From Ruminococcus bicirculans (ex Wegman et al. 2014) (GTDB taxonomy: Bacteria > Bacillota > Clostridia > Oscillospirales > Ruminococcaceae), in contig NZ_HF545616.1 in NCBI RefSeq assembly GCF_000723465.1, forward strand, positions 186,001 through 250,000: DNA of 64,000 bases, written 5' to 3'. This document shows, in pieces, positions 1 to 64,000 of this stretch; the stretch's first letter is position 1, and each line of letters starts with the position of its first letter. The notes below the pieces were generated by a model. That model made no database searches, was not told the origin of the DNA, and worked only from the letters and a program-made list of their open reading frames with translations. The translations under genes and the position numbers were made by a program.

Positions 1-861
1 GCCATAGAAGAAACCAAGACACTTTCAAATAAGCTTGCTATTTCAGGTTATTTTGATTTATTCTTTTCAAACGAAACCTGTTCATATTATTACACAAATT
101 CAGAGGTTCATGAAGGGAATAATTTTAAATTTGACCCTTTAACATCAGTTGGCAATCCGATTTTACTGGCTCAATTTGCTGATGATAATTATGATTGTAA
201 AATCAATTCACTTGCTGATCAAAACACTGATATTATGTGCAATATTGATGGAAACATCTATTTGTATACCAATATCTCTGTGAATAGTGGATCTGTATTA
301 TTCTTAAATTTATCAGATGGTTCATTTTTTATTAACATTGATCTTGATAATGATGGTGAAATAGATACAACTGTTACGCCAACTATCAATCCAGGGGTAA
401 TTCAAGATGATGAGAAATCACCTGAAATAACAGTAGAATCTTGCAATGCAGGTATTAGTAACTCAAATACTATAAATCCCAATATAGTTATAACTAACAA
501 CTCTGACAAGCCTTTAAAAATGAGTGATATAACTATAAATTATGTATTTAATGCAGACAATAAAGAAAACCTTGAATACCATTGCGACTGGCTTGCTGTA
601 GATAATCAATACTTAGGTAATACTTCGGTTTGTGAATTTGTTAATGACGATTACGGAAATACATATGCAAAAATCAAATTTAATACCGATGTTGAACTTC
701 AACCTAATAAACAGTTTGTAATCCATTTTAGACTAAATGCAGCAGATTGGTCTAATTGGGATACATCGAATGATTATTCAATGGGAACAGAACAGCTATT
801 GCCAAATGATAAAATAATTGTTTTTTATAATGAACAGCTTATAAGCGGTGTCCAGCCTTGA
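1..861 (+). CDS. Secreted protein with C-terminal CBM3-like module (5' partial)
   Basis: The frame is open from base 1, so the gene begins outside the window; 286 codons are visible. The last 150 or so residues (from about ITVESCNAG) read as a family 3 carbohydrate-binding module: a beta-rich domain with LSDITINYVF-like and cdW elements, the NDYSMG segment and a closing IIVFYNEQLISGVQP, close to the usual YYNGxLVWGxEP end. Family members bind crystalline cellulose on secreted or cell-surface enzymes. The upstream part is not recognised, so the catalytic or structural partner domain is unknown. The domain call is an inference from motif pattern; the partial state is seen directly. Confidence 0.7.
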   Translation, partial: AIEETKTLSNKLAISGYFDLFFSNETCSYYYTNSEVHEGNNFKFDPLTSVGNPILLAQFADDNYDCKINSLADQNTDIMCNIDGNIYLYTNISVNSGSVLFLNLSDGSFFINIDLDNDGEIDTTVTPTINPGVIQDDEKSPEITVESCNAGISNSNTINPNIVITNNSDKPLKMSDITINYVFNADNKENLEYHCDWLAVDNQYLGNTSVCEFVNDDYGNTYAKIKFNTDVELQPNKQFVIHFRLNAADWSNWDTSNDYSMGTEQLLPNDKIIVFYNEQLISGVQP

Positions 862-877
862 AGTAGAGGTTGAAGCA

Positions 878-1741
878 ATGAAAAAAACAATTATAATTAT
901 AATTATATCATTATTAGTTACGGCAGGCACTTTTGTTTTATCTAAGTATCACAACAGAGATAAAATGATGACTCAAATGAATAAAGATATACAAGATTAT
1001 TATTATATAAGCTGTCCAAATGGAAATGAGCTTGACATCAAGCAAAAGAGCAGTAATGAATATCAATACTCTATTCTTAGTTATCCTTTTAGCACAACAG
1101 AATACACTAACAAATTTACATTCAGATTAAAAGTGAGTCTTGATCAGAAATTCATATTTGAAAAAATCGGCTTATTGACAGGCACAAGCGGAGTAAACGC
1201 AAATACAGACTTTCCTAATTGTCTTATTAAAGAAAATGATTCTTCTCAATATCAACGTTTTTTTCTCCCCACGCCAGAAGAAGATAATGATGTTTCAACA
1301 ATCCTTGGCGAAGGCAAAATATATGTATCATTCAAGAATGCAATCAATTCATCAGATATATCATCTGTAATAGATGAATATAGTGAATACGGAACAGTGA
1401 CATGGCTTTGGGTCGATACTTACAATGATTCTGATTCAACACTACCAACGATTCAAAATCCTCAAAATGACGAAAGAGGAGTGTATGGTATCCCGTTGTT
1501 CTATGCTGGCGAAAAGCTCATTTCACCATTAGATAAGTTTGTTAATATAATAAATGATAAACACGCTTATTTGGAAGACGAATTTGAAAACATAAGAAAC
1601 GGTATTAATACAGGTAAAGATACTATTAAGCAATCTGATATTAATATTATAGGTATTGTTTTATTGTCCCAAAAAGATTTGAACCGTAGTGCCATAATAA
1701 ACGAAATCGCCATAAAGGGAAATGTCTATGTAGTTAACTAA
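878..1741 (+). CDS. Membrane-anchored hypothetical protein
   Basis: I do not recognise this 287-residue protein. It starts with MKK followed by a very hydrophobic run (residues 4-22), which is a signal peptide or single membrane anchor; the rest is hydrophilic and presumably outside the cell. An AGAGG about nine bases upstream supports ATG 878 over an in-frame start at 848. It begins just after the CBM3 gene and is probably co-transcribed with it. A near-C-terminal segment with IIGIVLLSQKDL resembles no motif I can name. Base composition is as AT-rich as its left neighbour and unlike the mobile element to its right. Confidence 0.6.
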   Translation: MKKTIIIIIISLLVTAGTFVLSKYHNRDKMMTQMNKDIQDYYYISCPNGNELDIKQKSSNEYQYSILSYPFSTTEYTNKFTFRLKVSLDQKFIFEKIGLLTGTSGVNANTDFPNCLIKENDSSQYQRFFLPTPEEDNDVSTILGEGKIYVSFKNAINSSDISSVIDEYSEYGTVTWLWVDTYNDSDSTLPTIQNPQNDERGVYGIPLFYAGEKLISPLDKFVNIINDKHAYLEDEFENIRNGINTGKDTIKQSDINIIGIVLLSQKDLNRSAIINEIAIKGNVYVVN

Positions 1742-1772
1742 ACTATAAATTTATTGTTATCTTGTTTTATTG

Positions 1773-1800
1773 CCAAATACTATATTTTTCGTTCCACACA
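1773..1800. repeat. Putative left terminal inverted repeat
   Basis: The sequence begins CCAAATACTAT and contains TTCCACA. The opposite end read in reverse begins CCAAATATTAT and contains CTCCACA. The match is imperfect, so the boundary is approximate. Confidence 0.4.
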
Positions 1801-1865
1801 AGTCTGAATAGGCATTGTGGGGCACACCACAACAGGCACAAACTCTATTGGAACTGAATAACCGC

Positions 1866-1911
1866 AAGCCCTCGGAAATGCTCTTGTAAGCGTTTCTGAG
1901 GGCTTTTTCTT
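1866..1911 (+). terminator. Rho-independent terminator
   Basis: The arms AGCCCTC and GAGGGCT, with further pairing through GGAAA and TTTC, form a hairpin followed by TTTTTCTTTT on the plus strand. It lies inside the left end of the element and would stop transcription entering from the left flank. Confidence 0.65.
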
Positions 1912-1978
1912 TTCAGCGGTTAGAATTCCGCTCCGCAGGCTCGGATAGTGATGTGTGGCATTTCCGTTCGCCTGACGG

Positions 1979-2572
1979 TCAAGCTGAGGTCGGCTCGGTG
2001 ATGCCGTGACGGAGTTCATACTCACGCACACGGCGGTAGAAAGTATTTGCTGACATATTCATTCTCCGCATAAAGTCCCTGCCCGTGATGTGCTTGGCTC
2101 TCCATTCCCCATAGAGCTGACCGAACCTCGTCCAGTCGGTGGGGATAGGCTTTCGCCCGGTGTACTTGCCCTGAGCCTTAGCGATCTCGATGCCCTCACG
2201 CTGTCGCTGTTTGAGCTGCTCACGCTCCAACTGTGAGAGTGCAGCGAACACGGTGAGCATAAATTTGCCCGCAGGAGTGTCGGTGTCAATTTTCTCCTTG
2301 TGGCTGATGAGCGTTACTCCCTTGTCTGTGAGGGTGTCGATGATGTTCAGCAAGTCCTTTGTGGAGCGTCCCAGACGGCTGATACTCTCGATGTAGAGGG
2401 TGTCACCCTCACGCACATAGTCAAGCATTGCCCTGAGCTGAGGGCGGTCGGTGTTCGCTCCTGACAGCTTCTCGGAGAAGATGCGGTCAACCTGATAACT
2501 GCACATGATCTCCTGCTGTCTCGCTGTTTCCTGATGCTCCGTAGAAACACGGATATAACCTATTTTGCTCAT
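1979..2572 (-). CDS. Serine resolvase/invertase
   Basis: This 197-residue protein is a small serine recombinase. The N-terminal catalytic domain begins MSKIGYIRVS, with the nucleophile Ser in YIRVST. Later motifs are the Arg-rich SRLGRS segment and LEREQLKQRQREG of the long E helix. The C-terminal 50 residues form a helix-turn-helix. The start is preceded by AAAGGAA at good spacing. It is the last minus-strand gene of the mobilisable element and probably resolves cointegrates or multimers; integration is more likely done by the large recombinase at 6525. Length is normal for the Pin/Hin/resolvase group. Confidence 0.85.
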   Translation of the reverse strand: MSKIGYIRVSTEHQETARQQEIMCSYQVDRIFSEKLSGANTDRPQLRAMLDYVREGDTLYIESISRLGRSTKDLLNIIDTLTDKGVTLISHKEKIDTDTPAGKFMLTVFAALSQLEREQLKQRQREGIEIAKAQGKYTGRKPIPTDWTRFGQLYGEWRAKHITGRDFMRRMNMSANTFYRRVREYELRHGITEPTSA

Positions 2573-2590
2573 AGTTGTTGTTTCCTTTCT

Positions 2591-4276
2591 TTATTCAAGT
2601 GTATTTTTATTTCTATGTTTAGCCTGTGTCCTCTGACGGCTTTTCTCACGCTCACGCTTCATCTGCTGTTCGTTGATGTACTGGCGCACCTGTCGGGTGT
2701 ACTTCTTCGCCGTTTCACGCTTGGTGAGGAATGCGGTATGCTCGACATTAAGCCTGTTCCACTTCGATTTCAGCTTGTTGGACTTCTCCAAAAGGTCAAG
2801 CATCGTCGGCGGTTTGCCGTCAACAGCATACTTCTTGATATGCTCCTTGATGTACTTGACCGTCTGCTCGTAGTCCTCGATAGTGGCGGCATTTTTCTTC
2901 TTGAAACGGCTCTGCGACCAGCCCGATTTGCCCTGATACTCCTTGTAAACAGGCTCCAGCTCGTCACGGTGCTTCATCTTTGCAATGAGCGTGTCGATAG
3001 CTGTAAACTTCTTTTTCAGATCGGCACGCTCAGTTGTGTGGTCATCGGAGTGAGGTGTATTGAAGAAGAATCCAGACAGCTCGCTGAATGACATAACGCC
3101 ACCAGCTTCAAGGTCTGCGATGATTTCGTTTGCTCTGCCCATACCTCTGATAGCTTTCCACGGATCTTCTTTCTTTTCAGGTGCTTTACTCTCCGTAGGT
3201 GTGGGCTGTGGTGTCCGGGCAGACGGTTCAGGCTTCGGATTGATAGCAGTTGCGTTAAGCATATCAAGCTGTGCCTGCCGTCTTGCTCGTCGGGCTGCAA
3301 AGAACTTCTCCACCTGTTCCGCAGCAGCTTTTCTCTTTGCGGTTTCACTTGTTTCGGTGATAGTTTCAGGCTCGGCAGATTGTTTCGGCTTTGTCGGTGC
3401 GGTGACTGTCTGTGTCGGCTTCGGCTCGGTCTTTGGAACAACAGGCTTCGGCGCTTCGATAAGCATATCGGGAGTGACATTCGCCGCTGACAGCTTTTCC
3501 TGTATCTCCGCTATCTGCTCGGCTATGCGTTCGGGGGTGAAGTCTGCGCCCAGGGTGTCGGCTCTTGTAAACTTCTGTTGACCGTCACCTGATAAACGGA
3601 ATTTCAGCTTGACCTTATTGCTTGGCTTGTAAACATATTCGATACTGCACTCCGAACATTTTTCAAGAAAATCCTTGAAGTCACGGCTGTAAAGCATGAC
3701 CTCCGCAATCCTGACACGGAGCTTATCTTTCCACGACTTGCCCTCTTTCTGCATATTCCTCTCAAAGTGAGATACCCCATGTCCCTTTTCAGGCTCGGAG
3801 ATAACAGATATACCGTGTTCAGCACATATCTCGTCCGAAATCTCACGCAACTCTGCCCACGCTCTTTCAGACTTTCTGCCTTGATTATGCTCGGTGGTAA
3901 AGCTCAGACCGTTATACAGATTTGTGTTGTTGAAAATGATGTGGCAATGCAGGTGCGACTTGTCATGATGAACAGCAATGACATACTGATAATCGCCTTT
4001 CAGATAACGGTCGCACAGCTCCTCTCCGATCTGCATAGCTTGTTCGGGCGTGACTTCACCGGGGGCAAAGCTCTGTATCATGTGGTAGGCAAGGATTTGG
4101 GTGCGTCCTGTTCCTGTGTTTCGGACGGCTCGGAAGTCCTCGCTTGCTCCTGCGCTATCGGCTCGGCAAGCATAAGAGTTGACATATAAACCGTCGATGG
4201 TCTTATCATCTCTTGTGATGTAAGCGATCGCTGCGCTGACTGTTGCCCTGATCGTATGGATAGAAGTGTATGCCAA
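2591..4276 (-). CDS. MobP-type relaxase
   Basis: A 561-residue relaxase that would nick oriT and lead the strand into a recipient. The first 180 residues hold the relaxase fold, with the metal-binding histidine motif HHDKSHLHCHIIFNN and an N-terminal catalytic Tyr region (MAYTSIH). The middle is Pro/Glu/Lys-rich and low-complexity; the end is charged and helical. The start is a TTG with AAGGGG nine bases upstream, which fits the conserved beginning of this family. The gene start overlaps the end of mobC by 199 bases in another frame. The element lacks its own conjugation machinery in view, so transfer would need a helper. Confidence 0.85.
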   Translation of the reverse strand: MAYTSIHTIRATVSAAIAYITRDDKTIDGLYVNSYACRADSAGASEDFRAVRNTGTGRTQILAYHMIQSFAPGEVTPEQAMQIGEELCDRYLKGDYQYVIAVHHDKSHLHCHIIFNNTNLYNGLSFTTEHNQGRKSERAWAELREISDEICAEHGISVISEPEKGHGVSHFERNMQKEGKSWKDKLRVRIAEVMLYSRDFKDFLEKCSECSIEYVYKPSNKVKLKFRLSGDGQQKFTRADTLGADFTPERIAEQIAEIQEKLSAANVTPDMLIEAPKPVVPKTEPKPTQTVTAPTKPKQSAEPETITETSETAKRKAAAEQVEKFFAARRARRQAQLDMLNATAINPKPEPSARTPQPTPTESKAPEKKEDPWKAIRGMGRANEIIADLEAGGVMSFSELSGFFFNTPHSDDHTTERADLKKKFTAIDTLIAKMKHRDELEPVYKEYQGKSGWSQSRFKKKNAATIEDYEQTVKYIKEHIKKYAVDGKPPTMLDLLEKSNKLKSKWNRLNVEHTAFLTKRETAKKYTRQVRQYINEQQMKREREKSRQRTQAKHRNKNTLE

Positions 4277-4749
4277 ATTTCGTTTACCCCTTTCTTTATC
4301 TCGGTAATATCCTCGGCATAGATGTGACCTGTGCTGTAAAGTCGGACAAGTATCTGGTTGATGTTTGCTCCGATGCGTTTCATCAGACGGTTACACTCGG
4401 CAATTTCGGAACGGTCGGGCGTGAGATCAACCCTCGCCCGAACACAATCACGGATATACTCGGTCTTGTTCTTGTAACCGTACTGCTCACACTTGGAAAG
4501 AATGTCCTGCATTTCCGATTCGGTGAAACGAACATTGAGGGTGTAGGACTTCTTCTCCTTCTTGCGTTTCAGGTACTTGCGTTCATCGTCGGTAAGCTGG
4601 CTCTCGTCCTTGTCGGCAAGGCACTTGTCAAGGTCGGCTCTGACCTCTTTGTCAAGTGCGTGATTGATTGCTCCCTCGTAGGTCATACCCTCAAACTCCA
4701 TAGCCTTGTGTTTGGGCGGTCTTCCACGCTTCTTTTTCTCGGTTTTCAT
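4078..4749 (-). CDS. MobC-like relaxosome protein
   Basis: A 223-residue basic protein starting MKTEKKKRGRPPKHK, an AT-hook-like stretch. The central region (about 90-170) reads as a MobC/ribbon-helix-helix domain: YTLNVRFTESEMQDILSKC, then ECNRLMKRIGANINQI. MobC proteins bind oriT and help the relaxase open the strands. AAAGGAG precedes the ATG. The last 60 or so residues are coded inside the relaxase gene in another frame and are low-complexity, so they may be unselected read-through or a real dual-coding tail. Confidence 0.8.
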   Translation of the reverse strand: MKTEKKKRGRPPKHKAMEFEGMTYEGAINHALDKEVRADLDKCLADKDESQLTDDERKYLKRKKEKKSYTLNVRFTESEMQDILSKCEQYGYKNKTEYIRDCVRARVDLTPDRSEIAECNRLMKRIGANINQILVRLYSTGHIYAEDITEIKKGVNEIWHTLLSIRSGQQSAQRSLTSQEMIRPSTVYMSTLMLAEPIAQEQARTSEPSETQEQDAPKSLPTT

Positions 4750-4814
4750 AGTGGTGTCTCCTTTGTTTGTATTTCGGCGTTAGCCGATTTTCTTGACCGC
4801 TGTGCGGTCGTTTT

Positions 4815-4886
4815 GGGGCTTGGGGTGTCCCTAACAAGCATTTGGTATTTTCGCTCGCTGTGCGGCGCAAAATACAATGCTTGTTA
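4815..4886. other. Candidate origin of transfer (oriT)
   Basis: Just upstream of mobC lies GGGGCTTGGGGTGTCCC followed by a long imperfect inverted repeat (4832-4851 with 4869-4886; arms TAACAAGCATT and AATGCTTGTTA, with GTATTTT/AAAATAC inside). Position next to mobC-relaxase and the shape (nick-like GC-rich block beside an inverted repeat) fit an oriT. The nick base cannot be named from sequence alone. Confidence 0.45.
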
Positions 4887-5488
4887 TTTTTGTTGCGCTG
4901 TAGCGCTATTTTCCAGCCTGTGGGATTTTCATATCACTCAGGCTTTCGATGCTCCGTCAGCGAATTTGGAGCTATGCGACTTAAACTCTCCGCCGCTTAG
5001 GTCGGCGGTCATACTCGCTCACGCTCCTGCGTGATGCACTCAATATCATCACTCTTGAAATTGTAAACTGGCTCAGCGCAGTTATTGCGCAGTCTGGGCG
5101 GCAGTCCTATGAAATATGCTCCCATAAGTTAATACCAAATTATTGACCGCTTCGTTAAGTATACCGCAGAAAAATTTTATGATGAAAATGATATGCAGGG
5201 GTGCGTGTGATCGTCACAACGTCAAAGCCCTTCACTTTTCTACCGGTGTTTTTGAGAAAATGGCGTTGTTTTTCAGAAAAGTTTACACTTTGTTCATGAC
5301 GGTTCTCCCTTGTGCCTAAATTCAACAGCATATTTCTATACAGAATGTGAATAGGTCACGGCGGCACTCGGATAAAACCCCCTCTATATATACAAGCACG
5401 TTCAATCAGGAAACGGGCATGATTTTTATAAAAATAGTTGCTCCGTGATAATAATTCTCCGTATTGAATAAATCAGAAATGGTGACCT
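4887..5488. other. Non-coding stretch of the mobilisable element
   Basis: No convincing gene on either strand. It holds several short hairpins (for example CCGCC and GGCGG arms near 4991-5012) and a mix of GC-rich and AT-rich patches. This is the leading region between oriT and the plus-strand genes. Confidence 0.4.
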
Positions 5489-5656
5489 ATGCAGTATGCA
5501 GTCAATGTGATATGGCTCGGATTTGCAATGCTCGGTCTGCTTTCTGCAAAATTCCCCATAACAATTTCACGAATGAAGAAGTTTTATGGCGCACTCAACT
5601 TCTTGCGCAATGCGAATAGACTTTTGCTGTCCGAGAATGCTATAATATTAGCATAG
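5489..5656 (+). CDS. Small hydrophobic ORF, doubtful
   Basis: A 55-codon frame beginning MQYAVNVIWLGFAMLGLLSA, with one possible membrane segment (residues 4-20) and a basic second half. There is no strong Shine-Dalgarno sequence. It lies directly before the 5697 gene and ends at 5656. It could be a real small membrane protein of the element or chance; I favour neither strongly. Confidence 0.3.
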   Translation: MQYAVNVIWLGFAMLGLLSAKFPITISRMKKFYGALNFLRNANRLLLSENAIILA

Positions 5657-5696
5657 GGTATTATCCCTAAATCCAATACATTGGGAGGTGATGAGA

Positions 5697-6095
5697 ATGA
5701 GTAAGAAAGCTAAGACCGAGGTTGATGAGAAGTCCGCTGTTATCATTACGGATGCTGTTCTTGCGGAGAATCAGGCAAAGCTCGACAGCTACGAAAAGTC
5801 TATCAAAGCTGTGCAGGAGCGCAGGCGCAAGGTCATCATTGATAGCAAGCTCTACACCTACGATAAGCTCTCACAGCTTTACGGCGGTGCGGAGGGACAG
5901 GCACTTCTCGATGCTGTGACTGCGGAGCATACGCTGATCGGCAAGCTGACAGCAAGCGGTATGACCTATGAGCAGATTGGTGAGCTGGCTGACGATAGTT
6001 CTGCCGATGCTGACAACAGCTCGGACGAAAGCTATTCCGAAAAGTACGCTAAGCAGATGAGCTTTTCAGAAACAGATCATTCCTATTCGGAGTAA
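5697..6095 (+). CDS. Hypothetical protein of mobilisable elements
   Basis: A 132-residue protein with no name I can give. The ATG at 5697 has GGGAGG eight bases before it and is preferred over GTG 5688 and ATG 5691. It is mostly helical: LAENQAKLDSYEKSIKAVQERRRK looks like a short coiled coil, and the C-terminal 35 residues are Asp/Ser-rich and likely disordered. Position between oriT and the recombinase module suggests an accessory or regulatory role in mobilisation. Homologues of this general shape (small, with YDKLSQLYGG-like middle) are common beside such relaxases, from memory. Confidence 0.6.
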   Translation: MSKKAKTEVDEKSAVIITDAVLAENQAKLDSYEKSIKAVQERRRKVIIDSKLYTYDKLSQLYGGAEGQALLDAVTAEHTLIGKLTASGMTYEQIGELADDSSADADNSSDESYSEKYAKQMSFSETDHSYSE

Positions 6096-6233
6096 CATAT
6101 ATTCCGACAACAAAACGATTGCTGTGTAAGGGACGGCTCTGCCGTTCCGTACAGCACCTGTGCAGGCGTAACGCCCCTGCAACAAAAAGCCATTGCGTGT
6201 AGAGATAGATAATCGCAGGCGGAAAGGAGACAC

Positions 6234-6431
6234 TTGCCAAGAAAAGATACAGGATTTACTTTGGCTGAGCTGAATGAGAGATATAAAGATAAGCCGACCA
6301 GCAAAGCCGTGTACGAAGTGGACGGTCAGCGTTATGCTGTGACAAGTCATTTCGTGGGTGAAAAAGACCTTGATAAGGTGCTTTATGAACTTGCTTTCAA
6401 AAGAGCGTTTCAGAAAACCGAAAAGAACTAA
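6234..6431 (+). CDS. TnpW-like small transposon protein
   Basis: A 65-residue protein read from TTG 6234, with AAAGGAG six bases upstream. The core (YEVDGQRYAVTSHFVGEKDL) resembles the small transposon-encoded TnpW proteins found beside Tn4451-type recombinases. Function is unknown; a role in excision or in regulating the recombinase is inference from position alone. It ends just before the promoter of the recombinase gene. Confidence 0.5.
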   Translation: MPRKDTGFTLAELNERYKDKPTSKAVYEVDGQRYAVTSHFVGEKDLDKVLYELAFKRAFQKTEKN

Positions 6432-6449
6432 AAAGTTTTGAAAAAAGAC

Positions 6450-6478
6450 TTGCCATATTCGGTTTTCTGCGCTATAAT
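6450..6478 (+). promoter_or_regulatory. Sigma-A promoter of the large serine recombinase
   Basis: TTGCCA (6450-6455), 17 bases, TATAAT (6473-6478), about 45 bases before the recombinase ATG. Confidence 0.75.
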
Positions 6479-6524
6479 AGTTGTATCATCGAATATGGTT
6501 TGCTTTGATTGGAAAGGAGTTATT

Positions 6525-8189
6525 ATGGCAAAGCAAACTACTTACAATGTCGGGATCTATGTGCGTTTGTCGCAGGAGGACGAACGTGCGGGCGAATCCC
6601 TTTCGATTGAAAATCAGAAGAAGATGCTGACGGAATATGTCAGCAAGCAGGAGGGGTGGAATCTTATCGAGATATGCGAGGACGATGGCTATTCGGGAAC
6701 AAGTTTCGATAGACCAGGTATCAAGCAGATTCTTGATGATGCAAAGTCGGGAAAGATAAATCTTATCCTCTGTAAAGACCTTTCACGTTTCGGAAGAAAT
6801 TATATCGAGGTCGGTCAGTATATAGATTACATTTTTCCTTCATTCAATATCCGCTTCATCGCCCTGAGCGACAATGTAGACACGCTTGACAGAAACAGTT
6901 CGGCAATGGATCTTATGCCTGTGATGAATTTATTCAACGAATGGCACGCCGCCAACACGTCAAAGAAGGTACGCAGTGTCATGGCAGCAAATTCTCGGCA
7001 GGGCAAGTATCTGGCGGCTTCAGCTTCTTATGGTTACATCAAGGCAGATGATGAAAAGCATACGCCCTTGATTGATGAAGATGCCGCCGTTATCGTAAGA
7101 CGTATATTTGAGCAGAGGGCAAGAGGGTTAAGTCCGAAGCAGATCGCTATACAGCTTAACAAGGACGGCATCGCAACTCCCTCGGATCATCGTTATCAGC
7201 TTAAAGGCAAAGATAATCCCCTTGTGACTTCACATCTGTGGAATGATTGTATGGTGCGTGGCATTCTTAACAATGAGATTTATATCGGAAATCTCGCACA
7301 GCAGAGAGTGACAACGGTATCCTACAAAAATCACAAGCAGATACGCAAGGACAGGTCGGAATGGATAGTGATTGAAAATAATCATGAACCTATCATTTCA
7401 AGAGAGCTGTGGGACAAGGTTAGAGAGGTTGACGCATCGGTGAGTATCGGCAAGACAACAAAAGAAGGCGTGATTCTTCCGCTGTCAGGATTTATGTACT
7501 GCCCAGACTGCGGTTACAAGATGAAAATGAACAGAACCATGCACACCTCTAAGAAGCGTGGAACATATGAGACTGTCAGCTATCGCTGTGGTACTTATGT
7601 TAGAAGCGGAATGGACGGCTGCACTCCTCATTCCATTTTGGAAAGAGTAATTTCACAGATTGTTGTTGACGATATTAGAGCAAAGGCACGACTTGCCGTT
7701 GAGGACGAGGACGCACTCCGTGAAGCCGTTAGAAAACGCAGACAGGCTACTGCCGATGCGGAGAGCCAGCATAACAGCAAGGAACTCCATGAGGGTGAGA
7801 AAAGGCTTGCACAGCTCGAAACGCTTATCAGTAAGACCTATGAAGAAAAGCTCCTCGGTACTGTACCCGAAGAACTCTGCGTGAAAATGCTGAATCAGTA
7901 TCTTGATGAGCAGAAGATGCTGAGAGAGAAAGTCGCTGTACTGAAAGAAAAGTGCGAAACCGCTGAACAGGCTGAAAAGGATATTGACAGATACATTGAA
8001 AATATCAAGAAGTATGTCGATATTCAGGAGCTTACCCGTGAGACTTGTTTGGAGCTTATCGAGTACATCGTGATTGGTGATCGTCCCGAAAGCAAGGACG
8101 AGGACAGGCAGATTCACATCTTTTACAAGTTCCTTGACAAAGGGCTTACGGAGAAAAGAAACATTCTGCTTCCGCAGAATGTGGAGTAA
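6525..8189 (+). CDS. Large serine recombinase (TnpX-like)
   Basis: A 554-residue recombinase that would excise and insert the element. The N-terminal resolvase domain begins YNVGIYVRLS with the catalytic Ser, followed by LCKDLSRFGRNYIEVGQYI. A recombinase domain follows, with a zinc ribbon (FMYCPDCGYKM, later CGTY and GCTPH) near 320-375. A long coiled coil and a DUF4368-type C-terminus (KKYVDIQELTRETCLELIEYI) end the protein. ATG 6525 has AAAGGAG seven bases upstream. It is shorter than Tn4451 TnpX but complete by domain order. Confidence 0.9.
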   Translation: MAKQTTYNVGIYVRLSQEDERAGESLSIENQKKMLTEYVSKQEGWNLIEICEDDGYSGTSFDRPGIKQILDDAKSGKINLILCKDLSRFGRNYIEVGQYIDYIFPSFNIRFIALSDNVDTLDRNSSAMDLMPVMNLFNEWHAANTSKKVRSVMAANSRQGKYLAASASYGYIKADDEKHTPLIDEDAAVIVRRIFEQRARGLSPKQIAIQLNKDGIATPSDHRYQLKGKDNPLVTSHLWNDCMVRGILNNEIYIGNLAQQRVTTVSYKNHKQIRKDRSEWIVIENNHEPIISRELWDKVREVDASVSIGKTTKEGVILPLSGFMYCPDCGYKMKMNRTMHTSKKRGTYETVSYRCGTYVRSGMDGCTPHSILERVISQIVVDDIRAKARLAVEDEDALREAVRKRRQATADAESQHNSKELHEGEKRLAQLETLISKTYEEKLLGTVPEELCVKMLNQYLDEQKMLREKVAVLKEKCETAEQAEKDIDRYIENIKKYVDIQELTRETCLELIEYIVIGDRPESKDEDRQIHIFYKFLDKGLTEKRNILLPQNVE

Positions 8190-9808
8190 ATAATATTTGG
8201 GTGTACTTTTATGGGGTTCTCCTCCGTGGGCACACGCACACCCGCCTGCTTATGGCTGTAAGCATGGGTGGCAGTCAGCTTTGCCTCCGCCGTTTTCATG
8301 GTGTCCGAAGGGTCGCCCTTTCTGCCGATGACGCAGTAGTAGGAGTAGTCCTCTATGCAGGCCTGGGTGGAAACCGGCATCTTCAGTGTGGAGGTCGTCA
8401 CACCCGTGTAAAACCTACCCTCCGGCAGCTTGTAGGGCGCCGCCGTAGGATTCTCATTATCCTTCCGATACCACTGATAGGTCAGCTCGTCGCCCTTCAG
8501 GCTTTTTGCCGAGACAGAGAAGGTGACCGGGTTATTTTCATAGAACAGCAGGCCGTTTTCCGGCTCTTCGTTATAATCGTCGTAGATAGAGGTCTTACAC
8601 TTGACGTCCCTCGGCTGGCGGTTGATGACGATGGAGCTGCCGCTTATGTAGCCGCAGACCTTGCACACGCCCTTGGCGTCAAATTCATGGTTGGCGGCAT
8701 TCAGCTTTTTATCGTCACAATAGCGGCAGGGGTGCCAGTGCTGCGTTCCGTCAGCCTCCCAGGTGGCGGAGGCTATGTGGGTATGCCCAGCACCGGAATG
8801 CTCCGTCTTCAAATGATCCTCAAAATCAGAGTCGCTGAAGCACCAGTCGTCATGATCGCAGCCCATAGCGCTCACGGCATCTCGGCAACAGTCCTTGCAG
8901 CGCTGATCGCAGCCGTCCTCGCAGGGATCGCTGTCGTGGAAGCACAGGCCGCAGTCCTCACAGAAGTGATCCGCATAGTCAGTGTCCATTGCGCACATTC
9001 CCTCAGAGCAGTCGGAGTTACCCTCGCAGCACTCCTTGCACATCTCGCAGGTTTCGCAGAATTCGTCCTCGTCCTCCTTATCTGTGACCCAGCCGTCACA
9101 GCCCTGACAGATGTGCTCGTCCCACTCGGCGCTTTCCACGCAGGTCTCGCCGTCCGGACAGCCGCCGCTCTCGGAGTTATCTCGGCAGCACTCAAGGCAC
9201 AAGCCGCAGTCCTCGCAGGACTCCTGATTCAGCAGGCATTCCTCACACTGCTCGCAGGCCGTGTGGCAATCGATGCAGTGGATGACGCCGGTATCATCGT
9301 CGTCCACGCACTCGTCCACCGAACCGAAGCAGGCGTTACACAGCGAGCAGTGCATCGGGTCGCTGTCATCGTTTGCACAGTCATCGCAGAAGCCGCAGGT
9401 GTCGCAGATGGTTATGGAGCAGCATGGACCCTTATGGCATTCGCCGCACAGCTGGTCATCCTCGCCGATGTAGCATTTGCCGCAGGTCGAGCAGTGCGTT
9501 TCCTCCATGCAGTCGGCGCACTTGTAGCATTGATCGCACCAATAGGGCGTATTGAACAGACACTCACCACAATCGTTGCAGTGGAATTCAGCGAAGCAGT
9601 CGGAGTTGCAGTCAACAGTGCAGAACCCGCAACCGTCGCACATATTCTCACCCCAGTGGTAGTGGTCGCAGTAGATACAATCTGTGCCTTGGTCGTAGTC
9701 CTCCCAAAAGGCGTGGGCGGGAAGCTCCAGACCCGGCATCAGTGAGAGCAGCATCACAAGCGCCAACAGGACGCTGGCGACGCGCCTTCGTTTGTTCGTT
9801 TTTGTCAT
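8123..9808 (-). CDS. Secreted Cys-rich protein, 3' end cut by transposon
   Basis: A signal peptide (residues 1-32, ending in LPAHA) leads a region to about residue 330 with some 60 cysteines, mostly as repeated CxxC pairs (DCGLC, CDGCGFC, CETCEMC) in an Asp/Glu-rich background. This suggests many small metal-binding or disulphide-bonded knuckles. An Ig-like domain follows (about 430-520, with LTYQWYRKD). The last 25 or so residues, from about 537, are encoded by the transposon end and are not native. ATG 9808 has GGAGGAATA upstream. Family unknown. It is probably in an operon with the receiver-only gene upstream. Confidence 0.7.
   Translation of the reverse strand: MTKTNKRRRVASVLLALVMLLSLMPGLELPAHAFWEDYDQGTDCIYCDHYHWGENMCDGCGFCTVDCNSDCFAEFHCNDCGECLFNTPYWCDQCYKCADCMEETHCSTCGKCYIGEDDQLCGECHKGPCCSITICDTCGFCDDCANDDSDPMHCSLCNACFGSVDECVDDDDTGVIHCIDCHTACEQCEECLLNQESCEDCGLCLECCRDNSESGGCPDGETCVESAEWDEHICQGCDGWVTDKEDEDEFCETCEMCKECCEGNSDCSEGMCAMDTDYADHFCEDCGLCFHDSDPCEDGCDQRCKDCCRDAVSAMGCDHDDWCFSDSDFEDHLKTEHSGAGHTHIASATWEADGTQHWHPCRYCDDKKLNAANHEFDAKGVCKVCGYISGSSIVINRQPRDVKCKTSIYDDYNEEPENGLLFYENNPVTFSVSAKSLKGDELTYQWYRKDNENPTAAPYKLPEGRFYTGVTTSTLKMPVSTQACIEDYSYYCVIGRKGDPSDTMKTAEAKLTATHAYSHKQAGVRVPTEENPIKVHPNIIYSTFCGSRMFLFSVSPLSRNL
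8176..8200. repeat. Putative right terminal inverted repeat
   Basis: Read on the minus strand from 8200 it begins CCAAATATTATTTACTCCACA and pairs imperfectly with the left end at 1773. It lies across the recombinase stop codon and marks where the Cys-rich gene is interrupted. Confidence 0.4.
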
Positions 9809-9867
9809 ACTATTATTCCTCCCTCATAATTATTTTGAAGATTTTTATGCTTTTTGTGTTGCCTGAT

Positions 9868-10254
9868 TTAAACACTGTCGATGACCGAAGCAAAGTAGTT
9901 TTCGGATACCGAACCGAAGAGAAAAGCGTCTATCAGACCCTCGCGCTTTGCCTGCCGTACCTTTTCGGTCAAATCTTCATCTGTATCATCATCCACAAAG
10001 AGAATGACACGACAGTTTTCCGTGTTCCGTTTTACCTTGTCACGGATCGCCATTCGTTCTTTGAACATCCATGGCGAATACGCCTTGACCTCCATTAAAA
10101 GCACATCCGGTCGATGCGTTTTGCACCACTCGGCGGTTGCGTCCGGCGACTCGGAAATCACAACTTGGCAATCGTCCAATTTTTGCATCAGCATTCGCTC
10201 CATGGTGTGCGCATGGATATCGCTTTGAATGTCCAGAACGATTTTTTTCATCAT
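9868..10254 (-). CDS. Receiver-only response regulator-like protein
   Basis: A 128-residue single-domain protein with the fold order of a receiver domain: KKIVLDIQSD at the first strand, DVLLMEVKA at the phospho-acceptor strand, and VILFVDDD later. The usual Asp of strand 3 is replaced by Glu (LLMEV), so phosphorylation may be lost or mimicked. There is no output domain. It lies first in a likely two-gene unit with the Cys-rich secreted protein, behind the promoter at 10299-10326, and next to a complete two-component system. It may modulate that system by protein contact; this is inference. Confidence 0.65.
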   Translation of the reverse strand: MMKKIVLDIQSDIHAHTMERMLMQKLDDCQVVISESPDATAEWCKTHRPDVLLMEVKAYSPWMFKERMAIRDKVKRNTENCRVILFVDDDTDEDLTEKVRQAKREGLIDAFLFGSVSENYFASVIDSV

Positions 10255-10298
10255 TCATCACCACCTTCTAAAAGCACAATCCTAATCTTACACTATCT

Positions 10299-10326
10299 AT
10301 TATACTGATTTTTTGGCGTTTGTCAC
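10299..10326 (-). promoter_or_regulatory. Promoter of the receiver-only/Cys-rich unit
   Basis: On the minus strand: GTGACA (10326-10321), 16 bases, TATAAT (10304-10299), about 45 bases before the start at 10254. The weak -35 overlaps the palindrome at 10325-10342, as expected for an activator-dependent or repressed promoter. Confidence 0.6.
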
Positions 10327-10342
10327 TGGCACTTGTGCCAGT
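10325..10342. promoter_or_regulatory. Perfect 18-bp palindromic operator candidate
   Basis: ACTGGCAC-TT-GTGCCAGT, with outer TGT/ACA extension, sits at the -35 of the promoter reading toward 10254. The neighbouring gene encodes a NarL-type regulator, a family that binds such inverted heptamer-like sites; linking the two is inference. Confidence 0.55.
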
Positions 10343-10390
10343 AACAGAAGAAAAATCTCGATTTTTTCAAAGATTTTTGCCTTTTGGGCG

Positions 10391-10423
10391 CGAAAAACCC
10401 CTTGACCGTACAGCCAAGGGGTT
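10391..10423 (-). terminator. Terminator of the two-component operon
   Basis: On the minus strand AACCCCTTG and CAAGGGGTT form a 9-bp stem followed by TTTTT, just after the regulator stop at 10433. Confidence 0.8.
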
Positions 10424-10432
10424 CAGTTTTGC

Positions 10433-11062
10433 TTATTCGTCTTTTAAGGTGATCACCATGAGCTTGTTTTCAATGGCGGTTGCAACCAGCGCTTCTCTGC
10501 TTTCAAAGCCGCTCTTTTCCACCATATCGTCCAGATTCCAGCGAACGCCGTTTTTGGAGATGCCCAGCTTATCGGCAATTTCCTGATAGGTAAAGCCCTT
10601 TATATAAAGGCGTAGGATGTCTAACTGCCGGGGCGAGAATACATCGGACATCGTACCCTCCATCTCAATGGCAGGAGCGGTATCGGGGAATACCTTTTCC
10701 CCTGCCAGAGTGCGCTTTACCACGCTCATCAGCTCCTCTGTTCCGTGGTCCTTATACCACAGGCTGTCGGCAGCACCCATTTTGGCTCTTTGCAAAACTT
10801 CGGGATCGACAAGCGAGGTAGCCACAACGATCTTGATTTGCGGAAAAGCCTTTTTGATGCGCTTTGCGGCGGCAAGACCGGAATGTTTATGCTGCGTCTG
10901 CACATCCATAAGGACGAGCTTTACGGTGGCGTCGCAGTGCTTTTCCGCTTCAAAGGCGTCACGGAAAACGCCGACAAGATGAAACTCGCCGTCTGCCGAA
11001 AGACGATCGACAAAGTGCTTTTGGATGTATAGATCATCTTCTACAAGTATGGTGTTTATCAT
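10433..11062 (-). CDS. NarL/LuxR-family response regulator
   Basis: A 209-residue regulator. Residues 1-125 form a receiver domain with acidic pair EDD near residue 9 and phospho-acceptor LVLMDVQ. Residues 145-205 form a LuxR-type helix-turn-helix (SPRQLDILRLYIKGFTYQEIADKLGISKNGVRWNL). Its gene overlaps the upstream kinase by four bases (ATGA), so they are coupled. It is the obvious candidate to bind the palindrome at 10325-10342 and control the Cys-rich secreted protein. The target is inferred from proximity. Confidence 0.9.
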   Translation of the reverse strand: MINTILVEDDLYIQKHFVDRLSADGEFHLVGVFRDAFEAEKHCDATVKLVLMDVQTQHKHSGLAAAKRIKKAFPQIKIVVATSLVDPEVLQRAKMGAADSLWYKDHGTEELMSVVKRTLAGEKVFPDTAPAIEMEGTMSDVFSPRQLDILRLYIKGFTYQEIADKLGISKNGVRWNLDDMVEKSGFESREALVATAIENKLMVITLKDE

Positions 11063-12309
11063 AGGCTCATCTCCTTTGCGGGAATCGTAATCAGAAGAGC
11101 AAAGCGTGGATTGTGCGAAATATGCATTTCACCGCCGGAGCTTTCAATACTGCGGCGAAGCGTTGACAGGCCGCTGCCTTCCTTTATCGGTTCTTTGGGT
11201 ATTTTGCCGTTGTTGGTTATGGTAACATCATAGCGTTCGCCGCGCTGGGCAATGCGGATATATACCTCATTCCCGTCTGCGTGCTTGATGCAGTTGGTCA
11301 CGCACTCCTTGGCGGCAGCAACGGTCAGCTCCTCGGCTGCGGTATCACGGGGCAGGTAGCCGTCGATTTTTACAGCCACGCCAAGCTGCTGTGCGGTTCT
11401 TTTTACCTCGTCCATTGTGCTGACAGAGGTGACACGGTTGCTTGCCAGCATACCGATGGCATTTTGCAGCGCCTCAAGCTTTCGCTCGGTATCCTCTCCG
11501 CTGTCTATGATGTCACGGATGGTCAGGAGGCTTCGCCCGATGGTATCGTGAATATAGACCTTTAGATCAAGGCTTTCCTTCTCTTTGACATCGTTCTCCA
11601 TGCGAGCGTACATCTTCCTGAGCTTTCGATTGACTTCTGCCAGTTCTTCATTTATTTCCTCTTGCTTTTGGCAGCCGTTATACAGCTCGGTTACATTGTG
11701 CGCCGTTATCTGCTGCCAGCGGTCATCGCTGTCCACGGTGATATTTTGTGTGCGAAACTGCCAGACGGTCTTGTCGGGCAGGATGTAGCAATCATCCTTG
11801 ACGGTTACGGATCTGTCCGGCGCGCTCAGGGCATTTTCCATATCGCTTTTGATTTGCAGCTCGTGGCCACAAAGGGCAAAGGAGAGCCTGCGCATACGGT
11901 TGTTGCACAGGATGATCCTGCCGTTCGGGTCGGCAAAGCAGATGCCCATAGGCAGCTTATCCGTTGCTTCCTTAATGGAGAACGGTGAGAGCTCGTTCTT
12001 TTTTCGGCGGTATTCCTGCGGCAGAGCAATGGCAAAGTGAACTGCCGCAAGGAAAATGGCAGCGGCAAATATCAGCCACGGTGCGTCCAGCAGAAATGCG
12101 TCCCCTATATTATCGGGATCTGCCTGAGAAACGGAGAATAGCAGCGGGATCATCACCGCCATGACCGCCAGACTCAGCAGGCTGCGCACAGGCTTATTGC
12201 TGCGAAGAAGCTGATACATAAACAGCCCGATCTCAAGGACGATCTCCACAAGCATGATAAACGGCAGCATGGTCTGCCAAAATTCAGAAAGGGAAGAAAA
12301 TGCACTCAT
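11059..12309 (-). CDS. Membrane sensor histidine kinase (NarX/DesK type)
   Basis: A 416-residue kinase. The N-terminus holds three or so membrane helices (about 10-105). A PAS-like domain follows (KLPMGICFADPNGRIILCNNRM), then a coiled coil with the phospho-acceptor motif KVYIHDTIGRSLL, and a C-terminal HATPase domain with AAKECVTNCIKHA (N box) and GSGLSTLRR (G box). This is the HisKA_3-like architecture that partners NarL regulators. It overlaps genes on both sides by four bases, giving a coupled order 12306-gene, kinase, regulator. The signal is unknown. Confidence 0.85.
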   Translation of the reverse strand: MSAFSSLSEFWQTMLPFIMLVEIVLEIGLFMYQLLRSNKPVRSLLSLAVMAVMIPLLFSVSQADPDNIGDAFLLDAPWLIFAAAIFLAAVHFAIALPQEYRRKKNELSPFSIKEATDKLPMGICFADPNGRIILCNNRMRRLSFALCGHELQIKSDMENALSAPDRSVTVKDDCYILPDKTVWQFRTQNITVDSDDRWQQITAHNVTELYNGCQKQEEINEELAEVNRKLRKMYARMENDVKEKESLDLKVYIHDTIGRSLLTIRDIIDSGEDTERKLEALQNAIGMLASNRVTSVSTMDEVKRTAQQLGVAVKIDGYLPRDTAAEELTVAAAKECVTNCIKHADGNEVYIRIAQRGERYDVTITNNGKIPKEPIKEGSGLSTLRRSIESSGGEMHISHNPRFALLITIPAKEMSL

Positions 12310-13967
12310 TTTCTGTCACCTTCTTTCGCTTCAAATACAAGGTGCTGGTATTCCTCGTCGTCCTCTTTTTCACAGCGGATATTGTCTCCGCTTACCAAAG
12401 CGGAAAGGTCGGCTTTGCAGCACACATTCAGTGACAAGCGCAAGCCGTTTGCCTTTATGAGGCTTACCTGTATGCCTGTTAAATTCAAAATGTCGGCTTC
12501 AATAACCGATTCATAAAAATCAAATACAGCAGTCGCTGTTTTGCCGGAGAGCATGGAAAGAGACTCGTCCACATAGAGCGAGCTGCGGACGCCCAACAGC
12601 TTCAGCGTTTGGAGGGACTCATTGAAGGCACGGTGGAGTTCCGTTTCCGCTATTTTAATATCACGGTCGGTAAGGAGCGTCAGATGCTTGCGGCGTTTAA
12701 TATAGCTGCACAGCACGGCGATCTCGGCAAGGAGCGTTTTGGCACTGTCGGGATCGGTGCTTGATATTCGGCGGTATTCCTTAGTGAGCTCTGCAATGCG
12801 GTCGATCTGCGTCTGCGTAGCGGAACGCAGGAGATCATACAGGCGGTTTTGCTCCTCCACCTTGCGGCGCTTGGCTTCACGCTTGTATTCATAACGGAGC
12901 ATTTCGTTCCTGTCGGCAAGCTCGTCTGCAAGAAGCTCGGAGTCCTCCTTGATGTCACGCAAAGCCGACACATCCTCTGTCCATACGGCATAGCCGCCAT
13001 CAATGGGCATGGTGTGAACGGTCAAGCCGCCCCTCGTGACCGGGCTTTGCTCGGCTTTTTTCATCGTTTCCTTTGAGATAGGCGCAGTGTTTACAGCTGC
13101 ATACCGAACGGTAAAGTCCTTGTCGGTGATCTCTGCCGATGTGCCGACAGAGGAGGCAAACAAGTCCACATAACGGCTGTTTGAATGTATATATCCACAG
13201 GCGATGCAAAACTCAAAAGTCAGAATATACATCACACTTTGGAATGCGGCAATATCGCCGAACAAGTGGAGCAGCCAATCCGCACCCGCATAGTAAAGCA
13301 CGCTGTAAACGATCGTCAGCAGCATAGGAACAATGGGCAGAAAGTGGAGCCTTCCTTTTTGCACACGGCATTTGAAAACCATAATTACGAGTGCGGCAAA
13401 GGCACACAGCACCTGCCAGCCTACAATAATGAAGTAGCCTATCGAGTAGCCGTTGTTTTTGTCTGTCCACACGGCGGCGTCCTTCGGAAAGGTAAACACG
13501 AATTGGTGCAGGTCATTTGTGAGCACGAGCAGAAGCAATGTGCCGGAGATGATCCACAGAATCGACATTCCCTTGGGGAATTTGTATTCGTCCGGCTTTC
13601 CCAATGACATGGCGATCAGCAGCGCCAGCATAGGCACAAACAGCATGGGCAGATAGAACAGATACCACAGGTAACGGACGGCATCCGGCTGCCAGAATAT
13701 AAAATACTTTGCCGAACGGACTACCATCCATATGATGAGCAGTACTGCGGTGACCGTCATAAACCTGCACACCTGCTTTTGCACGATCCGCTGACGGACG
13801 GAGAGCCCCCAGGCGGCGAACAGACCGATATAGATAAAGCTGCGCAGATAGGAAAACAGCATCGGGTAGAAGCTGCCCCTGCCCACAATTCGTAAGCAAT
13901 ATGCCAGTATCACGGCAAGTACAGCGATGCCGCTTGTTATGATAGTATTCTTTTTCTGTTCGGTCAT
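12306..13967 (-). CDS. 7TM sensor with degenerate kinase-like C-terminus
   Basis: A protein of about 553 residues with seven predicted membrane helices in the first 230, like the N-terminal 7TM domain of some histidine kinases. A soluble region with a PAS-like part and a long coiled coil (ELADRNEMLRYEYKREAKRRKVEEQ) follows. The end resembles a decayed ATPase domain without clear N or G boxes. It precedes the kinase with a four-base overlap and may sense or scaffold for it. The frame extends to 14072, but that overlaps the tRNA and terminator; ATG 13967 (or 13991) is the likely start. Confidence 0.7.
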   Translation of the reverse strand: MTEQKKNTIITSGIAVLAVILAYCLRIVGRGSFYPMLFSYLRSFIYIGLFAAWGLSVRQRIVQKQVCRFMTVTAVLLIIWMVVRSAKYFIFWQPDAVRYLWYLFYLPMLFVPMLALLIAMSLGKPDEYKFPKGMSILWIISGTLLLLVLTNDLHQFVFTFPKDAAVWTDKNNGYSIGYFIIVGWQVLCAFAALVIMVFKCRVQKGRLHFLPIVPMLLTIVYSVLYYAGADWLLHLFGDIAAFQSVMYILTFEFCIACGYIHSNSRYVDLFASSVGTSAEITDKDFTVRYAAVNTAPISKETMKKAEQSPVTRGGLTVHTMPIDGGYAVWTEDVSALRDIKEDSELLADELADRNEMLRYEYKREAKRRKVEEQNRLYDLLRSATQTQIDRIAELTKEYRRISSTDPDSAKTLLAEIAVLCSYIKRRKHLTLLTDRDIKIAETELHRAFNESLQTLKLLGVRSSLYVDESLSMLSGKTATAVFDFYESVIEADILNLTGIQVSLIKANGLRLSLNVCCKADLSALVSGDNIRCEKEDDEEYQHLVFEAKEGDRK

Positions 13968-14014
13968 AAACAGACCCCATTTCGCCTTCATTCGTGTTTG
14001 TTTACCTTTGGGTA

Positions 14015-14043
14015 GCAAAAAAGCCCGATATATTCGGGCTTTT
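14015..14043 (-). terminator. Terminator of tRNA-Arg
   Basis: On the minus strand GCCCGA and TCGGGC arms around a short AT loop are followed by TTTTTT, about 30 bases after the tRNA 3' end. Confidence 0.75.
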
Positions 14044-14074
14044 CGCAGGAGACATCTTTTTTGTCTCCACATTA

Positions 14075-14151
14075 TGGCGTTCCCGAGGTGATTCGAACAC
14101 CCGACCTACCGCTTAGGAGGCGGTCGCTCTATCCAGCTGAGCTACGGAAAC
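14075..14151 (-). tRNA. tRNA-Arg (anticodon CCT)
   Basis: On the minus strand the acceptor arms GTTTCCG and CGGGAAC, a D arm with AGCTCAGCTGGATAGAGC, the anticodon loop CTCCTAA on an ACCGC/GCGGT stem, and the T loop TTCGAAT are all present. CCA is encoded. The anticodon CCT reads AGG. Confidence 0.95.
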
Positions 14152-14210
14152 ACATTACAATCGTTATTATATCACAGTTTTGCAATTTTGTCAAATGTTT
14201 ATTTGACAAA

Positions 14211-14312
14211 AAAAGTTGGCTCGCCATAGCAACAAGTATCGACGCACTTGCAGTCGGAATAACGTTCGCTTTCCTGAATATCTTTCTTGAGGGAGTTGGC
14301 ATACTCAAATAG
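14211..14312 (+). pseudogene. Remnant of mntP (manganese efflux pump)
   Basis: About 33 codons reading SWLAIATSIDALAVGITFAF and onward match the conserved second half of MntP proteins, including the ATSIDALAVG signature. There is no start codon, no Shine-Dalgarno site and no upstream half, and it stops at 14312. It is a leftover next to the tRNA gene, perhaps from an integration or deletion at that tRNA. Confidence 0.65.
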
Positions 14313-14314
14313 CA

Positions 14315-14356
14315 TAAAAACAAGGGCGGAAGTTTTCAAACTATCCGCCCTCTTGT
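14315..14356 (-). terminator. Terminator of the diguanylate cyclase gene
   Basis: On the minus strand ACAAGAGGGCGGA pairs with TCCGCCCTTGT, followed by TTTT. It starts within ten bases of the stop at 14365. Confidence 0.8.
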
Positions 14357-14364
14357 TATGACTG

Positions 14365-16251
14365 TTAGTCCCGCCGACTATGATGTTTACGCTTTTGCGT
14401 GTACATCTCACGATCTGACGCTTTCATAAGATCGTCGATCTCTTTCAGTGTTTTCGGCTTTCCAGCTTTGTAGCCACAGCTTATCGACACATCATATGGC
14501 GACTTGCTTCTGCGATTGTATTCTGCAATGCTGCGGGATACCTTTTCGTAAAAGCTGTCTGCACCGTCTGTTTCAGCGATAACAGCCACAAATTCATCAC
14601 CGCCGAAGCGTGAGCATATCCCACCTTCTGCAGTGCATTTTGTCATCAGCGACGCCACTGCCTTTATCGCCTTGTCACCCTCGTTGTGACCATAGAGGTC
14701 ATTTATCTTTTTAAGGTTGTCCATGTCAATGGAGAATACCCATACGCCTACGCCCTGTTTCTCAGCCTTTGAAATAAGCTTTCTTACGTTCTTGTAAAAG
14801 CCCCTGCGGTTATATATCCCCGTCATGGGGTCAAGCATATGTATCCTTGCAAGCTCCGCATTTGCCCTTTCAAGCCGCTGGCGGTTTTTAAAGCTCTCCA
14901 TTATCTGATTGGTGTTGTTTATAAAACGTCTTGTGTTCTGGAAAAGAAAATATATAGGACTAAATGAATTTGCCGCATAGCCTATGACCTCGTCCTGAAA
15001 ATGAAGCGGCGAGAACATTAAGCAGTTATGGCGTCCAAGGACTTGCTCCATATCAGGCAAAAGATCCTTGGTGTCAAATACTTCACCGGTCTTGTATTTG
15101 TTGTCAAAAGTCTGCATGAAAACTCTCATCTGCTTTGTAAAGCTGTTATTAAAGCGTTCTCTCTGCCTCGTGTTTGACAGAAAATCAGAGTTTGTGCATA
15201 CCCAGCTATAATAATCTCCCGAACGTGCCATTACCTTTGCCATTTCTTCTACGGTGTGACATTCCACTGATTTTGCAAGATAAGAGAACATATGCTGTTC
15301 GTGACCATCAGAATTGTTCATTCTATGGTAAAGCTCAAGGATCTTGTCGCCTACTTCTCTCGGGTCTATTTTCTTACAGCCGCAAGACTGGGATATCCTC
15401 ATGGTGTAGCTGACCTCTATTTTTTCAGGAAGAGGAACTCCGTTCATCATATGGTCTATGGCGTTTATTATCTTTTCGCCAAGCACATCATTGTCTACAG
15501 CCGCCGTTGTAAGACGAGGGCTGTTATACTGTTCAAGCTCGATGCCGTCAAAGCCCGTTACAATAACGTCTTCAGGCACTTTTATGCCGCGTTCTCTCAG
15601 TATGCTGCAAGCTGCTATCGCCATAGCGTCGTTTGCACATATTATCGCCTGCGGAAATTCCAAACTGCTTTCTAAAAATTTCTCCAATACTCCTTTTGTT
15701 GGCATATCCCAGAAGTCACCATAGCCAAGACGCTCAGGCTCAAATTCTATGCCGTTTTCCGCAAGCACCTTTTTGTATGCTTCTATACGCTCTTCTGAGA
15801 AAGCATTGCCCTTTACGCCAGCAATGAAATTAACTCTTCTGCAGCCGTGAAATTCGATCACATGGCGAACTATCTTTTCAAAAACGTCAGAGTAATTGAA
15901 TGTCACACTGCAGCAATTATCCATTGTACTGTCAACGCATATGACAGGAACACCGTGTTCATGGGCACGCTTGCTTATCTCGTTGGAAATGCTGTCTCTT
16001 TTTATTGCCTCGGGCATTATTATAAGTACGTCAAGAATGTCATAATTTATAAGATCAAAAATGCTTGCTTCACCATGGTTGTAGGAAATGTTGTGATAAA
16101 GGTCGCAAAAGGTGTTAAAAAGAAGCACCTTGTAGCCCTCTTTTACACCCTTTCGGCTTATGGAAGATACTATATCTCTCACATAGTCAGATTGTACGCA
16201 TGAAGTGCAGATACCTATTATTTTATATTTCGCTGTATCGCTTGTAAACAT
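14365..16251 (-). CDS. Diguanylate cyclase with LacI-type sensor domain
   Basis: A 628-residue protein that should make cyclic di-GMP from GTP. The first 290 residues read as a periplasmic-binding/LacI-type ligand domain (IIGICTSC..., VICVDSTMDN, NFIAGVKGN, AIICANDAMAIA, VTGFDGIE), with no signal peptide, so it acts inside the cell. A middle linker resembles those of PBP-GGDEF proteins. The GGDEF domain (about 460-625) has LDPMTGIYNRRGF and intact SRFGGDEFV. I see no RxxD inhibitory site before it. Start 16251 is chosen because GAAGGAG lies seven bases upstream; 16275 lacks such a site. Confidence 0.85.
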   Translation of the reverse strand: MFTSDTAKYKIIGICTSCVQSDYVRDIVSSISRKGVKEGYKVLLFNTFCDLYHNISYNHGEASIFDLINYDILDVLIIMPEAIKRDSISNEISKRAHEHGVPVICVDSTMDNCCSVTFNYSDVFEKIVRHVIEFHGCRRVNFIAGVKGNAFSEERIEAYKKVLAENGIEFEPERLGYGDFWDMPTKGVLEKFLESSLEFPQAIICANDAMAIAACSILRERGIKVPEDVIVTGFDGIELEQYNSPRLTTAAVDNDVLGEKIINAIDHMMNGVPLPEKIEVSYTMRISQSCGCKKIDPREVGDKILELYHRMNNSDGHEQHMFSYLAKSVECHTVEEMAKVMARSGDYYSWVCTNSDFLSNTRQRERFNNSFTKQMRVFMQTFDNKYKTGEVFDTKDLLPDMEQVLGRHNCLMFSPLHFQDEVIGYAANSFSPIYFLFQNTRRFINNTNQIMESFKNRQRLERANAELARIHMLDPMTGIYNRRGFYKNVRKLISKAEKQGVGVWVFSIDMDNLKKINDLYGHNEGDKAIKAVASLMTKCTAEGGICSRFGGDEFVAVIAETDGADSFYEKVSRSIAEYNRRSKSPYDVSISCGYKAGKPKTLKEIDDLMKASDREMYTQKRKHHSRRD

Positions 16252-16319
16252 AGCTTGCTCCTTCGTCAGGGTCATGACGACCCACCACTATCTATATAAA
16301 ATAATTGCTTTTTTGCTTT

Positions 16320-16354
16320 GATATGTGACTGCTATTAGAAAATATTCACATATC
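16320..16354. repeat. Inverted repeat upstream of the diguanylate cyclase
   Basis: GATATGTGA (16320-16328) and TCACATATC (16346-16354) form a perfect 9-bp inverted repeat with a 17-base gap, 70-100 bases before the start at 16251. It may be an operator; no regulator can be named. Confidence 0.4.
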
Positions 16355-16443
16355 GTTAATTTTACCATATCCGCACTCTAATGTCAATAGAAAACTCACA
16401 AAATTCACAAAAATCTTCTTTTTGAAAGCATTTATTCTGTTGC

Positions 16444-16490
16444 AAAAAATAACAGACCGACTTTCAGCTTTTTTCGCTGGAAGTCGGTCT
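16444..16490 (-). terminator. Terminator after the hydrolase gene
   Basis: On the minus strand AGACCGACTTCCAGC pairs with GCTGAAAGTCGGTCT around AAAAAA, followed by GTTATTTTTT. It is downstream of the gene ending at 16569. Confidence 0.8.
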
Positions 16491-16517
16491 TTGTTTATCG
16501 TAAAACATATCGAGCAA

Positions 16518-16538
16518 GGGGCGACCAGAGGTCGCCCC
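16518..16538. repeat. Short palindromic intergenic repeat (copy 1)
   Basis: GGGGCGACC-AGA-GGTCGCCCC, followed by TAC. It belongs to the family also found at 20715, 32116-32286 and 34674-34812, always between genes. Confidence 0.75.
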
Positions 16539-16568
16539 TACACAAAATAGCGTATTTTATGGGCTTTT

Positions 16569-17498
16569 TTATTCAGCTACCCACTGTTTTAAAGCCGTAG
16601 AAAGCCGTCTGTCGATATCCTTTCTTGTCTGCTCGCACTCCTTAGGATAGTCCTTTGCAGCCTTGAAAATAAATTTCATTACGAATTTAAGTCCCACAGG
16701 AAGTGCTTTTCTGAGCATTGTCTCAGGGAGCACAAAGTGCGTTCCATGCTCGTAAGTCAGGGCTTCGTAATCGCACTCGTGAGGGCGTTCTTTCAAGCGC
16801 TTATCCATGCGGCGGACGTATTTTCCTGCCTCCCAGAAGCTGTCGTCATCAGCACCCACCATTATAAGCTTGCCCTTGATGTTCTCAACCTTTATCATTT
16901 CTTCCTCTGTATGTTCTCTTGCCTTTTCAGAGTCGATAAAAAGGTGCGTGCTTCGTGTTATATCTCCCGAGCCTTTGGTTTCTTCTTCTATTTTGTGATA
17001 GTATTCAGGGTGGGCATAAACGAACGGCATATAGGCAAGCGGCTTGCCCTGCCATGAAAGTGTGGAAGCGTCAGGGATAGGCCATTCCTTGCAGCCGTCT
17101 TTTTCGCCCTGCTCAAAGCCCTGCCATACAAAGTCACTTGGCGTAAGACCGAAAGTGAGTGTTATGTCAGGGAAATATGAAGCTGCCACAAGGGAATCCA
17201 TTCCTGCCGTACTCATTCCCATTATGCCTATCTTCTTGTTTCCATGGCTTTTGAGCCACTTTATAGAGGTCTCTATCCTTTCAAGCGGGAAGTTCACATG
17301 GCCGTAGTTCTTCACGTCAGGTGACATACACATAACGTTCACGCCATTTTTGTGAAGCCATTTTGCTCCGCACTTTGCCATAAAGTCATTAGGATCGTCG
17401 CCGAACAGACCTATCATTGCGCAGTTTGCACCCTTTGGATTTTCATAATATGTACCATAAAAACCGTCTTTCTCATTGCTAAAAAATTGTTTCTTCAT
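16569..17498 (-). CDS. Alpha/beta hydrolase (BAAT-C/dienelactone type)
   Basis: A 309-residue cytoplasmic hydrolase. The nucleophile elbow GMSTAG (near residue 95), the acid in GADDDSFW (about 225) and the histidine in YEHGTHFVLPE (about 265) form a plausible Ser-Asp-His triad. The order and the C-terminal domain resemble acyl-CoA thioester hydrolase/BAAT C-terminal proteins of Clostridia. Substrate unknown. It stands alone between terminators. Confidence 0.75.
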   Translation of the reverse strand: MKKQFFSNEKDGFYGTYYENPKGANCAMIGLFGDDPNDFMAKCGAKWLHKNGVNVMCMSPDVKNYGHVNFPLERIETSIKWLKSHGNKKIGIMGMSTAGMDSLVAASYFPDITLTFGLTPSDFVWQGFEQGEKDGCKEWPIPDASTLSWQGKPLAYMPFVYAHPEYYHKIEEETKGSGDITRSTHLFIDSEKAREHTEEEMIKVENIKGKLIMVGADDDSFWEAGKYVRRMDKRLKERPHECDYEALTYEHGTHFVLPETMLRKALPVGLKFVMKFIFKAAKDYPKECEQTRKDIDRRLSTALKQWVAE

Positions 17499-17684
17499 AA
17501 TACCGACCTTTCTAAGTTGGTTTTCTTTATAAAGTTAGATTAAGCTAACCGTATTTCAAAAAAACAGGGTGGATAACTTCGCCCTAAGCTATATTATATC
17601 ACATTTTTGCTTATTTGTCAGGTGCATTAACGAAAAAAGCCAGATGTATTGTAAATTTTTGATTTTCTTAGTGTTGCTTATATA

Positions 17685-17727
17685 TTAATAAAATGGCGGA
17701 GAACGCATTTTATTTGCAGTTCTCCGC
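17685..17727 (-). terminator. Terminator of the feo operon
   Basis: On the minus strand GCGGAGAAC and GTTCTCCGC form a 9-bp stem followed by CATTTTATT, just after the small FeoB-associated gene. Confidence 0.7.
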
Positions 17728-17732
17728 TACTT

Positions 17733-17879
17733 TTATGCCTTATTTTTTTCGCATCTGCTGTGACAGTGTGAGCAACAGCCACAGCATTTACCTTTTTTCT
17801 TTTGCTTTGATATACTTATTGCCGCCGCCACTGCCCATAAAAGCAGAAGTATCACCACTATCCAGTCGGCTGTATTCAT
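17733..17879 (-). CDS. FeoB-associated Cys-rich membrane protein
   Basis: A 48-residue protein: one membrane helix (about 5-22), a Lys-rich stretch, then CCGCCSHCHSRC at the end. This matches the small FeoB-associated Cys-rich proteins that follow feoB in Firmicutes. The cysteines may hand on or sense iron at the membrane. It starts inside the feoB stop (ATGA overlap), so it is translationally coupled. The longer frame to 17933 is not used. Confidence 0.85.
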   Translation of the reverse strand: MNTADWIVVILLLLWAVAAAISISKQKKKGKCCGCCSHCHSRCEKNKA

Positions 17880-19882
17880 AATAACGCTCCTATCTGATAT
17901 ACCGCACAGCCGCAAAGCCATGCCACCATGCACTGCATTATCACAACGCCTACTGTCTGTATCCTTGAATCAAGCTCTCTCTTTATGGTCGCCACAGCCG
18001 CAACACATGGGGTGTAAAGCAGGGTGAATACGAGAAAGCTCAGTGCGGAAAGGGTGGAGAATGATCCCGAAAGAGCAGTGCCAAGATTTGCAGTGCTGGT
18101 GTTCATCAGTACCGCCATTGTGCTTACTACCGCCTCTTTTGCAGTGAAGCCCGAAATAAGCGAGGTAGTCACTCTCCAATCTGCAAAGCCCAAAGGCTTG
18201 AATATTGGCGATATAGCCTGACCGATAAGAGCGAGCAGGCTGTCGGAGGAGTCTTTTACAACGTTGAGCTTTGCATCAAAGGTTTCAAGAAACCATATTA
18301 TGATAGTCGCAAAGAATATAACTGTGAAAGCTCTTTGTATAAAGTCCTTTGCCTTGTCCCAAAGAAGAAGTCCTACGCTTTTTGCCGAAGGAAGACGATA
18401 GTTTGGAAGCTCCATTACAAACGGCACAGGCTTGCCACGGAAAGCTGTATTTTTCAGTATCAGTGCAATTATTATCCCAAGCACTATGCCCGTTATGTAT
18501 AAGCCTATCATCACAAGCGCCTGATATTTCTTGAAAAATGCTGCACAGAAAACTGCGTAAATAGGTATCTTTGCCGAACAGCTCATGTAAGGGGTAAGAA
18601 GTATGGTCATTTTTCTGTCACGGTCTGATACAAGCGTTCTCGTCGCCATTATGGCAGGCACTGAACAGCCGAAGCCTATGAGCATAGGCACAAAGCTTCG
18701 TCCCGAAAGACCGATCTTTCTAAGAAGCTTGTCCATTACGAATGCCACTCGTGCCATGTAGCCCGTGTCCTCCAGTATGGAAAGGAAAAAGAACAGCGTC
18801 ACTATTATAGGCAGAAAGCTTAGAACGCTTCCAACGCCTGCAAAAACTCCGTCTATTATAAGGCTGTGTACAACAGGGTTTATGCCGTAGGCTGTAAGCC
18901 CTTTGTCTGCTAGGTCGGTGAGCTTGTCGATACCAAGGGAAAGCCAGTCGGAAAGCGTCGAGCCGATAACATTGAATGTGAGGAAAAATACAAGAAACAT
19001 TATCCCGAAAAATACAGGCAGTGCAGTGTATTTTCCCGTTAAAATGCGGTCTATTTTTACGCTCCGCTTGTGTTCTCGGCTCTCGTGGCATTTCACAACG
19101 CTTATGGCAACGACTTTCTCGATAAAGTCGTATCGCATATCTGCAAGCGCCGCATTTCTGTCAAGCTTTGATTCGTCCTCCATTTCCACTATGCAGTGTT
19201 CGAGAAGCTCCAGCTCGTTTTGATTAAGCTCAAGCTGATCCTCGATATTCTTATCACCCTCAATAAGCTTTGAAGCACAAAATCTCGGCGGTATGCCTGC
19301 ACGGTTTGCGTGATCCATGATAAGATGCACAACTGCGTGTATACATCTGTGCACAGCGGAATCGTCTGAGCAAAAGTCTGTGACAACAGGCTTTGTCTTG
19401 TTTCGGGCAGTTTCTACAGCCTTGTCGATAAGGTCTGAGATACCCTCGCCCTTTGCCGCACTTACCGGTATAACAGGTATGCCAAGTGCGTCGCTCATCA
19501 TTTTTACGTCTATCGTTCCACCGTTGGCTCTTACCTCGTCCATCATGTTTAAGGCAAGCACCATTGGCACACGCAGTTCAAGAAGCTGTAAAGTGAGATA
19601 CAGATTTCGCTCTATATTGGTGGCGTCAACAATGTTTATAATGCCGTCAGGCTTTTCATTTATTATGTAGTCACGGGTGACGATCTCTTCCTGCGTGTAA
19701 GGACGCAGTGAGTATATTCCCGGCAGATCCACCACAGTGCAGTTTTTCTGCCCCTTTATGTCACCGACCTTCTGCTCGACTGTTACACCGGGAAAGTTTC
19801 CAACGTGCTGATTGGACCCTGTAAGGGCGTTAAAAAGCGTGGTCTTTCCGCAGTTCTGATTTCCTGCAAGGGCAAATCTCAT
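17876..19882 (-). CDS. feoB: Ferrous iron transporter FeoB
   Basis: A 668-residue inner-membrane Fe(II) transporter. The N-terminal G domain has GNQNCGKTT (P-loop), DLPGIYSL (G3) and NMMDE (G4). A helical insertion domain follows, then Gate motifs in the membrane part (CSVPAIMATR and PCVAAV) and about ten membrane helices. Length is normal. It overlaps feoA by four bases (ATGA) and the small Cys-rich gene by four. The operon is read from the promoter at 20184-20212 and probably repressed by iron. Confidence 0.95.
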   Translation of the reverse strand: MRFALAGNQNCGKTTLFNALTGSNQHVGNFPGVTVEQKVGDIKGQKNCTVVDLPGIYSLRPYTQEEIVTRDYIINEKPDGIINIVDATNIERNLYLTLQLLELRVPMVLALNMMDEVRANGGTIDVKMMSDALGIPVIPVSAAKGEGISDLIDKAVETARNKTKPVVTDFCSDDSAVHRCIHAVVHLIMDHANRAGIPPRFCASKLIEGDKNIEDQLELNQNELELLEHCIVEMEDESKLDRNAALADMRYDFIEKVVAISVVKCHESREHKRSVKIDRILTGKYTALPVFFGIMFLVFFLTFNVIGSTLSDWLSLGIDKLTDLADKGLTAYGINPVVHSLIIDGVFAGVGSVLSFLPIIVTLFFFLSILEDTGYMARVAFVMDKLLRKIGLSGRSFVPMLIGFGCSVPAIMATRTLVSDRDRKMTILLTPYMSCSAKIPIYAVFCAAFFKKYQALVMIGLYITGIVLGIIIALILKNTAFRGKPVPFVMELPNYRLPSAKSVGLLLWDKAKDFIQRAFTVIFFATIIIWFLETFDAKLNVVKDSSDSLLALIGQAISPIFKPLGFADWRVTTSLISGFTAKEAVVSTMAVLMNTSTANLGTALSGSFSTLSALSFLVFTLLYTPCVAAVATIKRELDSRIQTVGVVIMQCMVAWLCGCAVYQIGALL

Positions 19883-20121
19883 ATATGGTCATTCTCCTCT
19901 GTTTTTTCTATCTCTATGTTTTTTGCGTCCTCTATCCTGAGCGTCAGCTCATAGCCTCTCAGTACTATATCAAGAGGGTCGCCCATTGGCGCACGCTTTA
20001 GCATTTTCACCTTTGTTTTGGGTATAAGTCCCATGTCGAGAAAACGCAGCCTAAGCGCACCCTCGCCGCCTACCGCTTTTATCACGGCAGACTCACCCGT
20101 TTTAAGCTTATCAAGAGTCAT
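19879..20121 (-). CDS. feoA: Ferrous iron transport protein FeoA
   Basis: An 80-residue SH3-like protein that supports FeoB, with GGEGALRLRFLDMGLIPKT typical of FeoA. ATG 20121 (MTLDKLKTG) has GGAGG eight bases before it and is preferred to ATG 20136, which would sit on top of that site. First gene of the feo operon. Confidence 0.92.
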   Translation of the reverse strand: MTLDKLKTGESAVIKAVGGEGALRLRFLDMGLIPKTKVKMLKRAPMGDPLDIVLRGYELTLRIEDAKNIEIEKTEENDHI

Positions 20122-20183
20122 TGTCTTTTCCTCCATAGCTATATTTTATTCTTATGTTTTATCTAAAAGAACTCCACAAAATA

Positions 20184-20212
20184 AGTTTACCATGGCTAAC
20201 TCTACTTGTCAA
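20184..20212 (-). promoter_or_regulatory. feo promoter with overlapping palindromic operator
   Basis: On the minus strand: TTGACA (20212-20207), 17 bases, TAAACT (20189-20184). An imperfect palindrome, GTTTACCATGGCTAAC on the plus strand (20185-20200), covers the -10. Its GTTAGCC half resembles DtxR/IdeR-type operators, which fits iron repression; the regulator is inferred. Confidence 0.6.
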
Positions 20213-20240
20213 TAGTATATGTCGTATATTTTAGTCAAAT

Positions 20241-20271
20241 GTTATCTAAAAATTTTATTCAAATAGATAAC
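20241..20271. repeat. Inverted repeat between divergent promoters
   Basis: GTTATCT (20241-20247) and AGATAAC (20265-20271), 17 bases apart, lie just before the -35 of the rightward promoter and upstream of the feo promoter. A shared operator is possible. Confidence 0.4.
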
Positions 20272-20277
20272 TTCCAA

Positions 20278-20306
20278 TTGACAACGCCAACAAATCGTGC
20301 TATCAT
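20278..20306 (+). promoter_or_regulatory. Promoter of the TM1266-hyd-nif-like-hyp operon
   Basis: TTGACA (20278-20283), 17 bases, TATCAT (20301-20306), about 40 bases before the ATG at 20348. It is divergent from the feo promoter. No later strong promoter or terminator was seen before 34637, but internal ones in the repeat-bearing gaps are possible. Confidence 0.75.
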
Positions 20307-20347
20307 AAAGTAAGATAAAGTACACTTTTACATTACGGGGGTGTTTT

Positions 20348-20593
20348 ATGGATACCCGTGTGGCAATACTTGCAATAATCGCACACGATAACGGCTCTGC
20401 GCAGGAGATAAACGCAATTCTTCATGAGCATGCCGAGTATATAATAGGACGAATGGGTCTGCCATACCGAGAACGTGGCATGAACATAATAAGTGTGGCA
20501 GTTGACGCTCCGCAGGACGTTATAAATTCTCTTGCAGGCAAGATAGGCAGGCTTGAGGGAGTGACCGCCAAGACCCTTTATTCGCCACAGTAA
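20348..20593 (+). CDS. TM1266-family iron-only hydrogenase system regulator
   Basis: An 81-residue ACT/NikR-C-like protein: TRVAILAIIAHDN at the start, HEHAEYIIGRMGLPYRERGMNIISV in the middle and GRLEGVTAKTL at the end. This is the pattern of the small putative regulators (TM1266 family) found beside [FeFe]-hydrogenase maturation genes. GGGGGTG precedes the ATG. It has no DNA-binding domain of its own, so it may act through a partner or by sensing a ligand. It opens the operon that continues with hydF. Confidence 0.8.
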   Translation: MDTRVAILAIIAHDNGSAQEINAILHEHAEYIIGRMGLPYRERGMNIISVAVDAPQDVINSLAGKIGRLEGVTAKTLYSPQ

Positions 20594-20714
20594 AAATCTA
20601 ATAAATATTTGTGACCCTGACGCCGAAAACGAGTTTTCTCCTTTAAGGCGAAAGAATACACATCAAGCAGAAAAAGTAAAAAGCAGATAGAAAGCCCTAT
20701 CTCTACTCATGTAG

Positions 20715-20733
20715 GGGCGAACAGCGTTCGCCC
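20715..20733. repeat. Short palindromic intergenic repeat (copy 2)
   Basis: GGGCGAAC-AGC-GTTCGCCC, preceded by TGTAG, in the gap between the TM1266-like gene and hydF. No terminator run follows. Confidence 0.75.
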
Positions 20734-20828
20734 GTGGATTAGGTTTTTTATGAGCAAGCATAGCCTTTTTTGTTATCAAAGCTGTATCCTCAGGGGTATG
20801 GCTTATTTTTTTGAGAGGAGCTTTTGCA

Positions 20829-22052
20829 ATGGGACTTAATGACGCACCAAGCGGAGAACGTATACATATAGGTTTTTTCGGCAGACGAAACGCAGGAAAA
20901 TCAAGCGTTGTGAATGCAGTAACAAATCAGGATCTTGCAGTGGTATCCGATACGAAAGGCACTACCACCGACCCTGTTACAAAGGCAATGGAGCTTTTGC
21001 CCCTTGGCCCTGTTGTGATAATAGATACCCCTGGCTTTGACGACGAGGGCGAGCTTGGAGAGCTTCGTGTGAAGAAAACTAAGCAGATACTAAACAGAAC
21101 AGATTGCGCCGTTCTTGTTACCGATTGCATCTTGCCCCTTGGCGACTGCGAAAAACAGCTTATCTCAATATTCAAAGAGAAAAACATACCCTTTATTATA
21201 GCCAAAAACAAAGCCGACCTGCTCACTGATATCCCAAAAGAGGAGGGCGCAGTGTACGTCAGCGCAAAAGAGAAAACAGGCATAGAGGAGCTTAAAAACG
21301 CCGTTGCAAAGCTTACTGAAACAGACACCATGACAATGAAGCTTGTGGGCGACCTTATAAAGCCTGACGATATGGTGGTGCTTGTCACCCCTATCGATAG
21401 CGCTGCACCAAAGGGCAGGCTTATCCTGCCACAACAGCAGGCGATAAGAGATGTTCTTGAAGCAAACGCCTGTGCAGTGGTGGTAAGAGAAACTGAGCTT
21501 TCAGGAGTGCTTGGCAGGATAGAGAAGCCTGCACTTGTTATAACGGATAGTCAGGCTTTCGCAAGAGTTTCAAAGGATACTCCCGAGGATATCCCTCTCA
21601 CCTCGTTTTCTATCCTTATGGCTAGATATAAGGGCTTTCTTGACGCCGCAGTAAAGGGCGTGAAAGCTATCGACGATCTTAAAGACGGTGACAAGGTGCT
21701 TATTTCAGAGGGCTGTACACATCACAGACAGTGCGGTGATATAGGCTCTGTGAAGCTTCCAAACTGGCTGAAAGAATACACAGGCAAGGAACTTGATATA
21801 ACATTGTCCTCAGGTCACGGCTTCCCAGAGGAGCTTTCAGACTTTGCGCTTTGTATACATTGTGGCGGCTGTATGTTAGGCTCAAAAGAGCTTACCTACA
21901 GAATGAAATGTGCTTGTGACGCAGACGTGCCGTTCACAAATTACGGCATTGCAATTGCCTATATGAAGGGTATTCTCAAACGGAGCATAGAAGTGTTTCC
22001 GCATCTTGTAAAGGAGCTTGAAGATCACAATGGCGGTCAGAGAACTTATTGA
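20829..22052 (+). CDS. hydF: HydF, [FeFe]-hydrogenase maturation GTPase/scaffold
   Basis: A 407-residue scaffold on which the two-iron subcluster of [FeFe] hydrogenase is built. The GTPase domain has GRRNAGKSS (19-26), DTKGTTTDP, DTPGFDD and KNKAD. The C-terminal [4Fe-4S] site has GCTHHRQC near 296 and HCGGC near 343, the CxH...HCxxC pattern. ATG 20829 is chosen because GAGAGGAG lies eight bases before it. The end overlaps hydE by 23 bases. HydF normally works with HydE and HydG; hydG is not in the window. Confidence 0.93.
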   Translation: MGLNDAPSGERIHIGFFGRRNAGKSSVVNAVTNQDLAVVSDTKGTTTDPVTKAMELLPLGPVVIIDTPGFDDEGELGELRVKKTKQILNRTDCAVLVTDCILPLGDCEKQLISIFKEKNIPFIIAKNKADLLTDIPKEEGAVYVSAKEKTGIEELKNAVAKLTETDTMTMKLVGDLIKPDDMVVLVTPIDSAAPKGRLILPQQQAIRDVLEANACAVVVRETELSGVLGRIEKPALVITDSQAFARVSKDTPEDIPLTSFSILMARYKGFLDAAVKGVKAIDDLKDGDKVLISEGCTHHRQCGDIGSVKLPNWLKEYTGKELDITLSSGHGFPEELSDFALCIHCGGCMLGSKELTYRMKCACDADVPFTNYGIAIAYMKGILKRSIEVFPHLVKELEDHNGGQRTY

Positions 22053-23070
22053 TAAACTAAACTGCGAGAAAAAGCTTTCCCATGAAGAGTGGGTGAAGCT
22101 TATAAAAGAATATGACGAGAGCGACAGAGCCTATGCCGCAGAGCTTGCAAGGTGCATTTCGCAGGAAATATTCGGCAGGGATATCTACATAAGGGGCATA
22201 GTGGAGTTTTCAAACATCTGCAAAAACGATTGCCTTTACTGCGGAATAAGGCGCTCAAACGGCAACGTGAGCAGATACAGGCTCACCGCCGAGGAGATCT
22301 TGCAGTGCTGTGACGAGGGCTACGGCTATGGCTTCCGTACCTTTGTGCTTCAAAGCGGTGAGGACGCTTTCTATGACAGAGAAATGCTCTGTGGTATCGT
22401 CAGCGAGATAAAAAAACGTCACCCTGATTGTGCAGTAACATTATCCCTAGGCGAGAAAAGCCGTGAGGACTATGAGGCATTTTTTAAGGCAGGTGCAGAC
22501 CGGTATCTGCTCAGGCACGAAACTGCCGACGAGGAGCATTACAAAAAGCTACACCCAGCCGAAATGTCTTGGAAAAACCGAATGGAGTGTCTTTCAGATC
22601 TTAAAGAGATAGGCTATCAGACAGGCTGTGGAATGATGATAGGCTCACCTTATCAGACGGTGGAGTGCCTTGCTGAGGATATGGAGTTTATGTGCGGTTT
22701 CAAGCCCGAAATGATAGGCATTGGACCTTTTCTCCCACATAAGGACACGCCTTTCAGAAGCTGTCCACAAGGCTCATATGAGCTTACTCTCTTTCTGCTG
22801 AGCATTTGCAGGATAATGCTCCCCGACGTTCTTTTGCCTGCCACCACAGCCCTTGGCACTATTGATCCCAAAGGGAGAGAACAAGGGGTGCTGTCAGGTG
22901 CGAACGTTATAATGCCGAATCTGTCCCCTGTGGCAGTGAGAAAAAAATATATGCTCTATGACAACAAGATATGCACAGGTGACGAGTCAGCACAGTGCAG
23001 GGCTTGCCTTGAAAGACGAATGGAGTCCATAGGCTATAAAATAAAGATATCAAGAGGAGATCACAGATAA
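22030..23070 (+). CDS. hydE: HydE, radical SAM maturase
   Basis: A 346-residue radical SAM enzyme. The cluster motif CKNDCLYC (CxxxCxxC) is near residues 64-71. The optional second cluster motif of HydE is also present near the end: C, seven residues, CRAC. Other motifs are [10 protein letters not shown] and [13 protein letters not shown]. HydE acts on an Fe-cysteine complex in assembling the H-cluster. ATG 22030 follows AAGGAG at 13 bases; the TTG at 22018 is too close to that site. The gene touches the next one at TAATG. Confidence 0.88.
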
Positions 23071-23834
23071 TGATAAAGCTTGCTTTTTACGGAAAAGGCG
23101 GAATAGGAAAGTCAACGGCGGCATCAAACGTCAGTGCTGCACTTGCACAAAAAGGGCTGAAGGTCATGCAGATAGGCTGTGACCCAAAGGCTGACTCCAC
23201 CATATTTCTCCATGGGGGAGAGAGGATACCCACCGTTCTTGACCTTGTGCGAAAAGGCGAAAGCTTTGACCTTGAAGATATGGTAAGGGTAGGCTATAAC
23301 GGTGTTGTGTGCGTTGAAGCAGGCGGTCCGGTGCCGGGGCTTGGCTGTGCAGGCAGAGGTATAATCGCCGCTTTGGAGGAGCTTGAAAAAAAGGGCGCAT
23401 ATGAAAAATATCAGCCTGACGTTGTTATCTATGACGTTCTCGGAGATGTGGTGTGCGGAGGCTTTTCAATGCCAATGCGAAAGGGCTATGCCGATAAGGT
23501 GTTTATCATCACATCAGGCGAGAGTATGTCTGTATATGCCGCCGCAAACATCGCAATGGCGGTGGAAAATTTCAAAAGCCGTGGATATGCTTCACTTGGC
23601 GGTTTTATCCTTAATAAACGCAACGTAAAAAACGAGGAGGAAAAAGCGGCAGAGCTTGCGGCTGATTTTCACAGCTCTGTGATAGCCGAGATAGATAGAA
23701 GTGAACTTGTGAGCGAAGCGGAGGATATACGCAAAACTGTCATGGAAGCTTTTCCTGACAGCACTGCGGCAGAGCAGTATAGAGCATTGGCGGATAAGAT
23801 AGCCGAGCTTTGCGGTATGGGAGAAGAAAAATGA
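23070..23834 (+). CDS. NifH-like ATPase, first copy
   Basis: A 254-residue P-loop iron protein of the NifH/BchL/CfbC family, which passes single electrons to a NifDK-like partner with ATP hydrolysis. GKGGIGKST (8-16), GCDPKADST (36-44), and the two cluster cysteines C93 (GLGCAGRG) and C129 (DVVCGGF) are all present, so it should hold the intersubunit [4Fe-4S] cluster. Length is slightly short of true NifH. It starts on the hydE stop codon and overlaps the next gene by four bases. Not a standard nitrogenase: no nifB, nifE or nifN is near. Confidence 0.92.
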
Positions 23835-25123
23835 TAAAAGAGAGCGGCATAAATATAACGAAGGCGGCTTTTCCTGCGCCTTTTGAAAGCGGTCTTGAAT
23901 ATAATCCCCCCACAAGGGGAGTGTGGAATATCGTCCATACCGGTATGCTTATCCCTGAGTCAAGGCAGATATTTGTCTGCGCACAGGGCTGTCTAAGGGG
24001 CGTTATCCTCACGGCGGCAGAAATGAACGCCATGGACAGAATGTCATGGGTGACTGTTTCTGAGCAGGATCTGTATGACGGCACAATGGAGCAGGACGTT
24101 ATAGACGGAGTGAGGGATATAATAAACAGGCTTGAGGAAAAGCCAAAATGCGTTTTGATTTTTCTAAGCTGTGTTCACCTTTTTGCAGGCTGTGACTTCA
24201 AAATGATAATAGACGAGCTTTCGGCATTGTTTCCGCAGGTGCATTTTATAGATTGCTACATGACGCCAACCATGAGAAAATCTATCTCTCCTGACAGCCT
24301 TATGAGAAAACAGCTTTACGAGCCACTTGAAAAGTGCGAAAAGAAGCCTAAAACGGCGGCTATAATAGGCTGTGACAGAGCCACGGACGAAGCCTCCGAG
24401 CTTGTAAAAATAATAAATTCAGCAGGCTTTGAGCTTCTTGACATAACAAAGTGCAAGACCTATGAGGAGTATCTCTCCATGGCGGAAAGCTCTTTGAATA
24501 TCACCTATATTCCCACGGCAAAGCCGTCAGGAGAGGAACTTGAAAAGCGACTTGGCACAAAGCATTTGTATCTGCCCTTGTGCTATGGCTATGATGAGAT
24601 AGAGGGAAATTACAGCAGGCTTTGCACCCAGCTTGGTGTGAAAACGCCTGACTTTTCTGCTGACAGAGAAGCCGCCGACAAGGCTCTTGCAAATGCCCTT
24701 GAGATAGTGGAGAATATGCCTATAGCCGTGGATTATACTGCTCTGCCAAGACCCCTTGACTTTTGCAGACTTCTTGCAGAGAAAGGCTTCAATGTGAAGC
24801 GTTGCTATGCCGACAGCTTTTCAGAGGAGGAAAGGGCAGATTTTGAGTGGCTGAAAGCCCATTGCCATGACCTTGAAATTCTCCCTACTGTGAATGTGAA
24901 AATGGAGTTTTCACAGTGCGAAGAAAAATATCTTGCCATAGGTCAGAAAGCGGCGTTTTTCTGCCAGACTGATAACTTCGTTGATATTGTCGCAGGGGGC
25001 GGTGGATACGGCTTCGAGGGCATAAAAAGGCTTGCAGAGCTTATGGCTGAGGGAGCAGTAAACAAAAAGGACAGACGTAAGGTGATACAACACAAGGGCT
25101 GGGGGTGTGAAAGCTGTCTATGA
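23831..25123 (+). CDS. NifD-like nitrogenase component 1 subunit, first copy
   Basis: A 430-residue member of the oxidoreductase/nitrogenase component 1 family. Likely cluster cysteines are C50 and C54 ([10 protein letters not shown]) and C114 ([12 protein letters not shown]). The end has [17 protein letters not shown], usual for the family, and a final GCESCL with two extra cysteines. I see no obvious match to the nitrogenase cofactor ligands Cys275 and His442 (Azotobacter NifD), so a FeMo-type cofactor is unlikely; an alignment is needed. ATG 23831 overlaps the H gene stop (ATGA); the frame to 23810 is not used. Partner: the K-like protein that follows. Confidence 0.88.
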
Positions 25124-26238
25124 ATGCAAAAGTGATATCCATATATGCGGCGGATACTTCGGGAGTATGCTCGGCACTTTATGAGCTTGGTGGAATGACC
25201 GTCGTCCATGACGCTTCGGGCTGTAACTCCACCTACGCCACCCATGACGAGCCACGCTGGTATGACCGCAAAAGCATGATATATATTTCTGCACTAACAG
25301 AAGCGGACGCCGTTATGGGCAATGACAGCAAGTTCATTCGTGATGTGGCAAAAGCGGCAGGTGAGCTTTCACCCAAATTCATAGCCATTTGCGGTTCGCC
25401 AATGCCTGCAATGACAGGCTTTGACTACAGTGCGGCCGCCGAGGAGATAGAGCGTGAAACGGGTCTGACCACATTTTTCGTTGATACCAACGGCACTCAT
25501 TCCTATCTTCAAGGAGCAGAGGGAGCTTTCCTTAATATTGCAAAGCTTTTCTGCCGTGAGGGAAAAGAAAAGCAGGCAAATTCAGTGAATATTATTGGTG
25601 CAACGCCCCTTGACTTTTCGGTGAATACAAGCGTAAGCTCCATAAAAAAGTGGCTTTTGGATAACGGCTTTTCAGTGCAAAGCTGTTTTGCTATGGACAG
25701 CAGTCTTGATGAGATCTCTACCGCACCACAGGCGGCTGTAAGCCTTGTTATATCATCAGACGGGATAGCTGTGGCAAAGTATCTTTTTGATACCTATGGA
25801 GTGCCATATGTAGTGGGCGTGCCTGTGGGGAAAAGCTTTTCCAAAAAGCTTTCCGCTGACCTGAAAAGAGCAGTGTCAGAGGGCGTTTGTATAAATTCCT
25901 GCGGTGAAAAAGCTGTAGAGAATGCTCATATGATAGTTGCGGGGGAAAGCGTTTTTGCTTCTTCCCTAGGGGCTGAACTTGGCGCAAAAACTGTGGCGAC
26001 AGTTGGCATAAGAAACAGCGAGGTGCTGTCAGGGACGGACATTTTCTGCGAGGAAGAAGCAGAGCTTGAAAAGCTTTTTTCACAGCATAAGACCGTCATA
26101 GCAGACCCGCTTTTCAGACCTATATGCAAAGTGGCAAGCTTTGTTTCACTGCCACACGTTGCTTTTTCGGGAAGATGTTTTCTTAAAGATATTCCCGATC
26201 TGATAGATAAAGATGTAAGCAAAAAACTTAACCTATAA
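25120..26238 (+). CDS. NifK-like nitrogenase component 1 subunit, first copy
   Basis: A 372-residue subunit, shorter than NifK (about 520). It keeps three cluster-type cysteines: C17 (TSGVCSAL), C35 (ASGCNST) and C91 (AICGSPMP). With the three of the D-like partner this could bind a P-cluster-like or [4Fe-4S] centre at the subunit interface. The end has FVSLPHVAFSGR. It overlaps the D-like gene by four bases. It is clearly paralogous to the gene at 28324, with the same DEPRW, GATPLxxS and PHxxxSGR landmarks. Confidence 0.87.
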   Translation: MNAKVISIYAADTSGVCSALYELGGMTVVHDASGCNSTYATHDEPRWYDRKSMIYISALTEADAVMGNDSKFIRDVAKAAGELSPKFIAICGSPMPAMTGFDYSAAAEEIERETGLTTFFVDTNGTHSYLQGAEGAFLNIAKLFCREGKEKQANSVNIIGATPLDFSVNTSVSSIKKWLLDNGFSVQSCFAMDSSLDEISTAPQAAVSLVISSDGIAVAKYLFDTYGVPYVVGVPVGKSFSKKLSADLKRAVSEGVCINSCGEKAVENAHMIVAGESVFASSLGAELGAKTVATVGIRNSEVLSGTDIFCEEEAELEKLFSQHKTVIADPLFRPICKVASFVSLPHVAFSGRCFLKDIPDLIDKDVSKKLNL

Positions 26239-26240
26239 AA

Positions 26241-26271
26241 AGGAGGAACGTGCTTTCGCACGGATACTTTT
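26241..26271 (+). promoter_or_regulatory. Shine-Dalgarno site set apart by a hairpin
   Basis: AGGAGG (26241-26246) is 25 bases from the ATG at 26272, too far for normal use. Between them CGTGC-TTTC-GCACG (26249-26262) can form a 5-bp hairpin that would shorten the spacing to about 11. No in-frame start lies closer. Confidence 0.55.
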
Positions 26272-27033
26272 ATGATAAAAATAGCCGTTTACGGAAAGGG
26301 CGGAATAGGAAAATCCACAGTTACGGGAAACCTTGCCGCCGCATTTGCAAGTCTTGGAAAAAGAGTTATACAAATTGGCTGTGACCCAAAGGCTGACTCC
26401 ACCATAAATCTTCTTGGTGGCGAGCCTGTTATGCCTGTGATGAATTATCTCAGAGAGCATGACGATGAGCCTGAGAGCATAGAGGAGATATCAAAAGAGG
26501 GCTATGGCGGAGTGCTTTGTATAGAAACAGGCGGTCCTACCCCCGGACTTGGCTGTGCAGGCAGAGGTATAATCACCACCTTCAGCCTGCTTGAAGACTT
26601 GAAGCTTTTTGAAAAATATAAGCCTGACGTTGTGCTTTATGACGTTCTCGGAGACGTTGTGTGCGGAGGTTTCGCCGCACCTATCAGAGAGGGCTACGCT
26701 TCAAAGGTGCTTATCGTCACCTCAGGCGAGAAAATGGCATTGTATGCCGCAAATAATATAAACAGTGCGGTGAAAAACTTTGCCGACAGAAGCTATGCAA
26801 AAGTTCGTGGTATCGTCATGAACAGGCGAAACGTTGAGGACGAGGAAGAAAAGGTCAGAGCCTTTGCAGAAAGTGCAGGGCTTGATATCGTTGCGGATAT
26901 ACCAAGAAGCGACGATATCATCAGATGTGAGGATAAGGGCATGACCGTCATAGAGGGCGAGCCTGACTGTCAGGCGGCAAAATGCTTTTTGAAGCTTGCC
27001 CAGACCCTTATGCAGGAGGACAACGATGACTAA
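26272..27033 (+). CDS. NifH-like ATPase, second copy
   Basis: A 253-residue paralogue of the first H protein with GKGGIGKST (8-16), [10 protein letters not shown]95 (GLGCAGRG) and C131 (DVVCGGF). It should pass electrons to one or both D-K pairs. Blocks around the P-loop and cluster motifs are nearly identical in DNA to the first copy while the rest differs. It is the only gene of the run not overlapped by its upstream neighbour (33-base gap with its own ribosome site). Its end overlaps the next gene by eight bases. Confidence 0.92.
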
Positions 27034-28327
27034 AGCGTTTTACATAACGGCGGCGGAGCTTGCCCAAAAGGGAAAAGATAATATCCCTGACGAGCTTCTT
27101 TCGGCAAAGCACCTTATCTACAGCTCCCCTGCAACATTGGCGTTCAATTCACCGGGAGCGCAGGGCTTTGGTGTAAAAAGAGCAGGACTTGCAGTGCCAA
27201 ATTCGGTTATGCTTCTTGTGGCTCCTGCCTGCTGTGGGCGAAACACCACTATGCTCAGTGCGGAAAGCGGCTACGGCGACAGATTTTTCTACCTGCTTCT
27301 TGACGATACCGATATCGTCACAGGCAGGCACCTTACAAAGATACCGAAAGCCGTGGAGGAGGTATGTCAAAGCCTTGATTACACTCCCTCGGCGGTGATG
27401 ATATGTATAACCTGCGTTGACGCTCTCCTCGGCACTGATATGGACAGAGTGTGCAGAAAATCCAGCGACCGAGCAGGCGTGCCTGTTGTGCCATGCTATA
27501 TGTATGCCCTCACAAGGGAAAAGCGTCTGCCCCCTATGGCTTCAGTGCGAAAATCGGTGTATTCCCTTTTGAAACCTCGCAAGAGAAAGTCTGACGAGGT
27601 GAATATCCTCGGTTATTTCTCACCCTTGCAGGAAGATTGCGAGCTTTACAGCCTGCTGAAAAGTGCAGGCGTAAAGACCATAAGAGAGCTTTCAAGGTGT
27701 GATACCTTCGAGGAATATGAAAAAATGTCGCAGGCAAATTTTTCTCTTGTACTCAATGCGGAAGCAAGATATGCCGCCCAGCAAATGGAGCAGGAGCTTA
27801 ACATACCTTTTATAGAGCTTGCGAGAGTTTTTCAGGCTGATAAGATATCTACGCAGTATCGTCTGCTGGGTCAGGCGATAGGAACGGAGCTTTGCGATAA
27901 AGAGTATTATGAGCAGACAATGGCTCTTATAGATGATTTCAGAGAAAAGCATAAAGGGCTGTGCTTTGCAGTGGGCGAGTTTTCCAACTGCGACCCTATA
28001 GAAATGGCATTGGCTCTTATAAGATACGGCTTCAAGGTGGCGGAGATATTCGGCACTGTGGGGGAGCGAAATTTCGGCTTTGTGAAAAAGATAGCACAGC
28101 TTTCCCCTGAAACAAAAATATATTCAAACCTCTCGCCAACAATGCTCTTTTATGAGCCTGACGAGAGGGTGAACGTTTATATCGGCAAGGATTGTGCCTA
28201 TTATCACCCTGACATAGCAGGAGCAGACTTCAATGACGAGATCCAGCCTTTTGGCTATGCAGGTGTAAAAAAGCTGTTTTGCGACCTTGAAAAGGCGCTT
28301 GATTGGAAAGGAGCGGAGGATAAATGA
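27026..28327 (+). CDS. NifD-like nitrogenase component 1 subunit, second copy
   Basis: A 433-residue paralogue of the first D-like protein. Likely cluster cysteines are the adjacent C69 and C70 (VAPACCGRN) and C130 ([12 protein letters not shown]). The end has [17 protein letters not shown]. Start ATG 27026 lies in the end of the H gene (ATGACTAA); the longer frame from 26996 is read-through. The Cys spacing differs from copy one (CC rather than CxxxC), so the metal site may differ. It does not resemble NifE beyond the family level as far as I can see. Confidence 0.86.
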
Positions 28328-29391
28328 AAAATCTTTTGAAGCTTTTGTCACCCTTTGCCCCTGACCAATCAGGTGCATCGGCAGTGCTTTACGAGCTTGG
28401 AGGACTAATGGTAATATGCGACGCAGGCGGCTGTGCAGGCAACGTCTGTGGCTTTGACGAGCCAAGGTGGTTTACCAAAAAGAGCGCAGTTTTCAGCGCG
28501 GGGCTTCGTGATATGGACGCAATTTTAGGACGTGACGACAGGCTTATCGAAAAGCTCTCCAAAGCCTGTGAGCAGATATCACCTGCTTTCACCGCCATAA
28601 TAGGCACACCTGTGCCTGCTGTCATCGCAACAGATATGAGAGCGTTGAAACGAATGACAGAGAAGAAAACAGGACTTCCTTGCATAACAGCCGAGTGTAC
28701 AGGCACGAACTATTACGACAGCGGCTCAGAGCCGGTGTGGATAGAGCTTTTCAAGACCTTTGCCACTGAGAGCAAGCCTGTTCAGAAAGGCAGGCTTGGC
28801 ATTATAGGTGCAACACCTTTGGAGCTTAGTATCATAAGCCCCGAGAGGATAGTGGCGGAATATAAGGCAAAGGGTTGGGAGAATGTTATATGCTACGGCA
28901 TGGGAAGCACCCTTGATGATGTGAAAAATGCGGCTGCGGCAGAGATGAACATAGTCTGTTCAGCGTCGGCAATAAAGGCGGCGGAGTATCTCAAAGAAAA
29001 GTTCGGCACGCCTTATGAGATAGAATATCCACGAAGCTGTCTGCCTGAGGAGATAGTGCAAAAAGCTGATAAATTTACGGATAAAAACGTCCTTGTGATA
29101 CATAACCAAACAGCGGCTGACACTGTGAGAAAGCTTATCACAGAAAAAAGCGGCAAGTGTCATTGCACATCGGCAACGTTTTTTATGCAGAAAAAGGGGC
29201 TTTCACAGCAGAGTGATTTTTTCCTTGCAGACGAAAGCGACCTTTGCGACAATGTTGGTGATAACTATGACGTTGTTATCGCAGACAAGACCCTCAGACG
29301 TGTTATGAAAAATTTCAGCGGCGAGTTTATAGACTTTCCGCATTTCGGACTTTCAGGCAGACTTTTGCAGGGAGAGAGTGAAAAGATATGA
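28324..29391 (+). CDS. NifK-like subunit, second copy, lacking two cluster Cys
   Basis: A 355-residue paralogue of the first K-like protein. Only one of the three cluster cysteines is kept: Ser19 stands where copy one has C17 (QSGASAVL), C37 is kept (AGGCAGN), and Gly replaces C91 (AIIGTPVP). Extra cysteines at 32 and 42 flank the kept one. It ends FIDFPHFGLSGRLL. It overlaps genes on both sides by four bases. The cluster of this D-K pair must be bound differently, or be partly lost; a scaffold or regulatory role is possible. Confidence 0.86.
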   Translation: MKNLLKLLSPFAPDQSGASAVLYELGGLMVICDAGGCAGNVCGFDEPRWFTKKSAVFSAGLRDMDAILGRDDRLIEKLSKACEQISPAFTAIIGTPVPAVIATDMRALKRMTEKKTGLPCITAECTGTNYYDSGSEPVWIELFKTFATESKPVQKGRLGIIGATPLELSIISPERIVAEYKAKGWENVICYGMGSTLDDVKNAAAAEMNIVCSASAIKAAEYLKEKFGTPYEIEYPRSCLPEEIVQKADKFTDKNVLVIHNQTAADTVRKLITEKSGKCHCTSATFFMQKKGLSQQSDFFLADESDLCDNVGDNYDVVIADKTLRRVMKNFSGEFIDFPHFGLSGRLLQGESEKI

Positions 29392-29789
29392 CAGAAGAAA
29401 TTATAGAGCGTCTTGAAGAATATCTCGGCTCAGAGGAGTTTGAATATGAAGCCGAAAACTGCATGGAGGAGCTTGACGAAAGTGGCGAGGGCATAAACGC
29501 AGTTTTGCCTTTGCTTAGGTTTCTCGAAAGACACCCCATGGCTGATATAAGCATGACAAGTGCCGTGGTGAGATATATGGAGCAGTTTTACGGCAGAGGT
29601 TATGAGAACATTCTCATGGACTCCGTTCGTCGCAGACCTACTGTGCATACTGTGAGAATGTTAGGCAGGCTCAGAAATGCCGCCATAGATGAGGGTCAGG
29701 ACGGTGAGGAGTTTGAGGACGTGCTTATAGACGTTCTCAGCAGTGAAGCAGAGGACGAGATAAAGGATACCGTCAGGGAGCTTATCTGA
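29388..29789 (+). CDS. Small acidic protein of the nitrogenase-like operon
   Basis: I do not recognise this 133-residue protein. It is acidic and almost wholly helical, with repeat-like helices (EEIIERLEEYLG, MTSAVVRYMEQFYG, TVRMLGRLRN, EVIDVL-like segments), suggesting a small HEAT-like or helical-bundle fold. It has one cysteine and no metal motif. ATGA overlap with the K-like gene and TGATG with hypF place it firmly in the operon, so a role in assembly or as an adaptor for the complex is a reasonable guess. It is not HypA: the N-terminal MHE and the CxxC pairs are missing. Confidence 0.7.
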   Translation: MTEEIIERLEEYLGSEEFEYEAENCMEELDESGEGINAVLPLLRFLERHPMADISMTSAVVRYMEQFYGRGYENILMDSVRRRPTVHTVRMLGRLRNAAIDEGQDGEEFEDVLIDVLSSEAEDEIKDTVRELI

Positions 29790-32068
29790 TGAAAACTGAG
29801 ATGATTCGTGTTTATGGTATCGTTCAGGGCGTGGGCTTCCGACCTTTTGTCAGCCGTGAAGCGTCAGACCTTGGACTTTGCGGCACTGTGGCAAACAAAG
29901 GCTCTTATGTTGAGATACACGCACAGGGCAGTGAAAAGGCTGTGGACGAGCTGAAAAAAGCCCTTGAAAGCCGTCCCCCTGAGCGTTCGGTGATAATGGA
30001 GATAATTTCCGCCCATTTGGACGAGCCACCATTTGACAGCTTTGAGATAATCGACAGCGAAAAAGAAAAAGGTGATATTTTCGTATCCCCTGACATCGCT
30101 GTGTGCGAAAAATGCAAGGGAGAGCTTTTTGATAAAACGAACAGAAGATATCTCCACCCTTTTATAAACTGCACCCAGTGCGGCCCAAGGCTCACTATTA
30201 TGGACTCTATGCCCTATGACAGAGTTCGCACCACAATGGCTGACTTTCCAATGTGCAAAGACTGCGAGGAGGAGTACACCGACCCTGCCACAAGGCGTTA
30301 TGACGCCCAGCCTGTGTGCTGTAACAAATGCGGTCCGGAGGTCTATATCATAGGCAGTGAAAAGAAAGGCGCTGAGGCTATCACCGCCACAAGAGAAGCC
30401 GTCATGGCAGGGAAGATAATCGCTGTCAAAGGCATAGGCGGTTTTCACCTTTGCTGTGACGCAAAAAACGAGAGCGCAGTAAAAAGGCTCAGAGAGCTTA
30501 AAAACCGCCCTGCAAAGCCACTTGCCGTTATGCTGAAGGATATTTCTGCCGCAAGGCGTGAGTGCGATTTTGGCGAAGTGCAGGAAAAGCTTCTCACAGG
30601 CTGGCAAAAGCCTATCGTGCTTCTTGATAAAAAAACTAGTGGAAGCCTTTGCGAAAGCGTTGCACCCGATAATCCTACAGTGGGAGTAATGCTTCCCTAT
30701 GCCCCTTTGCACCTGCTTCTTTTTGATTACGATGACGGTGTGGAAATGACCGACAGCCTTGTTATGACCAGCGGAAACGTCCGTGGCGCACCTATTTGTC
30801 GAAGCGACGAGGACGCACTCAGCGAGATTTCAGGCTTCTGCGACCTGATATTATCCCACAACAGACGTATCTTGATACGCTCAGACGATACTGTCATGGA
30901 CACATTTGAGGGCAAGCCTTACATAATAAGGCGTTCAAGAGGATATGCACCATTGCCTGTTATGACATCATGCAGTGATAAAGGTCAGACCCTTGCCATA
31001 GGCGGTGAACTTAAAAATACGTTCTGTATCAGAAAGGGAAGCCTTTATTATCTCTCTTCCTATGTGGGGGATATGGCTGATATCCGCACTGTAAAGGCGC
31101 TTGAGGAGTCAGTAAAGCGTATGTGCGAACTTCTGGAAGCAACACCGCAAAACGTAGTCTGCGATATGCACCCTAAATACAATACAGTTGCATTTGCCGA
31201 GGGGCTTGACCTGCCTCTGAAAAAAGTCCAGCACCACTATGCTCATATCCTATCCTGCATGGCAGAAAACGACTATAGTGAAAAGGTCATAGGCGTATCA
31301 TATGACGGCACAGGCTTTGGCACAGACGGCACCATATGGGGAGGAGAGCTACTTCTCTGCGACCGCACAGGCTTTGAGCGTATGGGAAGCATAAAGCCCT
31401 TCATGCAGGTGGGTGGCGATCTTTCCTCTAAAGAGGGCTGGCGTATCGCCGCAATGATTGCAGGCTCAGCCTATGGGGAAAGGGGCGGAGAGATCTGTGA
31501 AAAGCTTGGTATTTGTACAGCGAAAGAGTACAAGCTTCTGTCCATAATGGCAGAGAAAAAAGTAAACGCAGTAAGCTCCACAAGCGCAGGACGGCTTTTT
31601 GACGCCGCTTCTGCAGTGCTTGGCATAAGGCGTTCTTCTACCTTTGAGGGTGAAGCTTCCATGGCGTTGCAGTTTGCGGCAGAAAAATTCAGCCGTGAGC
31701 CGTTCGGTATTTACGAGCCTATGGAAAAGCTCACTGCCGAAAAAGAGGGCAGGATAATGCTCTGCACTCAGGCTCTTATCAAGCGTCTTTGCCAGGGTAT
31801 GCAAAATGGTGAGGATAAAAACCGCCTTGCCTATGAGTTTCACTCACTTCTTGCGGATATGACGGTGCAGGCGTGCAGGACCATAAGCAAGAGAACAGGC
31901 GTAAAGGTCTGTGCCCTGAGCGGGGGAGTTTTTCAGAACAAGCTTCTGCTTAAAATGGTGAAGTGCCGCCTTGAAAAAATGGGGCTTAGAGTACTTATCC
32001 ACAGCCTTGTGCCTGCCAATGACGGTGGTATAGCTTTGGGACAAGCGTTTTATCTGAATGAGGAATGA
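29789..32068 (+). CDS. hypF: HypF carbamoyltransferase
   Basis: A 759-residue enzyme that moves the carbamoyl group of carbamoyl phosphate to the C-terminal Cys of HypE, the source of cyanide ligands. Domains in order: acylphosphatase (VYGIVQGVGFRPFV, 9-22), two CX2CX18CX2C zinc motifs (about 105-185), a YrdC-like domain (KGIGGFHLCCDA), and a Kae1-like domain with QHHYAHILS and a late ALSGGVFQN. All key parts are present and length is normal. It starts on the stop of the small acidic gene (TGATG). Confidence 0.95.
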   Translation: MKTEMIRVYGIVQGVGFRPFVSREASDLGLCGTVANKGSYVEIHAQGSEKAVDELKKALESRPPERSVIMEIISAHLDEPPFDSFEIIDSEKEKGDIFVSPDIAVCEKCKGELFDKTNRRYLHPFINCTQCGPRLTIMDSMPYDRVRTTMADFPMCKDCEEEYTDPATRRYDAQPVCCNKCGPEVYIIGSEKKGAEAITATREAVMAGKIIAVKGIGGFHLCCDAKNESAVKRLRELKNRPAKPLAVMLKDISAARRECDFGEVQEKLLTGWQKPIVLLDKKTSGSLCESVAPDNPTVGVMLPYAPLHLLLFDYDDGVEMTDSLVMTSGNVRGAPICRSDEDALSEISGFCDLILSHNRRILIRSDDTVMDTFEGKPYIIRRSRGYAPLPVMTSCSDKGQTLAIGGELKNTFCIRKGSLYYLSSYVGDMADIRTVKALEESVKRMCELLEATPQNVVCDMHPKYNTVAFAEGLDLPLKKVQHHYAHILSCMAENDYSEKVIGVSYDGTGFGTDGTIWGGELLLCDRTGFERMGSIKPFMQVGGDLSSKEGWRIAAMIAGSAYGERGGEICEKLGICTAKEYKLLSIMAEKKVNAVSSTSAGRLFDAASAVLGIRRSSTFEGEASMALQFAAEKFSREPFGIYEPMEKLTAEKEGRIMLCTQALIKRLCQGMQNGEDKNRLAYEFHSLLADMTVQACRTISKRTGVKVCALSGGVFQNKLLLKMVKCRLEKMGLRVLIHSLVPANDGGIALGQAFYLNEE

Positions 32069-32115
32069 GGAGTGAGGAATTAAGGTATCGCCTGCGGCGA
32101 TGATTTTCTTATTCT

Positions 32116-32286
32116 GTAGGGGCGACCTTTGGTCACCTGAGGCTGTTTAAAAATACCAAAATAACAGGCGAACGCTATTCGCCCCTACATATAAACAGCG
32201 TATTTACGCCAATTGTAGGGGACGGCGCCCTCGACGTCCCGCTTTTGTCGAACTTTTTCAATAAGCTGGGGCGACCTTTGGTCGCC
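32116..32286. repeat. Cluster of four palindromic intergenic repeats
   Basis: Four copies lie in the 274-base gap between hypF and hypC: GGCGACC-TTT-GGTCACC near 32120, GGCGAACGCTATTCGCC near 32167-32183 (reversed, ending CCCCTACAT), GGGGACG...CGTCCC near 32217-32240, and GGCGACC-TTT-GGTCGCC at 32270-32286. All share the TGTAGGGGCGA-type start. No gene is seen here. Confidence 0.7.
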
Positions 32287-32342
32287 TGTGTATCTCATTT
32301 CTGATTTTGTTATATAGATTAAATTTTTTTGGAGGTATTGAT

Positions 32343-32552
32343 ATGTGTGTAGGTTTATCTGCAAAGGTTGTAAGTGTAAACGAGGGCACTGCTGTTATTG
32401 ACGCAAGCGGTGCAAAAAGAGAGGTATCTGCTGACCTTATCGACGATCTCGAAGTAGGGGATTATGTCATGGTACACGCAGGGGTGGCTATCGCAAAGAT
32501 AACCTCTGACGATAGCGAAGAAACTGACGAGATAATGGAGAGTATCCAATGA
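32343..32552 (+). CDS. hypC: HypC chaperone
   Basis: A 69-residue chaperone starting MCVGLSAKV, with the essential Cys2 that carries iron with HypD, and the VGDYVMVHAGVAIAKI core of the family. GGAGG lies before ATG 32343; the longer frame from 32307 is not used, since HypC needs its N-terminal Met-Cys. It overlaps hypD by four bases. Confidence 0.95.
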   Translation: MCVGLSAKVVSVNEGTAVIDASGAKREVSADLIDDLEVGDYVMVHAGVAIAKITSDDSEETDEIMESIQ

Positions 32553-33601
32553 ACACTATAGAAAATGCAAAGGAGATAATAAGCTCCTACAAACGTGAGG
32601 ACGGCAAAAAGCTTCGCATAATGGAGGTCTGCGGCACTCACACCCACGAGATTTTCAGGCTTGGCATAAGAAAGCTCCTTCCTGAGAGCGTTGAGCTTAT
32701 CTCAGGTCCTGGCTGTCCTGTGTGCGTTACTCCCATTGGCTTCATCGACGAGGCTTGTATGCTCGCTCTTGAAAAAGGTGCGGAGATATGCACTTTCGGT
32801 GACCTTATAAGAGTACCCGGTACAGAAATGAGCCTTGCAGGAGCAAGGTCAAAGGGTGCTGTAATAAAGACAGTCTATTCGCCCCTTGACGCAGTTTCAT
32901 ATGCCGAAAGCCATAGAGATGAGCAGGTGGTATTTCTCGCCGTTGGCTTTGAGACCACCACCCCATCAGCCTGCCTTGCAGTAGAAAAAGCGAAAAAGCT
33001 GGGGCTTGAAAACTTCTCTATTCTTGGTGCAAACAAGACCATGCCAAATGCTTATAAGGCTTTGGAGGGAAGTGCAGACGCATTTTTGTACCCTGGCCAT
33101 GTCAACGCTATCACAGGCACAGCCGTGTGCGAGGAGCTTGTGAAAAAGGGCGTTTCAGGCGTTGTTACGGGCTTCACGGCCGCTGAACTTCTTACGGCTC
33201 TTGCTGTTACCATAGAGCTTTCTCAGCGTGGCGAGCCGTTTTTCAGAAACTGCTATCCTAGAGTAGTAAAGCCCGAGGGCAACCCAGCCGCCATAAAGCT
33301 TATGGAAAAGGTCATGACCCCCTGCGACAGCGAGTGGCGTGGACTTGGTATTATCCCAATGTCAGGCATGATACTCCGTGACGAGTATGCTGACTTTGAC
33401 GCACGAAAGAAATTCGCTCTGCCGAAAATAACAGGCAAGCCAAACCCAGCCTGCCGCTGCGGAGATGTTTTGCAGGGCAAGTGCAAGCCCTCGGATTGTA
33501 AAGTTTTCGGCAAGGTCTGTACACCGCTGCACCCTATAGGTGCGTGCATGGTGTCAAACGAGGGCGCTTGCTCAGCATATTATCAGTATGGCAATTTGTA
33601 A
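32549..33601 (+). CDS. hypD: HypD, iron-cyanide assembly protein
   Basis: A 350-residue [4Fe-4S] protein on which the Fe(CN)2CO unit is built with HypC and HypE. Seen motifs are MEVCGTHTH (near 28-36), GPGCPVCVTP (near 55), GFETTTP, PGHVNAITG and the C-terminal Cys-rich block CRCGDVLQGKC to GACMVS. All expected cysteines are present. It overlaps hypC by four bases and lies 28 bases before hypE. Confidence 0.95.
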   Translation: MNTIENAKEIISSYKREDGKKLRIMEVCGTHTHEIFRLGIRKLLPESVELISGPGCPVCVTPIGFIDEACMLALEKGAEICTFGDLIRVPGTEMSLAGARSKGAVIKTVYSPLDAVSYAESHRDEQVVFLAVGFETTTPSACLAVEKAKKLGLENFSILGANKTMPNAYKALEGSADAFLYPGHVNAITGTAVCEELVKKGVSGVVTGFTAAELLTALAVTIELSQRGEPFFRNCYPRVVKPEGNPAAIKLMEKVMTPCDSEWRGLGIIPMSGMILRDEYADFDARKKFALPKITGKPNPACRCGDVLQGKCKPSDCKVFGKVCTPLHPIGACMVSNEGACSAYYQYGNL

Positions 33602-33629
33602 AATAAACTATCCGAAAAGAGGAATAATT

Positions 33630-34637
33630 ATGACAGATAAATTTGTTACCCTTGCCCACGGCGCAGGAGGAAAGCAGACTTCCGAGCTTATCGACCGTGT
33701 TTTTAAGGAGCATTTCGCTAACCCTGACCTGACCGCCGACGATGCCGCCGTGCTTTCCATGGAAAAGGGCAAGATAGCATTCACCACAGACGGCTTTATA
33801 GTTTCTCCATACGAATTCGCAGGGGGAAATATCGGCAAGCTAAGTATTTGCGGCACTGTGAACGACCTTTCCTGCATGGGCGCAAAGCCTTTGTATCTCT
33901 CATGTGCTTTCGTTATCGAGGAGGGCTTTCCAATGGATAAGCTTGAGGAGATAGCCGCCGCCATGGCAAAGACCGCCAAGGAAGCAGGTGTCGAGATATG
34001 TGCAGGTGATACCAAGGTGGCAGGAAAAGGTCAGGTAGACGGCGTTTTCATTACCACTACGGGCATAGGCAGGATAATGGACAACGCCAACACCTCAGGC
34101 AAGCTTGCCAAAGCAGGCGACGCCGTTATAGTGTCAGGTGATATCGGCAGACACGGCTGTACCATACTTTTAGCTCGTGACGAGTTCGGCATAGAGGCAG
34201 ACGTAACAAGCGATTGTGCACCCCTCTGGGCAAACGTAAAAGCAATGTTCGACGTTACAAACGATATCCACGTTATCCGTGACGCAACAAGAGGCGGTGT
34301 AGGCACTGTTCTTTACGAGATAGCAGGTCAAAGCGGTGTGGGAATAACCCTTGACGCTGAGAAAATACCGGTGGCAGACGAGGTGAAAGGCGTGTGCGGT
34401 ATGCTGGGCTTAGAACCATTGTATCTCGCCTGCGAGGGCAGACTTGTTATATTCGCACCAAAGGACAAAGCGGAGGATATCGTTTCTGCTCTTAGAAAGT
34501 GCAAAAACTCAGAGAACGCCGCTGTCATAGGCGAGGTCACAGAGGATAACGCAGGCAGAGTTGTAATGAAAACAGAGATAGGCTCACAGACCCTTCTTCC
34601 ACAGCCGGGCGGAGAGCTTCTCCCTAGAATTTGCTGA
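33630..34637 (+). CDS. hypE: HypE, thiocyanate-forming maturase
   Basis: A 335-residue protein that dehydrates the carbamoyl group on its last Cys to a thiocyanate. The N-terminus AHGAGGKQTSELI, the DATRGGVGTVLYE segment and the terminal PRIC, with the acceptor Cys at the very end, are all intact. ATG 33630 has AGAGGAA upstream; the frame from 33540 runs through hypD. It is the last gene of the operon before the bidirectional terminator. Confidence 0.95.
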   Translation: MTDKFVTLAHGAGGKQTSELIDRVFKEHFANPDLTADDAAVLSMEKGKIAFTTDGFIVSPYEFAGGNIGKLSICGTVNDLSCMGAKPLYLSCAFVIEEGFPMDKLEEIAAAMAKTAKEAGVEICAGDTKVAGKGQVDGVFITTTGIGRIMDNANTSGKLAKAGDAVIVSGDIGRHGCTILLARDEFGIEADVTSDCAPLWANVKAMFDVTNDIHVIRDATRGGVGTVLYEIAGQSGVGITLDAEKIPVADEVKGVCGMLGLEPLYLACEGRLVIFAPKDKAEDIVSALRKCKNSENAAVIGEVTEDNAGRVVMKTEIGSQTLLPQPGGELLPRIC

Positions 34638-34673
34638 TATAAAAAATATTCTGCATAACACGTTGGCACATTG

Positions 34674-34812
34674 TAGGGGCGAACAGCGTTCGCCCGCCTG
34701 ATTTTCTCGCAAACTTATGTTGAAAGCCGCATTTGGGAATATTGAGCCAAAAATTGCGTGGATATCATGAGTTTGTCAGGCAAACAAAACGGGCGAACAC
34801 TGTTCGCCCCTA
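34674..34812. repeat. Two palindromic intergenic repeats in opposite orientation
   Basis: Copies at about 34674-34695 (TGTAGGGGCGAAC-AGC-GTTCGCCC) and 34791-34812 (GGGCGAACACTGTTCGCCC then CTAC) face each other in the gap between hypE and hemL. Confidence 0.75.
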
Positions 34813-34826
34813 CATATATGGAATAT

Positions 34827-34870
34827 AAAAAACGGAACTGTTCAGCTTGATTTGAACAGCTCCGTTTTTT
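34827..34870. terminator. Bidirectional terminator between hypE and hemL
   Basis: AAAAAACGGA...CTGTTCA and TGAACAG...TCCGTTTTTT form a long stem with T runs on both strands, serving both convergent operons. Confidence 0.85.
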
Positions 34871-34871
34871 G

Positions 34872-36131
34872 TTATCTGTAAGACTCTATCGCCTCAATAG
34901 TCTTTGCTATATCCTCGTCACTGTGAGCATAGGAAACGAACATCGCCTCGAATTGCGACGGTGCAGTGTAAATGCCGCTTTGAAGCATATGACGGTAGTA
35001 TCTGCCGTAGCTTTCCGTGTCGCAAGCCCTTGCCTCATCATAGCTTTTCACTCTCTCGTCATTGAAAAATACCGTCATAAGCGAACCACAGCGATTCACG
35101 TTCAGACCCTTTTCTCTTATGGCATTCTCTATCATAGCCGACTTTTTGTCAAGCTCCTCATAGAAGTTTGGTATGCTTTCTATCTGCCTGATAGTTTCTA
35201 TTCCTGCCGCTACTGCGCATGGGTTTCCAGACAGCGTGCCTGCCTGATAAACAGAGCCTAGTGGTGCAACGCACTGCATTATCTCAAGCTTTCCCCCATA
35301 GCAGGCAAGGGGCATTCCTCCGCCCACTATCTTGCCAAGGGTAGTCATGTCAGGGGTAACTCCGAAATATTTTGAAGCTCCCCCATCTGAAAGCCTGAAG
35401 CCCGTTATAACTTCGTCAAATATAAGCACAGTGCCGTGCTTTTTCGTTATCTCTCTTAGAAATTCAAGAAAGCCATTTTCAGGCGGAACAACGCCCATGT
35501 TTGCGGCGCATGGTTCAACGATAAGTGCGGCTATCTCGCTGCCGTATTCCTCAAAAAGCTTTTCTACCGACGCCGTGTCATTGTATTTCGCAAGAAGCGT
35601 GTCCTTTGTGCAGCCCTCTGTCACTCCTGCACCCGATGGGATAGACTGCGTCATAAGTCCAGAGCCTGCCTTTACAAGCAATCCGTCCGAGTGACCATGA
35701 TAACAGCCCTCGAATTTTATTATCTTGTCCCTGCCAGTATATCCTCTTGCGGCTCTTATTGCGCTCATGACAGCTTCCGTGCCTGAGTTTACGAGCCTGA
35801 GCATTTCCATAGACGGAAAGTGCTTTTTAATAAGCTCCGCCAAGGTTATCTCGCCCTTGTGGCAAGCACCGAAGGTAAGCCCCTTGTCGCAGGCGGCTTT
35901 CACAGCATTTATCACAGGCTCACAGCAGTGACCAAGAATGTTCGGCCCCCATGAGCATACATAGTCGATGAACTCGTTTCCGTCCTCGTCCCATATCCTT
36001 GACCCTTTCGCATGGTCGATAAAAAGCGGAACAGTGCCAACCGCCTTGCAGGCTCTAACAGGGCTGTTCACTCCACCGGGCATAAAACCGCAGGCAGTTT
36101 TGTAAAGCTGTTCAGACCTTGAAGTGTTCAT
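34872..36131 (-). CDS. hemL: Glutamate-1-semialdehyde aminotransferase
   Basis: A 419-residue PLP enzyme that makes 5-aminolevulinate in the C5 pathway. Motifs: GGVNSPVRA near the start, EGCYHGHSD, FDEVITGFR and the PLP lysine in TLGKIVGGGMP. ATG 36131 shares its A with the hemB stop (TAATG) and AAAGGAGG lies inside the end of hemB; the frame to 36152 is read-through. Last gene of the tetrapyrrole operon. Confidence 0.95.
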   Translation of the reverse strand: MNTSRSEQLYKTACGFMPGGVNSPVRACKAVGTVPLFIDHAKGSRIWDEDGNEFIDYVCSWGPNILGHCCEPVINAVKAACDKGLTFGACHKGEITLAELIKKHFPSMEMLRLVNSGTEAVMSAIRAARGYTGRDKIIKFEGCYHGHSDGLLVKAGSGLMTQSIPSGAGVTEGCTKDTLLAKYNDTASVEKLFEEYGSEIAALIVEPCAANMGVVPPENGFLEFLREITKKHGTVLIFDEVITGFRLSDGGASKYFGVTPDMTTLGKIVGGGMPLACYGGKLEIMQCVAPLGSVYQAGTLSGNPCAVAAGIETIRQIESIPNFYEELDKKSAMIENAIREKGLNVNRCGSLMTVFFNDERVKSYDEARACDTESYGRYYRHMLQSGIYTAPSQFEAMFVSYAHSDEDIAKTIEAIESYR

Positions 36132-37099
36132 TACTTGTCCTCCTTTATCCATTTTGCGGCGTCAAGAGCATGGTATGTTATGATAATGTCCGCACCTGCT
36201 CGCTTTATAGCAGTGAGATTTTCAAGAACGATACGCTTCTCGTCTATCCAGCCAAGCTGTGCCGCCGCTTTTACCATAGAGAACTCACCGCTTACGTTGT
36301 ATGCCGCAATCGGCAGATCATATCTGTCCCTGGCGGCTCTGAGGATATCAAGATAACAAAGCGCAGGCTTCACCATTACCATGTCAGCCCCCTCCTCGAT
36401 ATCGTCCTCTATCTCACGGAGAGCCTCACGTCCGTTGCAAGGATCCATCTGATATGACTTTCTGTCGCCAAAGCATGGTGCAGATTCTGCGGCGTCACGA
36501 AACGGAGAATAATATCCCGAAGCAAATTTTGCACTGTATGACATTATAGGGATATCAGTAAGAGCATTCTCGTCAAGCGCCGCCCTTATTGCCGCAACTC
36601 TGCCGTCCATCATGTCGGAGGGTGCGATAATGTCAGCGCCGGCCTTTGCAAGGCTCACCGCCATTTTGCACAGAAGCGGCAAAGTGCTGTCATTGAGTAT
36701 CTTGTCGCCCTTTACAACTCCGCAGTGTCCATGGCTGGTATATTCGCAAAGACAAACGTCTGCAATAATAAGCAGGTCAGGATAATGCTCTTTGATGTAT
36801 CTTATTGCCTGTTGTGTAACGCCCTTGTCATTGTAAGCCTCCGTTGCAAGCTCGTCCTTTTTCTCTGGTATGCCGAAAATAAGCAAGCCCGATATCCCAC
36901 TGTCTGCTATCTGCGGCAATATCTGCTCCAGATTGTCGATAGAATACTGATAAACTGTTGGCATAGAGTCAACAGGCTTCATGATGTCATTGCCCTCTGC
37001 CACAAAAATCGGGTAGATAAAGTCTGCCGCATTTAATCTTGTTTCGCAAACCATTCTTCTCATTGCTGGGTTTGCCCTTAATCTTCTGAATCTTCGCAT
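36131..37099 (-). CDS. hemB: Porphobilinogen synthase
   Basis: A 322-residue enzyme that joins two 5-aminolevulinates to porphobilinogen. The metal site cysteines are in [14 protein letters not shown], and the active lysines in [12 protein letters not shown] and [12 protein letters not shown]. It starts 13 bases after cobA-hemD and ends on the hemL start. Confidence 0.95.
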
Positions 37100-37112
37100 T
37101 TTTATCTTCCTC

Positions 37113-38573
37113 TCACTTATCTGAAAGTATCTTTTGTATTATTCCCTCTGCCGTGCTTTCCGTTGGAAGCAGAGGACCATTTATACCGTATTTTTTTAGC
37201 TCTGCCGCCGTCACTTCGCCTATGGAGATACACTTTGTATTCTCTGATAAGCTTCCTCCGCCACTGAAAAAGCTCCTCACTCCGCCTGCACTGGCAAACA
37301 CAGCGTAGTCATCATCTATCTTCTCGCCTGTGCTGTAAACAGGCTCGTAAATATGCACATCATCAAAGTTCAGCCATTTTTCAGACAATGGCTTAACAAG
37401 CTCCGCTGACCCCTCCGAGGAGCGTACTATAAGAAGCCTGTCCTCAGGGGTAAGAGTGTCCGAGAGCATATTTCCAAGAGCCACGCTGTTGAATTTTTCA
37501 GGCATTATGTCTGCATAAAGCCCAGCCTTTTCAAGCTTCGCCCCAGTGCCTTTGCCTATGACAGCTATCTTCACTCCGCTTAGCTTTCTTATGTCAATAC
37601 GGCTTTCTCTGAGCCTTTTCAAAAATATCTCCGCACCATTTGGACTTGTAAGAGCAACATGGCTGTAAAAGCCCTCTGAAAGCCGTGAGAAAGCTTTTTC
37701 CGTGACCTCATCGTTCAGCTCCCTAAGCTCAAATCCGCCACAGCGGTGAGCATACGCCCCAAGGGCATTGAGCGACTTTATAAGCCGCCTTGAAAGCCCC
37801 TTTGTGGCAGTGACAGCCACAGAAACTCCATACAATGGAGGCAGGTAGGTAGGCGAAAGATCAAGCCCAGCGGTTTCTCCAACTATTATCACCGCAGGCG
37901 CAGGCAGATCCTCTCTCTTCACCTTTTCAGCAATGTCGTCAAGACAGCCCTTTACAGCCCTCTGCTCGGGGGTAGCACCCTTTGATATCACCGCCGCAGG
38001 AGTATTTTCGCCCATACCGTTTTCAATGAGCCTGCCTGCTATCTCAGGGAGATTTCTAAGCCCCATAAGAAAAATAAGCGTTCCACCGCATTTTGCATAG
38101 CTTTCAAAATGCTCAGGGAGCAGGTCGTTCGCAGTGTGACCTGTTATAACATGAAAGCTTCTTGAAAGTCCCCTGTGGCTCACCGGTATACCTGCAAGCT
38201 CAGGCACTGCCACCGAGGAAGTCACCCCCGGTATAAGGCTGTGTGGTATGCCTGCGGCTTTGAGTGCAGTTATCTCCTCGCCCCCTCTGCCGAACACAAA
38301 AGGGTCGCCGCCTTTTAGCCTGAGAACAACACCGCCCTCTGCGGCTTTTTCCACAAGAAGCGTGTTTATCTCCTCCTGCGTGGAGCTGTGTCTGCCTGCA
38401 CGCTTTCCAACGCATATTTTCTCCGCACCGTCCTTGCAAAAGTCAAGCAAACGGCTGTCTATAAGGCTGTCATATATCACCACGTCACAGCTTTTCAGAG
38501 CCTCATAACCTCTCATTGTGATAAGGTCATAATCTCCACAGCCTGCTCCTGCTATTATAACTCTGCCGCTCAT
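37113..38573 (-). CDS. cobA-hemD: Uroporphyrinogen III methyltransferase/synthase fusion
   Basis: A 486-residue fusion. Residues 1-240 are SUMT/CobA ([50 protein letters not shown]), which makes precorrin-2. Residues 250-486 are uroporphyrinogen III synthase (Hem[23 protein letters not shown]). Such fusions are common in Clostridia that make siroheme or cobalamin. It overlaps hemC by four bases. Confidence 0.93.
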
Positions 38574-39430
38574 AGCTTATCAGTCAGCTCCTTAACAAGT
38601 TCAAATCTTTTTTCTATCTCTTTTTCGCCCTGAGCAAAATGCCCCTTGCCGTCTGAAACAGTGAGAGATATCTTTTCCCCATTTATCTCGCTGTATGCCC
38701 CCACAGGCACAGTGCAGTCCGCACCCAGAAGTCTTATCACCTCACGCTCGGTTTCAAACCTGAGCATAGTTTCCTTGTGTGATACCTGCGAAATTATCTC
38801 AGCCGCCTTGCTCTCCTTTGCACATTCCACTGCAATTATAGCCTGACAAGGCGCAGGCAAAAGCTCCCAAGGCTCAAACTCTTTTACCTCGTATTCCGAA
38901 AGGGAAAGTCCCAAACGCTCCGTTCCTGCCGCACAAAGTATTATGCCGTCATAAAGCCCATCAGAAAGTTTTTTAAGGCGTGTACCAACATTGCCTCTTA
39001 TATCAGAAAACTTTGCGTTAGGATAAAGCCTTGCAAAGCCCCCACGTCTGCGCTGACTTCCTGTGCCAACAGTGAAAACATCACAATCGTTAAATACAAC
39101 GCCTTTTTTGGTCACAAGCATATCACGATAGTTCCCACGAGGGCAAACTCCCGATATCTCCAGCCCCTCGCCCAGCGTAACAGGCAAGTCCTTTGCACTG
39201 TGTACAGCAAAGTCTATTTCTCCGCTTTGCAAAGCCTGTTCTATCTCCGTGACGAACACACCCTTGCCGCCTATCTTGTCAAGAGGTCTGTCAAGCTGTC
39301 TGTCGCCCTTTGTGGTGAAGGTGACTATCTCGGTATCACACTCAGGAAATGCCGCCTTTATCATGTCAAGTACCATATAAGTCTGCGCCATTGCAAGTGG
39401 ACTTTTTCTTGTGCCTGCTCTCAGTTTCAT
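38570..39430 (-). CDS. hemC: Hydroxymethylbilane synthase
   Basis: A 286-residue enzyme that links four porphobilinogens. RAGTRKSPLAMAQT at the start, DIRGNVGTRLKKL in the middle and the dipyrromethane cofactor Cys in LGADCTVPVGAY are present. It overlaps both neighbours by four bases. Confidence 0.95.
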   Translation of the reverse strand: MKLRAGTRKSPLAMAQTYMVLDMIKAAFPECDTEIVTFTTKGDRQLDRPLDKIGGKGVFVTEIEQALQSGEIDFAVHSAKDLPVTLGEGLEISGVCPRGNYRDMLVTKKGVVFNDCDVFTVGTGSQRRRGGFARLYPNAKFSDIRGNVGTRLKKLSDGLYDGIILCAAGTERLGLSLSEYEVKEFEPWELLPAPCQAIIAVECAKESKAAEIISQVSHKETMLRFETEREVIRLLGADCTVPVGAYSEINGEKISLTVSDGKGHFAQGEKEIEKRFELVKELTDKL

Positions 39431-40053
39431 TTTCGCTCCTTTATCATCTCTATAAGCTGTTCCTCTGTTGGAAGCACGTCACTTTCAAGGCATATTTTCA
39501 ATGCCTCTGCCATAGCCTTTTTCCTAGCCTGCTCCGTGGATATATTTTCAAGGGCATAGTCACGGACTTTTCCCATGACATTGCATATATCCCCAAGCCT
39601 GCCCTCTGTCTGCGATTGGATCGTCTTTCTCAGGTGAGAAGCAAGGGTAGGGCTTTTTCCGCCTGTTGAAATGCCAATGCACACGTCCCCCTCTGTAACA
39701 ATGGCAGGGAAGAAGAACGTACAGCTCTCAGGGTCATCAACTGCGTTGCATGGAATGTGCCTTTGCCTGCAAAGCTGAGAAATGTGCCTGTTTACGCCTC
39801 TGTCCCCTGTGGCAGTTATCACAAATGTACTGCCGTCTATGTCGCTGTCCTTAAAAGCACGCTCAAAAAGTGTTATCATGCCCCGGTCTGCAAGTTCTCT
39901 TATCTCACCGCAAGCTTTTAATGCCACCACCTTTATTATAGGCGAAAAGTCAAGAAGCTTTTCGAGCTTTCTCAAAGCTACCTGTCCGCCACCCACCACA
40001 AGGCATGGCATATTCTCAATATTCGCAAAAAAAGGAAAGTATGGCATCGTCAT
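39427..40053 (-). CDS. Precorrin-2 dehydrogenase/sirohydrochlorin ferrochelatase
   Basis: A 208-residue Met8p/SirC-type protein. The Rossmann motif is CLVVGGGQVALRKLEKLL, followed by NAVDDPESCTFFFPAI and the ISTGGKSPTLASHLR signature, and a helical end. It oxidises precorrin-2 to sirohydrochlorin and may insert iron. Start 40053 lies in the hemA stop (ATGA). Confidence 0.9.
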   Translation of the reverse strand: MTMPYFPFFANIENMPCLVVGGGQVALRKLEKLLDFSPIIKVVALKACGEIRELADRGMITLFERAFKDSDIDGSTFVITATGDRGVNRHISQLCRQRHIPCNAVDDPESCTFFFPAIVTEGDVCIGISTGGKSPTLASHLRKTIQSQTEGRLGDICNVMGKVRDYALENISTEQARKKAMAEALKICLESDVLPTEEQLIEMIKERK

Positions 40054-41162
40054 TCTCCGTATTCTTTTATTACTTCTATAACCTTGCCGAAAGTCTGTGA
40101 ATCAAGCTCCGACTTTAGTCTGAAAAAAAGCTCTTTCGCCGAAACCTCACAAAGTCTTCTGTCAAGGCTCTCAAACTGCGGAAGAAAATCATGGAACATA
40201 AGCTGCTTTTCAAGCTCGTCAGTTTCCTCGTCAATGATAAGCTTTGACCTCTCCACGCTGTCAAGCTTTTTGAGATTGTTTTCTTTGGCAAGCTCCGTGA
40301 AAAAGTCCATGTCAATAAGCCTAGCCCCTGCAAGCTTTTCCACGGCAGGGTCAATATCTCTCGGTACTGCAAGGTCTATAAAAAGCTTGTTTTCATTATC
40401 ACTGAGCATATCCGCCGTAACAGTGTAGTGGGGGCTTGAAGTCGCCGAAATTGTGCAGTCACATTCGCCAATGCGCTCATATCTCTTTTCGTATGGTATA
40501 AACTCAAGCTTTGGATCGTCTGAAATATATTCCAGTGCATTTCTGTGGGAACGTGCCGTCGCAAGCACAGTTACGTTCTTGTATGAAAGAAGATTTTTCA
40601 GGACCAGCGAACCTATCTCTCCGCTTGCTCCAAGGAGCATCACCCTGACATTATCTTTATAATGTGCCGCTTCCTTAGCCGCAAGAGTAGCCGTGGAAAC
40701 GGAAGTCTTTGAAAGCTCCGTCTCCGTCTTTATTTTCTTCGCACAAGCGATAGCCCCTTGAAATATCATGTTCACCTCAGAGGAAAGCCCAATGCGTTCC
40801 CTTGAAAGATCATATGCACGGCGAACCTGTCCAAGTATCTCGTCCTCACCTATGACCGCTGATTCTATACCGCATGATACGCTGTAAAGCCTTTTTACTG
40901 CCGTCTTGTCTGTGAATATCATGACCTTGCGTTTGAGCTTTGCGATCTCCACTCCGCTTTGTTCACAAAGAAGCCTTATGCCCTCCTCAGGTGTTCCGCA
41001 AAAGTAAAGCTCCGTCCTGTTGCAGGTGCAAATAAGCACAGGTGAAAGGTCCTTTACGTCAAAAAGCAGCTTTTCACACTGAGCGCTGTCAAATGTGAAA
41101 AGGCTGCGAAAGGCTTGTCCGCAAAGCTTGTGATTTACGCTTATGCAGGTGAAATTTTTCAT
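40050..41162 (-). CDS. hemA: Glutamyl-tRNA reductase
   Basis: A 370-residue enzyme, first committed step of the C5 pathway. The catalytic Cys is in LICTCNRTELY near residue 47. GEDEILGQVRRAY and LGASGEIGSLVLKNLL (NADPH site) follow. It is slightly short at the C-terminal dimer domain but looks complete. It overlaps the upstream DUF3877 gene by four bases. Confidence 0.92.
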   Translation of the reverse strand: MKNFTCISVNHKLCGQAFRSLFTFDSAQCEKLLFDVKDLSPVLICTCNRTELYFCGTPEEGIRLLCEQSGVEIAKLKRKVMIFTDKTAVKRLYSVSCGIESAVIGEDEILGQVRRAYDLSRERIGLSSEVNMIFQGAIACAKKIKTETELSKTSVSTATLAAKEAAHYKDNVRVMLLGASGEIGSLVLKNLLSYKNVTVLATARSHRNALEYISDDPKLEFIPYEKRYERIGECDCTISATSSPHYTVTADMLSDNENKLFIDLAVPRDIDPAVEKLAGARLIDMDFFTELAKENNLKKLDSVERSKLIIDEETDELEKQLMFHDFLPQFESLDRRLCEVSAKELFFRLKSELDSQTFGKVIEVIKEYGE

Positions 41163-41710
41163 TTTTCTGTGTTATCTCCTGACTTTTCGGGATAAAGTGC
41201 GTCATAGTCAAGCTTGGTGAATCTGTGATATGTTATGCCGCCCAAGTCGTCCTGTAAACAGTATCGGCAGCCGTCAGGCTCTCCGTCTGGAAAGTATGCA
41301 AGCAGGTCAAATTCATCGTCAGGTGCAGCAGTTATAACAGCGTTCTTATTGTACTTTCTGAATATCTCAGCCGCTCTTTCAAGAGAACACCCCTCTTTTA
41401 CCGCTCCGATAAACTCCACAAGAAACGGGCTTGCCTCCACCTTTTCGTGGATAGCCCTCACGCTCTCCTCTGATACCGTAACAGCTATCCTGCCGTCCTG
41501 AGCAAGCGAAGCCTTGCATGAAAGTATCTCGCTTTTGTATTCGTCTATGGCTTTTATCATTTCCTCAGTCGTAAGCTCGCCCCCTGTTATGGCATTGAGT
41601 GAGTCAAGAGGATAAAAAAGCGTCACCGCATTAGGGGTAAACCCAAGCTTTATCTGCGACTCTTTTATAGTATCGGTTATATTCTGTTCAAGCTTTATAA
41701 GCTCTGTCAT
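41159..41710 (-). CDS. DUF3877-like protein heading the tetrapyrrole operon
   Basis: A 183-residue protein with the look of the uncharacterised DUF3877 family (IKLGFTPNAVTLFYPLDSLN, RIAVTVSEESVRAIHE, DLGGITYHRFTKLDYDALYP). It contains no known metal or cofactor motif. AAAGGAGAA precedes the ATG. As first gene of the hem operon, coupled to hemA, it may regulate or support tetrapyrrole synthesis, but nothing shows how. Confidence 0.65.
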   Translation of the reverse strand: MTELIKLEQNITDTIKESQIKLGFTPNAVTLFYPLDSLNAITGGELTTEEMIKAIDEYKSEILSCKASLAQDGRIAVTVSEESVRAIHEKVEASPFLVEFIGAVKEGCSLERAAEIFRKYNKNAVITAAPDDEFDLLAYFPDGEPDGCRYCLQDDLGGITYHRFTKLDYDALYPEKSGDNTEK

Positions 41711-41756
41711 GAAAATTCTCCTTTGTACATAATTCCTATAGGCTTTGTATGCTTTT

Positions 41757-41785
41757 ATAATATCACATATTTCTCATGTTGTCAA
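41757..41785 (-). promoter_or_regulatory. Promoter of the tetrapyrrole operon
   Basis: On the minus strand: TTGACA (41785-41780), 17 bases, TATTAT (41762-41757). The -35 lies inside the last codons of the LysR gene, about 45 bases before the start at 41710. Confidence 0.75.
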
Positions 41786-42694
41786 CCTTGTTTCCTCGCC
41801 TATATATTTTTTCAGTGCATTGATATAAAATTCCGTCAGTGGATTAGAAAGTACCTTTTTGTGAGTAACTATGCCAATGCGCATGGACCCCTCCGCTTCA
41901 AGGGGAACAGCTACGATATCACTGCCGTTGAGCTTTTCGTCAATAACGCCGCTGCAAATGGTGTAGCCGTTAAGACCGATAAGAAGATTAAAAAGGGTCG
42001 CACGGTCACGGACGCGGATATTCTTTGGTCGTTTTATGGTGCTTAGTATCTCCTCCGAGTAGTAGAAAGAGTTGTATTCCCCCTGCTCAAAGGATAAATA
42101 AGGGTAGGGGAGCAGGTCGTCAAGGGTCACCGACTTTTTCTGCGCAAGGGGATTTGCAGAGCCTACAAAAACGTGTGGCTTTGCAGAAAATAGCTCCGTG
42201 AATTTAAGCTCTTTGGACTTTATCTCCTTTGAAAGCACAGGCTCGTTGAAATCGTTGAGATAGAGTATGCCAAGCTCGCTTTTCATTCTCGCCACGTCCT
42301 CGATTATCTCGTGGGTCTGCGTCTCACGAATGCTGAAATCATATTCATCTCCGCCAAACTCTTTTATAAGGTCAACAAAAGCGTTCACCGCAAAGGAGTA
42401 ATGCTGAGTGGATATGCAAAACTGCCTTTTGCCGTGTTGCTTTCCGCAGTATTTTTCTTCAAGAAGGCTCGCCTGTTCAAGCACCTGCCTTGCATAGCCC
42501 AAAAAGACTTCACCCTCTTTTGATACCGTTATGCCCTTGTTTGTGCGTATGAATATAGTGATATTCATTTCCTTTTCAAGCTCACGGATAGCGTTAGTAA
42601 GACTAGGCTGAGAAATAAAAAGCGACTGTGCCGCCTCGCTGACAGTACCTTTCTCCGCCGTAGCCACCACATATTTAAGCTGCTGTAAGGTCAT
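41774..42694 (-). CDS. LysR-family regulator
   Basis: A 306-residue regulator with the N-terminal winged helix (TLQQLKYVVATAEKGTVSEAAQSLFISQPSLTNAIRELE) and a substrate-binding domain typical of CysL/CynR-like members. It lies directly upstream of, and in the same direction as, the tetrapyrrole operon. Whether it controls that operon is not shown; LysR targets are more often divergent. Confidence 0.88.
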   Translation of the reverse strand: MTLQQLKYVVATAEKGTVSEAAQSLFISQPSLTNAIRELEKEMNITIFIRTNKGITVSKEGEVFLGYARQVLEQASLLEEKYCGKQHGKRQFCISTQHYSFAVNAFVDLIKEFGGDEYDFSIRETQTHEIIEDVARMKSELGILYLNDFNEPVLSKEIKSKELKFTELFSAKPHVFVGSANPLAQKKSVTLDDLLPYPYLSFEQGEYNSFYYSEEILSTIKRPKNIRVRDRATLFNLLIGLNGYTICSGVIDEKLNGSDIVAVPLEAEGSMRIGIVTHKKVLSNPLTEFYINALKKYIGEETRLTT

Positions 42695-42825
42695 ATCTCC
42701 ACCCCTTTTCAGATATATCCTTATTATATAGCGTATTTATGAAATTTTCAAGTGGAAGAACGCTTCCAAACAATATAAAAGATCCGCACAGCGACACTCT
42801 TTTGTACGCAATGCGGATCAATTTT

Positions 42826-43395
42826 CTATCTCATCATCTCTATATCCTCATAAAGCCCCTCTATATCAGCTTTAAGCCGTCTTATCTCATGAAGACGATG
42901 TCGGTATTTTTCGCCGATCTCTCTCTGCTCCTCCATAGTCGGCAAAGGTATCTCACACTCTTTCAACCCCTTTGTGTGCAATATCCTTAGTACCTTTCCG
43001 CTGCGACAGCCGTCAAGCATAGCCTTTCCCTCTGCCGATGAAAGATAAGCCGCAATATAGTAAGGGTCAGCCTTCTCCTTGTCAAGTCCTATCCTTATCA
43101 GCGTGGGTGAAACAAGAAGCTTTCTGTCCCCCATATCGCCTGCACATATCACCTTGAAATTCTTGTCCGTGGTAGAAAGTATCACATCTCCGTCCTTTAT
43201 GGCATATTTCTCAAAACGCTTGCTGTCATAAACTATCTCAATGCAGTTTTCCGCAATAACGCCGTCGTCAATGTCCACAAGCCTTAGATATTCGCATGGC
43301 TTAGTAAACTCATTGTCCGAAATATAGCTCTCCGCCATAAGTCCATGACTTATCTCCTTTATGATATCTCCGAAATTAACTGTATTTACATTCAT
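42826..43395 (-). CDS. Orphan HsdS-like specificity protein
   Basis: A 189-residue protein with one target-recognition-type domain and a C-terminal coiled coil (LPTMEEQREIGEKYRHRLHEIRRLKADIEGLY), the half-HsdS layout of type I restriction specificity subunits. No hsdM or hsdR is nearby. ATG 43395 follows AGAGAGG; a GTG at 43404 overlapping the WYL stop is the alternative. It is coupled to the WYL regulator and may work as part of a separate defence or regulatory locus. Confidence 0.7.
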   Translation of the reverse strand: MNVNTVNFGDIIKEISHGLMAESYISDNEFTKPCEYLRLVDIDDGVIAENCIEIVYDSKRFEKYAIKDGDVILSTTDKNFKVICAGDMGDRKLLVSPTLIRIGLDKEKADPYYIAAYLSSAEGKAMLDGCRSGKVLRILHTKGLKECEIPLPTMEEQREIGEKYRHRLHEIRRLKADIEGLYEDIEMMR

Positions 43396-43400
43396 TTTAG

Positions 43401-44465
43401 TCACCTCTCTTGATTTCCATACATCTCAGACAATGCCGAGATCTCTTCTTTTACAATATCCACAGCCCTCTTTGGCGAGGTCAGCTTCACAGCTTTTCTG
43501 TTAGCTATCGCCCAGCGTACAGCCGTCTGGATATTTGCCCTGAACGTCACGTCATAGATATCGTCATTATCTATGACCTTATTGCAGGTGAACTCATTCC
43601 CGAATGTATCAAGCACAAGACTTATGTCTTTCTTTTTTATGTTGATATGTACACGCTCCACAGTCCCGTCAAGCATATACCTGTTAAGATTTTTGTATTG
43701 CACAGGCTTTAGATCCCTCGGAACATTGCTAAGCGTCTTTACATCTCTCATAGAGCCGTCCTCTTCGCAGATACTCGCCTTTAGGATCTTGTCTATCCTG
43801 AAATGACGAAGATCATCGTAACGAACATCACTTGCAAGGAGATAGTAAAAGCCGTCTGCCATAACGATGCCATAAGGGCTGAGCATAACACGTTGAAGCT
43901 TTATACCGCTCTGTGGGTCGCTCTTAGTGAGGAGCTTGCCGTTCTTGTCATAATCGCTTATGGTAACATCAAGTTTCCTGTTGGTGTTCATAGCCTCTTT
44001 GATATTTTCTATCACCAAAAAAACGCTCTTGTTGCCATAGTGAAAGGTCTCTCTGAGATTGGCTTCCTTGCTCTTTGTGTTACCCGTAGATAAGATGTTT
44101 ATCTTTTTTATCAGATCCCTCACATAGTCCGCAGGGAGCATTGGTGAGTATATGATGCTGTCTGCCAGAAACTCATATTCCTCCGCGGTGATGTCAGAGG
44201 CGTAGTAAATATCTGTGATGTATTTTTTATCGCTTTTATCATCATCATCATCGTTGTCATTGTCTGCGATGAAAACATTGCAGCTTTCATCGCCTATTAT
44301 GCTCTTCAAATGCTGAGCCACCGTCTTGCGGTTAGGCTTTATGCCAAGCTTTTCCTCAAGATAACCGCAGATCTGCTGCTGAGTAAGGGGGTGCTTTTCA
44401 TCACTGTGTTCTTTGAGTATCTCAATGATCTTGTGCGAAAGCATATCTGTTTTTGTATATGACAT
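43401..44465 (-). CDS. WYL-domain transcription regulator
   Basis: A 354-residue regulator: an N-terminal winged helix (LTQQQICGYLEEKLGIKPNRKTVAQHLKSI), an acidic linker with a run of Asp, a WYL domain (about 180-250, with KLQRVMLSPYGIVMADGFYYLL) and the WCX end. WYL proteins sense nucleotides or nucleic acid and often control phage defence genes. The palindrome at its own promoter suggests autoregulation. Confidence 0.88.
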   Translation of the reverse strand: MSYTKTDMLSHKIIEILKEHSDEKHPLTQQQICGYLEEKLGIKPNRKTVAQHLKSIIGDESCNVFIADNDNDDDDDKSDKKYITDIYYASDITAEEYEFLADSIIYSPMLPADYVRDLIKKINILSTGNTKSKEANLRETFHYGNKSVFLVIENIKEAMNTNRKLDVTISDYDKNGKLLTKSDPQSGIKLQRVMLSPYGIVMADGFYYLLASDVRYDDLRHFRIDKILKASICEEDGSMRDVKTLSNVPRDLKPVQYKNLNRYMLDGTVERVHINIKKKDISLVLDTFGNEFTCNKVIDNDDIYDVTFRANIQTAVRWAIANRKAVKLTSPKRAVDIVKEEISALSEMYGNQER

Positions 44466-44482
44466 TTTTGCCCTCCTGTTCT

Positions 44483-44527
44483 GTGATATCTTTCTTTCAA
44501 TATATCACTTTTGCTTTATTTTGTCAA
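44483..44527 (-). promoter_or_regulatory. WYL gene promoter with palindromic operator
   Basis: On the minus strand: TTGACA (44527-44522), 17 bases, TATATT (44504-44499). GTGATAT (44483-44489) and ATATCAC (44502-44508) form an inverted repeat across the -10 and start point. Confidence 0.7.
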
Positions 44528-44835
44528 TTGTGTGCCGCTAAGTTTTTGTATCATAAAAGGATACACCACCTGCTTTAGCACCCTAACAGGCAGCCTGTGC
44601 CCGAAATCCGCTGTCAGCATATTTTCCTCGCCGCCATTTCTGCAGTGTATATCTTGCTCTTATCCATTGTATCAAGTCCTTTCTTTTTGTGTTGCTATTA
44701 TCATACCACCTACCATGGGTAAAATTTCGGATATTAAAAGCTTCCGCTATGTCCACATTTTTGAACATTCCGGGTGCTATAATGCAGATACAGACGAAAA
44801 ACAAGAATGAGAAAAGACCACGGAGGCGGATTTTT

Positions 44836-46851
44836 ATGCGTTGTTACAGAGCAAGATGTATACTTGAAGAGTCTATTATCAGAAGAACAAGAGATAATGA
44901 AGAAGAGTACGATACATTCTTTGATGAGAAAAACCAGCTTATAAACGAGTTCAATGAAATGGCACGCACCATGTCCAACAGAAGCTGTGCCTTTATATCA
45001 AGCGCCGTAAAAGATCAGGCGACCATAGGGGTAATGATGACAGACATTGAAGCCGACGTAAAAGCCTATGTAAAGAACTTCTTTTCATTTATAAAGCTTG
45101 AGTGCGTGGATATAAGCTTCGAGGAAATAACAGTGGAAACGTTCAAAAGAATGATCCCCAACAGCTATCATGATAATTTCAAGTTCGATGAAGATCTGCT
45201 GAATGACTATGAACTGGACGACCTGTTCAGTAACTATAGAAGATCGTACATAAACGAAAATATCACAAAGTCCATTGATAAAAAAGACGCTCTCGCCGTA
45301 GCAAAAAAATATCTCTGCTCAGATACCTTTGAGCCTGAGCTTAAGAGAATATTCAGAAAGAACAGCGTCGGTGTAACAAAAGGCATACCGGTACATTATT
45401 TGGTCCAAAGCGATAATGCCCATAGGCTTGCCGATACCCTTGTAAGCTCCCTGTATTCAAATAACAGACTAGGCTGTGCAAGATATACCGTTCTCGACCT
45501 TTATAATTTATCAGCCCGAAGCTCAGATATCCGTGAACTGTTCCGTGTTTGCAGCGGCTCTACTATCATAATGAATTGTTGTGGTTTAAAGTGTACCAAC
45601 AGCGATAATTGTACAGCCGATGAAACTATCCCCGATATTATATTTGACCTCATCAATGCCTACAAAAACGAGATACAGTTTATTTTTACCTTTTCAAATG
45701 ACGGACCTTCTCTCCCTGACGCTGTGGAAGAAAAGCTCGGCGCTATCACATTCGTGAAGCTTGCGGACGATACTGTAGAAAACGAAGATGCACATAAATA
45801 TCTCAGAAAGCTTTGCAGAGAAGAGAATACCTCCTGCGATAAAGACCTCCTTTCCCTGTGCGCAAAGGATACCCCATATAGAGCAAGCGAGCTTATGGGT
45901 ATGTACGATACTTGGTATTCAAATGTCCTGAAAACAAAAATCTATCCCCAGTATTCAAACTTCAAAAAGCTCTATGACAGGGAAGAAGCCAAGGAGATAA
46001 AAGGCTCTGCCTACAGCGAGCTTCAGGAGCTTATCGGACTTGATTCCGCCAAGAGCGTTATCGAAAAGGCGATAACATATTCAAAGGCGCAGAAAATTTT
46101 TGCCGATAAGGGCATGAAAGAAAGCCGAACAGCCATGCATATGGTGTTCACAGGCAACCCCGGCACAGCAAAGACCACAGTTGCAAGGCTGTTTGCAAGA
46201 ATACTCAAAGAAAATGGCGTGCTTTCTAAAGGCGACCTTATCGAGTGCGGACGTTCCGACCTTGTTGGAAAATATGTTGGCTGGACAGCCGTTCAGGTGA
46301 AGAATATGTTCAAGAAAGCTAAAGGCTCAGTGCTTTTTATCGACGAAGCCTATTCCCTTTGCGATGACCGCTCTGGCTCTTATGGCGACGAAGCCATAAA
46401 CACTATCGTGCAGGAAATGGAGAACAACCGTGACGATATGGTAGTCATTTTCGCAGGCTATCCAAAGGAAATGAACGACTTCCTCGACCGCAACCCTGGC
46501 CTGAGATCAAGAATTGCGTTCCATGTCAATTTTGAGGACTATACCGCCGAGGATCTTCTTAGTATCGTCCATCTTATGGCTAAAAACAATGAACATAAGC
46601 TTGCCGACGACGTTGATGAAACACTCCTGCCTTTTCTTGAAAGGGTCTGCAAGAAGCCGAATTTCGGCAACGGCAGATTTGCAAGAAATCTTATAGAGGG
46701 AGCACTGTTCGGTCAGGCACTCAGGCTCACAAGACAGAATTTCAGTACCATGACAATGGACGATATCGTGACCCTAAAAGCCCGTGACTTTGACCTCACC
46801 GAGGACGATACCCCCGAAGAAGAGCCAAAGCATATAGGCTTTAACAGATAA
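44836..46851 (+). CDS. CbxX/CfqX-type AAA ATPase
   Basis: A 671-residue protein. The first 380 or so residues are not recognised and may hold a degenerate P-loop fold. The C-terminal AAA domain has Walker A GNPGTAKTT (near 438), Walker B VLFIDEAYSL (near 500) and GLRSRIAFHVNFEDYT with the arginine finger. It is close to CbxX/EccA-type ATPases, which remodel or disassemble protein complexes. ATG 44836 has GGAGG upstream; the longer frame from 44689 has none. It faces away from the WYL/HsdS-like pair. Confidence 0.82.
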   Translation: MRCYRARCILEESIIRRTRDNEEEYDTFFDEKNQLINEFNEMARTMSNRSCAFISSAVKDQATIGVMMTDIEADVKAYVKNFFSFIKLECVDISFEEITVETFKRMIPNSYHDNFKFDEDLLNDYELDDLFSNYRRSYINENITKSIDKKDALAVAKKYLCSDTFEPELKRIFRKNSVGVTKGIPVHYLVQSDNAHRLADTLVSSLYSNNRLGCARYTVLDLYNLSARSSDIRELFRVCSGSTIIMNCCGLKCTNSDNCTADETIPDIIFDLINAYKNEIQFIFTFSNDGPSLPDAVEEKLGAITFVKLADDTVENEDAHKYLRKLCREENTSCDKDLLSLCAKDTPYRASELMGMYDTWYSNVLKTKIYPQYSNFKKLYDREEAKEIKGSAYSELQELIGLDSAKSVIEKAITYSKAQKIFADKGMKESRTAMHMVFTGNPGTAKTTVARLFARILKENGVLSKGDLIECGRSDLVGKYVGWTAVQVKNMFKKAKGSVLFIDEAYSLCDDRSGSYGDEAINTIVQEMENNRDDMVVIFAGYPKEMNDFLDRNPGLRSRIAFHVNFEDYTAEDLLSIVHLMAKNNEHKLADDVDETLLPFLERVCKKPNFGNGRFARNLIEGALFGQALRLTRQNFSTMTMDDIVTLKARDFDLTEDDTPEEEPKHIGFNR

Positions 46852-47055
46852 AGATATGAGTATAGACCAACAGACCGCTATATCCCTGACCTGAACACCG
46901 CCAAGTGCTTCAAACGGCATTATGATAACGAAAAGTTTCTTTCCAAAATAAGAAATAAGCTAGTCTATGAAATGTGGCTCTGCGGACATTTCCATTTAGA
47001 TCGTACTGTGGGCAACGTGAGATTTCTCTATGACGATATCTATGAGATAAAATAA
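46852..47055 (+). pseudogene. Metallophosphoesterase C-terminal remnant
   Basis: In the same frame as, and directly after, the AAA stop codon is an open stretch of 67 codons. It reads YRPTDRYIPDLNTAK and later LCGHFHLDRTVGNVRFLY, the GHxH metal motif and closing strand of calcineurin-like phosphoesterases. It has no start or ribosome site and lacks the N-terminal metal motifs, so it is a gene fragment. Confidence 0.6.
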
Positions 47056-47065
47056 AGCGCAGGCA

Positions 47066-47428
47066 CTATGGAGCATACGCTCTGTAGTGCCTGCTTCCGT
47101 CATTTTTGACCCTCACAAAATCAAGCTCATCAAGCCCGAACAGCCTTGTAAGCTCCGCCAACATCTCCTCACTGTTCAGCGTAGGATTAAGATATATCAC
47201 AGCCTTGCCGCCCTTTATTTCCACCCTGCCCCGAGGATAATAATTGTACTCTTTCCCATGTGTTACGTTTTTCGGCAGTCCCTCCCAAGTCAGCCTGTGA
47301 TTGAAATTATCCCCCGACTTTGAGTTAAGTCCACTGCCGTCACCAATAACATTTCCCGATTTGTCGCACTCTAACTTCTTTGTATATAATTCACCCTCGA
47401 TAAGCCAGAATATTCCCTTGTATATCAT
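47066..47428 (-). CDS. Hypothetical protein
   Basis: A 120-residue protein not recognised. GAGGTG seven bases before ATG 47428 makes this start better than 47479. The sequence is beta-rich: FWLIEGELYTKKLECDKSG, then SGDNFNHRLTWEGLP and RGRVEIKGGKAVIYLNP. It might be a small enzyme-inhibitor or immunity-type protein; no evidence decides. The 3' end lies in a hairpin (47059-47094). Confidence 0.6.
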   Translation of the reverse strand: MIYKGIFWLIEGELYTKKLECDKSGNVIGDGSGLNSKSGDNFNHRLTWEGLPKNVTHGKEYNYYPRGRVEIKGGKAVIYLNPTLNSEEMLAELTRLFGLDELDFVRVKNDGSRHYRAYAP

Positions 47429-47520
47429 ATTATTCACCTCAATATGATAATACCGTTTCCTATGTCCGAAATTGCACACATAGGTTGTGATATTATAATA
47501 TCAGTGAAAGGGGCGATACC

Positions 47521-47976
47521 ATGGTAACATCAAAATCAGTTGAAAAGAACAACGAAGAATGGTACAACAAAACCGTGCAGATATTTGAACGCTCATACCG
47601 CACAGACGCAAGCTTTGTGATATCTCACATAAAGTCTGCTCAGAAAAAGTTCACCTGCCAAGGCTATCTTATCACAGCCGCAAAAGGGAAGCCCCTCAAA
47701 GTCTTTTCGGGCGAGAGTGAAGCCGTAGAAAAGCAGTTGCAAAACAGCAAGATACCATATTCACAGCTTATCACAGTACAAAATAACAGGTCCTTGCAAA
47801 CTGCCTATATCGCCTATACCAAGGATAAACAAAAGCTCACAGAAGCCCTGAACAACAGCGGCTTCACCGCCATAGAAGATGTGGACAGCTTTATGTCAGA
47901 TTGTGACAAAGTAATGATAAGAGTTGCCGAAAACATCTCACAACGGCATTTGTTCGACTGCATAGGACTATGGTAG
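47521..47976 (+). CDS. Hypothetical protein
   Basis: A 151-residue soluble protein starting at ATG 47521 with AAAGGGG before it. It is alpha/beta in pattern, with two cysteines near the end, and has no motif I know. It is divergent from the 47066 gene. A strong GGGAGGTGA follows its stop, but the frame behind that site is only 22 codons. Confidence 0.6.
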   Translation: MVTSKSVEKNNEEWYNKTVQIFERSYRTDASFVISHIKSAQKKFTCQGYLITAAKGKPLKVFSGESEAVEKQLQNSKIPYSQLITVQNNRSLQTAYIAYTKDKQKLTEALNNSGFTAIEDVDSFMSDCDKVMIRVAENISQRHLFDCIGLW

Positions 47977-48176
47977 GGAGGTGACAACATCGTGACGATC
48001 TCCTGCGAGCGAAGCCCACCAAATACGGTGTGCTTGATTAAAAAAATCCCCCGCCCTTGACTTTCACTTTATGAGTACGGCTGTCTTTAGGAACATTATT
48101 AAGTTTGAGATATTGTCATCAATTTGTGCGAGTGTAAAGATAATCTTCCATATTTGATATAAGTAACAAACTTCTA

Positions 48177-48710
48177 TTAAATCTCTATCGTCACTTCTTC
48201 ATATCTACTACTATCTTCGGAACATTTAACTCTAATAGTCAGCTCTTGTTCATCTTCTAGGACTTCATAATAGTGTTTTTCAATCGGATCATAGTCACTT
48301 TGCAAAGCCAATGGCTCATCAACTTTTTTCATTACTGCTCCGTTCCTGCAAATACATATATCACACCTGTTTCCGAACATTGTTCTGTTCACACGGGCAA
48401 TTACTGATATATCATCAGATGAATATATGATATGATTTTTCCAGTCAGAAAACATATCTCTACCAACAAAACTGATTATTACCGCAATTATCAATAAGCC
48501 GAATATTTCGATCTTTGACAGGGCACCTTTTTGGTATTTTATTAGCTTTACGATCATCAATGCTATCACAAGGTACGACAGATAAGTGCATAAAAGCAAT
48601 ACGCTGATATGGTCGCTGAATAGCTCGTAATACCTGTTTACAAATAGCAACAATAGAATGAAAATCAGTAAAAATGTATTTATCTTAGTGAGCACATTAT
48701 ATTTTTTCAT
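48177..48710 (-). CDS. Membrane protein, hypothetical
   Basis: A 177-residue protein with three membrane helices (about 10-30, 33-58 and 68-85), then a hydrophilic beta-rich end with two cysteines in RCDICICRNG. It may be an immunity or stress protein of the surrounding toxin-like strip; no family recognised. Confidence 0.55.
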   Translation of the reverse strand: MKKYNVLTKINTFLLIFILLLLFVNRYYELFSDHISVLLLCTYLSYLVIALMIVKLIKYQKGALSKIEIFGLLIIAVIISFVGRDMFSDWKNHIIYSSDDISVIARVNRTMFGNRCDICICRNGAVMKKVDEPLALQSDYDPIEKHYYEVLEDEQELTIRVKCSEDSSRYEEVTIEI

Positions 48711-48735
48711 AAGAACGACCTCTTAGTAACTTATT

Positions 48736-49065
48736 TTACATAATAGCGCTAATTTTGTTATAATAATTGTATCCTTCTATATATGCGTTTGCTAAATAAG
48801 AATCTACTATACCATTAAAGTATGTAGTCATTAATTCATTTTCGGTCAGTTTATTAGGATATCTCGATCCCTGTTTCCAGGTCACAGTTGTTTCATAACA
48901 CCCGTAATCTTTAAAGGAATGTGCTAGACCATAGTAATGTAAATTATACAAATCACCTTCCGAAGAATCATTACTCCACTTATAGCAATCAAATAAATAG
49001 AATCTTATCTTTATTGTTTTTGAACAAATATACCCTGTCACATTTTTCACATCTCCAAACATCAT
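48736..49065 (-). pseudogene. Probable C-terminal fragment of a larger protein
   Basis: A 109-codon frame with no ribosome site; a stop lies just before its first ATG. The text (KIRFYLFDCYKWSND, LHYYGLAHSFKDYGCYETT) looks like the end of a larger, perhaps polymorphic-toxin-type or phage-like protein. Treat as a gene remnant. Confidence 0.45.
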
Positions 49066-49138
49066 ATTTCAAATCATTTGGTTCTGGCTGATATACGCGC
49101 ATGCTTATGTGTTTACAACATAATCTCAAGTTAAACCC

Positions 49139-49549
49139 CTACGGATAATAAATACTGATTGCATCTATAGGTACTTTATATTCATCACAGTTATCTTCAT
49201 CTTTTAATTCAAAGCATATACCCGATATATCTCGTAATTCATAAGTCGGCACAATATCATATTCACCGGTTTTGATGTCACCGATGTATTCTTTAACATC
49301 AGCCAAGGAAGAACCTATACCTATGGTATCATTAAATGTTCCTTTGAAATCCCCATATACTGTAATCTGCATAATAACATTATTAACCAGTAAGAACACC
49401 ATATTCTTTGTTACAATTTTAATACAAGTTGGTAATACTATCTTCTTATACGCAATATTTTCTAATTGAATAGTTTTTATCAACTTATGATATGTCATTC
49501 CCAACTTATATTCGCCAACACTTTCCCCAGGTATAATTTGCAATTTCAT
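49139..49549 (-). CDS. Immunity-like hypothetical protein
   Basis: A 136-residue protein with AAGGAGAA before its ATG. It starts MKLQIIPGESVGEYKLGMTYHKL, an opening seen in small Firmicutes proteins often beside toxin genes, with an xLGMT motif. It is soluble and mostly beta strand. Immunity function is inferred from neighbours only. Confidence 0.5.
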   Translation of the reverse strand: MKLQIIPGESVGEYKLGMTYHKLIKTIQLENIAYKKIVLPTCIKIVTKNMVFLLVNNVIMQITVYGDFKGTFNDTIGIGSSLADVKEYIGDIKTGEYDIVPTYELRDISGICFELKDEDNCDEYKVPIDAISIYYP

Positions 49550-49566
49550 GTAAGTTCTCCTTTTTA

Positions 49567-49602
49567 TTTTTGCCGTACAGATTTTAGTCTGTACGGCAAA
49601 AA
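49567..49602. repeat. Perfect 14-bp inverted repeat
   Basis: TTTTTGCCGTACAG and CTGTACGGCAAAAA, eight bases apart. T runs lead and A runs follow on both strands, so it is not a normal terminator. Confidence 0.6.
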
Positions 49603-49614
49603 TAATAGCAATAG

Positions 49615-50133
49615 CTAAATATTATAGTTAAGTAGATATTGAAGAGCTTTTTCATCCGATAATATTACGGGTGTTTCGATTGTTCCAAAATTAATGTTCT
49701 CAAAAAATGCGTTTTTTAATCCCTTACAGTTATTTATTGTAATATCGTGAAATAAACAATCCGAAAAATAACTATTCTCGAAATTAACATTTTCAAACAT
49801 AACAGATTCAAATTTGCATTTTTCAAAATTGTTTCCACATATTAATGAATCAAAAAAGGAGATAGAACTAAGATTAATATCATTAAACTCATTTCTTATA
49901 AAATTAGTATGGCAAATACTGCAATTAGATAATGATGAATACCCAAATTTATTTTTACCAATACGAGCAGTTGAAAAAGTACAATAATCCAATTGGCTTT
50001 CGAAAATCATTGAATCATATAGTTCAAAATTGCTATGATTTACTTTAAAAAAATTACAATCTGCAACATAAATAGATTCGTAATGAGGTTCACTAAGATA
50101 AGAAAATGATTTATTTTCGTAATTCCTAAACAT
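49615..50133 (-). CDS. Pentapeptide-repeat protein
   Basis: A 172-residue protein largely of A(D/N)LXX-type pentapeptide units with Phe and Asn (CTFSTARIGKNKF, CKFESVMFENVNFENSYF, NCKGLKNAFFENINF), folding as a right-handed quadrilateral beta helix. GGAG lies seven bases before the ATG. It follows a broken nuclease-toxin domain at 50146, so it may be that toxin's immunity protein; this is inference. Confidence 0.7.
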   Translation of the reverse strand: MFRNYENKSFSYLSEPHYESIYVADCNFFKVNHSNFELYDSMIFESQLDYCTFSTARIGKNKFGYSSLSNCSICHTNFIRNEFNDINLSSISFFDSLICGNNFEKCKFESVMFENVNFENSYFSDCLFHDITINNCKGLKNAFFENINFGTIETPVILSDEKALQYLLNYNI

Positions 50134-50145
50134 ATAGCATCTCCA

Positions 50146-50580
50146 TTAATAGTACCACAAGATATACTCAGAATATCCCATTTCTTCCAATGCAGCTTTA
50201 AGTTCAAACAAATGCTCATTTGTTAAACCAACAGTATCTATTATTACATAATAACCTTTCTTGATTTCTTTTGTAACATCCGCCGTTGCATTTTGTAATT
50301 TAAATGCGCCTTTTCTTGGAGCGGTTTGACCATTTGGATATGAGCGAAAGCTTTTTATATCATATTTTTTATTTGTTGATGTATCAATATAATCTGCACC
50401 ACCGTTTGTTACTAAGTTTTGTTATAATACAACATATTTCCATCTCTTATCCAAACAACTGTTGAAATAGTTCTTGTATATTTAAAATGATTCTTACTGT
50501 CTGAGCCTTCGTGGTTTGGATCAATCTTACATTGCGGACAGCAATACCCGAAATTGATTATTGATATGCTCTATTTCATT
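50146..50580 (-). pseudogene. Broken polymorphic-toxin C-terminal domain
   Basis: Minus-strand frame 50421-50146 has no start codon and reads GGADYIDTSTNKKYDIKSF and ends YSEYILWYY, the look of a CdiA-type nuclease toxin domain. Just upstream, in another frame, lies a CCPQC zinc-like stretch ending WIRDGNMLYYNK. A frameshift or stop near 50422 separates them. The toxin is dead or lacks its delivery region. Confidence 0.5.
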
Positions 50581-50594
50581 GTACTGGGTGCTGG

Positions 50595-50930
50595 TTAAAA
50601 TCTATTGCAAAACATATCTGTGATTTCCCCTGTATCCATATCTATTATCAAGTATCTTCCTAAAGTATCAACGACTGTCAACCCTTTGGTTATTGTGATG
50701 CCCACATACGGAAGCTGTTTTTGACCAATAAATTTGCTGTCAGGCTTTTTGATTTTCCACAACTTGTGAAGTTCATTATCAAAGCAATAAACTAAGTTAT
50801 AGTCGTCGCCTGTGAAGTCCTCAAGTATAATCAGATACTCTGACATAACGATATAATCTATTATTTTTCTTTTCATAGTTACCGACTTATCGTTATATGT
50901 GAGAATGTTATTCATAATGGATACTTTCAA
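50595..50930 (-). CDS. Hypothetical immunity-like protein
   Basis: A 111-residue beta-rich protein read from a TTG with AAGGAG eight bases before it (or from ATG 50915). No motif recognised. It sits between two toxin fragments, so an orphan immunity protein is plausible. Confidence 0.45.
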   Translation of the reverse strand: MKVSIMNNILTYNDKSVTMKRKIIDYIVMSEYLIILEDFTGDDYNLVYCFDNELHKLWKIKKPDSKFIGQKQLPYVGITITKGLTVVDTLGRYLIIDMDTGEITDMFCNRF

Positions 50931-50942
50931 AAAAACATCTCC

Positions 50943-51341
50943 TTATATTTTTCTTTTATTGTAAAACCATTCAGCTTTCTCTTGACCCAAAAGGTTATAC
51001 TGTTGCGCTCCCGAATCACCGTCAAACAATGCATTTGGAATATGCTGGCCTTTTGATTCGTTTATTTTAGTGTAAATATCTTGCCATGCTCTATACCATT
51101 CTTTTCCGTCAACAATCATATACTTACTGAAGTGTGTAGTCTCCACACTTACAGTTGAATTCTCCTCGTCAAGAATGGTATCCAGCTCAACAAAATTGTC
51201 ATTTTCTTCATCATACCATAAAAACAGTAGGTTGTCAAACTCAGTATCACCAAGCTTAGACTTATCGATCACATAAGTAAGCGTAGCCTTATCGAACTTC
51301 GAAGTCGTTTCGATCTCAAAAGGCTCACCGATCAAACCCAC
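50943..51341 (-). pseudogene. Fragment of a large surface or toxin protein
   Basis: A 132-codon frame from a GTG with no ribosome site. The text LIGEPFEIETTSKFDKATLTYVIDKSKLGDTEF and TVSVETTHFSKYMIVD matches repeated beta domains of large secreted Ruminococcus proteins, as I remember them. The frame before it continues as VTVSG in another phase, so a frameshift cut it off. Confidence 0.5.
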
Positions 51342-51347
51342 TGACCG

Positions 51348-51614
51348 TCACATTGATATATTCATTTCTTCTTCCTCAGTTTGTTCCGATCCTTCTCTGA
51401 TAACGTGAAAATCGTCCACGCCTGGGATAACTCCGAGCGTTCTCCCATTATCAAAGATACAATGCAGAGTGCCGGCGTCATCAACGTGATCGACCATGTC
51501 AAGAGTACCGGACTCAACAGGGAAAGGATCATCATTCATTCTGTCAAGGCAGATGCGAGTTCCTTCCGGATATCTCTGTCGCAGCCTTTCAACGTTTTCT
51601 TTATTGTAATACAT
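51348..51614 (-). CDS. DUF4314-like protein
   Basis: An 88-residue protein close to DUF4314 by eye: MYYNKENVERLRQRYPEGTR, then DHVDDAGTLHCIFDNGRTLGVIPGVDDF. Members are small proteins common on Clostridia plasmids and conjugative elements; their role is unknown. GGAGGAATG precedes the start. Confidence 0.7.
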   Translation of the reverse strand: MYYNKENVERLRQRYPEGTRICLDRMNDDPFPVESGTLDMVDHVDDAGTLHCIFDNGRTLGVIPGVDDFHVIREGSEQTEEEEMNISM

Positions 51615-51796
51615 TACACATTCCTCCTGTCAAATTTATTTTCTCATCTGTTAATACAGCCTCTGCTACATTAGGATCACCACCTCTCTTAAAAAACAAA
51701 AAAGCCGATCCTATTGGTTTCTCCGTTTTAAGAGATACCAACAAAATCGGCAGATCCAATAAATTTATATTGAAAACTTTGTGAAAGTTTTTTCAT

Positions 51797-51847
51797 AAAA
51801 AATCGGCAGGCTTAGAGCAAAATATACTCAAAGTCTGCCGTTTTGTT
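51797..51847. terminator. Bidirectional terminator-like hairpin
   Basis: CGGCAGGCTT (51804-51813) and AAGTCTGCCG (51831-51840) pair, with TTTTGTTT after on the plus strand and ATTTTTT after on the minus strand. Confidence 0.55.
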
Positions 51848-51936
51848 TGACGATGTTTAATTGTTGAGGGTTCAGATCCTTTTTTAACGAAAAAGCATCC
51901 ACGGTTTTACACCTGAAATTTTTGCCCTCAAAACGC

Positions 51937-51960
51937 AAAAAAAGCTCGTAAATACGAGCT
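51937..51960 (-). terminator. Terminator behind the tRNA fragment
   Basis: On the minus strand AGCTCGT-ATTT-ACGAGCT is followed by TTTTTTT. It lies about 35 bases after the tRNA 3' fragment, as if left from an intact tRNA gene. Confidence 0.65.
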
Positions 51961-51994
51961 TTTCGAGGTGTGCATCTATTTTATTGCACAAGTA

Positions 51995-52017
51995 TGGTGC
52001 GGCAAACGGGACTTGAA
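51995..52017 (-). other. tRNA 3' end fragment
   Basis: On the minus strand TTCAAGT (T loop), CCCGT, TTGCCGC, A, CCA run in tRNA order, but the bases before the T loop do not pair as a T stem. It is the last 23 bases of a tRNA gene, the usual footprint of an element that integrates at a tRNA 3' end. Confidence 0.6.
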
Positions 52018-52043
52018 CACTCAAAAGTGCGTTTAGCGGCTTT

Positions 52044-52158
52044 TTGTAAATCCTCGCAAACGTCGGTAAATAGGGCTTTTGCGTGAATTATCGTTTAGCA
52101 TTGTCAAGTCTGGTTTTGGGTGTTATTGCGGCTCATAACACCCAAATAACACCCAAAA
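52044..52158. other. Left attachment region with arm-type repeats
   Basis: The core-like TTGTAAATCCTCGCAAA (52044-52060) is followed by an inverted copy of TAACACCCAAAA at 52114-52125 and two direct copies at 52136-52158. The right end has the same two kinds of site, as expected for integrase core and arm sites. Confidence 0.5.
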
Positions 52159-52518
52159 GCGAGTACAAATAATTGTACATTAGTTGCTTTTAGTTGCAAA
52201 TTGATAAAAATTAGTAGTATCAATAGACTTTGTACTTGCTCATTTTTGAGCTGGTTGCTATCGCTCATATTTGAGCTAAAGCCCACACGTTCAGTAAAAC
52301 AAGCCCCTTAGAAGTGCAATCATCGCTAAATCTATCAGAAAGCCGTATAAGCCGTTGCAATTTCAAGAACATAACTTAACCACAAAACACGCAGAACGCC
52401 ATACAGCACACGCTAGGGGCATTGTAGAGCGTTTTAACAGCATACATACAAAATAATAGCAGGCTTTGCACCTTTAAACTGTCGATAAAGTGTCGAGAGG
52501 GTGTAACGCCTGCTTGAT
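52159..52518. other. Non-coding stretch left of abiF
   Basis: No gene seen. Near 52460-52516 AGCAGGC and GCCTGCT arms, with CACC and GGTG inside, could form a long hairpin at the end of the abiF transcript. Confidence 0.35.
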
Positions 52519-53418
52519 TTATTCTCTTGATAATTGTTCTTCCCAATTATCGGGAAAGCCAATGCAGTTTATATCAATATAGCTGCTATATTCTTCTATA
52601 AGTGCGGCAAGCTCTGTAACAACGCCGTTCCAGCTTTCAGGTGACGGGTACAACACTTTCATAATGTATAAATATGGGTAAAGATAAATAAAATTGCGTC
52701 CACGAGCGTACGCCTTGTATTCTTCCTCGTAAGGCAAAGACGGAAACCATTTAAACCTTGAATAATAAATTCTTCCAAAGTGAGCACATTTATTTCTAAG
52801 TGTGGTAAGACACCGCAGACAGCTTTCAAGCTGAGAATATGTACATTCTGTTTGTGTTATGTACGAAATAGACCTTGCTATAACTTTTTTATCTGCTGTT
52901 TTCATTTGCGAGTAAAACTGTGATGTATTGCCCAAAGTAAATAATTCAACAGCTACCCACAACGGAAATTTGCCGTCATAATTGTCTATATGATGTTTCA
53001 CGAAAGGTAATTCTTTGTTGCGTTTTACCTCAGTGTTGAAATTATCAATAAGCTTTTTGTGTTTTTCTATCATTTTATCGGCAACGTTGGAATGATCTAA
53101 ATAACCTAAAGCACCATATTTGTTTGAATGATAGTAAGCTATCTGTGTTTTTACAAAAACCTCTATCTTTTGAATTATCCCATAAAGAAACGCACTTAGC
53201 TTTCTGTCAAATTCATATATCTTATAAACTTGCAAAAGCGTTGTGCCCTGCTTATAATTTCCGTCATTATCTCTAAACGGCAAAAAGTAAGCTGATAATT
53301 TATAATAATTGATTTTGTTAAGTATCATTATGGCTTGCTCATAGTCGGTTATTTCACAGCCGTGCTCTATAAGCTTATTTACCTGTCTGCAAAATAACTC
53401 AGGCTCTTTTGTATTCAT
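52519..53418 (-). CDS. AbiF/AbiD-family abortive infection protein
   Basis: A 299-residue Abi_2 family protein. The early YEQAIMILNKINYYKLSAYFLPF and the HEPN-type RNKCAH (R208, H213; RX4-6H ribonuclease motif) are the family hallmarks. Such proteins are RNA-cutting toxins that stop phage growth by halting the host. ATG 53418 has AGGTGGTG upstream; the frame to 53460 would run through the terminator and is rejected. A short RNA gene lies directly upstream on the same strand and is likely the antitoxin. Confidence 0.85.
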   Translation of the reverse strand: MNTKEPELFCRQVNKLIEHGCEITDYEQAIMILNKINYYKLSAYFLPFRDNDGNYKQGTTLLQVYKIYEFDRKLSAFLYGIIQKIEVFVKTQIAYYHSNKYGALGYLDHSNVADKMIEKHKKLIDNFNTEVKRNKELPFVKHHIDNYDGKFPLWVAVELFTLGNTSQFYSQMKTADKKVIARSISYITQTECTYSQLESCLRCLTTLRNKCAHFGRIYYSRFKWFPSLPYEEEYKAYARGRNFIYLYPYLYIMKVLYPSPESWNGVVTELAALIEEYSSYIDINCIGFPDNWEEQLSRE

Positions 53419-53434
53419 ACCATAATCACCACCT

Positions 53435-53486
53435 AAAAAAAAGCCCTCACTGGGACACATTGTTAAGAGGTGCGTGAGGTTCTGTT
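53435..53486 (-). ncRNA. Small RNA upstream of abiF (abiF-type antitoxin RNA candidate)
   Basis: On the minus strand a TATAAT at 53498-53493 is followed by about 52 bases ending in CCTCAC...GTGAGGG and eight T's at 53442-53435. The abiF ribosome site starts at once after the T run. An RNA with its own terminator just before abiF fits the reported abiF RNA motif and RNA-antitoxin arrangement. The -35 is weak and the ends are inferred. Confidence 0.6.
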
Positions 53487-53622
53487 ACTGTTATTATACT
53501 CAAAATTGAGTAAAAATGCCATTCGCAATATGCACAAACTTTGCTTTTCTTTTTGTTCAATATTATGCAGTATCATTTAATGAGCATTAGTAATGTGGAG
53601 TATAATAACGCCTGCTGTTTTG

Positions 53623-53799
53623 TTATTCGGTGCCCTCCTCACAACTGCTTGAATAATAACCGCAAAGAGTACATTGAATTCCGTTACATAATTCAAAACC
53701 TTTGTAGTATTCACAATTCTTACAAGTGACTTGACTAATCACGCTGTCATTATCCGGACACATATCTCTGTCGTATGAAAGCTTTATTATCTTATCCAT
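53623..53799 (-). CDS. Small Cys-rich protein
   Basis: A 58-residue protein with eight cysteines: CPDN, then VTCKNCEYY, LCNG, QCTLCGYY and SC, suggesting one or two small zinc or disulphide knuckles. AGGGAG, coded in the end of the upstream RHH gene, precedes ATG 53799. It may be an adaptor or a redox/metal protein of the element; unknown. Confidence 0.6.
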   Translation of the reverse strand: MDKIIKLSYDRDMCPDNDSVISQVTCKNCEYYKGFELCNGIQCTLCGYYSSSCEEGTE

Positions 53800-53809
53800 T
53801 TTTACAGCT

Positions 53810-53995
53810 TCACTCCCTTTCTTCTATTTTCTCCAACACAAAATCCTTGAGTAGAGCATTAGCGGTTTTGCCATTGTCCGCAGCATATTTCTTAAACTTT
53901 TCTGCTTGTTCTCTCTTGACCTTGCAGCCTAATGTTATCATATTTTCTTTGTCCCATTGTCTGTTGGCTTTCTTTTGAGCTTCTGATACTGACAT
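53810..53995 (-). CDS. Ribbon-helix-helix protein
   Basis: A 61-residue Arc-type DNA-binding protein (ENMITLGCKVKREQAEKFKKYAADNGKTANALLKDF). Such proteins act as antitoxins or plasmid copy/partition regulators. The end supplies the ribosome site for the small Cys-rich gene. Confidence 0.7.
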   Translation of the reverse strand: MSVSEAQKKANRQWDKENMITLGCKVKREQAEKFKKYAADNGKTANALLKDFVLEKIEERE

Positions 53996-54010
53996 TGTAA
54001 CACCCTCTTT

Positions 54011-54118
54011 TTATTCTGTTTCATCTCTGCTCATAGTTTCGTGAATAGCCCTGTTAATAAAGCCTTTAAGACTTTCACCCTTGCTTTCTGCGTGGGCTTT
54101 TGTCACAGCCTTTGTCAT
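54011..54118 (-). CDS. Very small RHH-like protein
   Basis: A 35-residue frame, MTKAVTKAHAESKGESLKGF and onward, with GGGGTGAT before the ATG. It reads as the helical half of an RHH/antitoxin-like protein: ESLKGFINRAIHETM. Close kin of the 54130 gene. Small but with a strong ribosome site. Confidence 0.5.
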   Translation of the reverse strand: MTKAVTKAHAESKGESLKGFINRAIHETMSRDETE

Positions 54119-54129
54119 ATATATCACCC

Positions 54130-54315
54130 CTATTTTTTGTACTTTGCTATATCGTCCTCAATAAGCTCATTGATCAAGCCGTTAAGGCTCAACCCCTTTT
54201 TCTCAGCGTGAACTCTGTATTCTTCTTTCTTGCCTTTTGGAAAGGTTGCTGTAAATCGGTCATATTTTTCAGCCACATACTTGTTTTGTCTAATGATTTG
54301 TTTTTGCTTATCCAT
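54130..54315 (-). CDS. RHH/Arc-like DNA-binding protein
   Basis: A 61-residue protein (YDRFTATFPKGKKEEYRVHAEKKGLSLNGLINELIEDDI), typical of RHH repressors. ATG 54315 has GGGGTGG at good spacing, better than 54324. It faces the operator cluster at 54355-54451 and may bind it. Confidence 0.7.
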   Translation of the reverse strand: MDKQKQIIRQNKYVAEKYDRFTATFPKGKKEEYRVHAEKKGLSLNGLINELIEDDIAKYKK

Positions 54316-54354
54316 ACATTCCACCCCCCAAGTATATTATACATCTATAAACTG

Positions 54355-54451
54355 TATTACGCAATATGCAGTTTGTACAAAGATATTACGTAATATTTGT
54401 GTATGTTTGTTGTTCAAAAGCATTGACGTATTGCGTAATACGTGTTATAAT
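54355..54451 (+). promoter_or_regulatory. Promoter with three palindromic operators
   Basis: Three copies of TATTRCGYAATA lie at 54355-54366, 54384-54395 and 54429-54440. The third fills the spacer of a promoter: TTGACG (54423-54428), 17 bases, TATAAT (54446-54451). The RHH gene at 54315 reads away on the other side, so one repressor may control both directions. Confidence 0.75.
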
Positions 54452-54484
54452 AATATCAACGAAGAACGAAAGGGGGCGGTTAAA

Positions 54485-54598
54485 TTGGACAAGAAAATAA
54501 AAAAGCTTGTTAAGCTGGTCCAACAACTTAACAAGCTAATGATCGAGATAATCGGCTTGATTGGCTACATCTTGATCATAAAAGATTTACTTAAATAA
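54485..54598 (+). CDS. Small amphipathic/hydrophobic peptide
   Basis: A 37-residue frame from a TTG with AAAGGGGGCGG before it: Lys-rich first half, then LMIEIIGLIGYILIIKDLL, a membrane-seeking helix. A perfect 11-bp inverted repeat, AGCTTGTTAAG/CTTAACAAGCT (54504-54537), lies inside the frame. It could be a toxin-like peptide, a holin-like protein or part of an RNA element. Confidence 0.45.
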   Translation: MDKKIKKLVKLVQQLNKLMIEIIGLIGYILIIKDLLK

Positions 54599-54674
54599 GT
54601 AAATTCGGCAGAAAGGAGAGTTGACCGCTCTCCCAACTGCTTGAATTATACCACAAAAACGAAAGGGTGTCAAT

Positions 54675-54761
54675 ATGAAAAATGATATTTTCAAACTTTG
54701 CAAAGAGCTGCTCAAGCTTGGCGGATTGATACTTGCAGTAGCGTTCTTAATACTGAGATAA
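54675..54761 (+). CDS. 28-residue hydrophobic peptide
   Basis: MKND..., then CKELLKLGGLILAVAFLIL: a short membrane helix. AAAGGGTG precedes the ATG. It is second in the unit behind the three-operator promoter. Too small for a family call. Confidence 0.45.
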   Translation: MKNDIFKLCKELLKLGGLILAVAFLILR

Positions 54762-54779
54762 TTCAAGGAGCTGAAAACA

Positions 54780-55205
54780 ATGACCAAAACCACAAAATCA
54801 AGACTTATGACAATAGCAAACAAACTCGTAGGCAAGGGCTATAACCGCCGCACAGCAATGCTCAAGGCGTGGGTGATAGCTAAAGCCGAAAGGCTGTCCG
54901 TAAGGATAGCAGGGACTTCATTCAACCGCCGTCAGAGCGTTCTCAAGGCTATGGAGAGCAAGCCTGCTGTGCTGAAACTCAAGCACGAAAGCACCAACGC
55001 CGCAGACCGCAACGCCGTGAGCCTGTGGGCGTTCCCAGAGGGTGCAAAGGGCTTTTACCGAATTGGTTACCTGCCGAAAGCTGTCGCCTATGTTATAGCT
55101 CCTCTGCTGGACAAGGGCGAAACTCTCAGCCTTGACCGCCTCAACATCATAGATACCAACACAGCAGGCTTTAAGCTCGGTGCAAGGCTTATGCTTGCGG
55201 TATAG
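54780..55205 (+). CDS. HIRAN-like domain protein
   Basis: A 141-residue protein: a basic helical N-terminus (about 1-55, with two similar NRRxxMLKA/NRRQSVLKA repeats), then a HIRAN-like domain (LKHESTNAADRNAVSLW, FYRIGYLPKAVAYVIAPLLDKG). HIRAN domains bind DNA 3' ends. AAGGAG lies before the start. A DNA repair, replication or anti-defence role in the element is possible. Confidence 0.6.
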   Translation: MTKTTKSRLMTIANKLVGKGYNRRTAMLKAWVIAKAERLSVRIAGTSFNRRQSVLKAMESKPAVLKLKHESTNAADRNAVSLWAFPEGAKGFYRIGYLPKAVAYVIAPLLDKGETLSLDRLNIIDTNTAGFKLGARLMLAV

Positions 55206-55297
55206 ACCAAACACCAAACCCAAACACCACACCAACATTTTGACCCGAATTCTGCATTAAAGGGCGAATATATAAATACATAAAGGAGTAACCGAAA

Positions 55298-55588
55298 ATG
55301 ACCACACCACAAAACAACGTCAAAAGCGTATCTGTCCTTGACCTTGAGGACTTTGTAATAAACCTTGAGCAAGCTGAAAACCTGCTTAACGTGTACCTTG
55401 AGTTTATTGATGATGAGTGCCCTGCTATCGAGAACAAGGACACAAAGAAAGAGAGCCTTGCGGCTGCGGCTGTTGTGTATGCCTCACGCACGGATATGTT
55501 TCAAGCCGTCCTAAGAGCTTGCTTTGACATAATAAAGCAGAGCAAGACAGAGCTTTCAAAGCTTATTTACCCACCACAGACCGCATAA
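55298..55588 (+). CDS. Hypothetical protein
   Basis: A 96-residue helical acidic protein with AAAGGAG before its ATG. It is followed by a terminator at 55595. No motif recognised; last gene of the small-peptide/HIRAN unit. Confidence 0.6.
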   Translation: MTTPQNNVKSVSVLDLEDFVINLEQAENLLNVYLEFIDDECPAIENKDTKKESLAAAAVVYASRTDMFQAVLRACFDIIKQSKTELSKLIYPPQTA

Positions 55589-55594
55589 ACGCCA

Positions 55595-55624
55595 AAGGAC
55601 AAGCCTCGTGCTTGCCCTTTTTTT
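55595..55624 (+). terminator. Terminator
   Basis: GGACAAGC-CTCGT-GCTTGCCC hairpin followed by TTTTTTT, right after the stop at 55588. Confidence 0.8.
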
Positions 55625-55700
55625 ACTCTAGGAATAACTAGGATTTGCCACATTCTGCGAATATGCGAGAAATATAAGCAGTGCGGCGGTGAATGTACTG

Positions 55701-56600
55701 CTATCGGCTTTCAAGGGGCTTTCCCCCGTATTGCTGCGAAACAAGCTCCTCAAAGATCGTCATTGCTTGATACTCTGCATTATCCTCTGCAAGCTGTTCT
55801 ATCTCGCAATCATATATTATAGCCTGTCGCTGTCCGTAGCTGAGGTATGAGCCACGCTTTATTATCTCTGAGATACGCTGTTGAGCTTTGAAGTAAGCCC
55901 TCGTGTTGGTGCGGCTGTCAAAATGCAGGCGGCTTTCAATGTTCTGCTCTTCCCACAGTATTCTCAGTTCAGCCATACAACGGAGCTTTCTCAAAGCTTT
56001 TGCCTTGCGTTGTCTGATACGCTCACCGCTCACGCCCTCACGCTTTGCTATCTGCTCTTGTGTCATATCCTCAAAGTAATAAAGCACTATCACATCACGC
56101 AGGGGCTTGTCTAAGCGGTCAAGAGCCCTGTGCAATATCTCTCTTGTGTGTTCGTCTGCAATGGTCTGTAAAGCCTGTTCAAAGCCCTCTTGTGAGTTGC
56201 TGTCGGGGATAATATCAGCTAAGCAAAGCTCTTTGCTGTCGCCTGTATCAAGGGGTTTATCAAGGCTTGTGCAGTTGTCAAGAGGCTTGTTATTCTCTCG
56301 GTCAGCGTTACGTATGCCCAACATCTCCGCACCTGCATTGCGTATGTGATATTCAAGATAGCTTGTGAAAGCATAGCCCTTTTCGGGGCTGTACGCTTCA
56401 ATAGCCTTTATAAAAGCAGGATAGCATTCTTGCCGAAAGTCTGCAAGTTCAGCCCCACAAGACGTGAAACGCTCCTCATAGCTGCTGTAATATTGCCCTG
56501 CAAGCTTGAACATCAAGTGCTTTACCCTATCCCACAAAGCAGGCTTTAGATCGTCCGCACCGCCTTGCTTGATAAATTCCGCAAGCTGTTCATTTGTCAT
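55701..56600 (-). CDS. Sigma-70-like factor of the element
   Basis: A 299-residue protein. Region 2-like text (ELADFRQECYPAFIKAIEAYSPEKGYAFTSYLEYHIRN) and region 4 (LDKPLRDVIVLYYFEDMTQEQIAKREGVSGERIRQRKAKALRKLR) are clear. It resembles sigma-like proteins of phages and conjugative elements. It may direct late or transfer genes of this element. Confidence 0.82.
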   Translation of the reverse strand: MTNEQLAEFIKQGGADDLKPALWDRVKHLMFKLAGQYYSSYEERFTSCGAELADFRQECYPAFIKAIEAYSPEKGYAFTSYLEYHIRNAGAEMLGIRNADRENNKPLDNCTSLDKPLDTGDSKELCLADIIPDSNSQEGFEQALQTIADEHTREILHRALDRLDKPLRDVIVLYYFEDMTQEQIAKREGVSGERIRQRKAKALRKLRCMAELRILWEEQNIESRLHFDSRTNTRAYFKAQQRISEIIKRGSYLSYGQRQAIIYDCEIEQLAEDNAEYQAMTIFEELVSQQYGGKPLESR

Positions 56601-56821
56601 TGTGTCACCCTCTCACATTCTCTTACATTTACGGCTTTGTTCGAGCTTTATTCGAGCTTTACTCTCGGTTCGTGTTAAACGTTATGCTGTTACTTTCTGA
56701 AATTGCGATAAGCAAAGCAATTTCAAGAAATGTAACAAGCATAATAATTTAAGTTATATTAAAGTAAGTTTAGTTTCTTACTTTACTTAACTTTAAATTA
56801 TTTTAATTGAAATATAATATA

Positions 56822-57619
56822 TTATATTTGGTTGTTTTGGGTTGTTTTTGGGTTGTTTTGTTGCCGCCTTGCGGATAAGATTTGCTTGATTTCTTCTTCG
56901 GTAAAGTCATAGTGTTCTTTGATTTGGGTTTCTGAAATATCAGTAGCTTCCAGAGCTAAATCACATTTGCTATAAAAGTGTTTGATCTCATCAAGTGACA
57001 TTTTCAATAACTTGTCCGCTGCTTGCTTGGTACGTGCAAAGGTTTCCGTAAATGTTTCATCACCTTCCTCAAATTCCGCTGCTGCATATTGCTTAAGCTC
57101 GTTGCAGAATTGCCGTGCACTTTTGTTTATAATAAATTCTTTCATTGTACCGTCAAATATATCGGAAATATCATCTACATCAAGTATGTGGTAACAAGCT
57201 GCAATGCTTGCTATTTGTGATTTGCTAAGATACTCAGAAATCGCAAAATCTTCTTTTTGAGCGTTCCAGAAAATGACATCAGCAATCCTATACGCTATAT
57301 CCCCGAAAAGCTCGTTTATTGGCGGCTCTTCTGTTGCCTTTTTCTTAGCGGCGTTTTTATTACCTTTTGGAGCTCCGCCTTTTTTGCCGTTTTCACATTG
57401 TGCATGATATTTGCGAAAAGAATGGTCTATATCTGTTTTTATAAATTCAATAAGCATTGCGGCTGCTTGATCTTCTATTGTTGGCAGCTCTGCTTGTTTT
57501 ACATATGAGCAGATATATTTTATTACAGCTCCAGCTTGTTCATTATTGAGCATTTGAAACCAATCACAATATTTTGTATTAAAGTAAAAGTAAGGCGGTA
57601 TTTTGCTTTCTTCACTCAT
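56822..57619 (-). CDS. DUF6291-like replication-associated protein
   Basis: A 265-residue protein whose start (PPYFYFNTKYCDWFQMLNNEQAGAVIKYICSYV) matches the DUF6291 pattern found in phage and plasmid replication regions. A basic linker (KKGGAPKGNKNAAKKK) follows. ATG 57619 overlaps the upstream stop; 57637 is read-through. Probably a replication initiator or loader, by context. Confidence 0.6.
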   Translation of the reverse strand: MSEESKIPPYFYFNTKYCDWFQMLNNEQAGAVIKYICSYVKQAELPTIEDQAAAMLIEFIKTDIDHSFRKYHAQCENGKKGGAPKGNKNAAKKKATEEPPINELFGDIAYRIADVIFWNAQKEDFAISEYLSKSQIASIAACYHILDVDDISDIFDGTMKEFIINKSARQFCNELKQYAAAEFEEGDETFTETFARTKQAADKLLKMSLDEIKHFYSKCDLALEATDISETQIKEHYDFTEEEIKQILSARRQQNNPKTTQNNQI

Positions 57620-57912
57620 TATTCTTGTCCTTTCCACTCCTCAAGAAGTCTTTCCGCAGAGCGTAACGTCTGAGAAATAGAGCTTGCTCTTGAACGCTCC
57701 CTTTTGACGTATCGGCTAAGCTCTGAGCGGTCAGCAGGATAAAAATAGCCGCACTCACTTGAGCATATCACTGCACCTTTACGCCGCATATCCTCAATCA
57801 CAAGCCTTGTGTGGCGGTTGTCAAGCCCCGATATGATACACATATCCGCAAGGCTTACAGCGTTGCTCTTGCCTTTTCTAAGGGCGTTTGATATCCTTTC
57901 GGCTGCTGTCAT
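57619..57912 (-). CDS. Small DNA-binding-type protein
   Basis: A 97-residue protein with a winged-helix-like text (NAVSLADMCIISGLDNRHTRLVIEDMRRKGAVICSSECGYFYP). It overlaps genes on both sides. Likely a regulator or replication accessory; family not named. Confidence 0.6.
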   Translation of the reverse strand: MTAAERISNALRKGKSNAVSLADMCIISGLDNRHTRLVIEDMRRKGAVICSSECGYFYPADRSELSRYVKRERSRASSISQTLRSAERLLEEWKGQE

Positions 57913-58109
57913 ATGCTTGCCCCCTCACCCTCGTTAAGAAACTCAACCAGCCTGTCAAGGTTTATGAGCGTTTTGCAGCCTGCCTTGACGTATGTAACAC
58001 GATTTTGCTTGACAAGCTGTCTCACAAAGTATTCGTGCAGCCCTGTTGCCTGTGCGGTTTCCTTTATGGTGAGCATTTTTGGCAATGCCCTTGTGTTCTG
58101 TTTATTCAA
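57909..58109 (-). CDS. Excisionase-like HTH protein
   Basis: A 66-residue MerR/Xis-type protein: MLTIKETAQATGLHEYFVRQLVKQNRVTYVKAG, then a wing with INLDRLVEFL. Such proteins help the integrase excise the element or regulate early genes. Overlaps the next gene by four bases. Confidence 0.75.
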   Translation of the reverse strand: MNKQNTRALPKMLTIKETAQATGLHEYFVRQLVKQNRVTYVKAGCKTLINLDRLVEFLNEGEGASI

Positions 58110-58239
58110 AATATTCTCCTATCTGCCACATTCAAGACTTGCATTTCCGCCCTCGAATGTGGTATAATAGGAGCGGAAACGTGTGTGTTTTCATATGCGG
58201 GCATTAAAGCCTGCTTTGCCGTCTGAATGTTGGTAGCGT

Positions 58240-58425
58240 TCAGACGGTTTCTTTTTGTGCTGAAAGCTTGTCAATAATAGCCTTGAGCCTCTCAACCTCG
58301 CTTTCATTAAACGGCTTTCTAAGGCGGCGTGAGAAATTGCTGTCATTCACACCCCACAGCTCGGCAACTTGCCAGCATTTCAAGCCTGCCGACACTATGA
58401 GCTGTTTTACCTCTGCTCCTGTCAA
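58240..58425 (-). CDS. Cro-like HTH protein
   Basis: A 61-residue protein: KQLIVSAGLKCWQVAELWGVNDSNFSRRLRKPF is a helix-turn-helix. It is divergent from the XRE repressor at 58603, the usual cro/cI layout, and read from the promoter at 58463-58491. Confidence 0.7.
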   Translation of the reverse strand: MTGAEVKQLIVSAGLKCWQVAELWGVNDSNFSRRLRKPFNESEVERLKAIIDKLSAQKETV

Positions 58426-58462
58426 TGTGTTTCACCTCGCTTTTTGCTGTTGCTATAACATC

Positions 58463-58491
58463 ATTATATCAAATAGTCTGTATAAAGTCAA
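58463..58491 (-). promoter_or_regulatory. Leftward early promoter
   Basis: On the minus strand TTGACT (58491-58486), 17 bases, TATAAT (58468-58463), before the Cro-like gene. Confidence 0.75.
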
Positions 58492-58538
58492 GTATTATAT
58501 ATTAATTTATAGTATTCTTAATTTTTATATGATTTGCA

Positions 58539-58568
58539 CTTGACAAATCAAGTTGTCTGTGGTATTAT
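58539..58568 (+). promoter_or_regulatory. Repressor promoter with overlapping inverted repeat
   Basis: TTGACA (58540-58545), 17 bases, TATTAT (58563-58568). ACTTG-N6-CAAGT overlaps the -35 and may be the repressor's operator; a similar CAAGT half lies by the leftward -35. Confidence 0.75.
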
Positions 58569-58602
58569 AAAAGCAACAACAACAATATAAGGAGCGTTAT
58601 AA

Positions 58603-59295
58603 ATGAGTGATTTAACAACTTTTGCAAAAAGATTGAAAGAGGCAAGGTTAAAAGCTGGATTAACACAAGCTCAGCTCGCCAAAAAAGCCCATACAACAGC
58701 CGCCACAATATCAAGCTATGAAAGTATAGGCATTATAAAAAAGGCATCTCTAGACCTTGCTATGAGCTTTGCACAGGCTCTTGACGTTTCCCTTGATTGG
58801 TTGTGCGGTATAGACGAGAGTGAGCTCAAAAAAGGGTATTCAACAGAGTTCACGGCTAAGGAATACTTGTACAGCCTTGTAAGAGTAATAACGGAAATGA
58901 GCACAATTAGCGATGACGAAGTTTTTTCGCCTGATGATGGTGTATACATTCATATTACACAAAAGCCTCTATCTGTTTTTATAAGAAAAATAATAGACCT
59001 GCTCAAGGTATATAGAGCAGGTACTCTCACAGAAGATCTATTCATAACTTGTGTTGACAAAGTAGTAAATGACTATTCTGAATATTCATTTATGTTTGAC
59101 AATTTTTTGAATTATGATGAGGCAGACGAGGCTGATACAGCCGTTATGCAAATTATTGAGGAACAAAATGATAAAGGCAGCGTGAGTGCTGGCACACTTA
59201 CCACAAGCTTTAGTAGTCCTCAATCTCGCAAAAATAATATCAGCCTGTTTGTTAATGAAAGGTATGTTGAAAATTATTTAAAACAAGACAAATAG
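58603..59295 (+). CDS. XRE-family repressor
   Basis: A 230-residue protein with an N-terminal XRE helix-turn-helix (FAKRLKEARLKAGLTQAQLAKKAHTTAATISSYE) and an unrecognised C-terminal domain. No Ser-Lys protease motif of CI/LexA type is evident. AAGGAG precedes the ATG. It most likely keeps the element quiet by binding the divergent promoters. Confidence 0.85.
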   Translation: MSDLTTFAKRLKEARLKAGLTQAQLAKKAHTTAATISSYESIGIIKKASLDLAMSFAQALDVSLDWLCGIDESELKKGYSTEFTAKEYLYSLVRVITEMSTISDDEVFSPDDGVYIHITQKPLSVFIRKIIDLLKVYRAGTLTEDLFITCVDKVVNDYSEYSFMFDNFLNYDEADEADTAVMQIIEEQNDKGSVSAGTLTTSFSSPQSRKNNISLFVNERYVENYLKQDK

Positions 59296-59327
59296 CAAAG
59301 ACTGATCCATAGAAAGGACTTGATACA

Positions 59328-60725
59328 ATGGCACAGATAGAAAAGCGTGCAAACGGCTCATATAGAATAAGAGTGTTCTGTGGCTATTCGGCGGACGGCA
59401 CAAAGCAGAAATCACAGTCAATGACGTGGCGACCCTCAAGACCTAATATGACCGAAAAGCAAATAGAAAAGGCTCTGAACAAAGCGGCTTTTGACTTTGA
59501 GGAGAAATGCAGGAGCGGTCAAACTGTCAACGCTGAGAAGTTCGAGAACTTTTGTGAAACGTGGTTTGAAAACTATGCAGAGCGTACTTTAAAGCCCTCA
59601 GGCGTTGAGCGGTGCAGAGAATACACCCCACGAGTGTATGAAAAGCTCGGTCACTTGCGTATAGACCGCATAACCCCACGAGAGATAGACGGCTTTATAG
59701 CTTGGCTTGGTAAACAGCACGTTGAAAAGAACGCAAATGCAGCTTTCAAAGGCGATTTAAAAGCCATTCTCAGCTACAAGGATATGACACAGAAAAGCCT
59801 TGCAGAGCAAGCAGGCGTAAGCTCACAGACCATTAAATCAGCCGCAGAGAGCAAGCTTATAAGGTGGGAGAACGCCGAAAAGATATCCGCAGCATTGGGA
59901 GAGCCTTGTCAAAAGCTCTTTGATAAGCGTACAGACGATAAAATGCTTTCTCCAAAGACTATAAAGAATTATGTTTCTTTCGTGTCGAGTGTGTTTGACT
60001 ATGCCGTGCATATAAAGGCTATCAAGGAAAACCCTTGCAAAAATGCCGCACTCCCAAAGATACCGCAGGCAGAGCATAAAATGTTCACCATAGACGAGGC
60101 TAAACGCTTTCTTGATATACTCGATCGTGACGATACGCCTATAAAATACAGGGCTTTCTTTCAGCTCGCTATATTCGGCGGCTTTCGCAGGGGCGAGATA
60201 CTCGGTCTTGAGTGGGAGGATATAGACTTTGACACGGGCGTTGTGCATATCCGCAGAACTGTTCACTATTCAAAAGAGCGTGGCTATTATGACACAGAGC
60301 CAAAGAGCCGCAAGTCTGTAAGAGCCTTGACCCTGCCCAGCGGCGTGATATTTACAATAAAGCAGCTAAGAAACGAACAGCTTTCACAGCGTTTAAAGCT
60401 TGGTGACAAATGGCACAGCACGAGCAGGCTTTTCACCACTTGGGACGGACACCAAATGCACGGAGCAACGCCATTCACTTGGCTGACAAAGATCTGTGAG
60501 CAATACGGCTTGCCAAAGGTCAACCTTCATTCGTTCAGACACTTAAACGCAAGCCTGCTCATAAGCTCGGGCGTTGACGTCAAGACAGTTCAAAGCGTTC
60601 TCGGACACTCGCAGGCAAGCACCACCCTTGACATATACGCAGCCGCCTTTCAAGACAGAGAGGCGCAAGCTCTCGGAGCTGTGGCGGATATCCTCACGGG
60701 GGAGAGGAAACGTAAGGCGGAATAA
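59328..60725 (+). CDS. Tyrosine integrase with inserted HTH domain
   Basis: A 465-residue site-specific recombinase. Residues 1-60 are an arm-type AP2-like domain. The core-binding domain (about 70-230) is split by an XRE-like helix-turn-helix (about 143-202: MTQKSLAEQAGVSSQTIKSA). The catalytic set is R287, K329, H401, R404, H427 and Y437, all present. The insert is unusual and may add DNA contacts or regulation. It starts 32 bases after the repressor stop with AAAGGA upstream. Confidence 0.92.
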   Translation: MAQIEKRANGSYRIRVFCGYSADGTKQKSQSMTWRPSRPNMTEKQIEKALNKAAFDFEEKCRSGQTVNAEKFENFCETWFENYAERTLKPSGVERCREYTPRVYEKLGHLRIDRITPREIDGFIAWLGKQHVEKNANAAFKGDLKAILSYKDMTQKSLAEQAGVSSQTIKSAAESKLIRWENAEKISAALGEPCQKLFDKRTDDKMLSPKTIKNYVSFVSSVFDYAVHIKAIKENPCKNAALPKIPQAEHKMFTIDEAKRFLDILDRDDTPIKYRAFFQLAIFGGFRRGEILGLEWEDIDFDTGVVHIRRTVHYSKERGYYDTEPKSRKSVRALTLPSGVIFTIKQLRNEQLSQRLKLGDKWHSTSRLFTTWDGHQMHGATPFTWLTKICEQYGLPKVNLHSFRHLNASLLISSGVDVKTVQSVLGHSQASTTLDIYAAAFQDREAQALGAVADILTGERKRKAE

Positions 60726-61748
60726 CCGACCAACTAAAAAAGAGCAAGCCCTAAGCCTGCTCCTTAAATTTTTATCACAGTAACACCCAAACAACACCCA
60801 AACGCAAAATCTACATAAAACAAAAAACTTGCAAACCCTCGTAAATAAAGGATTTGCAAGCTTTCTAACTTGTGTTGCGACTATGAAATAGATGATGCTG
60901 TTTTTTAGAATTTTTGTTTCAAACATCATTCCTCTTTTCAAAATAACAGTAAGATTATTTATCATCTCAGCATTTTTGCTGCCAATAAATTCAGATGAAA
61001 ATATTGAATCGTCCGACAATATTTTTGCCGTTATCGCATCTTGCCTATCTTTACCGATATAGGCTAAAATATCGCAAATCCTTACTACACAGCCCTCCAA
61101 AGTTGACGGAACAAGTTTTTTTATTGCCTCTCCGCCCTCAGTATAACAAAGCTCAACATTATTGTCATATTGCTCAAATGTCAGACCCTTTTGGGGGCGA
61201 TATTCATTAAGCTCAAATTCACCATTGTGGCACAGTATCCCGTCTAGTGTCTGTAAACTTATATTTCGCCTGTACAAAATATCAAGAACACGTATACTGT
61301 GAACATTATGATTAAAATGCCGTCCGGTTTCTTTCTGCAAAAGCTCGCTGAGATAACGTTCTCCTGCGTGGCCAAAAGGTGTGTGTCCAACATCGTGTCC
61401 AAGTGCGATAGATTCTATCAGATCAAGATTAAGGCCAAGCATTCTTCCAATATTTCTGCTTATCCGTGACACAAGCTGAACGTGCAGGCCTCGTCTAGTG
61501 ATATCATCATTGTTGTAGAATGAAAATACCTGCGTTTTATCATTATATCTGTTGTACAAAGGCAAATGAAGAATTTTCTCTATATCACGTCCAAAAGACG
61601 GACGAAGTACGCTATTTTTGTCCTTTTCCATATTTCTTCGCACAGCATTTTCGTCCATAAATCTGTATGAACTCAATATTCCCTTTGATATATTTTCCTT
61701 TATCTGTTTCTCAACAGAACTATCAAGCTGATGATATTTTAACGACAT
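60543..61748 (-). CDS. dGTPase-like HD hydrolase, 3' end replaced by the element
   Basis: The first 285-290 residues are an HD-domain dNTP triphosphohydrolase: NAVRRNMEKDKNSVLRPSFGRD at the start, then GHDVGHTPFGHAGERYLSE (metal HD), HFNHNVHSIRVLD and GGEAIKKLVPSTLEGCVVRICDILAYIGKDRQDA. From about 60,880 onward the frame runs antisense through the attachment region and the integrase, so the last 110 residues are not native. The true C-terminal helix part is missing; activity is doubtful. AGGGAGG lies before the start. Confidence 0.75.
   Translation of the reverse strand: MSLKYHQLDSSVEKQIKENISKGILSSYRFMDENAVRRNMEKDKNSVLRPSFGRDIEKILHLPLYNRYNDKTQVFSFYNNDDITRRGLHVQLVSRISRNIGRMLGLNLDLIESIALGHDVGHTPFGHAGERYLSELLQKETGRHFNHNVHSIRVLDILYRRNISLQTLDGILCHNGEFELNEYRPQKGLTFEQYDNNVELCYTEGGEAIKKLVPSTLEGCVVRICDILAYIGKDRQDAITAKILSDDSIFSSEFIGSKNAEMINNLTVILKRGMMFETKILKNSIIYFIVATQVRKLANPLFTRVCKFFVLCRFCVWVLFGCYCDKNLRSRLRACSFLVGRLFRLTFPLPREDIRHSSESLRLSVLKGGCVYVKGGACLRVSENALNCLDVNARAYEQACV
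60781..60845. other. Right attachment region
   Basis: Two AACACCCAAAC-type repeats (60781-60803), then TTGCAAACCCTCGTAAA (60829-60845), matching the left end. The core also sits in an inverted repeat, CTTGCAAA (60828-60835)/TTTGCAAG (60853-60860). Confidence 0.5.
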
Positions 61749-62409
61749 ATTTTACCTCCCTTAGATTATTAAGTTTATACCAAATTGCACAGCGTAACAA
61801 GATAAAAAGTTTAATATTGTCTGATTATAACATAATGCAACGCCACACAAATAAAGTCTGACGGTGTTGTGCAGTATCACCTTATAGTTTTTACACTGTC
61901 GTCGTACCATTTTACTAATGTTGTAATTTCTAAGAGCGATTTCTACCATCTCCGGAACCTACATTCATCGTATCAATAATAAGTGGAATACGTTTTATAG
62001 TCTGTTCCACTATAGACCTTAGCAATGGTCTTTGCTTTGTTTCTACCACGGCTTATATTGGAATAAGATTGTTCAAAAACTGCGTAAAAGTAAACTTTGT
62101 AGTGCCTCTGCCGTTTATTGAACTCCAGGTAAAACCGCTTTTCTTTTGAAATTCCTGTGTTATAGTTATTTTGTTCGTAATACCTAACTATCCTGTAACA
62201 ACACTTCTGCATTTTAGCATTGTAACCTAAACTGCCAAAGCTGTGCTGACATTGCTTGTGTATTTGTCATATGTAGAAATATCAGCGGCAAACACACTTT
62301 TTGAAAAAACTCCTTTTGAAAATCTACTATTAAACTCTGTATTACCCGTTTCAATAATACATAACAACACTGGAGGCGTATTTCTGACATTTTTTTAGAT
62401 TACTACTTA
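61749..62409. other. AT-rich decayed stretch
   Basis: No intact gene supported. A minus-strand frame at 62212-61973 (79 codons) has no clear ribosome site or motif, and pieces resembling a secreted protein (for example SVFAADIS near 62270) appear in other frames. It is probably gene debris. Confidence 0.35.
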
Positions 62410-63100
62410 TCATTCTACCTTTTGCACAAATTCAATTGTAATTCTTAGTCTATTTTTACTAACATTTGAGTTTATCATAATAATATACTCACTATTATTC
62501 CATATGTAATAATTAAATCTACGATTATCTGTGAACGATATGCTTTCTTTTTCTGTAATATCTTTGAACGTTATCTCAGCACTTTCCGTTTTTAATCTTA
62601 TATTAAACATATCTTTTGTTCATTATTGAGAAATTCCAAGTATATAATATGCCTTTAAAGATCGGATCTGTCATTGAAAATTATACTGTAGTCACTAAGA
62701 TTATAATATATTTCATAAAACTCATTGATCGTATTGGAATATGAATTGTCAGATATATCTGCCGTTACGTCAGAATGATCTGAGAATATATTCATTAAAA
62801 ACTTTCTTGAATGCACGTTTCTATGCATCCACACTCACCACAATCGAAAATGAAACAATCAGTACCACATCGATTATGGACGCCATTCGTCTTGAGGTAG
62901 TGCTGATAAATTTGTGATAAGGTTGTCTTTGCCTTTTTATCAATTTATCCATATTTTTTATTAAATTCATCAGAAGAAATATTGTCACACCCGTGTTTTG
63001 AAATCGTTTCAGCACATTCTTCGTCTAATGTATCAGCAATAGCGTCGAGAATTTATTATTCAATAATCTCGCATTCCTCAAAATATATATTTTTTAACAT
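62410..63100 (-). pseudogene. Decayed DUF4367-type membrane protein
   Basis: Pieces in several minus-strand frames, in order: ILDAIADTLDEECAETISKHG; KKMDKLIKRQR-like text with PYHKFISTTSRRMASIIDVVL (a membrane helix near 62830-62900); FLMNIFSDHSDV; and the end YIWNNSEYIIMINSNVSK (62610-62410). This is the layout of DUF4367 proteins that follow ECF sigma genes. Several stops and shifts break it. Confidence 0.55.
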
Positions 63101-63340
63101 TCTGACTCTGGAAATTCTTTAATAGACATTTGTATTTGATATATCAAGCAAATCCGAAATCTCTTTAGCAGATAAATCTTTTGTGTAGTATAAATGAATG
63201 ACATCCATATAGTCTTGTGGCAGCTTTTTTATAGCCAGCCTTAATATAGCATTATCATTTTCATTATCAATCACGTTGTCAAATTGCTGACAAAGATTCA
63301 CAGCAAATGGACGATAGAAGCACGCAGAGGGTTCCAACAA
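63101..63340 (-). pseudogene. Decayed ECF sigma factor
   Basis: The visible part reads LAIKKLPQDYMDVIHLYYTKDLSAKEISDLLDISNTNVY, a sigma region 4, then stops. Region 2 is not seen. It lies directly upstream of the DUF4367-type remains, its usual partner. Confidence 0.6.
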
Positions 63341-63445
63341 TATAACGCAATGATGAAATTAAAAGACTGGAACAAAGGTAAACTATTCAAAGGAGTATAA
63401 CAAAGTCCGTAATTAGAGAAACGAACACCTTAAAAATGCAACTTA

Positions 63446-63574
63446 GATTATTGGTGCGATTCTGTTGAATGCTCAATATCTGATGTTAATTTGAGAATGC
63501 TTGTCAAACTAATTCTTATTCATCAGAAAGAAGATAAGAAACTCGACATAAGATTTGAGACAAACAAAAGTTAA
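63446..63574 (+). pseudogene. Possible serine-recombinase C-terminal remnant
   Basis: 43 codons without a start, reading SDVNLRMLVKLILIHQKED and LDIRFET, the look of the end of large serine recombinases. A NDEIKRLE-like piece lies just before in another frame. Weak. Confidence 0.25.
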
Positions 63575-64000
63575 ACGATACCGTCAGTGTATTTATCAAT
63601 TAGAAAGTGCGTTGCGTGAGGATTAACAAAAAAAATGCAGATTCTTTATTCTTATATAATCATATTAAACGACAGACTAACTACATATTACAATGAACCT
63701 TAGAATAAAATCTATTTTACTCATCAGATATTGCTACCAAATTTATTATAGTAAAAGAAAAGAGCCCGATAAAATCGAGCCTTTCATGTAATATCGTTAT
63801 CAAAAAAATTATTTATACGCAAGATAAAAACTTAAAGCCATCAAATATCTAATGTGACATTCTCAAAAAAGTCAACCCTACAATAAATTCGCCTGAACTA
63901 TAATGGCTCGAATTTCAACAAATGAGTAGATTTAAGGTACGTAGATTATATTAGAATGTGCTTTATCATAAAGATATTCTAAAAACTTCTTTGGATCAAT
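63575..64000. other. Right edge without recognised genes
   Basis: AT-rich; no frame of note. An imperfect hairpin near 63763-63783 (GAGCCCGAT and ATCGAGCC) may be a terminator for something beyond the window. Confidence 0.35.

Follow-up and report, generated by a model that had tools for sequence, protein, structure and literature searches.

The operon of Ruminococcus bicirculans in which two nitrogenase-like H-D-K triplets lie between hydF-hydE and hypF-C-D-E probably encodes an alternative pathway for the ligands of the H-cluster, replacing HydG. HydG is described in PMC9431212, and by the title of PMC3105041, as the enzyme that supplies the H-cluster with its CO and CN ligands; according to the former, it cleaves tyrosine to CO and cyanide, provided as an Fe(CO)2(CN) unit for HydE/HydF. 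Here, the H/D/K proteins, usually together with HypCDEF, appear to be the source of the CO/CN-bearing iron unit for HydE in HydG's place. The genomic evidence supports well that H/D/K stands in for HydG in HydE genomes, and it also supports that Hyp proteins persist, their key motifs unbroken, in genomes where no [NiFe]-hydrogenase was found; the reactions themselves, the way in which the two sets share the work and the origin of the CO are inferred.

Organization of the Locus

The window, which is the whole stretch of 64,000 nt that was analysed, carries at 20348-34637 the arrangement TM1266-hydF-hydE-[H1 D1 K1]-[H2 D2 K2]-orf-hypF-C-D-E, with all genes on the + strand and located where the original prediction had placed them; the two triplets and the hyd and hyp genes around them were all recovered by profile matches. 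The first gene encodes a TM1266-like regulator (20348..20593; profile match to PF21699, "Iron-only hydrogenase system regulator, putative"). It is followed by the [FeFe]-hydrogenase maturation GTPase gene hydF (20829..22052), whose reading frame opens with TTG at 20811 and has an ATG at 20829, and by the radical SAM maturase gene hydE (22030..23070), both products scoring over their cut-offs (HydF, TIGR03918, 548.5 bits, cut-off 325.6; HydE, TIGR03956, 577 bits, cut-off 254.6). Set 1 consists of the NifH-like Fe protein H1 (23070..23834; PF00142, Fer4_NifH) and the component-1 alpha-like and beta-like subunits D1 (23831..25123) and K1 (25120..26238), both matching PF00148 (Oxidored_nitro). Set 2 has the same composition, with H2 (26272..27033; PF00142), D2 (27026..28327; PF00148) and K2 (28324..29391; PF00148). 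Downstream of an orf for a 133-aa acidic protein without assigned family or Pfam match (29388..29789), there are hypF (29789..32068), encoding the carbamoyltransferase of the cyanide precursor (TIGR00143, 770 bits, cut-off 466), hypC (32343..32552; PF01455), with its N-terminal Met-Cys kept, hypD (32549..33601; PF01924), encoding the iron-ligand scaffold, and hypE (33630..34637; PF00586/PF02769, AIRS and AIRS_C), with its C-terminal PRIC kept.

The near-continuous overlap that had been proposed from hydF to hypF was borne out, since the start contexts named for it are present and 8 of the 9 adjacent gene pairs overlap or touch; the gap from K1 to H2 is 33 bases. A siroheme operon, hemA-sirC-hemC-cobA/hemD-hemB-hemL, adjoins the locus at 34872-41162, and one tRNA was all that an Rfam scan found in the window.

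Conservation of the Neighbourhood

A search for the same neighbourhood in relatives, which the original prediction had called for, found 402 related stretches, of which the best 80 were kept for neighbourhood counts. Among these best 80 loci, 62 shared set 2 and the hyp genes, four showed a second layout (layout B), and 14 were unclassified, all of them truncated where their contigs end, at 3.2-11.6 kb; thus, the gene cluster is no chance assembly. TM1266 was matched in 65 of the best 80. hydE was found in 54 of the 66 loci having at least 2.5 kb to the left of D1; the other 12 did not have it within the stretch, which counts against the replacement of HydG. The orf at 29388-29789 was present, among 109 other loci, only in two that belong to one genome (L074 and L078), and it is therefore not a core part.

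The four loci of layout B contain set 1 only, with no hyp genes, beside an iron-chelate-type importer, in which an FecCD permease is joined by a binding protein of the PF01497 type; in one of them (G110), an ABC ATPase region and a TM1266 domain share one reading frame. Since layout B lacks hyp genes, its cyanide must have another source, a further point against the proposal. Similar transport genes accompany more distant relatives. A class-wide search with D1 matched 21 genomes at E 1e-40 or better, of which 16 (at least 443 bits) were taken as D1 proper and five (at most 356 bits; G227, G301, G331, G419 and G294) were set apart, a split made on score after the lists had been seen and then on the neighbourhood of four read loci. 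The five were read as another subfamily. In the four loci read, H/D/K genes stand beside genes for both the permease and the binding protein named for layout B (G227, G331 and G294) or beside that for the binding protein only (G419). Relatives lacking hyd or hyp neighbours as a rule, an outcome that would have refuted the original prediction, were thus found for this lower-scoring outgroup, in its four loci read, and not for the D1 family itself.

These transport genes, together with a Sporomusa termitida plasmid on which H/D/K genes are accompanied by those for a siderophore receptor and an ABC transporter for iron, favour the idea that set 1 is an iron-supply reductase, which would reduce a ferric chelate and pass ferrous iron to HydE/HydF while the ligands came from Hyp or elsewhere. 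This idea is doubtful, because it leaves unexplained why HydG, a ligand source, is the part that is missing; moreover, feoB adjoins the cluster in only 5 of 109 other loci.

Distribution of HydG and H/D/K

The host genome, 99.95% complete, encodes HydE, HydF and two [FeFe]-hydrogenases, each over its cut-off, which is the combination by which [FeFe]-hydrogenase maturation is recognized in general. In this respect it resembles the HydE-HydF-HydG maturation system, but HydG was not found, and nitrogenase-like triplets, usually with Hyp, occur instead. The HydG model TIGR03955 had no match at E 1e-60 in the host or in any of 28 congeners. In a set of 120 relatives, host included, examined at the same threshold, 72 were HydE-positive, comprising 34 with HydG only, 35 with H/D/K only (counted on a D1/D2 match, one of them, G001, having the D2 type only), none with both and three with neither; these three are incomplete drafts (70, 55 and 76% complete). 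Across 391 class-wide genomes, host included, in which the HydG threshold was 1e-85, the 16 genomes with D1 proper were all HydE-positive and none had HydG, and an exchange of HydG for D1 was observed inside three genera (g140, g220 and g273). The two sets partly overlap (the host and some G0xx/G1xx genomes), and Fisher tests of co-occurrence ignore shared ancestry. Of the lower-scoring D1 relatives, four (G227, G301, G331 and G419) were HydG-positive, which would count against the replacement if they were not another subfamily, as they are read here; G294 was without both HydG and HydE. In the 37 genomes reached via 37 of the 80 loci, HydG was over the cut-off, with E 1e-30 also required, in only one. 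Weaker matches to the HydG model, under the cut-off, were read as probably ThiH-like.

Some genomes count against the replacement. Clostridium thailandense has both HydG and the cluster, as well as a [NiFe] large subunit, and among the 257 class-wide genomes with HydE, ten are without both HydG and D1 proper, including four that are 99% complete (G220, G313, G433 and G483). In a rival explanation, HydE/HydF would depend on scavenged free CO and cyanide or on a divergent HydG, and the H/D/K and Hyp proteins would have a separate function co-regulated with hydrogenase maturation, for example as a redox enzyme with an Fe-CN/CO centre, which is close to the second option of the original prediction. 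This explanation is favoured by an activation of about 1% in vitro for HydF matured with HydE alone, cited in PMC9431212, and by the atypical HydG candidates that the same paper proposes for acetogens. Nevertheless, this explanation is unlikely, given that D1 proper and HydG were mutually exclusive in all genomes tested for both except one, with swaps inside genera, and that bystander H/D/K genes need not vanish where HydG is present.

The acetogens themselves were found by PMC9431212 (2022) to be without hydG and hypAB, for which it gives no firm explanation; no HydG is reported there in its eight acetogen species save C. autoethanogenum, to which one is assigned. In C. ljungdahlii, the one of these species examined here, no TIGR03955 match was found at E 1e-30. 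Transposon data for C. autoethanogenum (PMC9004356) contain nothing on these genes in the passages found. R. albus 7 produces H2 and uses [FeFe]-hydrogenases, according to the part of PMC6776011 consulted, and R. albus KH2T6, AR67 and 8 had no HydG over the cut-off and no match to PF00374, the [NiFe] large subunit.

All 74 HydE sequences aligned from loci of this kind (of 73 fetched, 69 were distinct) keep Cys68, Cys72 and Cys75. Signature differences were sought by comparing these 74 with only 10 HydG-type sequences, listing positions with 60% consensus in both groups, and none was fixed; six mostly conservative shifts were seen. From this lack of fixed differences, HydE of these loci probably receives a substrate similar to that of HydG-type HydE.

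Hyp Proteins and the [NiFe]-Hydrogenase

The Hyp proteins of these loci retain motifs that we take to be essential, namely Met-Cys in HypC (68/68 sequences, 59 with distinct tails), CGTH and GPGCPVC in HypD (65/65, 55 distinct, with 4 of 69 partial or low-identity hits omitted) and the C-terminal PRIC in HypE (51/51, 45 distinct, with 6 of 57 omitted). As in HypABCDEF-dependent [NiFe] maturation, HypC, D, E and F with their key motifs intact are thus present at the locus; unlike that system, the host genome has no PF00374 match and, for nickel insertion, no HypB over the cut-off. HypB was over the cut-off in none of 29 HypD-positive genomes (the host, 27 congeners and G063) versus four of six other HypD-positive genomes. 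It is very unlikely, therefore, that the hyp genes serve an unrecognized [NiFe]-hydrogenase, which would leave set 1 alone with a link to the H-cluster, although PF00374 was matched in 9 of 37 locus-bearing genomes. Only C. ljungdahlii and C. thailandense matched over most of the domain, the other seven being limited to its first 68-69 positions, and 28 of the 37, like the host, had no match. The HypB and PF00374 results led to the rejection of a [NiFe]-hydrogenase as client of the locus; the large subunit present in C. ljungdahlii counts against the replacement of HydG.

The Nitrogenase-Like Proteins

The H/D/K proteins share with NifHDK/NifEN, BchLNB, CfbCD and MarHDK the architecture of an Fe protein plus component 1. 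The predicted models of D1 (pLDDT 83.9) and D2 (pLDDT 84.8) have the nitrogenase-superfamily fold, and for either model the top 50 Foldseek matches were 10-18% identical. Conserved residues comprise the nucleotide-binding loop and Cys93/Cys129 of H1 (98 aligned sequences), Cys57/61/121/433 of D1 (97), Cys35 of K1 (93), Cys95/Cys131 of H2 (78) and Cys37/Cys42 of K2 (74); some genomes had been fetched twice, which left near-copies in these alignments and in those of HydE and Hyp.

Unlike the Nif, Bch and Cfb enzymes, these proteins reached no curated cut-off, and identity with one of those enzymes is thus not supported. With the NifH/D/K/E models, H1 and H2 scored 322 and 312 of 394 bits and the D/K subunits at most 71 bits. 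The H proteins reached 193 and 212 of 345 bits with BchL and 172 and 198 of 331 bits with BchX, and the D/K subunits were below the BchN/BchB cut-offs, with at most 54 bits (BchB). The best solved relative of H1 was 9fmg_D (249 bits), while D1 profiles gave only 13-15 bits against 9fmg_A, the comparison with MarHDK being made with the chains of this solved methylthio-alkane reductase complex in place of a Mar family model. A role as tetrapyrrole reductases like CfbCD or DPOR, to which the adjoining hem/sir operon and the 331 bits of H1 with CfbC might point, is extremely improbable: the CfbC cut-off (NF033200) is 402 bits, the other H protein reached 306, and against CfbD (TIGR03282, cut-off 268) K1 and K2 scored 16 and 25 bits, with D1 and D2 unlisted. 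This candidate was rejected on the neighbourhood as well, none of the six hem/sir genes occurring in the 109 other loci.

In a quick tree, the D/K families of the locus stood apart from NifE/K/N and BchN/B, with the Nif, Bch and Sporomusa rows placed unsurely owing to the quick method and the long branches leading to them. The H-protein tree separated H1 and H2 at a branch with support of only 68/0, from a bootstrap that had not converged. A plasmid search with D1 gave a single match, in Treponema (28.7%).

Dos Santos et al. (2012; PMC3464626) reported uncharacterised paired NifHEN-like clades from gut Lachnospiraceae, with two closely linked H/E/N copies and with P-cluster-type Cys, of which the D-like subunit has two and the K-like subunit one; the section concerned neither assigns a function nor mentions a connection to hydrogenases. 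The linked copies and a Cys pattern that fits D1/K1 make it probable that the present family corresponds to these clades. No paper was found in the literature search that joins the paired triplets to the missing hydG/hypAB of acetogens.

Proposed Pathway

In known Hyp chemistry, HypF and HypE use carbamoyl phosphate to make a cyanide donor bound to protein, from which HypC/HypD place the cyanide on iron. In the pathway proposed to replace HydG, these same steps would be diverted from the [NiFe]-hydrogenase. Their product, with two CN to one CO, does not suit the H-cluster, which counts against the proposal in that further chemistry is needed. Provision and adjustment of the ligands would fall to the two NifH-like/component-1 complexes, working with ATP-driven low-potential electrons, their most plausible job being the reduction of CO2 to CO and the conversion of a Hyp-type Fe(CN)2(CO) to Fe(CO)2(CN). 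The latter unit would be accepted by ordinary HydE, and HydE and HydF would complete the di-iron subsite for the [FeFe]-hydrogenases of the host. Side reactions of nitrogenase include those with thiocyanate, with cyanate and from CO2 to CO; a literature search for them returned nothing.

A bolder version, which is possible but tentative, is that the two complexes are organometallic synthases. They might convert CO2 (or enzyme-bound carbamate/thiocyanate) to iron-bound CO and cyanide and derive the Fe(CO)2(CN) synthon for HydE from Hyp-built Fe(CN)2(CO), as a second H-cluster pathway independent of tyrosine and HydG. Its ancestors might be relatives linked to transporters, with iron chelates as their possible substrates, and the iron complex imported in layout B may be a direct input to the pathway.

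The original prediction had offered an assembly line with CN/CO-bearing iron chemistry or an enzyme with such a metal site of its own. The former fits best, now sharpened to service of the H-cluster and to the replacement of HydG, which had not been considered; the latter is possible but not needed.

If true, this reading would establish a second route to the H-cluster unrelated to HydG and change the account of how the cofactor is made and has evolved, and it would offer new enzymes for the synthesis of metal carbonyl and cyanide. Laboratory cultures exist of organisms in which it is testable. It would also account for the hydG and hypA/hypB genes missing from gas-fermenting acetogens, and it would assign a function to nitrogenase-like genes that may pass for nitrogenases in surveys; PMC6776011 reports nitrogenases in 23% of 501 rumen genomes.

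Organization of the Operon in the Window

The window covers positions 186001-250000 of the larger contig in a two-contig genome of 2.97 Mb that is 99.95% complete, and the operon lies at 20348-34637 on the + strand of the window. Its genes follow the order TM1266-hydF-hydE-H1-D1-K1-H2-D2-K2-orf133-hypF-hypC-hypD-hypE, in which each numbered set comprises a NifH-like Fe protein (H) and the alpha-like (D) and beta-like (K) component-1 subunits. The row claimed in the original prediction, with two H-D-K triplets between hydF-hydE and hypF-C-D-E, is present according to NCBIfam and Pfam matches, and its neighbours mostly overlap or touch. HydF, HydE and HypF each exceeded their NCBIfam cut-offs, two Fer4_NifH and four Oxidored_nitro proteins were encoded, and TM1266 and the HypC, HypD and HypE domains were detected. 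The 133-aa orf had no Pfam match and recurred, among 109 other loci, only in L074 and L078 of one same genome. On the - strand, a siroheme-type operon (hemA-sirC-hemC-cobA/hemD-hemB-hemL, 34872-41162) converges on the hyp genes; it was not seen beside the cluster in the 109 other loci. Mobile-element genes flank the operon on both sides, with relaxase (2591-4276) and large serine recombinase (6438-8189) genes on one side and Abi_2 (52519-53460) and phage-type integrase (59328-60725) genes on the other.

Hydrogenases and Hyp Proteins

Two [FeFe]-hydrogenases were found in the host, one above the group-A model and the other above the B1 model. Neither a [NiFe]-hydrogenase large subunit nor a HydG at E 1e-60 or better was found in its genome, so that the Hyp proteins are kept without a visible [NiFe] enzyme and the H-cluster maturases without HydG. 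The host gave a single HypB-like match, which scored 81 bits against a cut-off of 121 and probably represents UreG. Motifs needed by the Hyp proteins were intact in all retained sequences, some of which are near-copies: Met-Cys of HypC in 68/68, CGTH and GPGCPVC of HypD in 65/65, and the C-terminal PRIC of HypE in 51/51. HypD occurred in 35 of a set of 120 genomes that includes the host: besides the host itself, these were 27 congeners, G063 and a further six genomes. No HypB above the cut-off was found in the 29 formed by the host, its congeners and G063; four of the further six had one, as did eight genomes that lack HypD. In the same set, 45 genomes showed a PF02906 [FeFe]-hydrogenase domain without HydE at E 1e-70, 44 of them also without HydG.

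The 37 genomes reached via 37 of the best 80 of 402 related loci included nine with a PF00374 match, which covers most of the domain in C. ljungdahlii and C. thailandense and its first 68-69 positions in the other seven; none was found in the remaining 28, including R. albus KH2T6, AR67 and 8. Production of H2 by R. albus 7 is described in an extract of PMC6776011.

Mutual Exclusion of HydG and H/D/K

In the set of 120, 72 genomes had HydE, 35 had HydG, and 35 gave a D1/D2 match (34 with D1; G001 with D2 only). The 72 HydE genomes divided into 34 with HydG, 35 with H/D/K, none with both and three with neither, the last being drafts (G011, G044 and G104; 70, 55 and 76% complete). HydG without HydE occurred once (G037, 75% complete). 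Among 391 class-wide genomes, a sample that again includes the host and shares some members with the set of 120, HydE was found in 257, HydG in 239 and D1 proper (at least 443 bits) in 16, all of which had HydE and none HydG. Ten further HydE genomes had neither HydG nor D1 proper, four of them 99% complete (G220, G313, G433 and G483), and eight other genomes had HydG without HydE.

Fisher tests gave 2e-17 and 5e-19, values that ignore shared ancestry, and the swaps observed within genera consequently weigh more. D1 and HydG occurred in six and three members of genus g140, two and one of g220, and one and one of g273, respectively. By coordinates, hydE adjoins hydG in the g140 members G240 and G392, and a contiguous row hydE-hydF-K1-D1-TM1266-hypE-D-C was found in G461. 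When the 37 locus-bearing genomes were scanned, HydG passed the cut-off (312 bits) only in C. thailandense, and weaker matches of 171-228 bits appeared in eight more. Five lower-scoring D1 relatives (at most 356 bits) break the rule, four with HydG; we hold them to be another subfamily, because their scores differ, as do the neighbours in the four that were read. In the genomes scanned for both, D1 proper and HydG thus exclude each other with one exception, C. thailandense, which has both systems.

According to an excerpt of PMC9431212, searches with known motifs failed to detect hydG in five of the eight genomes of acetogenic Clostridium studied, and hypA/hypB were not found in five. The paper puts forward atypical HydG candidates for every species except C. 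autoethanogenum, to which it assigns HydG, and names scavenging or unknown mechanisms as alternatives. The C. ljungdahlii genome had no TIGR03955 match at E 1e-30. None of the open-licence papers listed by the searches connected nitrogenase-like proteins to HydG or to the H-cluster.

Two Locus Layouts

Set 2 and hyp were present in 62 of the best 80 of 402 loci. Four others (L109, L133, L141 and L142) lacked both set 2 and hyp and carried set 1 together with an iron-chelate-type binding protein, to which three add a FecCD permease; the remaining 14 end at contig ends. This second layout, with both transport genes, was found in G058, G060, G089, G110 and G068 (L065-L067, L070, L071) and in G224, G379, G527 and G295 (L197-L200); G050 lies on cut contigs. 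Its set-1 genes usually lie beside hydE, and its iron-chelate-type ABC importer comprises the FecCD permease and a PF01497-type binding protein (the Pfam scan of transport proteins covered G110 and G058). In G110 (L070), the TM1266 domain and an ABC ATPase share one reading frame.

Among the best 80 of 402, the stretch left of D1 measures 2.5 kb or more in 66 loci, 54 of which contain hydE. The order in C. ljungdahlii and C. thailandense was H2D2K2-hypFCDE-H1D1K1, with no hydE in the stretch, and the g140 loci L190 and L191 had both D/K pairs and a single H gene of the H2 type. The cluster was also found in Lentisphaeria, Victivallales and Spirochaetaceae records. This operon is real, widespread and under-described. 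On plasmid pSPTER of Sporomusa termitida (L207), the neighbours of H/D/K encode a TonB siderophore receptor, an iron ABC transporter and a protein of the alpha/beta-hydrolase fold; H/D/K there is possibly an ATP-driven ferric-siderophore reductase.

Features of the Nitrogenase-Like Proteins

Alignment revealed that the nucleotide-binding loop and two cluster cysteines are conserved in both H1 and H2. In D1, Cys57, 61, 121 and 433 were kept in 97/97 sequences and Cys149 and Cys436 in 97-99%; conserved cysteines were also seen in K1 (Cys35), D2 (Cys79, 80, 137 and 140) and K2 (Cys37 and 42). The GxGCxxC ending of D1 (window 25103-25123), modelled at low confidence, is nearly invariant (Cys433 100%, Cys436 97%, n = 97) and represents a possible metal site. 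AlphaFold predicted a nitrogenase component-1 fold for D1 (pLDDT 83.9) and D2 (84.8), and the top Foldseek matches of these models were chains 8oie_C (R. capsulatus iron nitrogenase, 15% identity) and 4wes_B (C. pasteurianum MoFe protein, 17% identity); the sequence profiles were remote from all solved structures.

In a quick tree, the D1 and D2 rows joined (SH-aLRT 99), as did those of K1 and K2 (100), and both groupings stood clear of NifE/K/N from Rhizobium, BchN/B from Roseobacter and the Sporomusa pair. Loci L201-L204, which are linked to transporters, were placed inside, suggesting a duplication from transporter-linked ancestors. H1 and H2 parted weakly (support 68/0). Clades with two linked NifHEN-like copies, given no function in the consulted portion of PMC3464626, have a cysteine pattern resembling that of the present H/D/K and are probably the same family.

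A Proposed Route around HydG

Comparison of HydE from 74 D1-type and 10 HydG-type sequences revealed no differently fixed position and six mostly conservative shifts. Since HydE is kept in this way, both pathways probably meet at the Fe(CO)2(CN) unit that serves as its substrate. Cyanide can come from HypEF, and CN/CO-bearing iron with two CN per CO from HypCD; in the proposed route these proteins would play that part here. Nitrogenases form CO by reducing CO2 or cyanate, and cyanide by reducing thiocyanate, reactions on which our literature search found no paper; an ATP-driven reductase of nitrogenase-like type could correct the CN:CO ratio by adding CO made from CO2. Set 2, which accompanies hyp, is likely the Hyp-facing partner, and set 1 forms the constant part. 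The second layout pairs set 1 with an importer and lacks Hyp, so that set 1 would there make both ligands, or an imported compound would be used. The best-supported reading, which we consider quite probable, is that this operon replaces HydG.
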